NCBI GenBank assembly: GCA_943737045.1
Contig: CALSFV010000008.1
Coordinates: forward strand, 372,001-436,000
Source of the DNA: Parapristionchus giblindavisi
Lineage: Eukaryota > Nematoda > Chromadorea > Rhabditida > Diplogasteridae
Length of the DNA: 64,000 nucleotides
Direction of reading: 5' to 3'
Numbering within the stretch: the first letter of the stretch is position 1; every line of letters starts with the position of its first letter. The translations under genes and the position numbers were made by a program. The notes under the pieces were generated by a model. It was not told where the DNA came from, searched no databases, and worked only from the letters and a program-made list of their open reading frames with translations. Below, one piece after another: positions 1 to 64,000 of this stretch.

Positions 1-813
1 CAACCGATAACTGCCAGTTTTCGCAGTATTCTAATAGAGAAGTTAACCCTTGAGAAAGTTGAGAGTGAGATTCGTGTGGAGAAATATGTGAGAATGTGGA
101 GAAAAGTTCGATATCATCCGCAAACATTTGAATACCTATTTGAGGGAGATGACTAAATACCCTTGGGAGATCCGAAACATATATCAAAAAGAGTAATGGA
201 CCCAAAACTGTACCTTGTGGAACACCAGAAGTGACCACTCTATCAGATGATAGAGTATCACCTATTCTCACTGAAAATCGACGATCATCTAAAAACGAAG
301 TAAACCACGAGAGTAGATTATTTCTAACACCAAGAGATTCTAATTTGTACAAAAGTTTACTATGAGAGACAAAATTAAAAGCTCGAGATAAATCAACATA
401 GATAACATCAGTGCAAAGATCAGCATCAAGAGCATTTCGCCACGCTTGAGTAAAATTCAAAAGTTGTGTTACAGTGGACTTTGATTTTACAAATCCCGAC
501 TGCTTTTAAGCATGAACAATATCGATTATATTGATTACATCACAATATCGATTGCGTCATTAGAAAACAAAAATGTGTGCCTCTATATCTCTAGAAATGC
601 CTTTGGAATTGATTACAAGATGGGAAGTGGTTCCCTCTCAGTGCTAGATCAGTGATAATAATAATAATAATAATTTATCGATTCTTGAACAAGAGAAAAT
701 AACGGTATTCTGTAAATAATAAATAATGAATAAAATATGAAGAACGACGAAAATGCTGCGATATCTAGATCACAGCTTTGATGCTATTACGAAAACTTCG
801 GGGTTGGGCTTGT

Positions 814-1847
814 TCATCGTTCAAGGATACTGGATACTATATACTGGATACTGATACCAGTGGATAGGATATGAGAAACATAGAAATTACTACAAGGAAT
901 ATCAACTTCACATCTCAAAATCTTAACAGCAAATACGATATCAATGACAATTCTTCTGTGATAAAGAGAATTGAGAGAGAATAAGGACAAACGTTGAGGG
1001 TAGGGAGGAGGGAAGGAATAGGAAAGATGACAACGATGATACAACAATCTAGTAAATACATGTTGAACTTTTTCTATTTGGCGAATTAAACCTTTCGAAG
1101 AGGGTGACCAAACAGGGGACGCGTATTCAATAATGGGGATTACATATGATTTGAAAGCTCTTATATATACATCGGAACGAGTGCACGAAATTGATCTAAA
1201 AATATGATAAACAAGTGATAATGACTTTTTACAAACAATGGCAATGTGGGATTTAAAATTCAACAACGGGTCGAGATAAGCACCTAAGTCACGGGTTGAA
1301 GAAGATGAAGGTAGACTGTGAGAGAGAATAGAATAAGGTAAAGTGGGATTTGTTTTGCCTATATGTAGAACGGAGCACTTTTTTGTGCAACCGATAACTG
1401 CCAGTTTTCGCAGTATTCTAATAGAGAAGTTAACCCTTGAGAAAGTTGAGAGTGAGATTCGTGTGGAGAAATATGTGAGAATGTGGAGAAAAGTTCGATA
1501 TCATCCGCAAACATTTGAATACCTATTTGAGGGAGATGACTAAATACCCTTGGGAGATCCGAAACATATATCAAAAAGAGTAATGGACCCAAAACTGTAC
1601 CTTGTGGAACACCAGAAGTGACCACTCTATCAGATGATAGAGTATCACCTATTCTCACTGAAAATCGACGATCATCTAAAAACGAAGTAAACCACGAGAG
1701 TAGATTATTTCTAACACCAAGAGATTCTAATTTGTACAAAAGTTTACTATGAGAGACAAAATTAAAAGCTCGAGATAAATCAACATAGATAACATCAGTG
1801 CAAAGATCAGCATCAAGAGCATTTCGCCACGCTTGAGTAAAATTCAA
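814..1847 (-). pseudogene. CR1/jockey-like LINE reverse-transcriptase fragment (array unit 1)
   Basis: The minus strand encodes the middle and C-terminal part of a non-LTR reverse transcriptase. Block 1359-1847 has VIYVDLSRAF, the core motif SGVPQGTVLGPLLFLIY and the catalytic FADD box (FADDIELF). Block 814-1266 has the thumb and connection region, including YASPVWSPSSKGL. The two blocks belong to one ancestral frame broken by a frameshift near 1360. The N-terminal RT motifs, endonuclease and ORF1 are absent, so the fragment cannot work alone. The nearest relatives in this window are the LINE at 46683-47905 and the RT at 8661-10893. Confidence 0.9.
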
Positions 1848-2200
1848 AAGTTGTGTTACAGTGGACTTTGATTTTACAAATCCCGACTGCTTTTAAGCAT
1901 GAACAATATCGATTATATTGATTACATCACAATATCGATTGCGTCATTAGAAAACAAAAATGTGTGCCTCTATATCTCTAGAAATGCCTTTGGAATTGAT
2001 TACAAGATGGGAAGTGGTTCCCTCTCAGTGCTAGATCAGTGATAATAATAATAATAATAATTTATCGATTCTTGAACAAGAGAAAATAACGGTATTCTGT
2101 AAATAATAAATAATGAATAAAATATGAAGAACGACGAAAATGCTGCGATATCTAGATCACAGCTTTGATGCTATTACGAAAACTTCGGGGTTGGGCTTGT

Positions 2201-3234
2201 TCATCGTTCAAGGATACTGGATACTATATACTGGATACTGATACCAGTGGATAGGATATGAGAAACATAGAAATTACTACAAGGAATATCAACTTCACAT
2301 CTCAAAATCTTAACAGCAAATACGATATCAATGACAATTCTTCTGTGATAAAGAGAATTGAGAGAGAATAAGGACAAACGTTGAGGGTAGGGAGGAGGGA
2401 AGGAATAGGAAAGATGACAACGATGATACAACAATCTAGTAAATACATGTTGAACTTTTTCTATTTGGCGAATTAAACCTTTCGAAGAGGGTGACCAAAC
2501 AGGGGACGCGTATTCAATAATGGGGATTACATATGATTTGAAAGCTCTTATATATACATCGGAACGAGTGCACGAAATTGATCTAAAAATATGATAAACA
2601 AGTGATAATGACTTTTTACAAACAATGGCAATGTGGGATTTAAAATTCAACAACGGGTCGAGATAAGCACCTAAGTCACGGGTTGAAGAAGATGAAGGTA
2701 GACTGTGAGAGAGAATAGAATAAGGTAAAGTGGGATTTGTTTTGCCTATATGTAGAACGGAGCACTTTTTTGTGCAACCGATAACTGCCAGTTTTCGCAG
2801 TATTCTAATAGAGAAGTTAACCCTTGAGAAAGTTGAGAGTGAGATTCGTGTGGAGAAATATGTGAGAATGTGGAGAAAAGTTCGATATCATCCGCAAACA
2901 TTTGAATACCTATTTGAGGGAGATGACTAAATACCCTTGGGAGATCCGAAACATATATCAAAAAGAGTAATGGACCCAAAACTGTACCTTGTGGAACACC
3001 AGAAGTGACCACTCTATCAGATGATAGAGTATCACCTATTCTCACTGAAAATCGACGATCATCTAAAAACGAAGTAAACCACGAGAGTAGATTATTTCTA
3101 ACACCAAGAGATTCTAATTTGTACAAAAGTTTACTATGAGAGACAAAATTAAAAGCTCGAGATAAATCAACATAGATAACATCAGTGCAAAGATCAGCAT
3201 CAAGAGCATTTCGCCACGCTTGAGTAAAATTCAA
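2201..3234 (-). pseudogene. LINE reverse-transcriptase fragment (array unit 2)
   Basis: This is an identical copy of the fragment at 814-1847, shifted by 1387 bases. It has the same FADD box and the same internal frameshift, so the lesion predates amplification. Confidence 0.88.
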
Positions 3235-3587
3235 AAGTTGTGTTACAGTGGACTTTGATTTTACAAATCCCGACTGCTTTTAAGCATGAACAATATCGAT
3301 TATATTGATTACATCACAATATCGATTGCGTCATTAGAAAACAAAAATGTGTGCCTCTATATCTCTAGAAATGCCTTTGGAATTGATTACAAGATGGGAA
3401 GTGGTTCCCTCTCAGTGCTAGATCAGTGATAATAATAATAATAATAATTTATCGATTCTTGAACAAGAGAAAATAACGGTATTCTGTAAATAATAAATAA
3501 TGAATAAAATATGAAGAACGACGAAAATGCTGCGATATCTAGATCACAGCTTTGATGCTATTACGAAAACTTCGGGGTTGGGCTTGT

Positions 3588-4621
3588 TCATCGTTCAAGG
3601 ATACTGGATACTATATACTGGATACTGATACCAGTGGATAGGATATGAGAAACATAGAAATTACTACAAGGAATATCAACTTCACATCTCAAAATCTTAA
3701 CAGCAAATACGATATCAATGACAATTCTTCTGTGATAAAGAGAATTGAGAGAGAATAAGGACAAACGTTGAGGGTAGGGAGGAGGGAAGGAATAGGAAAG
3801 ATGACAACGATGATACAACAATCTAGTAAATACATGTTGAACTTTTTCTATTTGGCGAATTAAACCTTTCGAAGAGGGTGACCAAACAGGGGACGCGTAT
3901 TCAATAATGGGGATTACATATGATTTGAAAGCTCTTATATATACATCGGAACGAGTGCACGAAATTGATCTAAAAATATGATAAACAAGTGATAATGACT
4001 TTTTACAAACAATGGCAATGTGGGATTTAAAATTCAACAACGGGTCGAGATAAGCACCTAAGTCACGGGTTGAAGAAGATGAAGGTAGACTGTGAGAGAG
4101 AATAGAATAAGGTAAAGTGGGATTTGTTTTGCCTATATGTAGAACGGAGCACTTTTTTGTGCAACCGATAACTGCCAGTTTTCGCAGTATTCTAATAGAG
4201 AAGTTAACCCTTGAGAAAGTTGAGAGTGAGATTCGTGTGGAGAAATATGTGAGAATGTGGAGAAAAGTTCGATATCATCCGCAAACATTTGAATACCTAT
4301 TTGAGGGAGATGACTAAATACCCTTGGGAGATCCGAAACATATATCAAAAAGAGTAATGGACCCAAAACTGTACCTTGTGGAACACCAGAAGTGACCACT
4401 CTATCAGATGATAGAGTATCACCTATTCTCACTGAAAATCGACGATCATCTAAAAACGAAGTAAACCACGAGAGTAGATTATTTCTAACACCAAGAGATT
4501 CTAATTTGTACAAAAGTTTACTATGAGAGACAAAATTAAAAGCTCGAGATAAATCAACATAGATAACATCAGTGCAAAGATCAGCATCAAGAGCATTTCG
4601 CCACGCTTGAGTAAAATTCAA
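3588..4621 (-). pseudogene. LINE reverse-transcriptase fragment (array unit 3)
   Basis: This is an identical copy of the fragment at 814-1847, shifted by 2774 bases, with the same frameshift. Confidence 0.88.
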
Positions 4622-4974
4622 AAGTTGTGTTACAGTGGACTTTGATTTTACAAATCCCGACTGCTTTTAAGCATGAACAATATCGATTATATTGATTACA
4701 TCACAATATCGATTGCGTCATTAGAAAACAAAAATGTGTGCCTCTATATCTCTAGAAATGCCTTTGGAATTGATTACAAGATGGGAAGTGGTTCCCTCTC
4801 AGTGCTAGATCAGTGATAATAATAATAATAATAATTTATCGATTCTTGAACAAGAGAAAATAACGGTATTCTGTAAATAATAAATAATGAATAAAATATG
4901 AAGAACGACGAAAATGCTGCGATATCTAGATCACAGCTTTGATGCTATTACGAAAACTTCGGGGTTGGGCTTGT

Positions 4975-6008
4975 TCATCGTTCAAGGATACTGGATACTA
5001 TATACTGGATACTGATACCAGTGGATAGGATATGAGAAACATAGAAATTACTACAAGGAATATCAACTTCACATCTCAAAATCTTAACAGCAAATACGAT
5101 ATCAATGACAATTCTTCTGTGATAAAGAGAATTGAGAGAGAATAAGGACAAACGTTGAGGGTAGGGAGGAGGGAAGGAATAGGAAAGATGACAACGATGA
5201 TACAACAATCTAGTAAATACATGTTGAACTTTTTCTATTTGGCGAATTAAACCTTTCGAAGAGGGTGACCAAACAGGGGACGCGTATTCAATAATGGGGA
5301 TTACATATGATTTGAAAGCTCTTATATATACATCGGAACGAGTGCACGAAATTGATCTAAAAATATGATAAACAAGTGATAATGACTTTTTACAAACAAT
5401 GGCAATGTGGGATTTAAAATTCAACAACGGGTCGAGATAAGCACCTAAGTCACGGGTTGAAGAAGATGAAGGTAGACTGTGAGAGAGAATAGAATAAGGT
5501 AAAGTGGGATTTGTTTTGCCTATATGTAGAACGGAGCACTTTTTTGTGCAACCGATAACTGCCAGTTTTCGCAGTATTCTAATAGAGAAGTTAACCCTTG
5601 AGAAAGTTGAGAGTGAGATTCGTGTGGAGAAATATGTGAGAATGTGGAGAAAAGTTCGATATCATCCGCAAACATTTGAATACCTATTTGAGGGAGATGA
5701 CTAAATACCCTTGGGAGATCCGAAACATATATCAAAAAGAGTAATGGACCCAAAACTGTACCTTGTGGAACACCAGAAGTGACCACTCTATCAGATGATA
5801 GAGTATCACCTATTCTCACTGAAAATCGACGATCATCTAAAAACGAAGTAAACCACGAGAGTAGATTATTTCTAACACCAAGAGATTCTAATTTGTACAA
5901 AAGTTTACTATGAGAGACAAAATTAAAAGCTCGAGATAAATCAACATAGATAACATCAGTGCAAAGATCAGCATCAAGAGCATTTCGCCACGCTTGAGTA
6001 AAATTCAA
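4975..6008 (-). pseudogene. LINE reverse-transcriptase fragment (array unit 4)
   Basis: This is an identical copy of the fragment at 814-1847, shifted by 4161 bases, with the same frameshift. Confidence 0.88.
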
Positions 6009-6361
6009 AAGTTGTGTTACAGTGGACTTTGATTTTACAAATCCCGACTGCTTTTAAGCATGAACAATATCGATTATATTGATTACATCACAATATCGAT
6101 TGCGTCATTAGAAAACAAAAATGTGTGCCTCTATATCTCTAGAAATGCCTTTGGAATTGATTACAAGATGGGAAGTGGTTCCCTCTCAGTGCTAGATCAG
6201 TGATAATAATAATAATAATAATTTATCGATTCTTGAACAAGAGAAAATAACGGTATTCTGTAAATAATAAATAATGAATAAAATATGAAGAACGACGAAA
6301 ATGCTGCGATATCTAGATCACAGCTTTGATGCTATTACGAAAACTTCGGGGTTGGGCTTGT

Positions 6362-7395
6362 TCATCGTTCAAGGATACTGGATACTATATACTGGATACT
6401 GATACCAGTGGATAGGATATGAGAAACATAGAAATTACTACAAGGAATATCAACTTCACATCTCAAAATCTTAACAGCAAATACGATATCAATGACAATT
6501 CTTCTGTGATAAAGAGAATTGAGAGAGAATAAGGACAAACGTTGAGGGTAGGGAGGAGGGAAGGAATAGGAAAGATGACAACGATGATACAACAATCTAG
6601 TAAATACATGTTGAACTTTTTCTATTTGGCGAATTAAACCTTTCGAAGAGGGTGACCAAACAGGGGACGCGTATTCAATAATGGGGATTACATATGATTT
6701 GAAAGCTCTTATATATACATCGGAACGAGTGCACGAAATTGATCTAAAAATATGATAAACAAGTGATAATGACTTTTTACAAACAATGGCAATGTGGGAT
6801 TTAAAATTCAACAACGGGTCGAGATAAGCACCTAAGTCACGGGTTGAAGAAGATGAAGGTAGACTGTGAGAGAGAATAGAATAAGGTAAAGTGGGATTTG
6901 TTTTGCCTATATGTAGAACGGAGCACTTTTTTGTGCAACCGATAACTGCCAGTTTTCGCAGTATTCTAATAGAGAAGTTAACCCTTGAGAAAGTTGAGAG
7001 TGAGATTCGTGTGGAGAAATATGTGAGAATGTGGAGAAAAGTTCGATATCATCCGCAAACATTTGAATACCTATTTGAGGGAGATGACTAAATACCCTTG
7101 GGAGATCCGAAACATATATCAAAAAGAGTAATGGACCCAAAACTGTACCTTGTGGAACACCAGAAGTGACCACTCTATCAGATGATAGAGTATCACCTAT
7201 TCTCACTGAAAATCGACGATCATCTAAAAACGAAGTAAACCACGAGAGTAGATTATTTCTAACACCAAGAGATTCTAATTTGTACAAAAGTTTACTATGA
7301 GAGACAAAATTAAAAGCTCGAGATAAATCAACATAGATAACATCAGTGCAAAGATCAGCATCAAGAGCATTTCGCCACGCTTGAGTAAAATTCAA
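6362..7395 (-). pseudogene. LINE reverse-transcriptase fragment (array unit 5)
   Basis: This is an identical copy of the fragment at 814-1847, shifted by 5548 bases. A sixth, partial fragment at 1-460 belongs to the truncated left end of the array and holds only the FADD-containing block. Confidence 0.88.
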
Positions 7396-7704
7396 AAGTT
7401 GTGTTACAGTGGACTTTGATTTTACAAATCCCGACTGCTTTTAAGCATGAACAATATCGATTATATTGATTACATCACAATATCGATTGCGTCATTAGAA
7501 AACAAAAATGTGTGCCTCTATATCTCTAGAAATGCCTTTGGAATTGATTACAAGATGGGAAGTGGTTCCCTCTCAGTGCTAGATCAGTGATAATAATAAT
7601 AATAATAATTTATCGATTCTTGAACAAGAGAAAATAACGGTATTCTGTAAATAATAAATAATGAATAAAATATGAAGAACGACGAAAATGCTGCGATATC
7701 TAGA

Positions 7705-8396
7705 TCACAGCTTTGATGCTATTACGAAAACTTCGGGGTTGGGCGAATTTACAATAGATGAATCAAGAGTATTCCATTTATTAACAATTCTATTAGACAA
7801 GAAATATCTAAATCTACGACTGGAAATCCTATGAAAGAGTAGCTTTTGGGGGTGTCCACGGTTTCTGTGGAGTGAATTGGAGAAAAGGAACATTTTGCGG
7901 GGGTCGATATCGATAAAACCGTTAATGATCTTAAAGGTTGTGGTCAGATCAATGATGTCTCTACGGGTGGAAAGGGATTGAAGGTCGAGCAGGGACAGCC
8001 TGTGAGGATAGTCGATATAAGGGATGCCACATCTACGAAGAACGATTCTGGAATAAGTTTGGAATCAAAGGCGCGACTAAAGTCGATAAAGGCGCATGAA
8101 ATGTAACCTTTTTTGTCGAGTTCGGTGTGCCAGTGTGAAAAGGTGGACAACAAGCAAGAGTTACATGACCGCTTGTTTCTAAATCCATGCTGTTCATCAG
8201 GTTGGAGGTTATTGATTGAAAGAAAGTTAGTAACATCACGACATATCAATCTTTCCATAACTTTAGAAGTGGAGCATGTCAAAGAAATAGGACGATAGTT
8301 GGATGCACAGTGGCGATCACCCTTTTTCTTGTAGATTGGACGGACAAATGATGTTAGCCAAATAGATGGAGTTATTGAGTGCAACAGAAATCGATC
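7705..8396 (-). pseudogene. Second CR1-like LINE fragment, internally deleted
   Basis: On the minus strand 7944-8384 reads as an RT N-terminal half: PIYKKKGD, NYRPISLTC, HGFRNKRSC and the FIDFSRAFD box, the usual spacing of RT motifs 1 to 3. After the FD box the frame jumps directly to C-terminal LINE sequence (KLIPESFFVDVASL, then in another frame the block at 7705-7893 with RYFLSNRIVNKWNTL). The palm with the FADD box is therefore deleted. Its 3-prime end continues into the first array unit at 7744. The adjoining LINE (8401 upward on the minus strand) seems to have inserted into it, because that LINE's AT-rich tail abuts this coding sequence. Confidence 0.8.
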
Positions 8397-8400
8397 AAAT

Positions 8401-8441
8401 AATTTAATTTAATTTATCATACATCAATAAGATGCGACAAC
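8401..8441 (-). other. LINE 3-prime terminal hairpin and ATAAAT tail
   Basis: On the minus strand the LINE ends in GCATC-TTATT-GATGTATGAT followed by AAATTAAATTAAATT. GCATC and GATGT form a short stem (one G-T pair). The same arrangement ends the LINE copies near 47905 and 48662. In non-LTR elements such 3-prime stem-loops are commonly the recognition site of the element's own RT; that role is inferred here. Confidence 0.7.
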
Positions 8442-8660
8442 ATTTGAAATAACAGATGAAAAGAGCTTGTGGGATAGATAGAAATTATCGGGAGAGGGGG
8501 AGGGTAAAGGGGAGGATGGGAAGTGCAGCTCAGAAAAGACTCTGTATCAAAGATCAAACGGCGATCAATGACAGGTTAGGTTGGCAAGGCCTAGCGGTGG
8601 AGAGGTCCGCAATGATTCAATATATATCGGATTGAATCGAGAGAGTCTAGAATGAGGGCA

Positions 8661-10893
8661 CTAAAGAGGGGTAATTGTGATTCCTAATTTCTCAATAAGA
8701 TCTTGGGAGGAAAGCAATTTAGCTTTGATAACGGAAGTGGTACATGCTATGGTGGATGAATCAATAATACAATATAATTTAATCAGAAAACGAGCAACTC
8801 TAACAGAGAAAGATGATCTAAGATTTTCTCGTCTAGCGAGAGGAATATGGAAAGCAAAGCAAGATACACGACCAAATGTGGGTTTAAATACAAAGAAATG
8901 ACTAGCTGGCAAATCTATTTGACAACGAAGGATCTTAAGAGCATAAATAATATCTATTACTGTTCTTCTGTGGTACAGAGTTGGGAGAGAATACAAGGAC
9001 AATCTAGCGGGGTATGAGGGAGGGAAACGAGGGAAACCAACAATACGATTACAGCGGTAAAATAAAAGACGAGTAAAAAGATGTGATATATTTTCTAATT
9101 TACGAACAAGACCTTTGGACGATGGGGACCACACAGGGGAAGCATATTCAACTATGGGAAGAATATAACATTTAAAAGCATGAATATACACATCGGGTTT
9201 GGTACAAGAGATCGAGCGGAATAGTAAATATACTAATGACGTGGCTTTCTTAGAGATAATAGAAATGTGTGATGAAAAATTGAGGAGAGGATCAAGAAAG
9301 ACTCCAAGGTCACGAATAGACTGAGAAGAAGGTAGAAGATGAGAATGAATGGAGTAAGGAAGAGATGGGTTATTTTTGCCTATATATAGTACAGTGCATT
9401 TTTTTTGAGCAACTGTTAACTGCCATTTTTTGCAGTAATCTAGTACAGATGAAATCCCTTGCGAAAGTTGGAGATGAGAAGTCATAGGTTGTGTGTGACT
9501 ATAAGTAGAAAACAATTTGATGTCATCAGCAAAAAGACGAATGCCCACTAAAGGGAGAGTGTCTATAACCCTGGGTAGTTCCGAAAGATAGATTAAAAAT
9601 AGTAATGGCCCTAAAACTGTACCCTGAGGAACTCCTGATGTAACCTCCCTCTCGGAGGAGAGGGAGTTATCGACACGTACTCTAAAACTTCTATTAGCTA
9701 AAAATGAATTAAACCATGTCAAAAGATTACGTCTGATTCCGATAGATTCCAACTTGAATATGAGTTTTGAGTGAGAAACGGAATCAAAAGCCTTCGCAAG
9801 ATCAATATAAATAACGTCAGTACAGAGATCACGATCAATAGAGTCACGCCACGATTGAGTGCAATGTAAAAGTTGAGATACGGTAGATCGTCCAGACATA
9901 AAAAAAAATAATATGGAAAGAGGGACAGAGATTTGAGATGCTGTTCGTTTCAAAAATGCATAGTTGATTTTGTCGGGCGAGAATGATAGCTGATTTGGCA
10001 ATTTGTTGATAACCAGTTCTATGCGTTGAGCGGAGAAATTTATAAAATCGATTGAAGGCGCATCTGTGGTGGAGGTGTCAGACGGTGGGGTGGGAAAGAT
10101 CGTTGTATTGAAGGAGCTACTAAAATGATCAGCGAGAATGTTGGCTTTGGCGACGTCAGAAGTTGCGGCAATCCCGTTATTGTCTAATAAAGAACCGATA
10201 TGATTGGTTGTGTCTTTGAGCCGACTACCAGCAAATTGATAAAAGTTTTTGAGGTTAGGCTGTTTGAATAGAGAGCGCTCTTTTTTTCTACGACATTTGC
10301 GAACTTCTAGGCGTCTTTTTTTTTTTTTTTTTCTTTTACTGAGACGCATAAAGGGTGCGATGCCTATTGTGGATCGGATACGATAAAGCTTTCTACATCG
10401 ACGAAGAATATTTTGCGCCTTAGGAGAGAAGGATTGATTAGGCCTGTTTTTTGATTTGCGTAGTGGAATGAAACGATCCATAATGGAATGAATAATGTTT
10501 AGAAATAAGGAATAGAGAGTGTCGGCGTCTTGATCGCATTGAGACAGAATAGTGAACCAATCAATACTTGCTATTGAGCTTTGAACTGCTACCCAGTTAG
10601 TGTTTCTATAATCCGGGATGAGTCGTGGTTTTGGCTTGGGCGTTGAGGCCCGAATAGAGAAAGAGACGAGAGAATGATCAAGCTTGGGAAGAGGCGGCAG
10701 GACTCTGCAATTAAGCACTAAATGAGAGTGAGAAGAAAGAACAATGTCTAATAGACTGTTATCCCTTGTAGGAGAAGAAACACATTGGGAGAGGGAATGA
10801 GACAGCGCAAAATCAAGGAGGAGATTTGAATTATGTGTAGACGATAGATTGAGAGATATGCTATTACTAGGCCAGTCAATTTCGCGGCAGTTA
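8661..10893 (-). pseudogene. LINE ORF2, endonuclease C-terminus to RT end
   Basis: This is an open frame of about 740 residues starting at the TTAA junction; the apparent start codon at 10946 lies in element A and is not the LINE start. In order it holds the end of an EEP-type endonuclease (FNCREIDWPSN, later LDIVLSSH and KLDHSLVSF, the usual catalytic C-terminal boxes), a lysine-rich linker with an A-run, RT motifs GRSTVSQLL, VIYIDLAKAFDSV, SGVPQGTVLGPLLFLIY and FADDIKLF, and the C-terminal block YASPVWSPSSKGL. Between LSILFFF and MSGRSTVSQ the fingers region with the NYRPISL motif is missing, although the frame is kept. The element is therefore defective despite its long frame. Confidence 0.88.
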
Positions 10894-10894
10894 A

Positions 10895-13192
10895 AACGCG
10901 CTCTCTGTAAGGGCGGAGGGGGGAGGGCACAAAGTTTCAAAATCATCCTAAACCATTCATATTTGGTGGTTGGAGTCCCTAGGGGTGGGATACACTTCAG
11001 CCAAAAAATTGACCCGAATTATCGATTTTTGATCTACCAATACTGAAAAAATCAAATTGATTTTTTCCTATTGAGTCATATATCATTCGAAAGAGCGTTG
11101 AAAGTTATGTAAAACTGACAAGTTTCAAAAGATTTCGTTCATTGGTTTTTGAGAAAAATCCGTTTTTGCGAAAAAATGCAAGATTTTTTTCCTTTCGATA
11201 AATAGCAGACCACTTTCCAGAAATCTCTTGTTCCTGCCCCAGTTGAAATATTGTGTAAAAATAGCAGGGCTATTCGAATAACACAGTCATTTTAAAAATC
11301 TGCGTTCCGGAATATGACATATTGCCAAAAAACTAGCGCTTTTTAGCGTTACAATCGTCGACGCGGGTTCGATTCCGGCCAGGGGTCAAAATTTTTGCAA
11401 ATTTTTTTTAGTTCCCTTTTGGCTTCTAATCATCTTTTTTTTATGTTTAGTACTGTTTTAATTGGTTTTCAGATAGATTAATATCTAAAATGCAATGTTC
11501 TGAAAGTGGTCTCTATTTTTAAACATGCTTATCAAATGATACATTTGGGACATCAAATATATGTATCGTCATCATTTTATAACTTCTTTCTCAACACAAT
11601 TAACATTGATTAATTCTCCAATTCAATTGACCGCGGCATCGTCCGGTCGATTGCTTGATGCGACTTCTATTTTTTTGGCCACAGTTGAAGAGGAACCAGT
11701 ATCCAAAAACAAACTCCTGAAAGTAAGGGCAATGGAAAACCTAATATTTCTCTATTCATTTCAGGTGTCGGAACTAAATGACTTCAAATTCGAATCAAAC
11801 GGAATACGAGCATGGAGGCACAGGGACATCGGAGTTGGGATATTTTTTCCTGAATCAAAGTTCGTCGATAGAGGGAACGGCGGAGTACTACGAATCGATA
11901 AGATAGGAGGACACTATGCAATGGAAGATGGACTAAATTACGAAAATTATTGGAGATTCTCGCCGAGTTCAGTAGTATCTTGCCATAAGAAAAAAGCTCT
12001 AGAAGATCTATCTATTCTCAAACACGTCGACGATGAAAAACTGTATCAGTGTAAAGAAACAACATGTTCTGCATCGTTTTCCACAATGGGTGATTTGGAA
12101 AAGCATAATCTAAAAGGATCGCACTGTGATGCTCCTCTCAAGTTCACCCTACGTGATACCACACTTCGAATGTTTGCGGACAGGATCGAAGGTGCACTTG
12201 CGAACCGAATAAGCATCCCTGAGGTGGATGATGCTATTGCCGAAGTGAATGAAGCAGATAAGCAAGTCTCCGAGATTGTTGAGAAGGGATATGCGCTCAA
12301 GACGAAGAAATTGGCAACTCGATACACGGAAAAAGCGAAGGATTTTGTTATCATGCTATTCGATGAGGGAATCAATAAGGGAACCAAAGTGTCCGCTGAA
12401 GATGGCGAGAAAAGAATGCGAGAAGCGCTAAACCCGGATGGATCGAGGATGTTTTCACCGGAGGAAAGATTAAGTGCACGCCAAATTAGTTCATATTATA
12501 ATAGAATAAAGACTGCAAGAGCCACGGCATCCGTTAACATTGATAAAAAGAGAAAACAAAGTGGAATTCGAGCGAAACGCTCTTCAATCGATGTGGATAG
12601 CGATGCACTAAATTTCGATACAGAATGGAGGAATTTGCTGAACGAATTGGACAAGAACGAAGCTGATGAAATAGATGATGAGGAGTTGATTTCTGATGAA
12701 GATCTAATTGTCACTTCCATAAGAAACAACATGAACGAAATATTCAACATGGACGAAACAATTGAATTGGAGAATTAATCAATGTTAATTGTGTTGAGAA
12801 AGAAGTTATAAAATGATGACGATACATATATTTGATGTCCCAAATGTATCATTTGATAAACATGTTTAAAAATAGAGACCACTTTCAGAACATTGCATTT
12901 TAGATATTAATCTATCTGAAAACCAATTAAAACAGTACTAAACATAAAAAAGATGATTAGAAGCCAAAAGGGAACTAAAAAAATTTGCAAAAATTTTGAC
13001 CCCTGGCTGGAATCGAACCCGCGTCGACGATTAATTCGGGTCAATTTTTTTTTGATAATTCGGGTCAATTTTTTGGCTGAAGTGTATCCTACCCCTAGGG
13101 ACTCCAACCACCAAATATGAATGGTTTAGGATGATTTTGAAACTTTGTGCCCTCCCCCTGTCGCTGCCCCCCGCTGTTAGGGAGAGTGCGTT
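10895..13192. mobile_element. Element A: TTAA-flanked inverted-repeat element with C2H2 cargo
   Basis: TTAA occurs directly outside both ends (10891-10894 and 13193-13196). The ends are inverted: the left begins AACGCGCTCTC and the right, reverse complemented, begins AACGCACTCTC. The repeats continue inward (GAGGGCACAAAGTTTC, then GGAGTCCCTAGGGGT) to about 11629 on the left and 12759 on the right, with about 300 extra bases (11041-11345) only on the left. The deepest part of the repeat overlaps both ends of the internal ORF. A half-tRNA with the B box GGTTCGATTCC lies at 11357-11385 and its mirror near 13010-13030. TTAA duplication is typical of piggyBac, but no DDE transposase is visible, so the element is probably non-autonomous or of another kind. 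Confidence 0.8.
11561..12778 (+). CDS. C2H2 zinc-finger protein carried by element A
   Basis: This 405-residue ORF is uninterrupted. Residues 162-188 form a C2H2 finger (C164, C169, H182, H188, spacing C-X4-C-X12-H-X5-H). Residues about 260-325 (LFDEGINKGTKVS to ARQISSYYNRI) form a helical block containing NPDG-x-R-M-F-SPEERL, and the C-terminus from about 350 is strongly acidic. A 42-base stretch at 11723-11764 begins GTAAGG and ends TTTCAG. It is a multiple of three, so it may be a small nematode intron left open by chance. The first about 23 and last few codons lie in the inverted repeats, so the true start may be downstream. No transposase or catalytic motif is seen. A DNA-binding role is likely from the finger; anything more specific is unknown. 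Confidence 0.65.
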   Translation: MYRHHFITSFSTQLTLINSPIQLTAASSGRLLDATSIFLATVEEEPVSKNKLLKVRAMENLIFLYSFQVSELNDFKFESNGIRAWRHRDIGVGIFFPESKFVDRGNGGVLRIDKIGGHYAMEDGLNYENYWRFSPSSVVSCHKKKALEDLSILKHVDDEKLYQCKETTCSASFSTMGDLEKHNLKGSHCDAPLKFTLRDTTLRMFADRIEGALANRISIPEVDDAIAEVNEADKQVSEIVEKGYALKTKKLATRYTEKAKDFVIMLFDEGINKGTKVSAEDGEKRMREALNPDGSRMFSPEERLSARQISSYYNRIKTARATASVNIDKKRKQSGIRAKRSSIDVDSDALNFDTEWRNLLNELDKNEADEIDDEELISDEDLIVTSIRNNMNEIFNMDETIELEN

Positions 13193-13986
13193 TTAAAGGG
13201 AGAATTACGGTAAAGTAGTACAGTAGTTAATTTGAGAAATTTGAATAGTGGGAGACTCTCACATGGAACTTGGGCATTCTGTAGTCGCATTATCCGAACT
13301 AAAACCCGGTCGCGGCCTGAGATGTGCTGCGCTCCCGACTTGTTTTCTCTGTTTCTTTCCTGTTTATTTATCATTCTCGCTTTAATTTCAACTCTATTAT
13401 GTTTGATATGCGTTTTGTTATCAGTCACTGCAATTGAAACACTTATCGTTTGAGCAAATGCGTTGATTTCGAAAGAGAAACATGTGTAAATGTTTTATCA
13501 CCTATATTTGTTAATTGTTTCGGCGATTCTTAGGATGACACATCTCCTCCATACTGATTATTGCGTTAAAACTATTTTCATTACCATTTCATTTATTGTT
13601 CAACTCATTTCGCGGTGTTTAGTGGGTGATGTCGTCATCCTAAGAAGCGCCGTGTTTCCCATACCTGCGATTGAATTGAGCGTAAATAGTTATGGTTACA
13701 ATAATAAGTAAAATGTTGTAGTTTACGCTATTAAGTTGCTCATTATGAATCGTATTCGATCGTGCTATTAATCTCGTCTGTTGATGAAGTTTAACGTTTA
13801 CATAATCAGAGGACCACCTTCGCCCGGCAAAGTCGAAGTGAAAATTTATTGGATCCAAGTAGAATTGATGAAGAGACGACAGAACAGGTTGGTGCTTATC
13901 ATTAACTACGATGATTACCTATTAACTATTTTTGGTTTGTTACAAATTCTTGGCTTAAGTTTTGTTTTATTCGGTCAAATACGTAA

Positions 13987-14080
13987 TGCATTTTTACATT
14001 TACCTTACGTGCCTACGCCGTAACCCCCTCCGCCGTCTCGAAGACGCGGGGGAGGTGGTTACGAATGTAACAGTGCATAT
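13987..14080. mobile_element. Small palindromic MITE with GC-rich core
   Basis: The ends are inverted (ATGCATTTTTACAT at the left, ATGTAACAGTGCAT at the right) around a GC-rich core GCCGTAACCCCCTCCGCC and its partial complement. The core resembles those of the elements at 22868-22985, 53583-53680 and 58035-58132. The element is non-coding and lies within element B. Confidence 0.55.
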
Positions 14081-14346
14081 CATATTTGTAATATTTATAT
14101 GTGTTTCAGCATTTTGTCTGTCCGTTTGATGTGGAGTTGATGTGGAGTGGAGTTGGATCCTACACTGACGCGTCTTAGCTACTTCTACGGATATAAAGGT
14201 ACCCTGATTTATATTTCTTTGTCCGGTCACGTTGCCTTCTTGGTTGTCACCGGATGTCTTTAACACATGCATAATGTTTCACTTACAGTAGTTGTTAATA
14301 TTTTATTTTATTATTTTGTGTTGTGATACAGGTTGGCAAATGATTG

Positions 14347-14441
14347 ACACAAGGGAATAGAACCCACGAGCACAGGTAGCTCAGTGGTTAGAACAATGCC
14401 TCGGATTGACTTTCCGTGGGTTCGACTCCATCCTTGTTTCA
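14347..14441 (+). tRNA. tRNA-like sequence (degenerate) in element B
   Basis: 14370-14441 contains a D-arm-like TAGCTCAGTGGTTAGA (A box) and a T-arm-like GTGGGTTCGACTCC (B box) at the normal distance. The acceptor and anticodon stems do not pair, so a functional tRNA is unlikely. Just upstream (14347-14369) lies an inverted copy of the T-arm half (CAAGGGAATAGAACCCACG), so the whole can form a hairpin with the D arm in its loop. Probably a tRNA-derived module inside element B. Confidence 0.45.
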
Positions 14442-14580
14442 AGGAGCTGACCAAGCTATGACTTTGTGTTTCATCATCATCGATTTACAATGTTTTCTTC
14501 TAGTTGGCTGTCTGGAACGAGCCGATAGTCTAGCTGTATGCAACACCTACTCCGGCTTAGTCTATGAAGCCAGGTTTGTA

Positions 14581-15567
14581 CAGTATCGTCCAAAAGTAAT
14601 GGGACACTTTTTCATTTTTTTATAACTTTTGATCCAGGAAATCAATCAAGCTGATCTTTTTAGTCAATGTTCAGAATATATCAAGGAATATTACCATGAT
14701 GTGTTGGTGTAATTAAATTTGTTCACTGATGCGTAGTGATGACGTAATCGAAATTCACTTTTTTGAAAATTTTTTTTTCTTTAGTAAAAAGTCCGGTTCT
14801 TCTGAAACATTGTGAGAGTGTAGACATCCACTAGGGCTGCACAGTCAACAAAATCGGAATGGCTGCGACACCGATTTCAAGCTGTAGCGATGTTGCAAAA
14901 TTGACTTTCGAAATTTAAAACTCGGCTTCTAGATGTGCTAACGACCCGTTCTAAGCACCAAAATGATGCTAGTGGCGAGTGATGTTTATTCCCAGATTAT
15001 GGAAGTCATAGCTCTTCGTTCGCCCTCAGGGCATGAAAATTAATTTTTCAGGAAGGACTGATTTTGAGACCCTACCGTTCGGAGGGCAGGTATTCTAAAA
15101 TTATGGTTTCTCCGCAGGCACCTTTGTAATGTATCATATATTTATTTCCCTTATTTTGGTTTGGTTCCGATTCCTTTTAGACGCGCAGCAAACGTTCTGC
15201 TGACATCTACTCGGTTTCAGCGCGTAGCGCGCATTCACTCTTTCTCTCTCTCTCACTGCTCTCGTCCCTGCGCCTCTTTTGATGAAATCTCTTGTTTTCA
15301 AAGCTCCGATATACGTTAGAGATCTTCACAAAAGTTTTTACTCTGTTGTAAAACGTTGATCTTTGATCTGTGCACTTTGATCTTTGATCTTTGCACTTTG
15401 ATCTTTGATCTTTGGCGGCAATTTCCAAACAATAGAGAGAATATTTGTTTTTTCCAACACTGGCACTTCTTTAAAATGCAAAATAAGGCTTCAGAACTGC
15501 TACCACTGTACTTCAGTCATACTGTATCAAAAATAAATTCATGCGGTTGGTACTCTCGCACGGATAT
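14581..15567 (+). repeat. Left TIR of the Tc1 element (987 bp)
   Basis: This is the inverted partner of 17227-18212 with only scattered differences. Besides the terminal CAGTATCGTCC it holds tandem GATCTTT(G/T)GATCTTTG motifs (15357-15412) and the phrase TCATGCGGTTGGTACTCTCG near its inner end. The short ORFs inside it (for example 15207-15428 and its twin 17365-17586) are by-products of the repeat. Confidence 0.92.
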
Positions 15568-15730
15568 TTCTTCACAAAAGTTTTTACTCTGTTGAAGAAC
15601 GTTGATCTTTGATCTTTGCACTTTGATCTTTGATCTTTGTCCGCAATTTTTCAAACAGTTGTCGAAAATTCACTTTTCAAGTGTTAAATGTAAGATTTAT
15701 CTTACTTTAAAAATAAATAACTAGTGAAAT

Positions 15731-15811
15731 TTAACAACAAAGATACAAGGATTAACAACAAAGATACAAGGATTAACAACAAAGATACAAGGATTAACAA
15801 CAAAGATACAA
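15731..15811. repeat. Four tandem 21-bp repeats beside the transposase stop
   Basis: TTAACAACAAAGATACAAGG-type units recur every 21 bases about four times. They lie just outside the transposase stop codon at 15815, in what would be its 3-prime UTR. No function is evident. Confidence 0.85.
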
Positions 15812-15814
15812 CGA

Positions 15815-17052
15815 TCAATATCTCGTGGGATAGCCCTTAGCCTTCAGTACGGCTGCACATCGCTGGGGCATCGACTCCACAAGATTGATCAGGGTATTGG
15901 AGGGGATCTGTTCCCAAGCTTCTTGGAGAATCTTGAATTTCTCAGCAGCATTCTTGGGATTACGGCCTCTCACGGCCCGATCGAGCACCTCCCAGAGGTG
16001 CTCGATCGGGTTGAGGTCGGGGCTCTGGCTTGGCCACCGGAGGACCTGGAAAGATGTATATTTTATTTCCGTAATCATATTTCCCCTTGACCCTTCTGAA
16101 TCTTCGTACCTTGACCTTCTTCCGATTGAAGAATAGTGTGGCATGACCGGAGGTATGTTTCGGATCATTGTCCTGCTGGAATTTCCATCCAGCAGGGCAG
16201 TTCACCGAAGCCCATGGGAGCATTGTTCTCTCCAGGATGTCCACGTACTGCTCCTTACGCATGATGCCATCGATGAGATGAAGTGGGCCGATGGTCCCGC
16301 CAACGAAGCAACCCCAAACCATGACGCACCCACCGCCATGCTTGACGGTGGGGATCATGTATTTGGGGTTGTAACGCTCGTTCACAGGGCGGCGCACGAA
16401 CTGAACTCCGTCTGAGAACAACTCAAACTTCGACTCATCACTCCAGACGACGTTCTTCCACTGTCGGCATGTCCAATGCAAGTGATCTTTAGCGAACCTG
16501 TAAAATTTAATTGTATTCCCGTCTCACTACTACTGTAAATTTTGATAGAAATGCTCACTTGATTCGTGCTCTTCTGTTCTTTGTTGAAATCAGCGGTTTT
16601 CGTACGGGCCTTCTCCCAACCTGCCCTCCCTCATACAAGGCCCTCTTCACGGACGATATAGAGGCGGGATGATCCGGCCGAGTCGAGTTCAGCTCCGCCT
16701 GCAGCAACGGTGCACTCATACGAGGGTTCTGCTTACTCTTGACTACTAGATCCATCTTATCTCGCTTACTCAGCACGGGTGGACGGCCGGGCCTAAATAT
16801 ACGAAATACATATAAAATGAATAAAAACAAGAAAAGAGAAAAAAACACTATTTTATTTCTATGTAAATACTCGCACGAAACGAACCTCTCGGCATCCTCG
16901 ACTGCTCCACGTTTCTTATAACGCTTGATGATGTTTCCAATCGATGACTTCGGAATCCCCGTTTGCTTTGAAATCTTCCTGACACTGACTCCCCGCAGAT
17001 GCATCTCCTTGATGGTGTTCCGAAGATCGACGGAATACTGGGGTTTCACCAT
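15815..17052 (-). CDS. Tc1-type DD34E transposase, four exons, apparently intact
   Basis: Exons on the minus strand are 17052-16886, 16792-16559, 16497-16110 and 16045-15815. The introns are 93, 61 and 64 bases, all GT-AG. Exon lengths sum to 1020 bases, giving 339 residues with no stop or frameshift, close to the roughly 340 residues usual for Tc1 transposases. The N-terminus is a homeodomain-like HTH (VSVRKISKQTGIPKSSIGNI) followed by GRPP. The catalytic residues are D in VVWSDES, D in QQDNDPKHT and E in LNPIEHLWE, with exactly 34 residues between the last two once intron 3 is removed. It cuts and pastes the element at TA sites in the nucleus. The three small introns are unusual for the family but each restores conserved motifs, which supports the model. 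Confidence 0.92.
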
Positions 17053-17226
17053 CTAAATAACGAAATAATTACACGAACAGTGCAATGTTGATAACAGTTT
17101 CAAAGTACAACAATGATCTGTGATAAACAACATTATAAAACATATTAAAAATGAAACAGGTACGAAATAAATATTTAAGAAAACAAAAAATTAAGAGAAA
17201 GTTTCATAAAAGTACTGTAACTTACT

Positions 17227-18212
17227 ATATCCGTGCGAGAGTACCAACCGCATGAATTTATTTTTGATACAGTATGACTGAAGTACAGTAGTAGCAGTTC
17301 TGAAGCCTTATTTTGCATTTTAAAGAAGTGCCAGTGTTGGAAAAACAAATATTCTCTCTATTGTTTGGAAATTGCCGCCAAAGATCAAAGATCAAAGTGC
17401 AAAGATCAAAGATCAAAGTGCACGGATCAAAGATCAACGTTCTACAACAGAGTAAAAACTTTTGTGAAGATCTCTAACGTATATCGGAGCTTTGAAAACA
17501 AGAGATTTCATCAAAAGAGGCGCAGGGACGAGAGCAGTGAGAGAGAGAGAAAGAGTGAATGCGCGCTACGCGCTGAAACCGAGTAGATGTCAGCAGAACG
17601 TTTGCTGCGCGTCTAAAAGGAATCGGAACCAAACCAAAATAAGGGAAATAAATATATGATACATTACAAAGGTGCCTGCGGAGAAACCATAATTTTAGAA
17701 TACCTGCCCTCCGAACGGTAGGGTCTCAAAATCAGTCCTTCCTGAAAAATTAATTTTCATGCCCTGAGGGCGAACGAAGAGCTATGACTTCCGTAATCTG
17801 GGAATAAACATCGCTCGCCACTAGCATCATTTTGGTGCTTAGAACGGGTCGTTAGCACATCTAGAAGCCGAGTTTTAAATTTCGAAAGTCAATTTTGCAA
17901 CATCGCTACAGCTTGAAATCGGTGTCGCAGCCATTCCGATTTTGTTGACTGTGCAGCCCTAGTGGATGTCTACACTCTCACAATGTTTCAGAAGAACCGG
18001 ACTTTTTACTAAAGAAAAAAAAATTTTCAAAAAAGTGAATTTCGATTACGTCATCACTACGCATCAGTGAACAAATTTAATTACACCAACACATCATGGT
18101 AATATTCCTTGATATATTCTGAACATTGACTAAAAAGATCAGCTTGATTGATTTCCTGGATCAAAAGTTATAAAAAAATGAAAAAGTGTCCCATTACTTT
18201 TGGACGATACTG
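17227..18212 (-). repeat. Right TIR of the Tc1 element (986 bp)
   Basis: This is the inverted copy of 14581-15567 and includes the GATCAAAGATCAAAG tracts at 17380-17432. Scattered mismatches (for example in the CAT or CGT of the segment near 17810) show that the two arms are separate sequences. Confidence 0.92.
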
Positions 18213-19300
18213 TATATCTATAGTGTGAATATTGAATTATTCTCTTTAAAATCATCTACAGTTATAACCTCTATGCAATCAAATAAATAATTTTTAGTTT
18301 TTAATATCTTTATAGCTAGATAATATTTACTGTTCGGATTATTACCATGCAACGACTATGATATATAATTATTTTCTTTATTATAGATGAAATTCGCAAA
18401 AACCGTCTGGAGACGATCAATTGCAGTGGAATCAACTCTACAGACAACTAAAGGTTTGTGATTAATAATGACCTAAAGCTAAACAAATGAATGCAAAATG
18501 TATGCTTTGTTTTGCAAGTACAGGCTATAATGAATTGACTAATATTTTATAAATCCTAAAGGAAACTAGTTAAAGTGGGATTCTTCGTATTTTCTCCCCT
18601 AGTCTTGTACTTCTTCTTAATTCTGTGGGTAATTCAGTAATTCTCTTTGAATTATATTTAATGCTGGAGTTCTCTCCGGGTATCTGTCATACGGCGATAT
18701 TCTTTGAGAGGAGGTTTCAACTGAAACTACTATTTAATTTCATTTCAGACCGTTTCTTGTGTCTGTGTACGTGAAGACGTTACGGCGACGGCGGTACACA
18801 AGGCGATGTAAGCCGATCGATGCTGGGCGACGGACCATATTAATTAGAAGAAGACACGGATACGGTAGCCGACGAATGAGCTGTATATGCTCGTCCAATT
18901 TTTTTATTTGTAATTGTATATTGTTGATTGATCTAATCTATTGTGTTATCTTTGTTACGTTAAATTGTTGTTATAAAAGTACTTTTCATACATAAATCTA
19001 AGGCAAGATTGTCAGAGGTACGCTCGTCAGAACATTATAGTGTTCCTGCTTCAGCATTGACAAGGATAATCAGGCGTACATTCGTGGAGAGTATATGATT
19101 TACTAATAAAAACTCATGACGAATCAAAAAACATAGATTACAATAGATGAGTTTGAAAAAAAAGGAAAAGAAAACGAAAGTACAGGGCATCGATGCTAAT
19201 CGGATATTTTATCATGTATCTCTTATTATTAGACCATTATGCAAATCAATAGTTCGCTAATATAGATTCATATCTTTCTTTCACTGTCTACCATGCATGC
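18213..19300. other. Right part of element B, no convincing gene
   Basis: An AG acceptor-like site (TTATTATAG) precedes ATGAAATTCGCAAAAACC at 18388 and a donor-like GTTTGTG follows. A second acceptor (TTTCATTTCAG) ends near 18748 before an arginine-rich stretch (18759-18950). Joining them in phase meets a stop quickly, so the pair is not called as a gene. The remainder is AT-rich. Confidence 0.35.
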
Positions 19301-19373
19301 GAACCATAGCTCAGTCGGTAGTGAGCTCGATTCATAGTCTGCCCATCAGTGGTTCGATTCCTTGATCGGACCT
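19301..19373 (+). tRNA. tRNA-like sequence (degenerate) near the right end of element B
   Basis: The D arm AGCTCAGTCGGTAGTGAGCT is nearly perfect, and a B-box-like GTGGTTCGATTCC follows at tRNA spacing. The anticodon stem and acceptor stem do not pair. It lies about 120 bases inside the right end of element B, the kind of position also seen in other elements here. Confidence 0.5.
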
Positions 19374-19497
19374 TCAGTTCTTGCGAATTTTCTTAACACA
19401 TTTTCTTAATATGCTAACAATCTACCGTATGCCCGATTTCGCTGTGAGAGACTGGTCGTTCAAACGGGGTTTTTGACAAAGGTAACTCTCCCTTTAA

Positions 19498-20026
19498 GAT
19501 CACCAAGAACAAAGTATGGATTGCTTGAGTCGTATAAGATATTGGATATGTAGGTCAGGCACGAAGCGAAGCTGTTAGAATCGCACGAAGGGCTGCGGTA
19601 GATGAGAAAAAGATCAAAGATCATATTACTATCAGTATGAATTCTGACGCCAAGAGACTGACAATAAGAGGAAAAAGACAGCGAGAATAAAGAATTAGAG
19701 GGGATTGAGGAATCGATCAATAATGCTACGCCACCGCCCTTGTAATCGCGATCGCATCTATAGACAGAAAAGCGTCCCATTGAGAACATTGAGTCTGTGA
19801 TTGTATCTGAAGAAGCCCATGTTTCGCAAAGCGCTGCGATTTTGTAGTTGAAAGTGGATAAATAGTCGTCAATTAGGGGAATCTTGTAACCAATACTTCG
19901 AGTGTTGATCAGAATAGCGGAGAGAGAATCGATACAAGGCGTGTCTAAAGATTGAATATGAAAAGAAGGAGAGATAGGAGGGGAGTGATAGAGAGGAGAC
20001 TGGTAGACAGCCGAGTGGGAAGGGAC
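19498..20026 (-). pseudogene. LINE ORF2 N-terminus: EEP endonuclease, cut at TTAA
   Basis: The minus strand reads LINTRSIGYKIPLIDDYL, LCETWASSDT and YKGGGVALLIDSS, then YFVLGD at the break. These are the usual first boxes of an APE-type endonuclease (N, E in CETW, and the GD(F/L)N box). The frame is the same as ORF1 upstream, separated from it only by the TAG at 20027-20029. Element B starts directly after the GD codons. Confidence 0.85.
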
Positions 20027-21154
20027 CTATTGATTAGAAGATGAAGGATGATTAGGAGATGAAAGAGAAGGACTACCCAATATAGTAGACAATGCAATGA
20101 CCTTATTGGCCTTTTTGGCCATAGGTTGAGACAGAGAAGGAGATTTATTGGGTGGAGATTGGGTAGGCTTTCTCTTGGATTGACGAGGCAGTGAAAGAGA
20201 TCTTCCATTGAAACCAGGTCTGCCCCGTGAGCGACCACGATTGGATACTCTGACAGGATCAGGACGAGGCCCAAAGGAAGATTGAGACGGTTGACCAAGA
20301 GGTGGAGAGTTGATAGAATCCCAATTGGGAATAAGGTGAGAGATCGAACTTTGATTGCCAGTATTAGAGATGAAAGACTCGTTAGAAGGAGCTCTATTTT
20401 CAATGGCTGCCTTAGAACGAGGAGGGAGAGGTCTAGGAGATGATAGTTTTACGATCTTTAGATCTCTGACTACATACTCCAATTGACCTGAACTGGCATT
20501 CAAAGTTCCTGCTTCTCTCCTCAATGAACGGTCAAGCTCAAGTTGCTCGACAGTGTAGTCACCTCGTAGATAACAGTGAGGGGACCCACTCAGTCCAGCA
20601 ACTCTTGCCTTACGACCAAGAGAGAGAAACAGATCTCTAGACTCAAGAGTAGGAAATTGAATCTTGATGACTCTATCTCTATTTGAGTTTGGTTTTTTTA
20701 CAAGAGGATGGCGATGTGCCGTGATGGACGGAAGAATAGAGTTTAGAGTAGAGTCATCGAGATGAGAGAACACAGATGCTATCAATATACCGTCATTGGT
20801 GTCCGTCTCCTCAGGGGTTTCCTTCTCTGGCACGCCGACGAGGACGAGACGCTTGGCCTTGTCGTTGATGACATGGGAGGACGACAGAGAAGACGTCACT
20901 GTGGATTGTAAACGAGAGAACGATTGATTCTTAGTGACCGTATCTGATAATATATTGATTGATTGTGCTAATGCATTGAAGGCGATAGCAACCTTATCAT
21001 CATTTGAAGTAATCTTAGATTCTAACATGTCTAATCTCCTTTCCTGAGATTTCAGGAGATCTCTAATCAACTTACAGTCCTCCTCTCTGCTTGCTTTTTC
21101 AGCTCGCAGAAGATCAAGTAAATCATCCATTTTGGATGATTGATTCTTACTCAT
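20027..21154 (-). CDS. LINE ORF1 protein (coiled coil, RRM-like, basic tail)
   Basis: 375 residues. Residues about 8-90 have a leucine/charged heptad pattern (MDDLLDLLRAEKASRE onward), which predicts a coiled coil and oligomerisation. Residues about 100-235 match the layout of ORF1p RNA-binding domains: KRLVLVGVPE at the start, RVIKIQFPTLESRDLFL in the middle, and YLRGDYTVEQLELDRSLR near the end. The tail is rich in R, S and P. ORF1p binds the LINE RNA to form the transposition particle. The ORF ends in TAG, and the same frame continues open into the endonuclease, so read-through could make an ORF1-ORF2 fusion. Its own frame is intact, but ORF2 is not. Confidence 0.85.
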   Translation of the reverse strand: MSKNQSSKMDDLLDLLRAEKASREEDCKLIRDLLKSQERRLDMLESKITSNDDKVAIAFNALAQSINILSDTVTKNQSFSRLQSTVTSSLSSSHVINDKAKRLVLVGVPEKETPEETDTNDGILIASVFSHLDDSTLNSILPSITAHRHPLVKKPNSNRDRVIKIQFPTLESRDLFLSLGRKARVAGLSGSPHCYLRGDYTVEQLELDRSLRREAGTLNASSGQLEYVVRDLKIVKLSSPRPLPPRSKAAIENRAPSNESFISNTGNQSSISHLIPNWDSINSPPLGQPSQSSFGPRPDPVRVSNRGRSRGRPGFNGRSLSLPRQSKRKPTQSPPNKSPSLSQPMAKKANKVIALSTILGSPSLSSPNHPSSSNQ

Positions 21155-21560
21155 CCTTGAGTCTTAATAGATATATTAGGAGTGAACAAGTTGATAAAGT
21201 GAGAGATAGGAATAGGGGAGAGAAAGAGAGAGAGAGCAGAGAAGACAACAAGGAGATAGACGCAATCAATAAGAGAAGAGACTACTCAATTACAGAAAAA
21301 AGACTACAGAGATCAAAGATCAAGGCGAATCAATGAAACGAAACCCTACACATGTGGTACTTGGGCTCACCAAGCCCTTCTTGTCTCTACTGGTCAACCT
21401 GTGAAAGACCCGGGGAGTGCAATAACCGGCCCTGCCTCAGTTAAACACTCCGAAGAATGAAACTATACGCCTGGACAGGAGGACTGTGTCGACCCTGACG
21501 TAAGGGTCTTAGTTCCCACCGGATTACCTTTGGGGTAATGAAAACCAGAAAACCAACGAG
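21155..21560 (-). other. Probable 5-prime UTR of the LINE
   Basis: This is non-coding sequence upstream of ORF1 on the minus strand, with a GC-richer block at 21350-21450 (AGGGCCGGTTATTGCACTCC) unlike the surrounding AT-rich DNA. The exact LINE 5-prime end is not visible; it should lie before the minisatellite at 21619. Confidence 0.5.
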
Positions 21561-21618
21561 GAATTCTTGGTCAGTTTAAACAGTATAAGATCCAGTGAGG
21601 CCACGACCTCTCACTGGC

Positions 21619-21780
21619 GAGACAGAGAAGGGGTATGAGACAGAGAAGGGGTATGAGACAGAGAAGGGGTATGAGACAGAGAAGGGGTATGAGACAGAGA
21701 AGGGGTATGTGACAGAGAAGGGGTATGACAGAGAAGGGGTATGAGACAGAGAAGGGGTATGAAGACAGAGAAGGGGTATG
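21619..21780. repeat. 18-bp minisatellite, nine copies
   Basis: The unit is GAGACAGAGAAGGGGTAT, with 16- and 19-base variants. The reverse strand reads as a PLLCLI peptide repeat by chance. Immediately to the right (21781-21840) is a 60-base match to repeat C (compare 46483-46540, inverted). Confidence 0.92.
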
Positions 21781-22062
21781 ATAGAGTGGCCAGATGATTA
21801 GACGAGATCGATGGGTAGAGACGCAGAGAGTCATCACATTATGTCTTAAAGCACAGAGAAAAGCAAAATATTCCCGTTCTGATTTGAGCATTCTCACTTT
21901 AATAACGATAGTATTTTTGGTTAATCCTTTAACAGTGAATATGTACGTGCTCATCAAAATATTCTTCCTAATTTGGGAACGAGATTTCATTATTATACCA
22001 GAAAGTATTCTCGTGCCCTTCAATCATGTGAATGTACATAAAATCCAAACGAGAGAACGTCT

Positions 22063-22135
22063 GCTTCCTTGGCGCAGTCGGCAGCGCGTCAGTCTTATAA
22101 TCTGAAGGTCGTGAGTTCGAGCCTCACAGAGAGCA
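22063..22135 (+). tRNA. Elongator-Met-type tRNA with a UAU (Ile) anticodon
   Basis: This 73-nt sequence folds as a class I tRNA: acceptor GCTTCCT with AGAGAGC (one C-A mismatch at the fifth pair and one T-G pair), D stem GCGC with GCGC, anticodon stem TCAGT with TCTGA, and T arm GTGAG-TTCGAGC-CTCAC. A TTTT Pol III terminator follows at 22139-22142. The body, especially GCGCGTCAGTCT..TAATCTGA, is that of animal elongator tRNA-Met as I know it, but the loop is CTTATAA, which gives anticodon TAT instead of CAT. It could be a functional tRNA reading AUA, a misreading tRNA, or a recent pseudogene. Confidence 0.72.
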
Positions 22136-22144
22136 ATCTTTTGT

Positions 22145-22885
22145 GACATTTTATTCGAGACTAAAATTTAGTCGAGAATAAATTTGCATTTATTCTTGAA
22201 TAAAAGTGTTCAAAATGCGATAAAATTAATAATTTCAACAATTTATTGGTGACATCGAAATACTAAACAATTTCCTCGTTGGGATAGTCGATCTCTACAT
22301 GGGGCATATTGGTTTCTTCCAATTCTTTCTTCTCTCCTTCATTTCTACGATTAATGACAGACGATTAATGTAGTCATTAACTCAACAAATCCAGCCTGGC
22401 GCTCAGAATTAGCAGATCTGACTAGTTTATGCTGCTAAAATAGAGATATTCAGAAATATAACGGTTCCAAAAAAAAACTTACCGCTTTTCTGTGATTATT
22501 GAAATTTGAAGTTGTTTTTCCAAATCTTTTCTGTTTCCATACACAAAGATCACATTTCCATCTGAGTACATGATAACACATTAAAGAAAACATTTTTAAA
22601 AAAACAAACATATTATTGGCTTCATCTATTAGGGAAAACCCTTCCATTACAAAGAAGAGAAGATGCGGACCAGTCAGCACCAAAACTAATGGAAAATGAA
22701 TGTCTATTCTCGAATATATTCGAAAATATTATTCGAGACTAAATGCAAATTTAGTCGCGAATATTAGTCTATTTGACCATTTAGTCGAGACTAAAATGAA
22801 AAAAAATATTTTCGAATGATTTTTAGTCTCGACTAAAAATGCAAATTTAGTCGAGACTAAATTTTATTCGATCTAACAACACTAG
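22145..22885 (-). mobile_element. Non-autonomous element with TAGTCTCGACTA end motifs and BED-finger exons
   Basis: Both ends are built from repeats of TTTAGTCTCGACTAAA and its complement (about 22155-22200 and 22700-22870), with the order of motifs inverted between the ends. Internal sequence on the minus strand encodes a BED-type finger. Exact borders and target duplication are not clear. hAT ancestry is inferred from the BED finger only. Confidence 0.5.
22351..22561 (-). pseudogene. Intron-split BED zinc finger fragment (hAT-like)
   Basis: The exon 22561-22483 on the minus strand follows an acceptor (TACTCAG) and encodes WKCDLC followed by TTSNFNNHRKA. It ends at the donor GCG-GTAAGT. The next acceptor (CTATTTTAG) opens 22434-22351, which begins QHKLVRS and ends in a stop. 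Joining the exons completes the signature C-X2-C...H-X4-H across the splice, as in BED fingers at the N-terminus of hAT transposases. The catalytic part is missing. The frame can also be read upstream to a Met at 22683. Confidence 0.45.
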
Positions 22886-22985
22886 TGTCTACGCCGTAAC
22901 CCCCTCCGCCGCCTGTCCAACGCGACAGAGGGGGTTACGGCGTAGACACGTAAAGCAAATGTAACAGTGCATAAACCACATTTTT
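22868..22985. mobile_element. Palindromic MITE with GCCGTAACCCCCT core
   Basis: GTGTCTACGCCGTAACCCCC (22886-22905) and its complement (22929-22949) form a hairpin of about 20 bp with a GC-rich loop. The flank AATGTAACAGTGCATA matches the right end of the MITE at 13987-14080, so the two are one family. Confidence 0.6.
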
Positions 22986-23660
22986 TGCATAATACTTTTT
23001 CTATTTATTTGAACGTATTGCTTGAAGCATTTTCATATCATTCAAGATAATATGTATAAACTTAACATGAAAATGCGAAAATTAATGAAAATTAAACGTA
23101 AATTGATGTTTCTTTTTTTTGGAAAGTTATTACAATTAGTTAAATTCTTTAAAAAAATAAAAGAAATCAAGGATATTCATTTCAAGATTATCTTGAAAAA
23201 ATAAATGAGACTGGCAAGTTGACGTTGATCATTGCCTCGTTCTTCAAAGTGTCCGATGATCACTATTCGAATCATTTTATCTTTACAATTTCCTTTTCTA
23301 TATCTCTGTCGTCTCTTCAAAACTCTCGCTCTCTCGTCGATTCATTATTTTTAATCTCAATTTCCTTATGATCGAATAAAGGAATTTCAACGGTCTCTTC
23401 ATATCACACACTATTTCTCTGTTCTCTCTCGACGACAGAGCATTGAGAGCCAAAGAGACCGAGCTTTCTACGGTTATGTTCCAGATCATCTAACAACTAC
23501 TCTTCTGATGGTATAAAAGCAACATTTCTGGGATAGGCATCATAAGTTGTTTCTTTACAAATTTTCCTATTGTCCCTTTCAACCTTTCGAGGAACCCTTC
23601 TTTGTTGAAGTTATCCGCCTTTGCATAAAGACACCGTCGTGAGGCTTTGTTTAATGCCTA
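22986..23660. other. AT-rich intergenic DNA
   Basis: A 60-codon lysine-rich open frame at 23022-23204 has no recognisable motif. No other coding or repeat feature is seen before the secreted-protein exon. Confidence 0.4.
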
Positions 23661-23730
23661 TTTTCAGAATATGCGTTCCCTCTTAATTCTAGCTGTTGTC
23701 GCAGTCGCGCTCGCAGAGGCCCAGAAACAT
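23661..23730 (+). CDS. First exon of a secreted-protein gene
   Basis: TTTTCAG at 23661-23667, the nematode acceptor consensus, lies three bases before ATG 23671. Twenty codons follow (MRSLLILAVVAVALAEAQKH), a typical cleavable signal peptide with a hydrophobic core and small residues before the likely cleavage site. The donor GTAAAC starts at 23731. The closeness of the acceptor to the ATG suggests spliced-leader trans-splicing. No second exon was found; a TTAA MITE starts 20 bases into the intron, so the gene may be broken or have a long first intron. Confidence 0.5.
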
Positions 23731-23750
23731 GTAAACATTTATTATGTTAA

Positions 23751-24036
23751 AGATGGAGACCCACGAGATTTTTCGTAATAAGACTGTTCGGATAGAATGA
23801 TAGAAATTCATCACACGAATCGAAAGACATATCTGATTTTGATTCCCGAAATGTTTAAAGCACACTATGCGCATTCAAAGTATAACTTTCAAGGCATGTA
23901 GAGAGTGCCCATCAGCTTTGCATACATGCTCTCTCATTTTCTCATTGTCTCTTACGCCAATTACCATATAATATAAACAATGCCAACATGCTTATCATGG
24001 CGGGAGTCAGTCATGCCATCTTATGGGTCCCCTTCT
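23751..24036. mobile_element. 286-bp TTAA MITE
   Basis: TTAA duplication at 23747-23750 and 24037-24040. The left end AGATGGAGACCCACGAG and the right end, reverse complemented AGAAGGGGACCCATAAG, match the termini of the 14.7-kb unit at 25259-39967. The next bases (ATTTTTCGT) are shared as well. Non-coding. Confidence 0.8.
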
Positions 24037-24040
24037 TTAA

Positions 24041-24357
24041 GAAAATCGCAAATGGAATTAATTGATTGAACTAATTATTATTGATTGATTGTCTAGGCGA
24101 ATATTGATTTTGTCGTTATTTTGTATGTTTGTTCATGTTTGTGATCTTGTAGTAAATCGTTTAATAGTTTTCTGTGGATGTTTTCCAGTATTGCTTTTAT
24201 AAATAAATGCGCTATAATGCCTACTGTAATTGGAATAACTGTCATAAGAAATAAAATAAATCATTTAAGTAATTTTCTTCACAAAGATTGATATTTGCTG
24301 ATTAAACATTAATTTTTTTCATTAATTTTTTTAAACAAGTTATCTACTTTTAAAATA
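24041..24357. other. AT-rich DNA without a recognised feature
   Basis: This stretch is low in GC, has only trivial ORFs and shows no repeat that I can tie to another place in the window. Confidence 0.4.
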
Positions 24358-24432
24358 CAGTATTAGACAAAAGTCATCGGACACTTTCATTTTTTAAATA
24401 TCTTGATCCAGGAATGCAATCAGAGGACGGTT
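24358..24432 (+). mobile_element. Solo, diverged Tc1 terminus
   Basis: CAGTATTAGACAAAAGTCAT followed by GGACACTTTCATTTTTT and TTGATCCAGGAATGCAATCA matches the first about 70 bases of the Tc1 TIR at 14581 with many substitutions. No partner end is seen. It is an old remnant of a related element. Confidence 0.65.
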
Positions 24433-24439
24433 GATTATG

Positions 24440-24690
24440 ATACACAAAAAGACAGATCTCTACAGAATTGATTCCAAGATAGGAATCGACTCCCTCTCAA
24501 TGCTAGATCAGTAGAGCGGACAGACCACGAGATTAGATCGGGTAGAGACGCAGAGAGTCATCGCGCGCTCACAATCCGAAATAAGAACACTATTGAGACG
24601 GGTTTCGGGCGGGGACAACTACACAAAATGACAAAAATTTAAAAAATACAATTTTAATTAATTTTTTGCACCGCATAAGAGGCCGTTTGT
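24440..24690 (-). repeat. Repeat C copy
   Basis: Phrases such as GAATCGACTCCCTCTCAATG, GGTAGAGACGCAGAGAGTCA and TCGCGCGCTCACAA recur inverted at 46310-46600, partly at 21781-21840 and in each array unit (about 600-660). It is a dispersed non-coding repeat of unknown class that adjoins LINE fragments in several places. Confidence 0.65.
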
Positions 24691-25254
24691 GTAAGAGTCG
24701 GGCAAATCTGGGAGAGGGTTGGCACAGGCCAAAAATTTTGATACCCTCAAAACTTGTGTATAGGGGTTATCGACCATGCTGATGAACATAGACATAGTCA
24801 TTTTGGCTCCAGTGGTCCCGTAATGCCTGGGCGGGATTACGGTAAGATCACTTTTTCAGGCCATTCTCGGTCCATGGTAGAGCTAGAGGTATGAAAATTG
24901 GGCTCCTAGGACAGAATTCGATGGCGATCATGGCTGTCTACATCATTAGTTTTGAAAATTTTTCAAAAGGTCGATTATTGGAAATTTTTATTGAGACGTT
25001 TGCGCCCCAGACGAGTATGACAGTTCGAACCGGCGTGACGAGAGGATCACAACGATGTATTATGAGCCCATATCTCCGTTGCACCGCTAATATTGCCTCG
25101 ATATAATGATCTGCGAAAGAGGTGAACAAGAGGACTCTCTCAATTCGCGCGCTCTCTAGCACTCTCGAGAGAGCGCGGCGAAATGAGAGAGTGCCGAGAG
25201 AGCGCGCGGAATAGAGAGACGCAGACAACTCCTCGTGATTTTGCAGATCACTGT
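24691..25254. other. Unassigned DNA with a GC-rich imperfect palindrome
   Basis: No gene seen. At about 25140-25215 the run TCGCGCGCTCTCT, GCACTCTCGAG, GAGAGTGCCGAG and AGAGCGCGCG forms an imperfect palindrome directly left of the TTAA that starts the giant foldback unit. Confidence 0.4.
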
Positions 25255-26853
25255 TTAAAGAAGGGGACCCACGAGTTTTTTCGTGACTAAACTGGCCAGA
25301 CAGAACTATTGATCACATCTCCTTGTATACAAAAACAATTTTTTCCAAAATTTTAGGTGCCCCAGAATACAGTAATTCGGGCTTAAAGTTCATTGATATG
25401 AGTAGTATATGTTGGTCTCACTAACATAAAAAATGGCTGTCTATAGGATGTTTTTTTGAGAAGTTTTTTGAGATGTTTTTTGTTTGTTTTTTAAGTTGTT
25501 TTTTGTTTGTTTTTTAGATGTTTTTTTAAGTTGATTTTTTAAAAAAATTTTGTTTACATTATCGATTTTTTGTAGATCAATCAAAATGATAATAATGATT
25601 GACAACTCTTATCAGCCAATCAATAAAATCACTCTAATCAATTACTACAATAATCAACAGTAATCAACAGTAATCAACAAGTACAGTAATCAATTTGAAA
25701 AAAATCATCATATTATCGATTTTTTTGTAGATCAATGATTTATATTATCGATTATTTGAAGATCAATAATAAAAAAACAATTGAAATCATCACTACAGTA
25801 ATCAACAAAGACTTACCAGACAGACGCAGCCGCACGGTCAACTATTGAAGTTGTAGACTGAGCTAGCTAGGGGCGGGGCCTCCTCCCGCACATCGAAACT
25901 CCGCCCACTCTGCTTCTCTATACCCTCTCTCTTTTACATTATCTATTTCCCTAATAGAAAAGAGGGAGAGAGAGAGGGGATATCCATTACACGTCTGCTT
26001 GATTATGAAGGGATGTGCACCATGACCCCACACCTGACACCCCCCCCCCATAGATAGGTAGCTAGAGAGAGATATATAGAGAGAGATAATTCAATCACAA
26101 CAATAACAGATATAAATATAGGATTACTATAGTTGCCACAATGAATTCTCATTTTTAATGAATTCTCATCATCCACTTACTAGATCACCCTGACAATTAA
26201 CAATCAAAGAGATAAGACAGCCAAAACATTAATTCACTTTCTTTGATCGTATTTAATATGAAAAGAATAACACCCAGCAAGATATATACTGAGATAAAAG
26301 TAGTGAAACCATAATTTAACTAGCCAATACATAATTAGATTATTCCAACTGAAATAAGTAGAGATAAAGTATGCTAAACAAAAGGAAAGCTGAGACGAGA
26401 CTTGCATGAGAGTTGGAGATGACAAGATGTTTAGAATAGTAATGATATAGGTAAAATACATGACCAAGCATTTATTTTCCATATATATTTTGTAGAGTAG
26501 TGAATGCTGATAGGTATTAAGAATGAAGAAATGATTAGTAGAAGATAAGATATCAAGTCGTGATACAATAAACTAACACTCAATCAACCTTCACGGAAAC
26601 ATCTAACCTGACTGATAACAATTATTCTAATGCTTGAAGAAGTTACAGCAAGTTGTGATAAAGGTAAAGGTACATCCCGTTATTCAAGGCACACGAAGTC
26701 CTGCGGGAGATCACTACTATAATTCAAGGCCAATTCAGTGGGTCTAATCTCTTCTTCGTTGTTGATTTGTAGTTCTTGTTGTTGTTGTTGAAGATGAAGT
26801 TTGACTTTGAAACTGCATGTTGGAAAGCAAAGAAAAAATACAGCAAAAGAAAT

Positions 26854-26926
26854 TGTACAAGGGGGGATTCGAACCCACGACATTCCAAAAGCTAATCCAG
26901 CACTCTAACCACTTGGCTACGAAAGA
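26854..26926 (-). tRNA. tRNA-like sequence in the left palindrome arm
   Basis: The minus strand has TAGCCAAGTGGTTAGAGTGC (D arm) and GTGGGTTCGAATCCCCC (T arm, one mismatch), with TTTCTTTT downstream. The anticodon and acceptor stems pair poorly. The same sequence is present in mirror position in the right arm. Confidence 0.45.
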
Positions 26927-27184
26927 CACAGACTGTGTTCTTTGAGTGTTTGACACTATTCCACGGGGCTCGCGCCCAAATTTCCATCACATTTTCATAA
27001 TCGATTTTCGGTACCAAAGAAGCAAATATGCGGACATTTCAAAACAGTTCTGTGACCCCCTGGGGGGTCCTAGTCGACCTGTGTCAACGAATTTAGCACT
27101 GAGTGTCCGCGGCATTTGTGGTTCCCTTGTAAGAGAGGCACAAAACGCTCACAACAGATAGATAGTTTCCTCTCGCCTGAGAGA

Positions 27185-27505
27185 GCCCTTCCCAGCTGCA
27201 ATTACTCTTCCATCCACCGTAACCCTTCACTTCTATAGTATCCTTTCCCAGCTACAGATTCCCTTCCCTTCTACAGTGACCTTTCCATATACAGTAACCT
27301 TTCCCAACTACAGTATCTCTTCCAAGCTACAGTAACCTCCCCGTCTACAGCATCCTTTCCAAGCAACAGTGACCCTTCCCTGTTACAGGAACCCCTCCAT
27401 CAACATTAACCCATACATTCTACAGTAACCTTTCCATAAGAGTAGCCTGTCACTTCTACAGTAACTTTCCCATCAACGGTAGCCCTTCCAAGCTATAGTA
27501 ACGAT
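27185..27505. repeat. Degenerate 18-20 bp repeats in the left arm
   Basis: CTACAGTAACCTTTCCC-like units recur about 16 times with substitutions (AGCTACAG, TTCTACAGT, CTTTCC). They are too diverged for slippage and look like an old satellite. A mirrored copy lies at about 37640-37960. Confidence 0.8.
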
Positions 27506-29074
27506 TAAATCCCAGGCACTTCTTTGATTTCTGGCCCAGTTGATATTACAGATTAATTCTAGTCATTTCTCATTCCTCATCACTCATTATTCATTTCTCG
27601 TAGTAACCGATCCTTTTCTCGGTTGTGGTAAAACCAACCGCATCATGATTGATAGAATGATGAAATGAAAGTTTTGCCTCCTCCTTTCCCATACTCTATC
27701 ATCCTAATCCAATTCCATTTCCATATCACCACATTCCCCTATAAAAGCATTCGATTCCTTCTCTCCGGTTCAGTCCAGAGCTCTCCCATCTTGAGGAGAG
27801 CTCGGGGAGCATTTCGCCCCCGTTCACATCGTCCTCCCAGTGAGGAGGACGACCCCTCCATTCGATCGAAAAGATCGAAATGGGGGGGGGGGGGTGAACG
27901 AGGGGGCTGGGCCCAATCAAAGAAGTTCCAAATCCCATTCATAGCCGACTCTATCCCATATATCTAAAACAATACAGTAAGTAAATACAATTATCACCAG
28001 CATTCTTGGTGTAAGCATGTGTTTATCGTGCAGTCTCCACTGCATAAACGGTGTGAAACACAAGTGTGACTGGTTAGATAATAGTGGATATGCGAGACGT
28101 TATTCGTGTGAGAATTGATTATCATTGCCGGGACACTGTTAACAATTCAAAAATACGGCAAACATTGGATAAAAAATGATTGCGCGTAAACAAAGTACAG
28201 GCAAAAAATAGTCAAAATCGGAACAAAAAATACACAAAAATAACTTTTGCGCGAAAAGTTTGAGGGCATATTATTGAAGATCTCTACGTCACTGGGTGCG
28301 GGGATCGGAGGAGGAGGAGGACAACGGAAGATCGTTGCCGGCTGCAAACGATCTTTGATTTTTGATATTGATTTTTTTTATCTTTGATCTCTCACATCCC
28401 GATCGATCACTGGACGCCCTTCAAAGGTCTGTGTGATGGGTTGGATGTACTCCCTGATAAAGATTCGAGCTTTTCCTCCATTGTAATTGATAACCGAAGC
28501 TTAAAGTTGATGATTGGTCTTTGATTTTTAATCTTTGATCTTTGATGAGCTTACAGTAATGGTGCTCGATCAGCTCGGTCATCAACAATCGTTTCCTCTA
28601 AAAAACGTTTCCTCTTCCTCAATGAAGAAACGACCTTCTCTGTAATAAGTATATCAAAACTAATGAAAATAAGTATTGAAATTTTAATATCGAATTTCTC
28701 GAAACTCAGGGCATCTAGGCACTCCTAAAAAGAGATTCGTAATCACCATCGAAAACTTATTCTAGCCATGATATTGCCATCTCAAATGGCCAAGACAAGC
28801 CGACAGAGTCCCCTAGTGAGTGGAGTGGCAATGGGTCAATAGAAGGACAAAGAGGAACAGTTTAAGAGAGATGGCCGTTAAAACTCGACGACCCCCCGGA
28901 AGCGTGCGCAAGTAATGAGAACTGGTGGTCCATACTTGGGTGTTAGGAGTGTCCCCGGCTCTTATTACACAAAACAGCAAAAAAATCCTGTTTGTGCGCT
29001 CAGGCAATTTAAAAAAATAATTTAAGTGCGAAAACGTTTAAAAATCATAATTTCTCAAATTGTTGAGATGAAGT

Positions 29075-29332
29075 CTAAATATCATTTGCGATGCGTCTGG
29101 GGGTTACAGAACTTGATAATTCATTATTAGCATCGAATGTGCGTTGATTCCTACACCACTTTTTTGACTCAGCATTTTTTTTCTCGGACAAATCATCACT
29201 TGTTTTTGTTTTTTTTTGACAGAGTTTTCCGACTAGGTATTGTAGTCTAAGCAATTCTGCATTGATTTCACTTAAAACTGGGTTCTCCACGATAGACCCA
29301 GTTGTCGATTTTTTCGATCGAATTGCCGCCAT
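29075..29332 (-). CDS. Short hypothetical ORF, left arm (85 aa)
   Basis: This is a lysine-rich 85-residue frame with a leucine-spaced helix (INAELLRLQYLVGKLC). The identical peptide is encoded in the right arm at 35815-36072. The identity reflects arm identity and is not evidence of selection. No family is recognised. Confidence 0.2.
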   Translation of the reverse strand: MAAIRSKKSTTGSIVENPVLSEINAELLRLQYLVGKLCQKKTKTSDDLSEKKNAESKKWCRNQRTFDANNELSSSVTPRRIANDI

Positions 29333-32233
29333 CGATGGTTGTCCTGTACAAATGCTGTAATCGTGGTCTACTCAAAGTTTCGAGGTGAGACGAGTAGAAT
29401 GACACAAGAAGCCCATCACTTTGATCAAATTGAAAATTTCGATTTTCATGGTCCGAAAATTTCTAAATTTCTCAAGTTTGAAATGTTTTCATTTATTCGG
29501 CTTATTGTGAAGTACTAATGATGTGAATAATATTCAGCCAATACTTAATGGCTGATCTCTCCTTTCAACCATTTTTCAAACATTTTCGTTCTGAATGAGT
29601 GCGAAAAATCAGAATTATGTTTGAATCAGTTCCCAACTTGCTTTCTGTACCATTCTGTCATAGCACTTTACAATGTACATAATCAATATGAAAAAAATTT
29701 TTTTCGTCATGTAAATCGTTTTTTTTTCAAAAGTGAGCCCAATGCCGGGATTCCAGTTCTGCTATGTTTACTCATCATGAAACCTCACATTGTCATTGTC
29801 ATTTGCTCATTGTCGCAGAGTTCGAGTTAACAAACATCAATATTTCAGAAATTTGCCGCGAAAGTAGGCACTCAAATTGAATTTTATGTCACATCTTGAT
29901 TTTTCGACTTTAAGTAGATCAAAAATCGATAAATTTGACGAAGCCAAACTCCGTCTGCGAGCTAATGACACACCATGCTACAGCCGTGGACGATTTGGGC
30001 CCGGTTCAAATCACTTTTAGGCCAAGTGCGAAGAGAATATCACTTGAGCCAGATAGTCTCTCTTATAATTGTTTATTCTCTCTGGCTTGTTAGTCTTTCG
30101 TTTTTTTTTTCTGTGTAAGCCTGTGTAGTGTCTCATCTCTAGACGGAGAAGCAGCATAGAATTAAAAGATGCATAAGCCATTCCTCACTTTGGACAAGAA
30201 ATGCGAGTAAACAGTGTGTCATCGACTGCTATTCCTCACTCCATCGTGTCATCTCTGGGGAGAAGACAATATGAAGAAGACGAAGAACGAACATGAAAAA
30301 TTTGAATTAGATCGAGATCCTTTTCATAGATCTTCGAACAATAATCTCCTATCGACTCACTCCAAGTACCAAGCATATTTACTCCATCCATTGTCATCCT
30401 ATGAAATAATGTAATCTAGTTTGGTTTACTAGTTTTGTCTAGTTTCTACTCTTCTAACTTCATTTTCTATTCCTTTGTTCATGTTAGTGCTCGTTTCATC
30501 ACCTTCGAAACCTTGTTACGGCTCGTTTTCAGTATGCTCCCCCCATTTTCTTTTGTCCCTTTCATATTCTAACTTTTTCTCCTTGGCACATTTCTCGTTT
30601 AGTCTTTCTTCTCTTACTTTTTCTCGCTCCTCACCAAAAGGGCCTCTCATAATTCTTGCGAGCGGAAGCCCGAAGGGAGACCGTTCCATCTTCTCCCCTT
30701 CTTCTTCTTCTTCTCAATAATTCCAGAGTCGCTTTCTCTCTTTCTAAATTACAACCCTTCTTGTTTCGCTCTTCTGCTTCATCTAACATGACTTTGTTCA
30801 GTGAGAGAGAGATGAGAAGGCGAAAATGAATATGTAGACTCAAGATGATCATTATCTGCCCACAAGCGCAACAATCCAAGTGAAATGAAACGGAAAGGCC
30901 ACGAAATGATATATCAATGAAATATATCTATCTGTTCCTTTCTTTACATACGATTCAAGCTTTCCATATAAATCCCACTTCGTTTTCTTCTTTTTATCTT
31001 TTCTTAGCAAAACAAACACTAGCAGAGTGAAAAATGATTTTGGAATAGTGGGATGACTAAAATTGCGGAAAGAGTTGGTACGATTATATTGTTAACTGAT
31101 ACGAATATTATTCATTTTATTGTCTTCTGTTAGGATTGGTGCGAACGACTCCCACTTACAGTATTATTTGTTTCTCTTAAGATCTTCAACTTTTCATCTT
31201 CCACTTCCAAGAAACTCCTTTCTCCTTGAGTATCACTTCAAGTCCGCGAAGTGTTCGAATGAAAAAAAGTCTGTTTTTTTTTCAGTCTGGTAATCATTCA
31301 AATCTGTCCTTGTACTGACTTTCGACGGTATCCCCTCTTGTTTACGTCTCTCGGAAAATCTTCGACTCGCAAGAGACAGAAATTGTTCTACTACGACGAA
31401 ATTAGATTATCAGTGCGCACACACAAAATAAGTGAAAGAGACGAAAGTAAGATAGAGTTTCTTCTCCCATAGGAGGAAGTTGCCCAATCTCATCTTGTAT
31501 ATTGTCTATTCATTTACATATATTAAGAGCTGTACAATGGAGGAAGTTGGAGATATCCCACGAATACTTTCGAGCATCTTTCTCATTCCATAGTGATGTA
31601 GACGGAATTCATTATTCATAGTGCTCTATATAGTCCGATAATGGTTTGTAGATATGGCCATGATAGTATTCTCCGCCCCCTATGGGTTAACCAAAGCTAG
31701 AATATGGGAGTCCCTCTCCTTTTCTGTCTTGGCTGCATCACACATCTCATTTTCATTCTCTCATCCATTCACGTGGACTACTTATTCATTCAACTTCTCA
31801 TATTCCTAATCGACTTACACCAGGACTAGAGAAACTTACTTTTACACATTACTTTTGCCTATTTCTAACTTCGGTCTTCTCACTCTAGTCTATTTCTTTC
31901 ATCTTCTTATTCTTTTCTTTTTTTTTCATCGCGTGACTTCTTTCTTATCCATTGATGAAACATTCATCAGTACCCATTTTCTTCTTCATAATCTTTTATT
32001 CATCTTCCATCCATGTCGTTCTTACGATCGCCAAGTAATGATTTTATACTTTTTCAATAAACCACCTTTTCAATATCCACATCAATAATACATTATTGTT
32101 TGTTTTATTTTTAATATTACACAAGTTCATTATATTTTTCAATGTTATCCTTAACAAATATAACAAATATAAAATTTGAACATTTAAAATCTCCAATTTT
32201 GAAAAATTTGTTCATAATTCACTCTGACTGTTC

Positions 32234-32598
32234 CACGGCGGTTCAAGGACAGTAGTTAAGAGCGACTCGCAGTTTTTAAAAATCAGGATAAATTGTTCAA
32301 CAAATGTCTTACCACGAAAGTTCATTATTATATACGGTAATAGTTAGCGTAAGGGGAGGGAGCGACGCGACGCGCTCAACGACGCGCTGCGGTCCCTCCC
32401 CCCACATGCGTTCATCATCGAGTTCTACGAGTTATGTAGCATGCCGAGATGACTAAGTGGTTAGAACTTTTGTCTGGCGATCCGAACCTCGTGGGTTCGA
32501 ATCCCACCCGGTGCAAAACAACTTTGCCGATTTTTCGTAGTGCGGGAGGCTTCAAGACAAAGTTAAATGTAGGGATTTCCCTCCAGTGAACCGCCGTG
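32234..32598 (+). mobile_element. 365-bp TIR element carrying a tRNA-like sequence
   Basis: The ends CACGGCGGTTCA and TGAACCGCCGTG are perfect 12-bp inverted repeats, and TGTTC is duplicated on both sides (32229-32233 and 32599-32603). It interrupts only the left palindrome arm; the right arm has the empty site (complement of GAGAACAG near 32917-32924). The core holds the tRNA-like sequence at 32440-32514. A relative with the same ends lies at 60372-60704. A GC-rich patch GCGACGCGACGCGCTC is at 32363-32378. Confidence 0.9.
32440..32514 (+). tRNA. tRNA-like sequence inside the TIR element
   Basis: The T arm GTGGG-TTCGAAT-CCCAC is perfect and a D-arm-like GACTAAGTGGTTAGAAC lies upstream at tRNA distance. 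The acceptor 3-prime half CCGGTGCA has no good 5-prime partner and the anticodon arm is degenerate. The A and B boxes could still promote Pol III transcription. Confidence 0.5.
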
Positions 32599-32603
32599 TG
32601 TTC

Positions 32604-32918
32604 TACTAAGTTTAGTGTATACTGTCGTAATGACTATGGATACTAAGCGTACAGTCTTCTTCGTCTGTCGATTATACGGCAATTTGCGCTATTTCGACGC
32701 ATCCTTTGTGCGAATCCTGACAGTCAAATCCAGTTTTCGTTAACTGTGCGCTCCTATCATTGACATAATGTAGACGTACTAACTGATTCTTATTTGACTG
32801 TCAGGATTCGCACAAAGGATGCGTCGAAATAGCGCAAATTGGCGTATAATCGACAGACGAAGAAGACTGTACGCTTAGTAGCCATAGTCATTACGACAGT
32901 ATACACTAAACTTAGGAG
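32604..32918. repeat. Centre of the giant palindrome
   Basis: 32604-32729 and 32792-32918 are inverted copies (about 126 bases, a few differences) around the loop 32730-32791. They are the innermost continuation of the big arms, separated from the rest of the left arm by the TIR insertion. Confidence 0.9.
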
Positions 32919-35814
32919 AACAGTCAGAGTGAATTATGAACAAATTTTTCAAAATTGGAGATTTTAAATGTTCAAATTTTATATTTGTTATATTTGTTAA
33001 GGATAACATTGAAAAATATAATGAACTTGTGTAATATTAAAAATAAAACAAACAATAATGTATTATTGATGTGGATATTGAAAAGGTGGTTTATTGAAAA
33101 AGTATAAAATCATTACTTGGCGATCGTAAGAACGACATGGATGGAAGATGAATAAAAGATTATGAAGAAGAAAATGGGTACTGATGAATGTTTCATCAAT
33201 GGATAAGAAAGAAGTCACGCGATGAAAAAAAAAGAAAAGAATAAGAAGATGAAAGAAATAGACTAGAGTGAGAAGACCGAAGTTAGAAATAGGCAAAAGT
33301 AATGTGTAAAAGTAAGTTTCTCTAGTCCTGGTGTAAGTCGATTAGGAATATGAGAAGTTGAATGAATAAGTAGTCCACGTGAATGGATGAGAGAATGAAA
33401 ATGAGATGTGTGATGCAGCCAAGACAGAAAAGGAGAGGGACTCCCATATTCTAGCTTTGGTTAACCCATAGGGGGCGGAGAATACTATCATGGCCATATC
33501 TACAAACCATTATCGGACTATATAGAGCACTATGAATAATGAATTCCGTCTACATCACTATGGAATGAGAAAGATGCTCGAAAGTATTCGTGGGATATCT
33601 CCAACTTCCTCCATTGTACAGCTCTTAATATATGTAAATGAATAGACAATATACAAGATGAGATTGGGCAACTTCCTCCTATGGGAGAAGAAACTCTATC
33701 TTACTTTCGTCTCTTTCACTTATTTTGTGTGTGCGCACTGATAATCTAATTTCGTCGTAGTAGAACAATTTCTGTCTCTTGCGAGTCGAAGATTTTCCGA
33801 GAGACGTAAACAAGAGGGGATACCGTCGAAAGTCAGTACAAGGACAGATTTGAATGATTACCAGACTGAAAAAAAACAGACTTTTTTTCATTCGAACACT
33901 TCGCGGACTTGAAGTGATACTCAAGGAGAAAGGAGTTTCTTGGAAGTGGAAGATGAAAAGTTGAAGATCTTAAGAGAAACAAATAATACTGTAAGTGGGA
34001 GTCGTTCGCACCAATCCTAACAGAAGACAATAAAATGAATAATATTCGTATCAGTTAACAATATAATCGTACCAACTCTTTCCGCAATTTTAATCATCCC
34101 ACTATTCCAAAATCATTTTTCACTCTGCTAGTGTTTGTTTTGCTAAGAAAAGATAAAAAGAAGAAAACGAAGTGGGATTTATATGGAAAGCTTGAATCGT
34201 ATGTAAAGAAAGGAACAGATAGATATATTTCATTGATATATCATTTCGTGGCCTTTCCGTTTCATTTCACTTGGATTGTTGCGCTTGTGGGCAGATAATG
34301 ATCATCTTGAGTCTACATATTCATTTTCGCCTTCTCATCTCTCTCTCACTGAACAAAGTCATGTTAGATGAAGCAGAAGAGCGAAACAAGAATGGTTGTA
34401 ATTTAGAAAGAGAGAAAGCGACTCTGGAATTAATGAGAAGAAGAAGAAGAAGGGGAGAAGATGGAACGGTCTCCCTTCGGGCTTCCGCTCGCAAGAATTA
34501 TGAGAGGCCCTTTTGGTGAGGAGCGAGAAAAAGTAAGAGAAGAAAGACTAAACGAGAAATGTGCCAAGGAGAAAAAGTTAGAATATGAAAGGGACAAAAG
34601 AAAATGGGGGGAGCATACTGAAAACGAGCCGTAACAAGGTTTCGAAGGTGATGAAACGAGCACTAACATGAACAAAGGAATAGAAAATGAAGTTAGAAGA
34701 GTAGAAACTAGACAAAACTAGTAAACCAAACTAGATTACATTATTTCATAGGATGACAATGGATGGAGTAAATATGCTTGGTACTTGGAGTGAGTCGATA
34801 GGAGATTATTGTTCGAAGATCTATGAAAAGGATCTCGATCTAATTCAAATTTTTCATGTTCGTTCTTCGTCTTCTTCATATTGTCTTCTCCCCAGAGATG
34901 ACACGATGGAGTGAGGAATAGCAGTCGATGACACACTGTTTACTCGCATTTCTTGTCCAAAGTGAGGAATGGCTTATGCATCTTTTCATTCTATGCTGCT
35001 TCTCCGTCTAGAGATGAGACACTACACAGGCTTACACAGAAAAAAAACGAAAGACTAACAAGCCAGAGAGAATAAACAATTATAAGAGAGACTATCTGGC
35101 TCAAGTGATATTCTCTTCGCACTTGGCCTAAAAGTGATTTGAACCGGGCCCAAATCGTCCACGGCTGTAGCATGGTGTGTCATTAGCTCGCAGACGGAGT
35201 TTGGCTTCGTCAAATTTATCGATTTTTGATCTACTTAAAGTCGAAAAATCAAGATGTGACATAAAATTCAATTTGAGTGCCTACTTTCGCGGCAAATTTC
35301 TGAAATATTGATGTTTGTTAACTCGAACTCTGCGACAATGAGCAAATGACAATGACAATGTGAGGTTTCATGATGAGTAAACATAGCAGAACTGGAATCC
35401 CGGCATTGGGCTCACTTTTGAAAAAAAACGATTTACATGACGAAAAAAATTTTTTTCATATTGATTATGTACATTGTAAAGTGCTATGACAGAATGGTAC
35501 AGAAAGCAAGTTGGGAACTGATTCAAACATAATTCTGATTTTTCGCACTCATTCAGAACAAAAATGTTTGAAAAATGGTTGAAAGGAGAGATCAGCCATT
35601 AAGTATTGGCTGAATATTATTCACATCATTAGTACTTCACAATAAGCCGAATAAATGAAAACATTTCAAACTTGAGAAATTTAAAAATTTTCGGACCTTG
35701 AAAATCGAAATTTTCAATTTGATCAAAGTGATGGGCTTCTTGTGTCATTCTACTCGTCTCACCTCGAAACTTTGAGTAGACCACGATTACAGCATTTGTA
35801 CAGGACAACCATCG

Positions 35815-36072
35815 ATGGCGGCAATTCGATCGAAAAAATCGACAACTGGGTCTATCGTGGAGAACCCAGTTTTAAGTGAAATCAATGCAGAATTGCTTAG
35901 ACTACAATACCTAGTCGGAAAACTCTGTCAAAAAAAAACAAAAACAAGTGATGATTTGTCCGAGAAAAAAAATGCTGAGTCAAAAAAGTGGTGTAGGAAT
36001 CAACGCACATTCGATGCTAATAATGAATTATCAAGTTCTGTAACCCCCAGACGCATCGCAAATGATATTTAG
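35815..36072 (+). CDS. Short hypothetical ORF, right arm (85 aa)
   Basis: This frame gives the same peptide as the mirrored frame at 29075-29332. Nothing beyond a basic, helix-prone composition can be said. Confidence 0.2.
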   Translation: MAAIRSKKSTTGSIVENPVLSEINAELLRLQYLVGKLCQKKTKTSDDLSEKKNAESKKWCRNQRTFDANNELSSSVTPRRIANDI

Positions 36073-37639
36073 ACTTCATCTCAACAATTTGAGAAATTAT
36101 GATTTTTAAACGTTTTCGCACTTAAATTATTTTTTTAAATTGCCTGAGCGCACAAACAGGATTTTTTTGCTGTTTTGTGTAATAAGAGCCGGGGACACTC
36201 CTAACACCCAAGTATGGACCACCAGTTCTCATTACTTGCGCACGCTTCCGGGGGGTCGTCGAGTTTTAACGGCCATCTCTCTTAAACTGTTCCTCTTTGT
36301 CCTTCTATTGACCCATTGCCACTCCACTCACTAGGGGACTCTGTCGGCTTGTCTTGGCCATTTGAGATGGCAATATCATGGCTAGAATAAGTTTTCGATG
36401 GTGATTACGAATCTCTTTTTAGGAGTGCCTAGATGCCCTGAGTTTCGAGAAATTCGATATTAAAATTTCAATACTTATTTTCATTAGTTTTGATATACTT
36501 ATTACAGAGAAGGTCGTTTCTTCATTGAGGAAGAGGAAACGTTTTTTAGAGGAAACGATTGTTGATGACCGAGCTGATCGAGCACCATTACTGTAAGCTC
36601 ATCAAAGATCAAAGATTAAAAATCAAAGACCAATCATCAACTTTAAGCTTCGGTTATCAATTACAATGGAGGAAAAGCTCGAATCTTTATCAGGGAGTAC
36701 ATCCAACCCATCACACAGACCTTTGAAGGGCGTCCAGTGATCGATCGGGATGTGAGAGATCAAAGATAAAAAAAATCAATATCAAAAATCAAAGATCGTT
36801 TGCAGCCGGCAACGATCTTCCGTTGTCCTCCTCCTCCTCCGATCCCCGCACCCAGTGACGTAGAGATCTTCAATAATATGCCCTCAAACTTTTCGCGCAA
36901 AAGTTATTTTTGTGTATTTTTTGTTCCGATTTTGACTATTTTTTGCCTGTACTTTGTTTACGCGCAATCATTTTTTATCCAATGTTTGCCGTATTTTTGA
37001 ATTGTTAACAGTGTCCCGGCAATGATAATCAATTCTCACACGAATAACGTCTCGCATATCCACTATTATCTAACCAGTCACACTTGTGTTTCACACCGTT
37101 TATGCAGTGGAGACTGCACGATAAACACATGCTTACACCAAGAATGCTGGTGATAATTGTATTTACTTACTGTATTGTTTTAGATATATGGGATAGAGTC
37201 GGCTATGAATGGGATTTGGAACTTCTTTGATTGGGCCCAGCCCCCTCGTTCACCCCCCCCCCATTTCGATCTTTTCGATCGAATGGAGGGGTCGTCCTCC
37301 TCACTGGGAGGACGATGTGAACGGGGGCGAAATGCTCCCCGAGCTCTCCTCAAGATGGGAGAGCTCTGGACTGAACCGGAGAGAAGGAATCGAATGCTTT
37401 TATAGGGGAATGTGGTGATATGGAAATGGAATTGGATTAGGATGATAGAGTATGGGAAAGGAGGAGGCAAAACTTTCATTTCATCATTCTATCAATCATG
37501 ATGCGGTTGGTTTTACCACAACCGAGAAAAGGATCGGTTACTACGAGAAATGAATAATGAGTGATGAGGAATGAGAAATGACTAGAATTAATCTGTAATA
37601 TCAACTGGGCCAGAAATCAAAGAAGTGCCTGGGATTTAA

Positions 37640-37960
37640 TCGTTACTATAGCTTGGAAGGGCTACCGTTGATGGGAAAGTTACTGTAGAAGGGACAGGCT
37701 ACTCTTATGGAAAGGTTACTGTAGAATGTATGGGTTAATGTTGATGGAGGGGTTCCTGTAACAGGGAAGGGTCACTGTTGCTTGGAAAGGATGCTGTAGA
37801 CGGGGAGGTTACTGTAGCTTGGAAGAGATACTGTAGTTGGGAAAGGTTACTGTATATGGAAAGGTCACTGTAGAAGGGAAGGGAATCTGTAGCTGGGAAA
37901 GGATACTATAGAAGTGAAGGGTTACGGTGGATGGAAGAGTAATTGCAGCTGGGAAGGGCT
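37640..37960. repeat. Degenerate 18-20 bp repeats in the right arm
   Basis: GGGAAAGGTTACTGTAG-like units, the mirror of those at 27185-27505, are G-rich on the plus strand. Confidence 0.8.
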
Positions 37961-38218
37961 CTCTCAGGCGAGAGGAAACTATCTATCTGTTGTGAGCGTT
38001 TTGTGCCTCTCTTACAAGGGAACCACAAATGCCGCGGACACTCAGTGCTAAATTCGTTGACACAGGTCGACTAGGACCCCCCAGGGGGTCACAGAACTGT
38101 TTTGAAATGTCCGCATATTTGCTTCTTTGGTACCGAAAATCGATTATGAAAATGTGATGGAAATTTGGGCGCGAGCCCCGTGGAATAGTGTCAAACACTC
38201 AAAGAACACAGTCTGTGT

Positions 38219-38291
38219 CTTTCGTAGCCAAGTGGTTAGAGTGCTGGATTAGCTTTTGGAATGTCGTGGGTTCGAATCCCCCCTTGTACAA
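38219..38291 (+). tRNA. tRNA-like sequence in the right palindrome arm
   Basis: This is the mirror copy of 26854-26926, with the D arm TAGCCAAGTGGTTAGAGTGC, the B box GGTTCGAATCC and TTTCTTTT downstream. It is probably not a working tRNA because the acceptor does not pair. Confidence 0.45.
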
Positions 38292-39796
38292 TTTCTTTTG
38301 CTGTATTTTTTCTTTGCTTTCCAACATGCAGTTTCAAAGTCAAACTTCATCTTCAACAACAACAACAAGAACTACAAATCAACAACGAAGAAGAGATTAG
38401 ACCCACTGAATTGGCCTTGAATTATAGTAGTGATCTCCCGCAGGACTTCGTGTGCCTTGAATAACGGGATGTACCTTTACCTTTATCACAACTTGCTGTA
38501 ACTTCTTCAAGCATTAGAATAATTGTTATCAGTCAGGTTAGATGTTTCCGTGAAGGTTGATTGAGTGTTAGTTTATTGTATCACGACTTGATATCTTATC
38601 TTCTACTAATCATTTCTTCATTCTTAATACCTATCAGCATTCACTACTCTACAAAATATATATGGAAAATAAATGCTTGGTCATGTATTTTACCTATATC
38701 ATTACTATTCTAAACATCTTGTCATCTCCAACTCTCATGCAAGTCTCGTCTCAGCTTTCCTTTTGTTTAGCATACTTTATCTCTACTTATTTCAGTTGGA
38801 ATAATCTAATTATGTATTGGCTAGTTAAATTATGGTTTCACTACTGTTATCTCAGTATATATCTTGCTGGGTGTTATTCTTTTCATATTAAATACGATCA
38901 AAGAAAGTGAATTAATGTTTTGGCTGTCTTATCTCTTTGATTGTTAATTGTCAGGGTGATCTAGTAAGTGGATGATGAGAATTCATTAGAATGCGATATT
39001 GTGGCAACTATAGTAATCCTATATTTATATCTGTTATTGTTGTGATTGAATTATCTCTCTCTATATATCTCTCTCTAGCTACCTATCTATGGGGGGGGGG
39101 GTGTCAGGTGTGGGGTCATGGTGCACATCCCTTCATAATCAAGCAGACGTGTAATGGATATCCCCTCTCTCTCTCCCTCTTTTCTATTAGGGAAATAGAT
39201 AATGTAAAAGAGAGAGGGTATAGAGAAGCAGAGTGGGCGGAGTTTCGATGTGCGGGAGGAGGCCCCGCCCCTAGCTAGCTCAGTCTACAACTTCAATAGT
39301 TGACCGTGCGGCTGCGTCTGTCTGGTAAGTCTTTGTTGATTACTGTAGTGATGATTTCAATTGTTTTTTTATTATTGATCTTCAAATAATCGATAATATA
39401 AATCATTGATCTACAAAAAAATCGATAATGTGATGATTTTTTTCAAATTGATTACTGTACTTGTTGATTACTGTTGATTACTGTTGATTATTGTAGTAAT
39501 TGATTAGAGTGATTTTATTGATTGGCTGATAAGAGTTGTCAATCATTATTATCATTTTGATTGATCTACAAAAAATCGATAATGTAAACAAAATTTTTTT
39601 TAAAAATCAACTTAAAAAAACATCTAAAAAACAAACAAAAAACAACTTAAAAAACAAACAAAAAACATCTCAAAAAACTTCTCAAAAAAACATCCTATAG
39701 ACAGCCATTTTTTATGTTAGTGAGACCAACATATACTACTGATATGCCCAGGGAAAGGCGCGAGTTTTTGAAATTGAAGCACAAATATAGAAAATT

Positions 39797-39865
39797 GCAA
39801 ACGAGAATCGAGCCCGCGTGGCACGGTTACAAGCGCTGACTACTAACCATTGAGTCACACGCTTT
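39797..39865 (-). tRNA. tRNA-like sequence (Thr-UGU-like) near the right TTAA end
   Basis: On the minus strand GACT-CAATGGTTAGT-AGTC is a perfect D stem, the anticodon loop CTTGTAA would give UGU, and GCGGG-CTCGATT-CTCGT is a T-arm with wobble pairs. Two anticodon-stem pairs and the acceptor stem fail. It is absent from the opposite subterminal segment, so it is not part of the mirrored arms. Confidence 0.5.
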
Positions 39866-39971
39866 ACGCGTCCAACCAGTCAAATCTAATAGAGAACAGA
39901 ATGTCACTTCCTATGTCCCACGTTCTTCATGTCAATAGCGCAGCCCAAATCTCGTGGGTCCCCTTCTTTAA

Positions 39972-40655
39972 TATTTTACTCTCATTTTTTGCATTTCGAG
40001 CAAGCAATTTGATGATACCCTCTGGAAATTGTAGGATGATAAGTACAGCAATCAAGATGTTCATTGATTTGCATGGAAATATTGGATATTACTTTTGATT
40101 TGACATAAAATAATTTTCTTTTGGTTTTGTATTACTGTTTTGTGTATTTAAATATTGGTTCTGCCCACATCGGAAGCCAAAGAAAAGGTAGATTTATTGT
40201 AAAAAGTAATTTATTCACGGTGTTTTTAAGCAGCAGAACCATGAAAATTGGCGTGTGTTATTATCATGAAAAAACGTAGGACCCTCGACATTCTATTCTC
40301 TTCTACATTTCAGAGACTTATGTCATAACCCGTACAATCCATTGTAAGCGGTTTCAGTACAACACTTACACAGCGACTAACTGATCTAATCGAGTAGGCT
40401 ATCAAAACTAACAAATTTAGATTAATTAAACAAGAAAAAAAGAATCATTGACTGTAGTGATCGATAAACATAGAAAGTTATCGAAACTACATTGAATATA
40501 CAAACCACTGAAATTTTTAGCAATATCTATAATATTATTAGGGTTCAAAAATAGTTCATAATTCATGAATCAGTTTCTCACACTTGCCCATGGAGAACGA
40601 GAACCAAAAATCTCAGCATTTAAAAACATCGTTTTCCTAAATTTTATTATAATAT
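39972..40655. other. AT-rich DNA without a recognised gene
   Basis: Only short ORFs; no repeat shared with the rest of the window was noticed. Confidence 0.4.
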
Positions 40656-42060
40656 TGCTCGAGGATTGTACTTTCATGCCGACCAACAGTTCGGATTTGT
40701 TGTCCGAACGCTTACCCACTATCATATGTCCCATACTCAAAAATTCAAAGGATTTGCATATACTCGCTTGAACCTCCACATATGTACAGATGTGTGGCTC
40801 TGCCCCTTTCTAGTGGGCCCTATGTATATACCGATTTTGACTCCGCCCATTTAACTTCGCGGGCTTGGACACCATATGCCAATGTGGACACACCCAAAAA
40901 TCTTTATCAATTCTAGCGAGAAGACTGCCAGATGACCGATCTTCAGAGAAATTCCTGTTCTTTCACATCAGTTCTTTCCGATGCCGTAGATGATCCATGA
41001 TGGAAGCTATCCATGACCTTCTGATGACGTCATCAACGAACAGAGGGAAAGGAAGATTCGACCTGTTGAATATGAAGTTAGGATGGATTCAACTATTTGG
41101 ACTTTCCACTAAAACAACTAACAAGTACCTTGAAATGTAGCAGCAAACTGTTCATCGATAGATGACATCTTCGACGATTCCGCAGACGTACGACAACGAT
41201 CTGAAATAGATTTGAAATAATGTAATAGAATGTCCAGGCTACTACGAAACTCTCTTTATCAATTCAAGATAAAACACTGCCAAATGACGCATCTTACGTG
41301 AGATTCCTGCGACCTCCGTTCTTCTGAAGATCCATGATGGTAGCGACATCCTTCCGATGACGTCATCAACGAAGAGCGCGAAATGACGATTGAACCTGTT
41401 GAATATGAAGTTACAATGGATTCAACGATTCGGCCTTTCGACTAAGACCAGTAAATACCAAATGAAAGTAGCAGCACATCAGTGATTGATTCACGACCTC
41501 GTCGACGACGGCAGAAGACCACGGTACATGGATCTGAAATGGGTTTCAAATGAAGTAAACGAATGTCCAAATTAATAAGAAACTCTCCTCATGAGTCCGA
41601 GTCGTTAGGGGTATCGTGAGCAATCCCTCGCACGATCCCTTGATGGGAGCGATCCACAACCTTCTGATGACGTCATCAACGACAAGAGCGAAAAAAAACG
41701 ATTCGACCTGTCGAATATGAAGTTAGAATGGATTAAATTAAACTATTTGGACTTTCTACTAAAACAACTAAGTATCTTGAAGCGTAGCAGCAAACTGCTT
41801 ATCGATAGATGACATCTTCGACGATGTCCCGAAGACTTACGACAACGACCTGAAATAAATTTGAAATAAAGTAATCGAATGTCCAAACTATTACGAAACT
41901 CCCCTCATGAATGCGAGTCGTTAGGGCTTCCGGGTCATCCCTCGCTTCTTCAGAGTCCAATCAACGACGTCTACGATGACCTTCTTCAGACGACGTTCGT
42001 TGAATATGATGAATTGACCTGTAAAATGAATAAGAGATTAGAATAGATTCAATTATTAGA

Positions 42061-42785
42061 CCTTTCCCCAATATTCTCTTCTTTTATTTCTTTTAGAAGC
42101 GCTATAACACATAAAATAGTCCATGTCCAAAAATGTACATAAATGAGACGACTCTACACTGTACACACTCTCTCGCTTCCCCTTCGCTTCTTTTTTCAAC
42201 TTTCGAATATGGCATAAATCGATAATACATCACAGCCACGTAAAGGTTTCTGCTCTAAAGAGTCACGCCTGGCGTTCGTAGGATATTGGGTCTCAAGTGG
42301 AAAAAAGTGAGCAACAATGAATACTGTAAGTTGTTAATGGGTTTCCACTTGAGATCCAACTCTCTACGAAACATCGGTACGACAGAGCACATTTTACGTT
42401 GGATACGCAAGCGAGATGTAACGATGCATAAAAATTAGATATAAGGTACATACCATTGACAAGGGTGAGAAGAACGTCATCCGTAACGATCACAGTCCTT
42501 GGGTCCTTTACAACCTCGACGTGGACCTTTGGTCGTTGCCGAACCTTCGCTGGCACCACCGCTCATGTATAGCTGCTCGCTCTGAAAATGATTTGCAAGA
42601 TTTCGGGATAGATGTGGGAGACGGGGACCGGGAAACGACGGGGTAAAGTTCAAAGGTCAACTTAGAAAAAGGAAAAATCAGGAAAACGGGAAGAAACACG
42701 ATCGGAAGATGCAAAATAAAATGAACAAGAATACTAAAACGTAGCTTGCATATAATAATGAATAATATGCAAATTGGAATACAAT
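42061..42785. other. Unassigned DNA inside the foldback
   Basis: A short imperfect inverted repeat (GGATATTGGGTCTCAAGTGG near 42280 and CCACTTGAGATCCAACTC near 42346) is present. No gene is recognised; the frames at 42293-42825 on the minus strand are short and lack motifs. Confidence 0.35.
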
Positions 42786-43495
42786 GGATGAATGGATAGA
42801 CATTAGGGTGGCAAGAATGGCGCAAGAGTATTCGTTCCCACTGGCAGTCTTGGCCGAGTAATCGGAGAGAGAGGCATTTACGATCTCTCTCTCATCGAAT
42901 GAGCCGGGAGAGGGGTCATTGTCTCGAATAGTCAAAAAACAGTCGAGTCGAAATCGAATGGAAAGGTTTTTCTCAGCACTGCATTGACCAAATTCAATAC
43001 TTTTTAAACTTCTGACATCAGCTCATTAAGTGCTATAAAACGAAGCCAAATTTAACAATTTTTTTCAAAAAAATTTTTTTAAATAATTTGTTGGTTTATG
43101 ATACAATAATATTATTAATTTGATAACAATTATTATGGCAATACTATTATTAAAGTTCCAATTCGTCATCAGATTCAAACTCTTCAATCTCGCTATCATC
43201 AGACAAAAAAAGAAAAAAAGAGAAATTTTAATTTGAATTATTCGATGCGAATTGTGTATCATTTTAAAGATCTCGTTTTGCTGATTTCAAATATACATAA
43301 TTTGTCTAGTTTTGTTCAAACACGGCCTTGAAAAACGCTCGACTCGACTTCGACTCGACCTAAAAACGATTATCCTAGGGAGAGAGATAGAGAATGCCAA
43401 GGGGAACGAATATCCTCTCCATTCGACCTCGACTCGATAGAGACTACAAAACAGGCTCATTCGAGAGCAATTCTCGCCACCCTAATAGACATAGT
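42786..43495. mobile_element. Inverted-repeat element of about 0.7 kb
   Basis: GACATTAGGGTGGCAAGAAT at the left and the complement of TTCTCGCCACCCTAATAGAC at the right form the ends, and GTCGAGTCGA-rich segments follow inside (42941 and 43338). Non-coding and AT-rich in the middle. Confidence 0.65.
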
Positions 43496-43519
43496 GACAA
43501 TGTATGTAAATAGGAATGA

Positions 43520-43705
43520 GGGAACAAAGATTGGGAGAGACAGGGAGAGGGAGGTAGAGGATGGCGATATAGAAGGAGAGGAAGAGGGAGAGAGAGCGAG
43601 AGGGAGAGAGAGGGAGAGGGAGGTAGAGGGAGAGAGAGGGAGAGAGAGGGAGATGGAGAGAGAGGTAGAGGGAGAGAAAGGGAGAGGTAGAGGGAGGTAG
43701 AATGA
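43520..43705. repeat. GA-rich low-complexity tract
   Basis: Purine-only runs of GGGAGAGAGA type extend over about 170 bases. Apparent ORFs here are compositional. Confidence 0.9.
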
Positions 43706-44125
43706 TGGATAGAGGGATACTGACCCAATATTGATCGAAACATCACGCAGTGCGAGACGTGCCTCTGTTGAAATTGGCGGGGAAATGACAGAGAGAAGAG
43801 TGGACCAATGATAGAAAAACGCTATCGATGGTAGATCACTCTGATCAAAGGATCATCCAATTGTTATGTGATGGTTGTTTGATCAGAGGAGAGAGTGTCC
43901 AGACAGAAGAGAGTACAGACAGAGATAGAAACAGAGTGAGAGAGTATGGATAATTGAGAGAGAACAAGGAAGGAAAGACAGCGCGTGAACAAGACCTATT
44001 GATATTGTTTATGAATCGCTGTTCCCTATTCATTCTTCCCGCCAATTTCATCGGAAATACGTGTTGCTATACTTGTTTTTGTAATTTTGCCATATCCCTC
44101 CCTATCCTTCTGACAAAGAAATCAC

Positions 44126-44262
44126 GCCAAAATATTGCCATTTAGCAAAAATCATTGCTTTACAAATGAATAAATTGTTCCGAAAATGGGTCAATTTTGG
44201 TTCATTGGAGCAATTTATTCCTCGCGAAAATGATGATTTTTGTTAAATGGCAGTATTTTGGC
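44126..44262. mobile_element. 137-bp MITE
   Basis: GCCAAAATATTGCCATTTA and its near-complement TAAATGGCAGTATTTTGGC end the element, and the repeat continues into AGCAAAAATCAT and ATGATTTTTGTT. Non-coding. Confidence 0.75.
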
Positions 44263-45289
44263 CTAATGAATTTCAATATAGTAGATTCGATGAAAAGCAA
44301 AACAATGAAAATAAAGAAAAATTACGAAAATGGCCGGCTCGCTCACAATCCCGTTTGATCGGCCTGATCCGTTCAGATCCATTCACACCGTTCATGATAC
44401 AACTATTTTTACATGTACGATAGTGCCCACTCCCCTTCTGTCATTCCTTTTGTCATTTGATATATCACTCATTCTCTTTCCGACATTCCTTCTTTGCTAT
44501 TTTCTTTGTCATATGATTCATTATCATATGTAGACTACGTATTTCTATTCTTGTTTATTTCATTTGCAGTTTTCGGTCGTCTTCTTCCCTCTAGTTTCAA
44601 GTATTGTCCTTTTTTCGCAAGTTGATCTTTGATCCTTACAATGTCGTTCCTCGTTCAATTTCCCTATCTCGTCTCTCCAAACGATTTAAATCCTTTTCAG
44701 AACCATCAGCCATCGTCGATGATGTCTACGAAGGTCAATCGGGCCACCTCAAATGAAGGACTATTTATGTTGCTCAGAACCCATGGATTTGGACTGATGG
44801 TCGTGGATGTTATTCCTCTGTGACAGGTATGCGTCTTATCTTTAGCTTATTTTATGTGTCGTTGCGCATTATCGAACTATGCCGTGTTTAAAAAGTGCAG
44901 AACGAGGAAGCGAGAGAGTGTGAAATCAGTGGGGAGACGTCTCTTTTCTTTTCTTTTTTTTCTTTTCTCTTTTCTTTTCTTTTCTCTTTTTTTTCTTTTC
45001 TTTTCTCTTTTCTTTACGGTACTTTTGAAAACGGCATTAGTTGAATACATACTGTATTGTTTCTGATTAAACGAAAAAAATCAACCTTTGTCAATGTTCT
45101 CTTCACCATTCAATGCTTCTCATTGGAAGAGATCAAAAAGTGTACAAAGTGATGAGAACGTTAGAAAATAATAATAATAATAATAATGTATTTATCTTTA
45201 GCGATAAACAGAGAGGTGAAAGAGAAGGGTCTAATCATTGAATTTATTCTAATCTCTTATTCATTTTATAGTTCAATTCATCATGTTCA
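44263..45289. other. Unassigned DNA with a CT-rich tract
   Basis: 44938-45016 is a TTTTCTTTTCTC run. A 64-codon open frame at 44629-44823 has no recognised motif. A short (AAT)n tract lies at 45169-45187. Confidence 0.35.
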
Positions 45290-46229
45290 ACAAACGTCGT
45301 CTGAAGAGGGTCATCATCGACGTCGTTGGTTGATTGGAGTCAGAAGAAGCGAGGGAAGACCCGGAAGCCCTAACGACTCGGACTCATGAGGAGAGTTTCT
45401 TATTAATTTGGAAATTCGTTTACTTCATTTCAAGCTCATTTCAGATCTATGTGCCGTGGTCTTCTCGCGTCGTCTACGAGGTCGTGTATCAATCACTGAT
45501 GTGCTGCTACTTTCTAAGGTATTTAGTGGTCTTAGTCGAAAGACCGAATCATTGAATCCATTCTAACTTCATATTCAACAGGTTCAATCGTCATTTCGCA
45601 CTCTTCGTTGATGACGTCATCAGAAGGATGTCGCTACCATCATGGATCTTCAGAAGAACGGAAGTCGCAGGAATCTCTAGTAAGATGCGTCATTTGCCAG
45701 TGTTTTATCTTGAGTTGATGAGCAGAGTTTCATAATAGTTTGGACATTCGATTACATTATTTCAAATCTATTTCAGATCGTTGTCGTACGTCTTCGGGAT
45801 ATCGTCGAAGATGCCATCTATAAAATCAATTTGCTGTAACATTTCAAGGTACTTACTTGTTTTAGCGGAAAGTTCAAATAGTTAAATCCATTGTAACTTC
45901 ATATTTTCGCTCTGGTCGTTGATGACGTCATGAGAAGGTCATGATGGATCGCTCCCATCATGGATCATCTACGGCATCGGAAAGAACTGATGTGAAAGAA
46001 CAGCAATTTCTCTGAAGACCGGTCATCTGCCAGTCTTCTCGCTAGAATTGATAAAGATTTTTGGGTGTGCTCACATTGTCATATGGTGTCCAAGCCCGCG
46101 AAGTTAAATGGGCGGAGTCAAAATCGGTATATACTTAGGGTCCACCAGAAAGGGGCGGAGCTATACATCGGTACATATGTGGAGGTTCAAGTGAGTATAT
46201 GTAGAACCTTTGACGTTTCACATACTACG

Positions 46230-46307
46230 GACCCATGGCCTAGTGGATAAGAGCTCGGACAATCAAGGCGGCCGGTTGTTCGGCAAGAAAGTTCGATTCC
46301 CCGATGT
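46230..46307 (+). tRNA. tRNA-like sequence at the right end of the foldback
   Basis: ATGGCCTAGTGGATAAGAGC is a good D-arm/A-box match, CGGACAA and TTGTTCG form a stem in the anticodon position with an oversized loop, and GTTCGATTCC is the B box. A TTTTT terminator follows directly. The left arm holds a diverged copy at about 40676-40740 on the minus strand. Probably a pseudo-tRNA that Pol III could still recognise. Confidence 0.5.
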
Positions 46308-46309
46308 TT

Positions 46310-46680
46310 TTCTTGTGCGGTGCTAAAAAATTACTTTAAATTAATTATTATAAATACAATTTTAAAATTAATTAAAATTTTATTTTTCAATTTGTCTCAT
46401 TTCGTGTAGTTATCCCCGCCCCCCACCTGTCTCAACAGTGTTGTCAATTCGGGTTTGTGAGCGCGCGATAACTCTCTGCGTCTCTACCCATCGATCTCGT
46501 CTAATCATCTGGCCACTCTATCACTGATCTAGCACTGAGAGGGAACCACTTCCCAACTTGTAATCAATTCCAGAGGCATTTCTAGAGATATAGAGGCACA
46601 CATTTTTGTTTTCTAATGACGCAATCGATATTGTGATGTAATCAATATAATCGATATTGTTCATGCTTAAAAGCAGTCGG
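46310..46680 (+). repeat. Repeat C copy leading into a LINE fragment
   Basis: 46310-46600 is the inverted relative of 24440-24690. The following stretch to 46680 (CTGAGAGGGAACCACTTCCC, then TCGATATTGTGATGTAATCA) matches the array unit. The same order of repeat C then RT in two places shows that the fusion existed before the array arose. Confidence 0.7.
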
Positions 46681-46682
46681 GA

Positions 46683-47905
46683 TTTGTAAAATCAAAGTCC
46701 ACTGTAACACAACTTTTGAATTTTACTCAAGCGTGGCGAAATGCTCTTGATGCTGATCTTTGCACTGATGTTATCTATGTTGATTTATCTCGTGCTTTTG
46801 ATTCTGTCTCTCATAGTAAACTTTTGTACAAAGTAGAATCTCTTGGTATTAGAAATAATCTACTCTCGTGGTTTACTTCGTTTTTAGATGATCGTCGATT
46901 TTCAGTGAGAATAGGTGATACTCTATCATTTGATAGAGTGGTCGCTTCTGGTGTTCCACAATTACTCTTTTTGATATATGTTACGTATCTCCCAAGGGTA
47001 TTCAGTCATCTCCCTCAAATAGGTATTCAAATGTTTGCGGATGATATCAAACTTTTCTCCACATTCTCACATATTTCTCCACACGAATCTCACTCTCAAC
47101 TTTCTCAAGGGTTAACTTCTCTATTAGAATACTGCGAAAACTGGCAGTTATCGGTTGCACAAAAAAGTGCTCCGCCAAATAGAAAAAGTTCAACATGTAT
47201 TTACTAGATTGTTGTATCATCGTTGTTATCTTTCCTATTCCTTCCATCCTCCCTGCCCTCAACGTTTATCCTTATTCTCTCTCAATTCCCTTTATCACAG
47301 AAGAATTGTCATTGATATCGTATTTGCTATTAAGATTTTGAGATGTGAAGTTGATATTCCTTGTAGTAATTTCTATGTTTTCAAACCCCCTGGAAGGATA
47401 TCCTCGTTTGCTTTCCGTATTCCTCGATCAAAAAGAGAAAATATTCGCTCTTCCTTTTCCCATAGAACATCTCGATTTTTGACAAAAAATCCCACTATCT
47501 TACACCCAAATCTTAGCACAAATACCATTAAACCTAAATTATTATTGTCTTATGATTGATTTAGTAATTTATCCATTTTTATTTCACCCCTCTAAACTGT
47601 GTCTCATGTACAAGTTCCTTTTGTCAGTCTGTCTATGCTGACTTATGCGGTCCTCTTCCCGCTAGGGCCTCATCCACCCATTTATATCGTTTTTTTTTGG
47701 ATTTGCGGCAGCTCAACCTCACAAGAGGCTCCTCCCCTCTTCACTCTTCCTGACTGTAGCAGAAGGCGTGATCAATTAATCTCTCACCTTCCCCCCATCC
47801 CCATCCACCTCTCATTTAATAATTTTATTCTTTCACATTTTTTTTCTTGCACTCGAACACTTTGTACTTGTTGAAACACCTTTGCGGTGTACGATAAATA
47901 GATAA
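46683..47905 (+). pseudogene. CR1-like LINE 3-prime fragment
   Basis: Plus-strand RT remains: 46716-47207 has VIYVDLSRAFDSVSHSKLL, then a core motif that has lost the GTVLGP residues (SGVPQ joins directly to LLFLIY), then FADDIKLF. 47155-47559 holds the C-terminal part after a deletion. The 3-prime UTR ends with the hairpin ACACC-TTTGC-GGTGT and GATAAATAGATAAAATAAAA at 47875-47918. It is the closest relative of the RT in the tandem array but lacks its frameshift. Confidence 0.88.
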
Positions 47906-48116
47906 AATAAAATAAAAAGTTCATTATTTAAGCAAAAAAAACATGGAAAATATTATCGAAGGTCTTAACGCGTTAGGTGTGCGAGATGCTGATTAAAGAA
48001 GAACTATAAGGAATGCTATACGACAGATTCCTGAGGGATACAGACATGATTTAATCGAAACAATTACTGAAGATAAAATGGAAGAGTTCTCTCGAAATCA
48101 AGAATCGATAAATTAC

Positions 48117-48209
<93 letters not shown>

Positions 48210-48662
48210 CGACCCCTTCTTGTCATCCGAATTCATGTTATGTATAATGCAATGTAATAAAGAGAAAGAATAAGAGTAGCAAAACTGTTTACAGTACTTT
48301 AGTATCTCAAAGTACAAGTGCACTTATCAAAGTGCCTTACGAAATAATCCTCATCAGTGCTTTATTCATCTGCAGTGTACTATTACTCTGGAATAGATAA
48401 GGCATATCCTCTATAATTACTCTGTAGAGTATACAGTAGGTATGGTAAAGAAGATCATCTATAATTACTGAAATACGCAATATTATCTATAACTTTTCTG
48501 GCTTTTTTTCTCACAATTCATCGTTTAAAAATCTATTGTCTTCTTTGTTCGAGAGAGTCTGCAATGGCATTTCTTTATTTTTACACTGTTGACAAACATT
48601 ATAATATGTTACATTGTTGTTCACATGTTGTCACATCTTTTTGATGTATGATAAATAAAATA
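47906..48662 (+). other. AT-rich DNA, (TTA)n microsatellite and a second LINE 3-prime end
   Basis: 48113-48210 is an ATT/TTA microsatellite of about 33 units. 48600-48662 ends in TGTTGTCACATCTTTTTGAT and GTATGATAAATAAAATAAAT, the same 3-prime hairpin and tail as the LINE at 8401, so a 3-prime UTR fragment of that family lies here. The short frame before the microsatellite (47943 onward) is broken by a stop. Confidence 0.7.
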
Positions 48663-48850
48663 AATAAGTAAATCAGAGCGGCGAACGTTAGAAGGGTTAT
48701 TTACATGTGAGTTTATGGAGTGATAATCAAGAGAAAAGCGAGAGAGTGCATGCGAAATATTTTGATCCCAGTGTTACTTTTGGGAAGGAAATGCTTGCGG
48801 GAGTACCGAAAACGTTACAGTTTTCCCCAAACATGGGCACCGAAGGCATG

Positions 48851-49573
48851 GAATATGAGTGCGCTTGCGAGAGAATCGACTAAGTGCCGGCACAGTGAAA
48901 AATCAAATTTTGGGGATCGGGGTTCTCAAGGGTGGTGATGATGATGGTCATGTTCATTTTGCACCTAGAGCCACCGTTGAGGCCAGACGCCGTCGATTTC
49001 AAATCGCGTTTATCGCGTTGAAAAATAGGGAGGCACCCCCTTCCTTTCCATGCGGCTCGCCTCACCTGACTCTCTGCTCTCTCGCACCACCACACTCTCT
49101 CGCCTCTTGTCTCATCTTCAACGGCAAAATGACTACACTTAAAGTTGATTTTCTCGACACTCGCGGGCGCAAATGTGCTGATTTTTTTTCTATGTGATAC
49201 TGAAGCCATCCCGGTTCGATCTGTGTAGGTTGCATTACGCACTTTTGTCGTTGAGGGAATTTCCATTTATGAAAATTATGAAGATTTTTTTATGAAAAAT
49301 GAATTGGACAGGCGTGATCGCCATAAAATTCTGAACCGTGGTGCATAGTTTGGTAATTTTAGCACCATCGGATGAAGAGAAACGATTTTTCAACGCGATA
49401 AACGAGATTTGAAATCGACGGCGTCTGGCCTCAACGGTGGCTCTAGGTGCAAAATGAACATGACCATCGTCATCAGCACCCTTGAGAACGCCGATACCCA
49501 ATATTTGATTTTTTCACTGTGCCGGACCCCCACTGGCTATGGTGGATTCTCTCACAAGCGCACTCATATATTC
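48851..49573. mobile_element. Foldback element of about 0.72 kb
   Basis: Arms 48851-49031 and 49387-49573 are inverted copies (GAATATGAGTGCGCTTGCGA at the left end; AAGCGCACTCATATATTC at the right end), including GGCCTCAACGGTGGCTCTAG and its complement. The frames inside are mirrored artefacts. Non-coding centre. Confidence 0.8.
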
Positions 49574-50079
49574 GTTCTACGGTTTGTATTGAGCTGTCCT
49601 CGAAAGTAGTCACCATAATGTGCCTGTCTCATAAAAACATATTTTGTTGTTTTATATTTATTCCTCATTCAACAACGAGTTGTAGTCTTCTTGCCTTATT
49701 AGTTTTTCCCGTACATCCACACCTAGTTACGATATATGTCTGATTAGAATTTTATTCTAGCATACATTAATTTTGTCTCGCGATAGATGCTCGTTAACGT
49801 TATTAAGTGATATCTTACTTTCATTTATTCTAATGCGAAATTGCTAATGTACGTTTGAGACTCATTGGTCAATCAGAAAAATATCTCGAACCCCACCGTG
49901 TATGATTTTTTAAAACACAACACAAAACGTTTAGATTTTCCATTAGTTCGTGGTGTAGAAATTTGAAATTTCTTTTGGGAAGAAAACTAGCAGAAGCTCT
50001 CAAAATAGAAATTACGAAATTATATCATTAGAATGATTTCCCAAAGGAAGAAGCAAATGAACTGGAGAATATTTTAACT
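49574..50079. other. AT-rich DNA without a recognised feature
   Basis: Short ORFs only; nothing repeated was noticed. Confidence 0.4.
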
Positions 50080-51380
50080 ATTTTTATTTGTTAGTGCTTT
50101 CGATTTCTATTGACTCAAGAAGAGCCTTGTCTAAATAGGAAAGGAAATAATGAGTACTAAAAAGAGTTATTTTAATTCTAAAATTAAATCACTCCGAGGT
50201 GCTGCTAATCCGCCGAAGCCCGCATTGGGAGAAAAAATTCCATACAGTATTCGGAGTTGATAGGCTTACAGTGCACCTTTTGCGATGTGTGATCTTAGGC
50301 TGACAATGACTTATGTTTTCACTGTTATCGTTGTTTTGTTTCTTTTACTTTTGTTCTTTGTTATCCTTATTTTATTTCTAATCGTTAACCACTGGCTTAC
50401 ATATATGTAAGTGTTGAAGCTCTCAGTCTTGTGTATTGACTAGAATTAGTTGATTTGCTTGCATGGGTTGCATGGGCTATATATGTGTGTTTAGTTTCAT
50501 TGTTTTGGTCAATTCGCGATTCTAAAGAAAGAAGAAAAAAAATAGGAAATTAACTTTATCAATATCTTCGTCTTCCGATAGAGTAGAAGACGGACGAAAG
50601 TGCGACTAAAATGACTATGTTTTGATTATCGTACTGAAATTGGTAGACAAGATAGAGTAGTACATATAATATCAGTCAACTACCAAATTGTATTCGTTTA
50701 TATTTATATTATGTTTAAAATATTGTAGATGAAAGTGTAATAAATGAAGACAAATAAAGACTTCGATAGGAAGATGGTCGTTTTTTAATGATTTAGATGA
50801 GCGATCCATTCTTTGTGAGTTCTTCTTGACTAATTCGGAAATTGAGTGTAGAAGAATGACTTTTCTCCCCACAAAGAGCAAGTTAATTTCTGAGTTGTCA
50901 CTGTTTACCGTATAAAATACACTTGTTTTTTTGGTACTAGAGTAGCCACAATGCCTTTTATATGTTTCCGCCTGTACCAGGAGTTCGTTGCCAGTGGACT
51001 ATAGCTAGTCAGAATTTCAAACCGATTTCAGTGATATATTACCCATAAATCCTTGGTGAGTTGTTAGCATTCCTTTGTAAAGTCAGTGGCTAACGATTAG
51101 AAATAAAATAGCGATATCATAAAAGCAAAAGAATCAAAACAACGATAACAGCAAAACATAACTCTTCCTTGTAAGTACTTACAGTGCAAAAAGTGCGCTG
51201 TAAGCCTTTCAATTACGAGTACCGTATGACTTTTTTTCCCTCAATGCGGGCTCAAACGGTTTAGCACCACCTCGGAATGGTTTAATTTTTGAATTAAAAT
51301 AATTAATCTAGAAATTATTATTCATTTCCTTTTTCGTCAGGGCCTAAGTCAATAGGAATCGAAAAATAACAAAAAAAAAG
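50080..51380. mobile_element. Imperfect foldback element of about 1.3 kb
   Basis: The ends CGATTTCTATTGACTCAAG (50101) and the complement of CTAAGTCAATAGGAATCG (51344-51361) match, as do inner blocks such as TTTCTAATCGTTA (50376) with TAACGATTAGAAA (51092) and GCGGGCT near 51250 with AGCCCGC near 50218. The arms are about 300 bases and diverged, so the element is old. Non-coding centre. Confidence 0.65.
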
Positions 51381-52116
51381 AAAAAAATCTTTAGTTCGTT
51401 TCGTACCAATATCTTTAAAAAAATCGAATTTTGTTAACTCAATATCAACTATTTAATCTAACACTAGCTATGGCGTAGGCAACAATATGCAAGAAATAGA
51501 GCGTTTCAAATTTCATTACGTCATAGCTGTAAGATATTATCGATTTTCCATACATGTATCACATATTATATAATATAGGCCCACCCTTGAATCATGGAAA
51601 ACCATTTGCTGGCAAATCTAAAGTCTCTAGCGCAGCCGGATACGTTTGTATCGTATGCTAATGATGCCACGTTTTTCACGTTTTTTACAGCTTTAAAGAT
51701 ACAGTTTAATAATCAGATATGAACTCGTTCTACATCTCACTGGAACTGCAATGGGCCTTATTATGGTATGACCATGTCATATACATCATATCGACTATTC
51801 TGAACATCACATCATTCACTTGTCTGCTAAAAGAGACTCCACCAAATCAGGCAACAGTTCGCAACTATCTATTGTCGATTCAGGTAAGTCAATGAACAAA
51901 AAAAAATCATAACGAAACATTTTATTCCCAGATTCTCATGACTTTGAATGATTTCAACTTCGGTGTTTTATTAATCGCTTTCCCGATGTTCCCCGCAGCT
52001 GGCTTCTACTGTATCGGTATTTTGTGTCAATGCAAAGTACCACTTCAATATATGTTTGTAAGTACAGTCCCGCTTAAAAAATATGTTAAGAGACCGGATC
52101 GGTAAAAATTCACTAC

Positions 52117-52928
52117 ACCCCGGATATTTCCCCTAGCAAAAGGATTCAGGCCTCCATGCTTTCATGGTGGAAGGTGGCCTGGCTCCTATTTACAAAAGTG
52201 TAGTGATTGAGGCATTCGGTCTCCAACGCGGCCAACGGCAAAATTCCAAAATCGAAAAAATGGCAAACTTCGAAAAATCATATTTTGCGAATGAAACCAG
52301 TTAGCCTCGATATTGTTTCACGGTATAGTTGGTCATCTCAAAAGAGCGTAAAAACACTAGGAGGAAAAACAGGAGCGCGCCAGTCGTCTGGGTTTCAGTG
52401 GATTCTTACTCAGCCCATCTCAGAATGTCGCATGATACGCAGAACATATCCAATTCCCTCCAGGAACGTGGTCTGGGGGCGAAAAAACTGCCCCAAAAAG
52501 CACATTTTGATTTTTTTTCAATACTGAAATATCTCGATTCGTTTGAAATTGTGTTTTATTAGTGCAGAATCGTGTGGGCTATTTTTATGTGCTATAGGAA
52601 CTTCCGGTCAATTGATATTGACTGGATTAAAACCTCGCGGAAATGCTGAAAAACGTGTTTGTAGACGTCCACAATTCGATGTTCCTAGTGTTTTTACGCA
52701 CTTTTGAGATGACCAACTATACCGTGAAACAATATCGAGGCTAAGTGGTTTCATTCGCAAAATATGATTTTTCGAAGTTTTCCATTTTTTCGACTTTGGA
52801 ATTTTGCCGTTGGCCGCGTTGGAGACCGAATGCCTCAATCACTACACTTTTGTAAATAGGAGCCAGGCCACCTTCCACCATGAAAGCATGGAGGCCGGAA
52901 TCCTTTTGCTAGGGGAAATTTCCGGGGA
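52117..52928. mobile_element. Foldback element in chemoreceptor intron 2
   Basis: CCCCGGATATTTCCCCTAGC at the left is complemented by GCTAGGGGAAATTTCCGGGG at the right, and the arms run about 240 bases each (52117-52365 and 52690-52928). The frames in the arms are mirrored artefacts. Confidence 0.82.
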
Positions 52929-53207
52929 ATGCTCAAAATGGTAACTAATTACGGAGCCTGTCTCTTAATAGTTGCGATCATTATTCAACATACCACACAC
53001 TTTTATTTTATGCTATAATTCAGCTTTGTAAAAATCATGAATGAATCATGCTTGTTAATATCGATATTATCTCAGGAAAAAGCGCGTTTTATGAAAATTG
53101 AAAATTTGAGAAATCTGCGCAATGCGCCTGTTAGTAGCCCGCTGTTTTGCCACTACACTAAGTATTGTAAGTAGTCTGTCTAATTTTTCGCATAATAAGA
53201 TGCCTAT

Positions 53208-53416
53208 ACTCTGGTATTTCCAAACTAGTAGTTTACTTACGTTACGTCACAGACTAGTAGTTTACCGCTAGTTTACTACTAGTGAAAGAACATTTGACGA
53301 AATGCATTACCGTATTATACACCACTTCTAGTAAACTTTCGTTTAACTAGCCGTAGACTTGCAAGTCGACGGTAGTCTGAAATATAAGTAAACTACTAGT
53401 TTGAAAATACCAGAGT
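53208..53416. mobile_element. 209-bp MITE in chemoreceptor intron 2
   Basis: The ends ACTCTGGTATTTCCAAACTA and the complement of AGTTTGAAAATACCAGAGT, followed by repeated GTAGTTTACT motifs. Non-coding. Confidence 0.78.
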
Positions 53417-53582
53417 AGGCGACACGCCGCTGCTGTCTTTAGGCGGGTGCGATCGAGCGGAATATTGCATACATATCTATTTTTCATAAGCTATAAAACC
53501 TTTACACAAGTATAACAAAGAAATAATTTAAATCGAATTTTTCTCATATCAACACATCCTCATGTGTTTACTAATTCTGTAA

Positions 53583-53680
53583 GACGGTGTTACATTTTCA
53601 AAACGTGCGCACGCCGTAACCTCCGCCGTAACGTCTACGTCGTTACGGCGTGCGCACGTTTTGAAAAATGTAACACCGCC
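53583..53680. mobile_element. 98-bp palindromic MITE, Harbinger-like ends
   Basis: TAA is duplicated at 53580-53582 and 53681-53683. The ends GACGGTGTTACA and the complement GGCGGTGTTACA surround a hairpin ACGTGCGCACGCCGTAAC. The 3-base TWA target suggests a PIF/Harbinger origin. Exactly as long as its sibling at 58035. Confidence 0.72.
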
Positions 53681-54444
53681 TAAGAATTGCAATGCAGTAA
53701 TTGCATCAATGTCGTCGTGACTTCTTGTTTTAAAACGTATTTGAATTGTTTACGAAAAATCTTTCTTCTTCAATTATTATTGTTGCTTAACTGAATATTA
53801 TTGGTAGTACTACTGTAGCAATATAATGATCCAAACTCGTAGTGTAAATGTATTGCATTTTGCACTAACGATAAGATCCAGATTTTAGGCCCTTACAGTG
53901 CTTCTGATGTCTCATATCGGAGTCTGTATAACTATGATCTTGCTGTATCGTCATCAAAATATCGTCTCAAAATCGAGCTTCTTCTTATTGAAGAAGGCAA
54001 GTACATAATAGTTTACAGAGTTATAAGTTACCATACAATTGATATTCGATAATTTTTCCTTTTACGTGAATTTGTAACACCTATAGAATAAGAGTTGACT
54101 GATTTTCATAGTCTTCGTATTCAAATTTGACTTGAACTGTCTAGTTTTCCCTGTGATGATTATTATGAGAGCATGTCTGAGGGAATTGACATTCTGACCG
54201 GGGGTGCGGAAATAGCAAAAAAATAAATATTTTTGTTTGAAGTGGAATATAATAGCGCACTGCCAGGCGACCTCAGCCGTGCATAAGAGAAAGTTTGATT
54301 TTGTGTCTGAAGGTTACTGTAAGAAAAAATGTTCGGTAGGTCGAAAAAATTATTTCGGTTCCCAAGCATCCGATCGACTCGGGAGTGGTACCGATCGATT
54401 CCTTGTGCGAGTACAAGCAACTTTTGCTTGACCACTTTTTAATC

Positions 54445-55429
54445 AGGACTTCGAACAATTGAGTTATTATGAGAGAAGTAAAAAATTAAATTTGCTTAAA
54501 TCGTTCTACATTTAATAACTAACCTTATATAAAAATATGAAGGCAAACAAACCTGTCAACGATAGTACACGAAAGCAAAATACGACGGCGACTCATAAAA
54601 AACTCATTTCTCGAAAACTCAATCTTTTATGGTGTATTTGTCATACTGTATGCGCATCTTCTTCACGGCTCTATACCCGGCTTCGATGATAAGTGATTTA
54701 TTTTGTTTTTGAACAATTTTTACTTAAAATTAAAGGACACGATGGGGAAAAGATTTTTAAAACAAAATGAATCGAGCAAGAATAAATCTATTAATGGGGT
54801 CGGGTATAGAGCCGTGAATGAGACGGTGTGATACTGCACCATGAGATTATCGTAAAGCGAATGTTTCTGAATTTCTGTTGTAATTTACTATCGTGTTCAA
54901 ATTTTCCATCTTTTTTAGGTGATTGGAGTAAAAGTTGCTTGAATTCGAACGAGGAATCGATTTGTACCATACATGGGCCTTCATGGGGGTGCCCCAGTAA
55001 AATTTGGACTTTTCTAAGATTGCGTGGAATGCCCCCTGCAAAAAAATGACGTAAAGGTGAAATTTTTCAGAAAAATGTGAATTCCCAATGTAAAATTAAA
55101 CCATTTTTCGTTTGGATGCCTCCTGTGGATTTTTTGCCCCATTCTTTTTAAGACTAACTAACCTTATATTAAAATATGAAGACAAAAAATAAGGGGAATT
55201 TGAACACGATAGAAAAATACGAAACGAAAACTCACTTCACGATAATCTTGTGGTGCAGTATCACACCGTCTCATTCACGGGTTTGTTTGCCTTCATATTT
55301 TAATATAAGGTTAGTTATTAAATGTGGAACGATTTAAGCAAATTTATTTTTTTACTTCTAGAGAACCTTCGCATAGTAATTAACGTTCAAAAGATTATTC
55401 TCGTAATAACTCAATTGTTCGAAGTCCTG
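54445..55429. mobile_element. Nested foldback element in chemoreceptor intron 3
   Basis: AGGACTTCGAACAATTGAGT at the left and its complement at 55410-55429 mark the ends. Inner blocks also mirror: AACTAACCTTATATAAAAAT and its complement, and GTGAATGAGACGGTGTGATA (54814) with its complement near 55254. Non-coding. Confidence 0.75.
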
Positions 55430-55448
55430 GGGTCTGTCCAATCTGTCA

Positions 55449-55503
55449 AAAAAGATGCGAACAAAGTTGCGAACAAAGTTCGCAACTTTGTTCGCATCTT
55501 TTT
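55449..55503. repeat. Perfect 26-bp-arm hairpin with a 3-base loop
   Basis: 55449-55474 and 55478-55503 are exact complements around AAA; the arms read AAAAAGATGCGAACAAAGTT and continue GCGAAC. A related imperfect hairpin follows (55544-55608, GTTGCGACGAAAG and CGAACTTTGTTGCGAAC). It lies in chemoreceptor intron 3. Confidence 0.9.
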
Positions 55504-56020
55504 CTCTAAATCTCTCGAAATACACGCTCTCTACTTCTCTCTAACAAAAGTTGCGACGAAAGTTGCGACCAAAAGATGCGAACTTTGTTGCGAACTTTGT
55601 TGCGAGGTCGGTTAGAGCAGGCGAGAGAGTGTACATTTGAAGAGGAGCAGAATAAGTAATGCCCGTTTACTTTTTCTATTTATTTTTTGCTATTTCCTCT
55701 CATATGTGAGTCCTCTCAGATCTCTTATGACCCAGTGCAATTATTTTACTTTTATTTCATCACCCACGAAATGCCCTTAATATTTTTTTTATTCCAGCGA
55801 ACACTGTTTCTCGTACATGTCTTATTGTTCATTTGCTATAGCATACCGGGTATACTCATAGGATCTATGAACTACGATACTGAAGGCTCCGATAGACGAA
55901 TAGATGAGGTGAGTGATGGAAAATGTCCTCCATTTTTTACAAATTGATTTGCTTTTCAAAGTTGCATGCACAAATACACGTTATTTTAGAGCGTACCATA
56001 AGGGTGAAAGAGAGATTAAG

Positions 56021-56091
56021 GATTCGCCAATGGGGATTCGAACTTGCGATCACTCTGTATGGACTTCGAGTTACCATTAGACTATGCGAAC
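56021..56091 (-). tRNA. tRNA-like sequence in chemoreceptor intron 4
   Basis: On the minus strand TTCGC and GCGAA form the acceptor end, TAGTCTAATGGTAACTC resembles a D arm, and GTTCGAATCCCC is the B box. The anticodon and T stems are imperfect. Probably a pseudo-tRNA; no element ends were identified around it. Confidence 0.45.
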
Positions 56092-56331
56092 ATCTTCCTT
56101 TTCAACAGCGCTCTTATGAAAGTAGAGCATAACTTGGGATATAAAAAGAGCGCGGCGAACGCCAGACGGGTTTGAGTGAGGGGTAGTTGAGATAGGAAAG
56201 AGTGGAATTGAAGAGTGAAACGTATATTTCTTGTGGCACACCACAAATCATACCGTGCACTTCGGAAAGTTGGCCTGCTTAACAGTTACGCTGTTTCTTA
56301 ATTATGTTTGAAAAGTGTAAATGAATTATAA

Positions 56332-57718
56332 CACGCTATCTGAGAAAGTCGACATATGTGTGGTATCGACGAAAAATGGATTTTTCTGTTTTATGTATGA
56401 CAATTACAGGTTCCATGAGTGTAGTTCGCTGGTACTTGGAAATTCCTTCCAATTGAAAATTCGCTTCAGGAGGTGACCACACAACGATTTCGCGCCTTTT
56501 TCTAAAAGGTTTATTGCGAATCCGATCGATTCGGGAGTCGGTGCAATGGACTCCTTTGCGAATTCTAAGAAACTATTGCTGAGGAAAGTTTTTTGATCAA
56601 AGATCAACGAAGGCTGGAATTCGGGAATTTTCAGAAAAAAATTCACATTAAATTAATTCTCACTATTTTCCCATGGCCCAGGTAAATTTTTTATTTGCTC
56701 AATAGCTTCTGCATATTATATTACACCTTTAGTTTAAAATTGATAATTTTTAAAAAGTGGGAAATTTGTTAACGAATCAATTTTGTTTGCTGTATTCAAT
56801 TGTGGTGAGGATTGGCGACGTTCCCTAAAAAGTTTATTTCTAACGTAATCGATTCGGGACTGGGCGCATTCGAATCCTTGTCTAAATCTAAGAAACTATT
56901 GCTTAGGAGAGTTTTTTGATCAACGGTCAACGAACGCTGGAATTGGGAATTTTCGATAAACTTGTTTACATTAAATTTATTCTCGCTATTTTCCATGGCG
57001 AATGTAAACTTTTTATTTGCTCAATCGCTTCTACATAGTGAAAATTATGGAAAATAGCGAGAATTAATTTAATTTTGAAAATTTTATCAAAAATTCCCAA
57101 TTACAGCGTTCGTTGACCGATGATCGAAAAACTCTCCTAAGCAATAGTTTCTTAGATTTAGACAAGGATTCGAATGCGCCCAGTCCCGAATCGATTAGAT
57201 TAGAAATAAACTTTTTAGGGAACGTCGCCAATCCTCACCACAATTGAATACAGCAAACAAAATTGATTCGTTTACAAATTTCCCACTTTTTAAAAATTAT
57301 CAATTTTAAACTGAAGGTGTAATATAATATGCAGAAGCTATTAAGCAAATAAAAAATTTACCTGGGCCATGGGAAAATAGTGAGAATTAATTTAATGTGA
57401 ATTTATTTTTGAAAATTCCCGAATTCCAGCCTTCGTTGATATTTGATCAAAAAACTTTCCTCAGCAATAGTTTCTTCTAATTCGCTAAGGAGTCCATTGC
57501 ACCCACTCCCGAATCGATTGGATTCGAAATAAACTTTTAGGGAAAGTCGCCAAATCGTTGTGTGGTCACCTCCTGAAGCGAATTTTCAATTGGAAGGAAT
57601 TTCCAAGTACCAGTGAACTACACTCATCGTGCCTGTAATTATCATACATAAAACAGAAAAATCCATTTTTCGTCGATACCAAAAAAAATTCAGTTGTTGA
57701 ATTTTCTCAGATAGTGTG
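56332..57718. mobile_element. Foldback element of 1387 bp in chemoreceptor intron 4
   Basis: The ends CACGCTATCTGAGAAA and TTTCTCAGATAGTGTG are inverted. The arms are about 690 bases each and meet near 57045. Each arm contains two related sub-blocks (GAATTCTAAGAAACTATTGC and AAATCTAAGAAACTATTGC on the left), so a direct duplication preceded the inversion. Its length equals the period of the LINE array, but the sequences are unrelated. Confidence 0.8.
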
Positions 57719-58034
57719 ATTTATCTTCTTTTAAAAATTCCACTTTTGCACAATGTCTCGCCCTTATTTCATTTCTATTCACGATTTTGAATAGAGTTTT
57801 AGATGAATCATTTTGAAGTAATGATAATAATAACAATATTATTATAATTATTTTTTCAGTATCCATACAATCTCACATGGATCAAAGAAAGAGGATTATA
57901 TGTAATGTTTGATGTTGATGAAATGACTAATGTATTCTTCACAGCAATCTCAGTAAGCTGTCGTACATTCGTTTTCCCCGTGGTAATAGGGTGTTCAGCA
58001 AGGAAAACTTTGAAGGAAAAAATGAAATCCGTTA

Positions 58035-58132
58035 GACGGTGTTACATGTTTCAAAACGTGCGCACGCCGTAACGACGGAGACGCGGCGGAGGGGGTTACG
58101 ACGTGCGCACGTTTTGGAAATGTAACACCACC
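58035..58132. mobile_element. 98-bp palindromic MITE ending the chemoreceptor frame
   Basis: TTA is duplicated at 58032-58034 and 58133-58135. The ends GACGGTGTTACA and the complement GGTGGTGTTACA match the sibling at 53583-53680. The receptor frame enters it after KMKSVRR and meets TAA within the GCCGTAAC core. Confidence 0.75.
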
Positions 58133-58217
58133 TTAGGAAACGTTTTTGCACTTGTATGCTTTCAACCCTATGAGAAATCCTATGTATGAGAAATCCTATG
58201 TATCCTATGAAATCCTA

Positions 58218-59322
58218 TGTACATATGAGAAATCGAGGACAATGGTCAAAGTAAATGAAGAAAAGGTGTCGGTTGATATCAGGAGAGGAGTGAAACAAGG
58301 AGATGTATTATCGCCAAGATTATTCAACTGTGTGTTACGTACTGCGATGGACGATATTAACTTCGAGGACTGCGGAATAGTGATAGATGGAAATCGTTTG
58401 ACGAATTTGGAGTATGCTGATGACGTGGCTTTAGTTGCTAAGTCACGACCTGAGCTTGAGAAGATGCTGAGGAAACTGGTGGAAGCATCAGCACGTGTTG
58501 GAATGGAAGTGAACGCAAAGAAGAGTGTATTACTGAGCAACTGTACGACCACTCGACAACCTCTATCTGTGGACGGAATGATATTTTCGTTTGTGCATGA
58601 GACTACCTACCTAGGATGCAAGATCTCTCTCCCTCTGAATCATTCCGAAGAAGTTGAAGCAAGAATCCGAAGTGCTTGGCTCTCGTGGAGTAAGATCTCA
58701 TTTATATTGACCGTCTATTACCAGTGGCCATAAGAAGAAGAGTATTCGAGTCGTGTATTTTATCTACATTACTCTACGCATGTGAGACCTGGAGTTTACG
58801 AGGAAGTGACAGACAACGATTGGACACGACACAGAGGAAAATGGAGAGACGGATGCTAGGAATATCGTTGAGAGATCGATGGAGGAATGAACGGATAAGA
58901 GATGCGACCAAGTTGAAGGATTGGAATACGGAGGCTTTGCGTTGGAAATGCAATTGGGCACAGAAGATCAAGAGGATGACCATGGACCGGTGGGCTCGCA
59001 ATACTACAGTATGGACGCCGTTATCTCGCTCTCGCGTTGCTGGACGACCTCCACCGCACAGTATTCTGGTCCAAGCCATTTTTCTTCCAAAGCAAGACAA
59101 AGGAGAGATCATTGTATTCGAGAGAGTTTGTATGTTGAGCGGTCGTTCTTGCTTTGAAAGTCATAAGAACGCTGTGACCGAGATGGAGGGATGATTTGAC
59201 AAGAACGATCGGATCTACATGGTGGAGCATGAATAGTCATGACTTTACCCGTTCCATCCCCACCTAGCGATGATAGCTTGACGTGATAAATTTATTATTA
59301 TTATTATTATTATTATTATGCT
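58218..59322 (+). pseudogene. RTE-type LINE 3-prime fragment
   Basis: 58146-58733 encodes RT motifs RRGVKQGDVLSPRLFN and LEYADDVALVAKS, and after a one-base frameshift near 58708 the frame 58724-59194 continues with LLYACETWSLRGSDRQRL, typical of the RTE clade C-terminus. A 3-prime UTR ends in an (ATT)n tail at 59291-59320, also typical of RTE. It is 5-prime truncated and frameshifted, so dead. A few tandem TATGAGAAATCC units precede it (58169-58235). Confidence 0.85.
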
Positions 59323-59429
59323 TTCACCCCGCCCTTGTTTCGCATGGTTCAGAAACTATGCCGATCTCTTTTATATACCATATAGCGCGCGGCGAAGGTC
59401 AGCCGGGTTAGAGAGAGGCAGCGGAGAGA

Positions 59430-59464
59430 CAATCGAGAGGCGGGGCGAGCCCGCCTCTCGATTG
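59430..59464. repeat. Perfect 15-bp GC-rich hairpin
   Basis: CAATCGAGAGGCGGG (59430-59444) and its complement (59450-59464) are separated by GCGAG. It lies just after the GCGGCGAAGGTCAG motif that recurs in two other places. Confidence 0.85.
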
Positions 59465-60371
59465 TGACTTTCGTTCGCTAACACCGTTTGTCATTTTCTT
59501 ATTCAAGTACATTTTATAGGTACAATGATGACTATATAAAATGTAACATTTTTTTATTAATTAAAAAAAACGATTAAAAGACCTAGTCAGAAAATTATGT
59601 TTATTAGTTGGTTATGACTTTGAAAATACAACAATCTTCACACGCAAAGGAAATAAATGGGGTTTTCAAACGCGCCCCATAGCATAGCGCAGCGAAGCAA
59701 GTGTACAAAAAATTGGAAAACTTTGTCCTGGGAATTATTTTGTTGACAAACTGTGGAACATTCTTTTATGAGAGGAATCGCGAGAAAATCGACCGTTTCG
59801 GAGGGTCCGCGGCGGTAGAAATTTCGACCCCCTGAAAAATTCAGATTAAGTACTTTGAACGATGCTCTATCGAACTGCGTTGGCCGAATTTGCATATCTG
59901 CTCTCATTTTCGAGTGGCGGTAGGTCAAAGTTGGCAGGTACGGTATTTTTGGCTCGAGTGTGCGTCAGAAAAATGATCATAACTCGGTTAAAAATAATGA
60001 TAGAAATTTTTTCAAGAAAATGATAGAAAGAGGAGATCTTGGGCAACATTTCCCATTTGATGACGTCATTTGTCGACCATGCGCCGGTGCGGGGCGGTCG
60101 GTTTTATGAAAAAAGTGACGTAACTTTCCTAATCGGAAAAAGTGCACTTTTCTTCTATGCGCGTTTTGTTGCACCCATATGTGTCTAAAAATGACCCAAG
60201 TTTCAGAGGATTTGAGAAATGCAAAAAAATTAAGCGTTGATTTTAGTAATGCGACCTCGGACCTGTCAAAGGAAAGAACGGCTTATTCCTTTATCAAGAA
60301 ACAGCAAAGGAGCTTAAATGACTCAAAAACATCCGAAAAAACATTACGAGCTCAAAATACCCATATATGAC
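59465..60371. other. Unassigned DNA
   Basis: Several minus-strand frames of 60-96 codons (59638-60174) show no recognised motif. No repeat from elsewhere in the window was noticed. Confidence 0.35.
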
Positions 60372-60704
60372 CACGGCGGTTCAATGAAGAGAAATCCCTA
60401 CATTTAACTTTGGCTTGAAGCCTCTTGCATTACGAAAAATCGGCAAAGTTGATTTGCACTGGGCGGGATTCGAACCTACGAGGTTCGGATAGATACACAA
60501 AAGCTCTACCCACTAAGCCATATCGGCATGTCTCGCGAATCGTAAAACTCGATGATAGGTCTGGTCAGAAGCGAGCGCCCAGATACACCGTAGTCAACTT
60601 TCGCGCTGGGAGAACCTAGATGTTTTAGTGCTTATCATCACTCAGTTTGCGATACTTTCTTTTTCCGGCAAGAGCTTCTTAGTTACTATCATTGAGCGGC
60701 CGTG
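60372..60704 (-). mobile_element. 333-bp TIR element carrying a tRNA-like sequence, second copy
   Basis: ATGAC is duplicated at 60367-60371 and 60705-60709. The left end CACGGCGGTTCA equals that of the element at 32234-32598; the right end TTGAGCGGCCGTG is diverged. The block GAAATCCCTACATTTAACTT and the phrase CGAAAAATCGGCAAAGTT are shared with that copy in inverted orientation. Confidence 0.82.
60455..60530 (-). tRNA. tRNA-like sequence inside the second TIR element
   Basis: The minus strand reads TGGCTTAGTGGGTAGAGC (D arm), ATCCGAACCTCGTAGG and GGTTCGAATCCCGC (B box), then CCAGTGCA. It is homologous to 32440-32514, and both keep the A and B boxes best. Confidence 0.5.
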
Positions 60705-62271
60705 ATGACAGTTATTTGAAACACAAAATCACCGAGTTCCGAAAATTTTGAAAAAAATCCATATTTTGCTTTTCCACGTGGAAAAAAACGTTTCAGTAAT
60801 GTTAATTAATCTTTATAATATTTCTTATAATGTTTTTGAACATTTATGTTTTTGGAAGTGAAGGCCTACCTGCTCTTAGAGCCGAGATTTCCGCCATCGA
60901 GATGCGAGCGCCCCAACTCCGCGCGACTGCTCATCATCCGCTCTCTCACTCCCACACGCCCTTTCGTGAACAGACAGGGAGAGAAAAAAGGAGAAGGGAG
61001 ACTAACATCTGGCAACTACACGAAATGGAGATGTTAGAAAACTCTGAGCGAACAGAGTTGCATTTGAACAACAAAGAACGAGTGTGAGCCCACCCCCCAA
61101 ACCTTCTTCGCGCTCTCTCTCTCTCTTCAAGGAATGATGAAGTACAATGTCAAAACTAATGTTAGATAAGATACATTTATTAGAGAAATCAGTCATAATT
61201 GAAAACAATAAACATTGAAATAACATATTACAAAGAGAAATGGATGACAAACGGATGTTTTAAGGATGTTTTTAGTTTAGTGATCGAATGAGACAGAGAC
61301 AAATTATATGTGTGATGGATTAACAATAATTTATAGTAGACTCGAAATATGCCTCTCCCAATCACATTATGACAATGGTTCTCTGAATACGGGAGAGACA
61401 TATCACAATGCCGGAACCCCAGATTGGAATGTTTTAAACGAACACGCATGACAACTATACATCTAATTTATTCACAGCACGCAATAACTACAATCATGGT
61501 CTAAATAGGAATAGAATGGAGGGGCGAAACATAAAAGATAAGATACTAAAAATCAGGGGTCAGAGCAAGAGGTGTAAACCACCTCTTGCTTGGGCAGAAT
61601 CTCTCTCTCTGGAAAGAGAGGAGAGAGGGAGTTGTAATGAGGGGGGGGGGGGTTCAATCTCTGTCGCTATCTACTTGGAAACAAACTAGACTAAGTATAT
61701 TAATACATTACATCTACAATCTCTAATAAGTTGAGCTCCGTCGAAACAAAGAATTTAAAAAATGAATACTAAATGGGGGAAGGGAATACTGAATGAAATA
61801 AGCAAGCGAATAAAAGCAAGAAAAACAAAGTAGGAAGAAAAGCAAGACGAAGCAAGACACAAATTAAATGAGGTATAGATATTTGAGATCTTAGCATTGG
61901 TGAAAAAATACGAAAACATATTAAAGTAATGAGGAAGGGAGTGAACCCTTCCAAGAGAGAGATCATTTTATCACACTTGCCCGAGATTCCCGAGATCCTT
62001 CACTCCGTCTCATTTTGATACTCCCCTCGGAAACCATCGAAATCCAGCCATCTCTCTCGATGAAGGTGAGAGTGATTGGCTGATCTCGTTTCTGGCTCGC
62101 AAGGAGGACATCTCAGTGACGTGAGTGTGGCTCGGTCTCTCTCGATTGGCCATGCGCTACTACATGATCTCTCACTCGCAAAGGCTCTTCTCCATTCTCA
62201 CGAAAAAAAAAAACAATTTTTTTTTCACCAATACTAGGAATTACATGAAATGATGAATAATTATTGTACCA
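60705..62271. other. Unassigned DNA, possible retroelement terminal sequence
   Basis: No gene is supported. 60846-61087 has open frames without motifs. 61160-61480 is AT-rich. 61480-62271 lies 3-prime of the minus-strand retroelement gene, includes a poly-G run (61643) and an oligo-A/T junction (62204-62226), and could hold its 3-prime UTR or LTR. A second LTR would be outside the window, so this cannot be tested here. Confidence 0.3.
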
Positions 62272-63549
62272 CTACTGCTTCTTCTTCTTGAGCCTCTCTG
62301 ATCGTCGAAGAGGTGGGCTGGGTGTTGCTGCTGGTGTAGTCGATGTAGACGACGTTGAGGGGATGAGGGTGGATGGGAGATCGGACGGTCCTCGTTTGTA
62401 GAGTCTCATCTGGTCTTTGTGGTATGTTCTTCGTGTTGTTGGGTTCATTTCGATCTCCACTTGGCTTCCGATGACCTTTGTGACAATGTACGGTCCATCG
62501 AGCCGGGCTGTCAGCTTATTTCTTACGAGAGGGCGTGACAGTAGCACTTCGTCTCCTTCTTGGATCTCCTTCTTCTTGATGAGATGATTCTTCTCGTATT
62601 GGATCTTCTGTTGGAGTGAAGCCTTCTCCATGTTCTGCTCGATCGTCTCGCTGATTCTTATCAAGGCGAGCTTGACTCTCTCAGAGTATTCCTCGAGGCT
62701 GGTTGATGTGACTGAAGCAGGAATGTTGAGGTCTTCAAATGTGATGGTTGATGAATCGATGGGTGTTACATGGTAGATGGGGATCTCTGTCAGCATCTCA
62801 ATGGATGGAGGTTGGATGGAGATGTAGACTTCTTCTTTTCCATTCGGTGGAAATCGTGCTTCTCTTGAGACTGATGCGACCGTTGATATTCTTGAAAAGT
62901 ATGGTCGACTGTCCTTGGTGAGAAGGGGGATGGTGGAACTTCCTAATGTGAGTGTGCCATTCATTGGAGATAGGACTGATTTGATTCCTCTTTTCTCAAG
63001 GATCGTGATGAAGTCGAATCCGAGAAGAGCGTTGGCAGGGCAGGCATTGTTCTGTGAGACGAGGAATGGGTATTGCACTTCATGGTCACCGATGCGAACA
63101 ATCATGTCCGCTTCTCCTAGGAAAGAGAATGCAGATTTGTTGGCGGCGATACCGGTGATAGATGTTGGTCTGTCGATCTTTCTTCCGATCTTGTGAAGAG
63201 TCGATTCGGTGAGGTAAGTGCAGGCTGCTCCTGTATCCCATAAAGCAGTCACTACTCGATCGTTCAGTGTTACTGGGACATGAGGTAGATTTTGTCCTAC
63301 AGCAACAGCGTAGATTGGGATGAATGATGGTATCGATGTTGTTGGACATTCATTACGACGATATCGATGTGGTGGCATATAATACGGTTCCATCTCCATT
63401 TCTTCTTTCTCATCCACAACGGCGGGTGCACTGGGATCTGTCTCTTCCGTCCGTACGGGGTGGATACCAACTGCTGTGGCGGCAGCTCTCAGTAAGTAGA
63501 TCTTCATTCCTACTACTGCTACAGCGCCAATGAGAAGAAGTATTGCCAC
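62272..63549 (-). CDS. Retropepsin plus integrase-C-terminal-like protein, retroelement-derived
   Basis: 425 residues without a break. Residues 1-28 are a hydrophobic, membrane-like segment. Residues about 88-200 are a retropepsin: the active site DTGA at 105-108 (ALWDTGAAC), a flap region, and ALLGFDF at 174-180. Residues about 285-385 match the tail of Gypsy-type integrases: a helical stretch, EGDEVLLSRP at 331-340, GPYIVTKV at 352-359 and HKDQMRLY at 377-384. A short basic C-terminus RRSERLKKKKQ follows. The RT, RNase H and integrase catalytic core that normally lie between are absent, yet the frame is open. It may be a defective retrotransposon or a host-retained fusion. The upstream frame 63519-63868 overlaps its first codons. 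Confidence 0.65.
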   Translation of the reverse strand: MAILLLIGAVAVVGMKIYLLRAAATAVGIHPVRTEETDPSAPAVVDEKEEMEMEPYYMPPHRYRRNECPTTSIPSFIPIYAVAVGQNLPHVPVTLNDRVVTALWDTGAACTYLTESTLHKIGRKIDRPTSITGIAANKSAFSFLGEADMIVRIGDHEVQYPFLVSQNNACPANALLGFDFITILEKRGIKSVLSPMNGTLTLGSSTIPLLTKDSRPYFSRISTVASVSREARFPPNGKEEVYISIQPPSIEMLTEIPIYHVTPIDSSTITFEDLNIPASVTSTSLEEYSERVKLALIRISETIEQNMEKASLQQKIQYEKNHLIKKKEIQEGDEVLLSRPLVRNKLTARLDGPYIVTKVIGSQVEIEMNPTTRRTYHKDQMRLYKRGPSDLPSTLIPSTSSTSTTPAATPSPPLRRSERLKKKKQ

Positions 63550-63868
63550 AGGGGTGTTCCGAACGAGATGATGTAGGTAAGATATCCTCTGGCCATATCC
63601 TTTGCAGTATCCTTCAGGAATTCGGTGGTTTCGTTGAATCCTATATCTCCGAATGAGAAATCCATGGATTGAGCGAATTGAAGTGGGAGGGGTGGTGGAG
63701 GTGGTAGTGGTGGTGGTGGTTGATCCAGTCTCCTTCTTCTATTCGGCGGTTCCATCGTGATCCTACATCCAAAGGAGTGATCCTCTTCCGATTGTTCGGC
63801 CCCAGAGATCGATCCTACTTCCAAATTGTTCGGTCCGTCGTCCAATGAAGTGATCCAATGTTCGGCCC
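63519..63868 (-). CDS. Upstream ORF with proline-rich stretch and C-terminal hydrophobic helix
   Basis: TTTTCAG just before 63868 on the minus strand is a good splice acceptor, so the leader is probably spliced and the true start may be the ATG at about 63755 (MEPPNRRRRL). The frame then runs through a poly-proline stretch, FSFGDIGFNETTEFL and a hydrophobic end (YLTYIISFGTPLW) to a stop at 63519. It overlaps the next ORF by 31 bases in a different frame. Upstream of the ATG, CCGAACAATTGGA-like units recur three or four times at about 28 bases. No family is recognised; the juxtamembrane character is like a retroviral-type envelope tail, which is a weak inference. Confidence 0.4.
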
Positions 63869-64000
63869 CTGAAAACATATAGATTATTTTCCGTGGTCAA
63901 GATCTCGAAGATAAGATAAGATAGCAAGAAGGCAAAGAAAGATTAATGAACAGCGTGGGTAGGGAAGATGCAAGAGGACTAGGGGTAGGAGGATGTTAAA
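63869..64000 (-). other. Probable leader intron or 5-prime flank of the retroelement gene
   Basis: On the minus strand this precedes the TTTTCAG acceptor. Pyrimidine-rich with TTATCTTATC repeats. No donor can be fixed before the window ends. Confidence 0.3.

Follow-up and report, generated by a model that had tools for sequence, protein, structure and literature searches.

Giant palindromes of the nematode Parapristionchus giblindavisi as probable non-autonomous derivatives of Maverick/Polinton transposons

Introduction

Foldback transposons of the FB type and the long palindromic repeats of nematodes consist almost wholly of two inverted arms separated by a short loop. Protein-primed viruses such as adenovirus give rise to snapback (copy-back) defective genomes, in which one origin-bearing end is joined to an inverted copy of itself. 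To our knowledge, the replication of Mavericks in animals is known mainly by inference from gene content. One study reports the terminal motif (AGT)2//(ACT)2 for vertebrate Mavericks (PMC8097293). We found no description of palindromic Mavericks in the accessible parts of the open-access literature, a scope that ends short of the main nematode Polinton study.

The DNA analyzed here is a 64,000-nt window of P. giblindavisi (contig CALSFV010000008.1 of assembly GCA_943737045.1, positions 372,001-436,000), and all coordinates refer to this window. A preliminary description recognized in it a mobile foldback unit with no detectable enzyme of its own, which holds in outline.

Results

Boundaries and architecture of the window palindrome

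The inserted unit occupies positions 25401-39740 (14,340 bp) and has the termini AGTAGT...ACTACT. It is flanked by two copies of the 6-bp target-site duplication GATATG (25395-25400 and 39741-39746), which is present in a single copy at this point in intact copies of the MITE described below. The left arm (25401-32729, plus strand, 7,329 bp) starts with AGTAGTATATG, the right arm (32792-39740, minus strand, 6,949 bp) terminates with CATATACTACT, and a 62-bp unpaired loop (32730-32791) lies between them. Inverted arms thus make up almost the whole element, a foldback-type shape that says nothing about descent. The arms, each about 6.95 kb long before one later insertion lengthened the left one, are 99.6% identical across 6,839 aligned bp (15 mismatches, 7 gap openings), and both features described earlier, inverted arms around a short loop and scattered single-base differences, are confirmed. 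The insertion is a 365-bp MITE in the left arm only (32234-32598), with TGTTC on both sides (boundaries and TGTTC judged by eye); it is younger than the last equalisation of the arms. Together with the scattered differences, it indicates that the palindrome is not one arm assembled twice.

Three repeats are nested in both arms: a dispersed repeat (26750-27141, other copy 38003-38394), a second dispersed repeat of approximately 416 bp (27515-27930 and 37217-37629), and a repeat that elsewhere is found as closely spaced inverted pairs of approximately 2 kb (28862-29888 and 35260-36285). The longest frame in the arms is 112 aa from stop to stop.

Insertion into a TTAA MITE

The outer flanks of the palindrome together make up a single MITE split in two: a left half of 146 bp that includes the left target duplication (25255-25400, plus strand) and a right half of 225 bp (39747-39971, plus strand). 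Intact copies of this MITE measure 352 bp plus TTAA. The first 143 bases of the left half align end to end with one intact copy, and once rejoined, the halves agree with another intact copy in 356 of 371 aligned bases and with a second copy in 345 of 371. The palindrome therefore integrated into a pre-existing TTAA MITE. The preliminary description had the palindrome bounded by TTAA; the palindrome is real, but it is the interrupted MITE, and not the inserted unit, that TTAA directly borders. The 17-bp end beside TTAA does mark a genuine family: across the genome it has 481 exact matches in forward and 477 in reverse orientation, against none for a reversed-pattern control. The termini said to be shared with the MITE at 23751-24036 are similar, but not identical (AGATGGAGACCCACGAG, judged by eye).

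Maverick/Polinton ends, PolB and ORF209

The termini of the unit conform to the (AGT)2//(ACT)2 motif given for vertebrate Mavericks (PMC8097293), and the 6-bp length of the target-site duplication is likewise that of Mavericks. In a blastn comparison within a set of 18 loci, the window arms matched the left ends of three elements, C312, C66, and C583, with 72-76% identity over 436-494 bp (E 1e-77 to 1e-87); the matching bases in the window are 25522-25944. These elements are 17.2-18.0 kb long, and each contains within its bounds a short PolB match, a single conserved stretch of about 40 residues that scores above the Pfam cut-off. The window palindrome thus shares terminal homology with PolB-bearing elements of the same genome and is almost certainly a Maverick derivative. 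Approximately 6 kb of each arm gave no Maverick homology in nucleotide and tblastx comparisons.

A complete Maverick was considered and set aside for the palindromes, as none of the 15 genome matches to PF03175 (PolB) lies within one. The 15 PolB loci had no blastn match to the palindromes, and in tblastx the sole matching pair (C37-L041) fell outside the PolB part. Among the PF03175 matches, a long PolB frame was found only at C384, which is not among the elements with ends read. Given that no palindrome contains a PolB match, we regard them as non-autonomous derivatives. A search for the integrase domain rve, in which 150 of 357 candidates were scored, was swamped by retroelements and gave none in the window palindrome, C312, C66, or C583.

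The frame ORF209 or its remnant is present in both arms of five palindromes (C281, C103, C150, C29, and C226). Its homologues lie up to 4 kb from the PolB match and are divergent from PolB on 7 of the 12 PolB-match contigs, with identities of 64-86% on C66, C312, and C583 and 31-34% on C163, C32, C3, and C35. Positions predicted from ORF209 gave Maverick ends in all three cases read. Compared with a large protein collection, ORF209 produced 211 candidates, none at E 0.01 or better, and no Pfam family was matched at E 1. The copies in C281 and C103 (dN 0.19, dS saturated) suggest no more than past constraint on ORF209; those in C281 and C150 (dN 0.0125, dS 0.007) are too close for an estimate of selection. 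The presence of ORF209 in five copies, together with a match in C103 that extends past the terminal repeat, suggests that both arms derive from the Maverick left end, a comparison in which the right sides of Mavericks are represented by their last 60-odd bases only.

Family of giant palindromes

Twelve further giant palindromes (13-24 kb) share the ends of the window palindrome and likewise carry 6-bp duplications; nine were read at both arms, and three were deduced from mirrored ends and the ORF. The terminal part of the window palindrome (25401-26401, plus strand) is common to the rest of the family at 72-91% identity in blocks. Among the elements with these ends and both ends read, 17 of 19 have a perfect 6-bp duplication, namely 13 palindromes (the window copy, the nine, C150, C226, and C29) and C312, C66, C583, and C383. 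All but one of the 13 palindromes measure 13.1-18.5 kb, near the size of C312, C66, and C583; the exception (C211, 24 kb) has a LINE inside. Three loci with the same ends fall outside the 13 palindromes: C32 (6.2 kb) and C326 (2.2 kb, inverted flanks) are without the 6-bp duplication, and C392, with an inverted flank, was read at one end. These counts leave out end pairs such as C237, C28, C203, C212, C397, C114, C110, C80, and C3.

Agreement of arms within copies

In the terminal 560 bp, compared in 45 pairs from 10 copies, 1,958 sites agreed within copies versus none shared by the same arm of different copies, with 507 single-arm differences and 21 other sites. For the 4.5-kb comparison (21 pairs from 7 copies; the window copy, C231, and C211 fall outside it, being not alignable that deep or having too fragmentary a right arm), the respective numbers were 12,067, 0, 465, and 27. 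Sites were counted in overlapping pairs in both comparisons, so that the counts are not numbers of independent events. In a tree of the ends, the left and right ends of the same copy were sisters in 9 of 10 copies. Away from the center, the arms are 97.9-100% identical in blocks, whereas the copies differ from each other by 0.4-29%.

In C363, the right end differs from the left by 55 substitutions in 560 bp (approximately 10%) and has not been equalised, although most of the arm beside this segment is alike between the arms; 74 substitutions separate the arms at 4.5 kb and the same number at 5.5 kb. The arms of C37 differ by 5 substitutions at 4.5 kb versus 310 at 5.5 kb, the latter figure being due to an insertion in the right arm at that depth. 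Since the arms agree within copies and no arm-specific variant is common to the copies compared, the arms of each copy must have been re-equalised. The earlier view that the arms are kept alike holds in outline.

Discussion

We read these elements as full-length palindromes derived from Mavericks/Polintons, non-autonomous, moved and replicated in trans, with arms renewed through a hairpin; the probability of this reading as a whole is roughly 0.78. Its parts differ in strength: movement in trans by Maverick proteins is very likely, and renewal of the arms through a hairpin has about even odds. Such elements probably arose when a snapback (copy-back) switch fused the Maverick end that bears ORF209 to an inverted copy of itself. 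Integration would be carried out by a Maverick integrase supplied in trans, and replication by the protein-primed PolB of Mavericks, also in trans, because each arm has one Maverick end (origin). An enzyme acting in trans had been proposed before and is still presumed, but not one of the piggyBac type, since the 6-bp duplication and AGTAGT ends indicate Maverick/Polinton. While its displaced DNA is single-stranded, the element may fold into a hairpin in which mismatches between arms would be corrected, or one arm recopied from the other, and the palindrome would thereby be renewed at each round of movement. Given that the ends of C363 are not equalised, such renewal at each move requires a later exchange.

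Three other explanations concern the nature of the unit, and each is very improbable. A TTAA-specific piggyBac-type foldback element with the ends AGAAGGGGACCCACGAG would account for the TTAA and 17-bp ends that do flank the palindrome, but it is rejected because these flanks rejoin to a single MITE; this nested structure refutes it, and the unit itself is precisely bordered by an inner 6-bp duplication and by inverted termini unlike those of the MITE. The preliminary description had named as a refutation other isolates that carry the palindrome without TTAA ends, and a comparable case was found within this genome: with up to 3 mismatches allowed, the 17-bp MITE end is present in none of nine related palindromes of this genome (276-500 bp of flank per side), although both window flanks are positive, whereas all nine have 6-bp duplications. 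Foldback reads are a known source of long palindromes, and one arm might have been read back on itself in the assembly; such an artefact is scarcely credible here, given the distinct flanks with a matching duplication, the rejoinable MITE, the mismatches and gaps between the arms, the left-arm MITE with its own 5-bp duplication, and 12 other copies, each with a duplication of its own. An immobile segmental inverted duplication of host DNA that captured a transposon end by chance is just as remote. Inverted flanks, as expected from it, occur at C326 and C392, but the window unit stops exactly at AGTAGT/ACTACT within its 6-bp duplication, and C363 and C36 have 8 kb in common at 99.6% identity with different 6-bp duplications and flanks.

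The main rival accepts the Maverick origin and replaces the hairpin stage by chromosomal gene conversion that equalises the arms after insertion. It also predicts nearly identical arms in mutually divergent copies, and the swapped end of C363 demonstrates that exchange between element ends does occur. The 10% terminal difference of C363, however, persists beside arms that are mostly alike, and the window copy retains its 15 mismatches and one-arm MITE; slow conversion is compatible with both. Gene conversion is a somewhat doubtful alternative, and a hairpin stage in protein-primed replication is the best explanation of the arm agreement.

The re-equalised halves, with no arm-specific variant passed between the compared copies, look like the footprint of a fold-back stage, which would open protein-primed strand-displacement replication of Mavericks to tests both on genomes and in the worm. 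If helper-dependent, the palindromes would be a natural satellite system of a virus-like transposon; if transcribed, they would yield long double-stranded RNA that matches Maverick ends in a host expected to have strong RNAi. A more specific and tentative proposal, to which we give a little less than even odds, is that the palindromes are a germline record of copy-back defective Maverick genomes of near-genome length, copied in trans by Maverick PolB and restored to perfect palindromes in each cycle by way of a hairpin. In that case, they would parasitise their Maverick helpers and might silence them via long hairpin RNA.

Among known systems, FB-type foldback transposons and nematode long palindromic repeats resemble the window palindrome in having two inverted arms and a short loop, but the latter has Maverick ends, a Maverick-type duplication and Maverick homology, and its family has arms equalised per copy, about 7 kb long in the window. 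Maverick/Polinton self-synthesising transposons have the 6-bp duplication, the AGTAGT/ACTACT ends, and a similar total length in common with the palindromes, whose ends are homologous to PolB-match elements of the same genome. Unlike Mavericks, the palindromes have yielded no PolB, the window copy is without a long frame, and the inverted repeat is the whole element, whereas that of C312 is terminal, at least about 1.1 kb long, and 87% alike. Snapback genomes of adenovirus-type viruses differ in that the palindromes are integrated in the genome, multiplied as a family, and known here from integrated copies alone; by analogy, however, the palindromes may be likened to them in combining an origin-bearing end with its inverted copy, in near-parental length, and in presumed helper dependence.

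Insertion of the Palindrome into a TTAA-flanked MITE

Both arms, the loop, and the ends next to TTAA are present as the preliminary description reported; however, these ends, which it had attributed to the palindrome itself, belong to a MITE, as both flanks align with two parts of intact MITE copies. The flanks, 146 bp on the left and 225 bp on the right of the first-described unit, match these parts in order and orientation, and once rejoined at the 6-bp repeat GATATG they are identical to one intact copy at 356 of the 371 bases aligned. Thus, the 14,340-bp unit at positions 25401-39740 entered the MITE, duplicating 6 bp. Genome-wide, TTAA followed by the 17-bp end was found 481 times in the forward and 477 times in the reverse orientation, with 0 matches for the reversed control; among the sites listed, many pair up approximately 350 bp apart, as expected for a MITE. 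The intact copies L001, L003, and L007 include a stretch that by eye resembles a tRNA gene body, with the B-box-like sequence GGTTCGATTCCCG.

The palindrome starts with AGTAGTATATG, ends with CATATACTACT, and is formed by a left arm of 7,329 bp, a loop of 62 bp, and a right arm of 6,949 bp. The left arm includes a 365-bp MITE with a 5-bp duplication, which is confined to this arm and represents a later insertion. Three other dispersed repeats occupy matching places in both arms and hence were either copied from arm to arm or are older than the palindrome. Measured from stop to stop, no open frame in an arm exceeds 112 aa.

Several other repeats were observed in the window. A 1,387-bp unit is tandemly repeated across positions 1-7744, its first five copies being identical base for base; putative reverse-transcriptase-like frames run along the minus strand, and a diverged inverted copy lies at 46519-47380. 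An inverted pair of 989-bp repeats (99.4% identity, ends TACAGTATCGTCC) at 14579-18214 may be a Tc1/mariner-like element whose inverted ends are long, and a 1.4-kb self-complementary palindrome (~90%) is located at 56318-57733. In the host genome as a whole, the SL2 spliced-leader family gives 38 matches above its cut-off, which fits a nematode; none of 14 control genomes matches, a weak control since those named are microbial.

Related Giant Palindromes in the Same Genome

When the leading 1 kb of the unit served as query, inverted pairs of the same ends turned up on many contigs; with 40 of 201 candidates scored, the counts are lower bounds. The sequences of nine additional elements (C37, C363, C655, C36, C103, C281, C1, C231, and C211) were examined, each inverted along its length and flanked by a perfect 6-bp duplication, and no TTAA-MITE end was found in their examined flanking sequence. 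Their arms are 97.9–100% identical in blocks away from the center and 95.3–98.8% in center-crossing blocks, while the arms of C363 are 88% alike in the terminal block. Blocks common to the window copy and other palindromes are confined to the outermost 1 kb of either arm (mean identity 81–87%; 75% for the inner piece of C211); elsewhere the window arm consists of other sequence, whose nearest relative lies on C392 (93–97%).

Three elements were read in part, C150 as one arm plus the far end and C226 and C29 as ends. Each has a 6-bp duplication, and we infer that they are palindromic in form because ORF209, a 209-aa frame, or its pieces occur in both arms, almost equally far from the respective ends. 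C363 and C36 are 99.6% identical over 8 kb in different surroundings, which indicates recent movement. At L060 (C392:58900-60700) and L040 (C326), the DNA flanking the same ends is inverted as well, as though an inverted duplication of greater size had arisen there. A 109-bp stretch between the same inverted end motif (G000:C251:308092-308200) is possibly a minimal derivative.

Relationship to Maverick Elements

ORF209 (L031:3213-3839, minus strand) is a Maverick-associated frame without a match in a Pfam search. Among 12 contigs with DNA polymerase B (PolB) matches, seven contain ORF209 homologs less than 4 kb from the PolB match and in divergent arrangement with it, the identity being 64–86% for C66, C312, and C583 and 31–34% for C163, C32, C3, and C35. 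Five palindromes carry ORF209 in both arms: it has one stop in C103, is in two pieces in C226, and is still open in three non-autonomous ones (C281, C150, and C29).

Maverick end positions were predicted from the location of ORF209, and the AGTAGTATAG terminus was present at the predicted place in all three elements then read, namely C312 (17,966 bp, 6-bp duplication CTGAAG), C66 (17,241 bp, AGTACG), and C583 (17,688 bp, GAAGTG). Inward of this terminus, 0.5–0.85 kb is in common with palindromes, with 86–90% identity to C150, which clusters with the three Mavericks on the tree of ends. Within a set of 18 loci, the window arm is 72–76% identical to the ends of the three (E 1e-77 to 1e-87). The PolB matches of the three elements are short conserved stretches of approximately 40 residues over the family cut-off, and the sole long PolB frame is on another contig, C384. 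None of the 15 PolB matches falls within a palindrome, and other sequence comparisons agree. In an integrase (rve) search dominated by retroelements, none of the 150 hits scored among 357 candidates lies in the window palindrome or in C312, C66, or C583.

Both ends of the C226 palindrome (L057; G000:C226:288729-303228, 14.5 kb) are identical, in rounded percent, to the left end of C312 over approximately 1.1 kb (bit score 1984, compared with 1992 for C312 against itself), the match breaking off ~150 bp further on. The two ends of C312 itself are only 87% alike. Palindromes and Mavericks thus seem to have exchanged ends recently. Evidence of an end exchange comes from C363 (L023/L024), whose right terminal 560 bp differs from the left by 55 substitutions and clusters with another lineage on the tree. 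Two additional end copies are located near the C226 palindrome (C226:304541-304889 and 306202-306550).

Concerted Evolution of the Arms

Arms inherited as separate sequences would yield left- or right-marking variants common to several copies. Among the copies compared, no such shared variant was found in the terminal 560 bp or over 4.5 kb. Agreement within copies combined with difference between copies was observed at 1,958 sites of the terminal 560 bp (45 pairs, 10 copies), alongside 507 differences in a single arm, to which C363 contributes many, and 21 other sites; the corresponding numbers over 4.5 kb (21 pairs, 7 copies) are 12,067, 465, and 27, all counts being non-independent, as they come from overlapping pairs. 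On the tree, the left and right ends are nearest neighbors in 9 of 10 copies, the exception being C363.

Because each arm carries one Maverick end, it would presumably contain a protein-primed origin and an integrase site, one of each. The single strand set free by strand displacement would be self-complementary over its full length and would fold into a hairpin, in which mismatches could be corrected or one arm copied anew. Such a stage would produce near-identity within copies, divergence between copies, and no inherited arm-specific variants, as seen. The main rival replaces the hairpin stage with arm-to-arm conversion in the chromosome. As the simplest origin of the palindromes, we infer that a Maverick underwent a copy-back event at the end that bears ORF209.

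Searches of open-access papers, which did not cover the main nematode Polinton study, yielded no description of palindromic Mavericks. For vertebrate Mavericks, a published account (PMC8097293) gives the same end motif, the 6-bp duplication, and a length that is constrained to around 17 kb.
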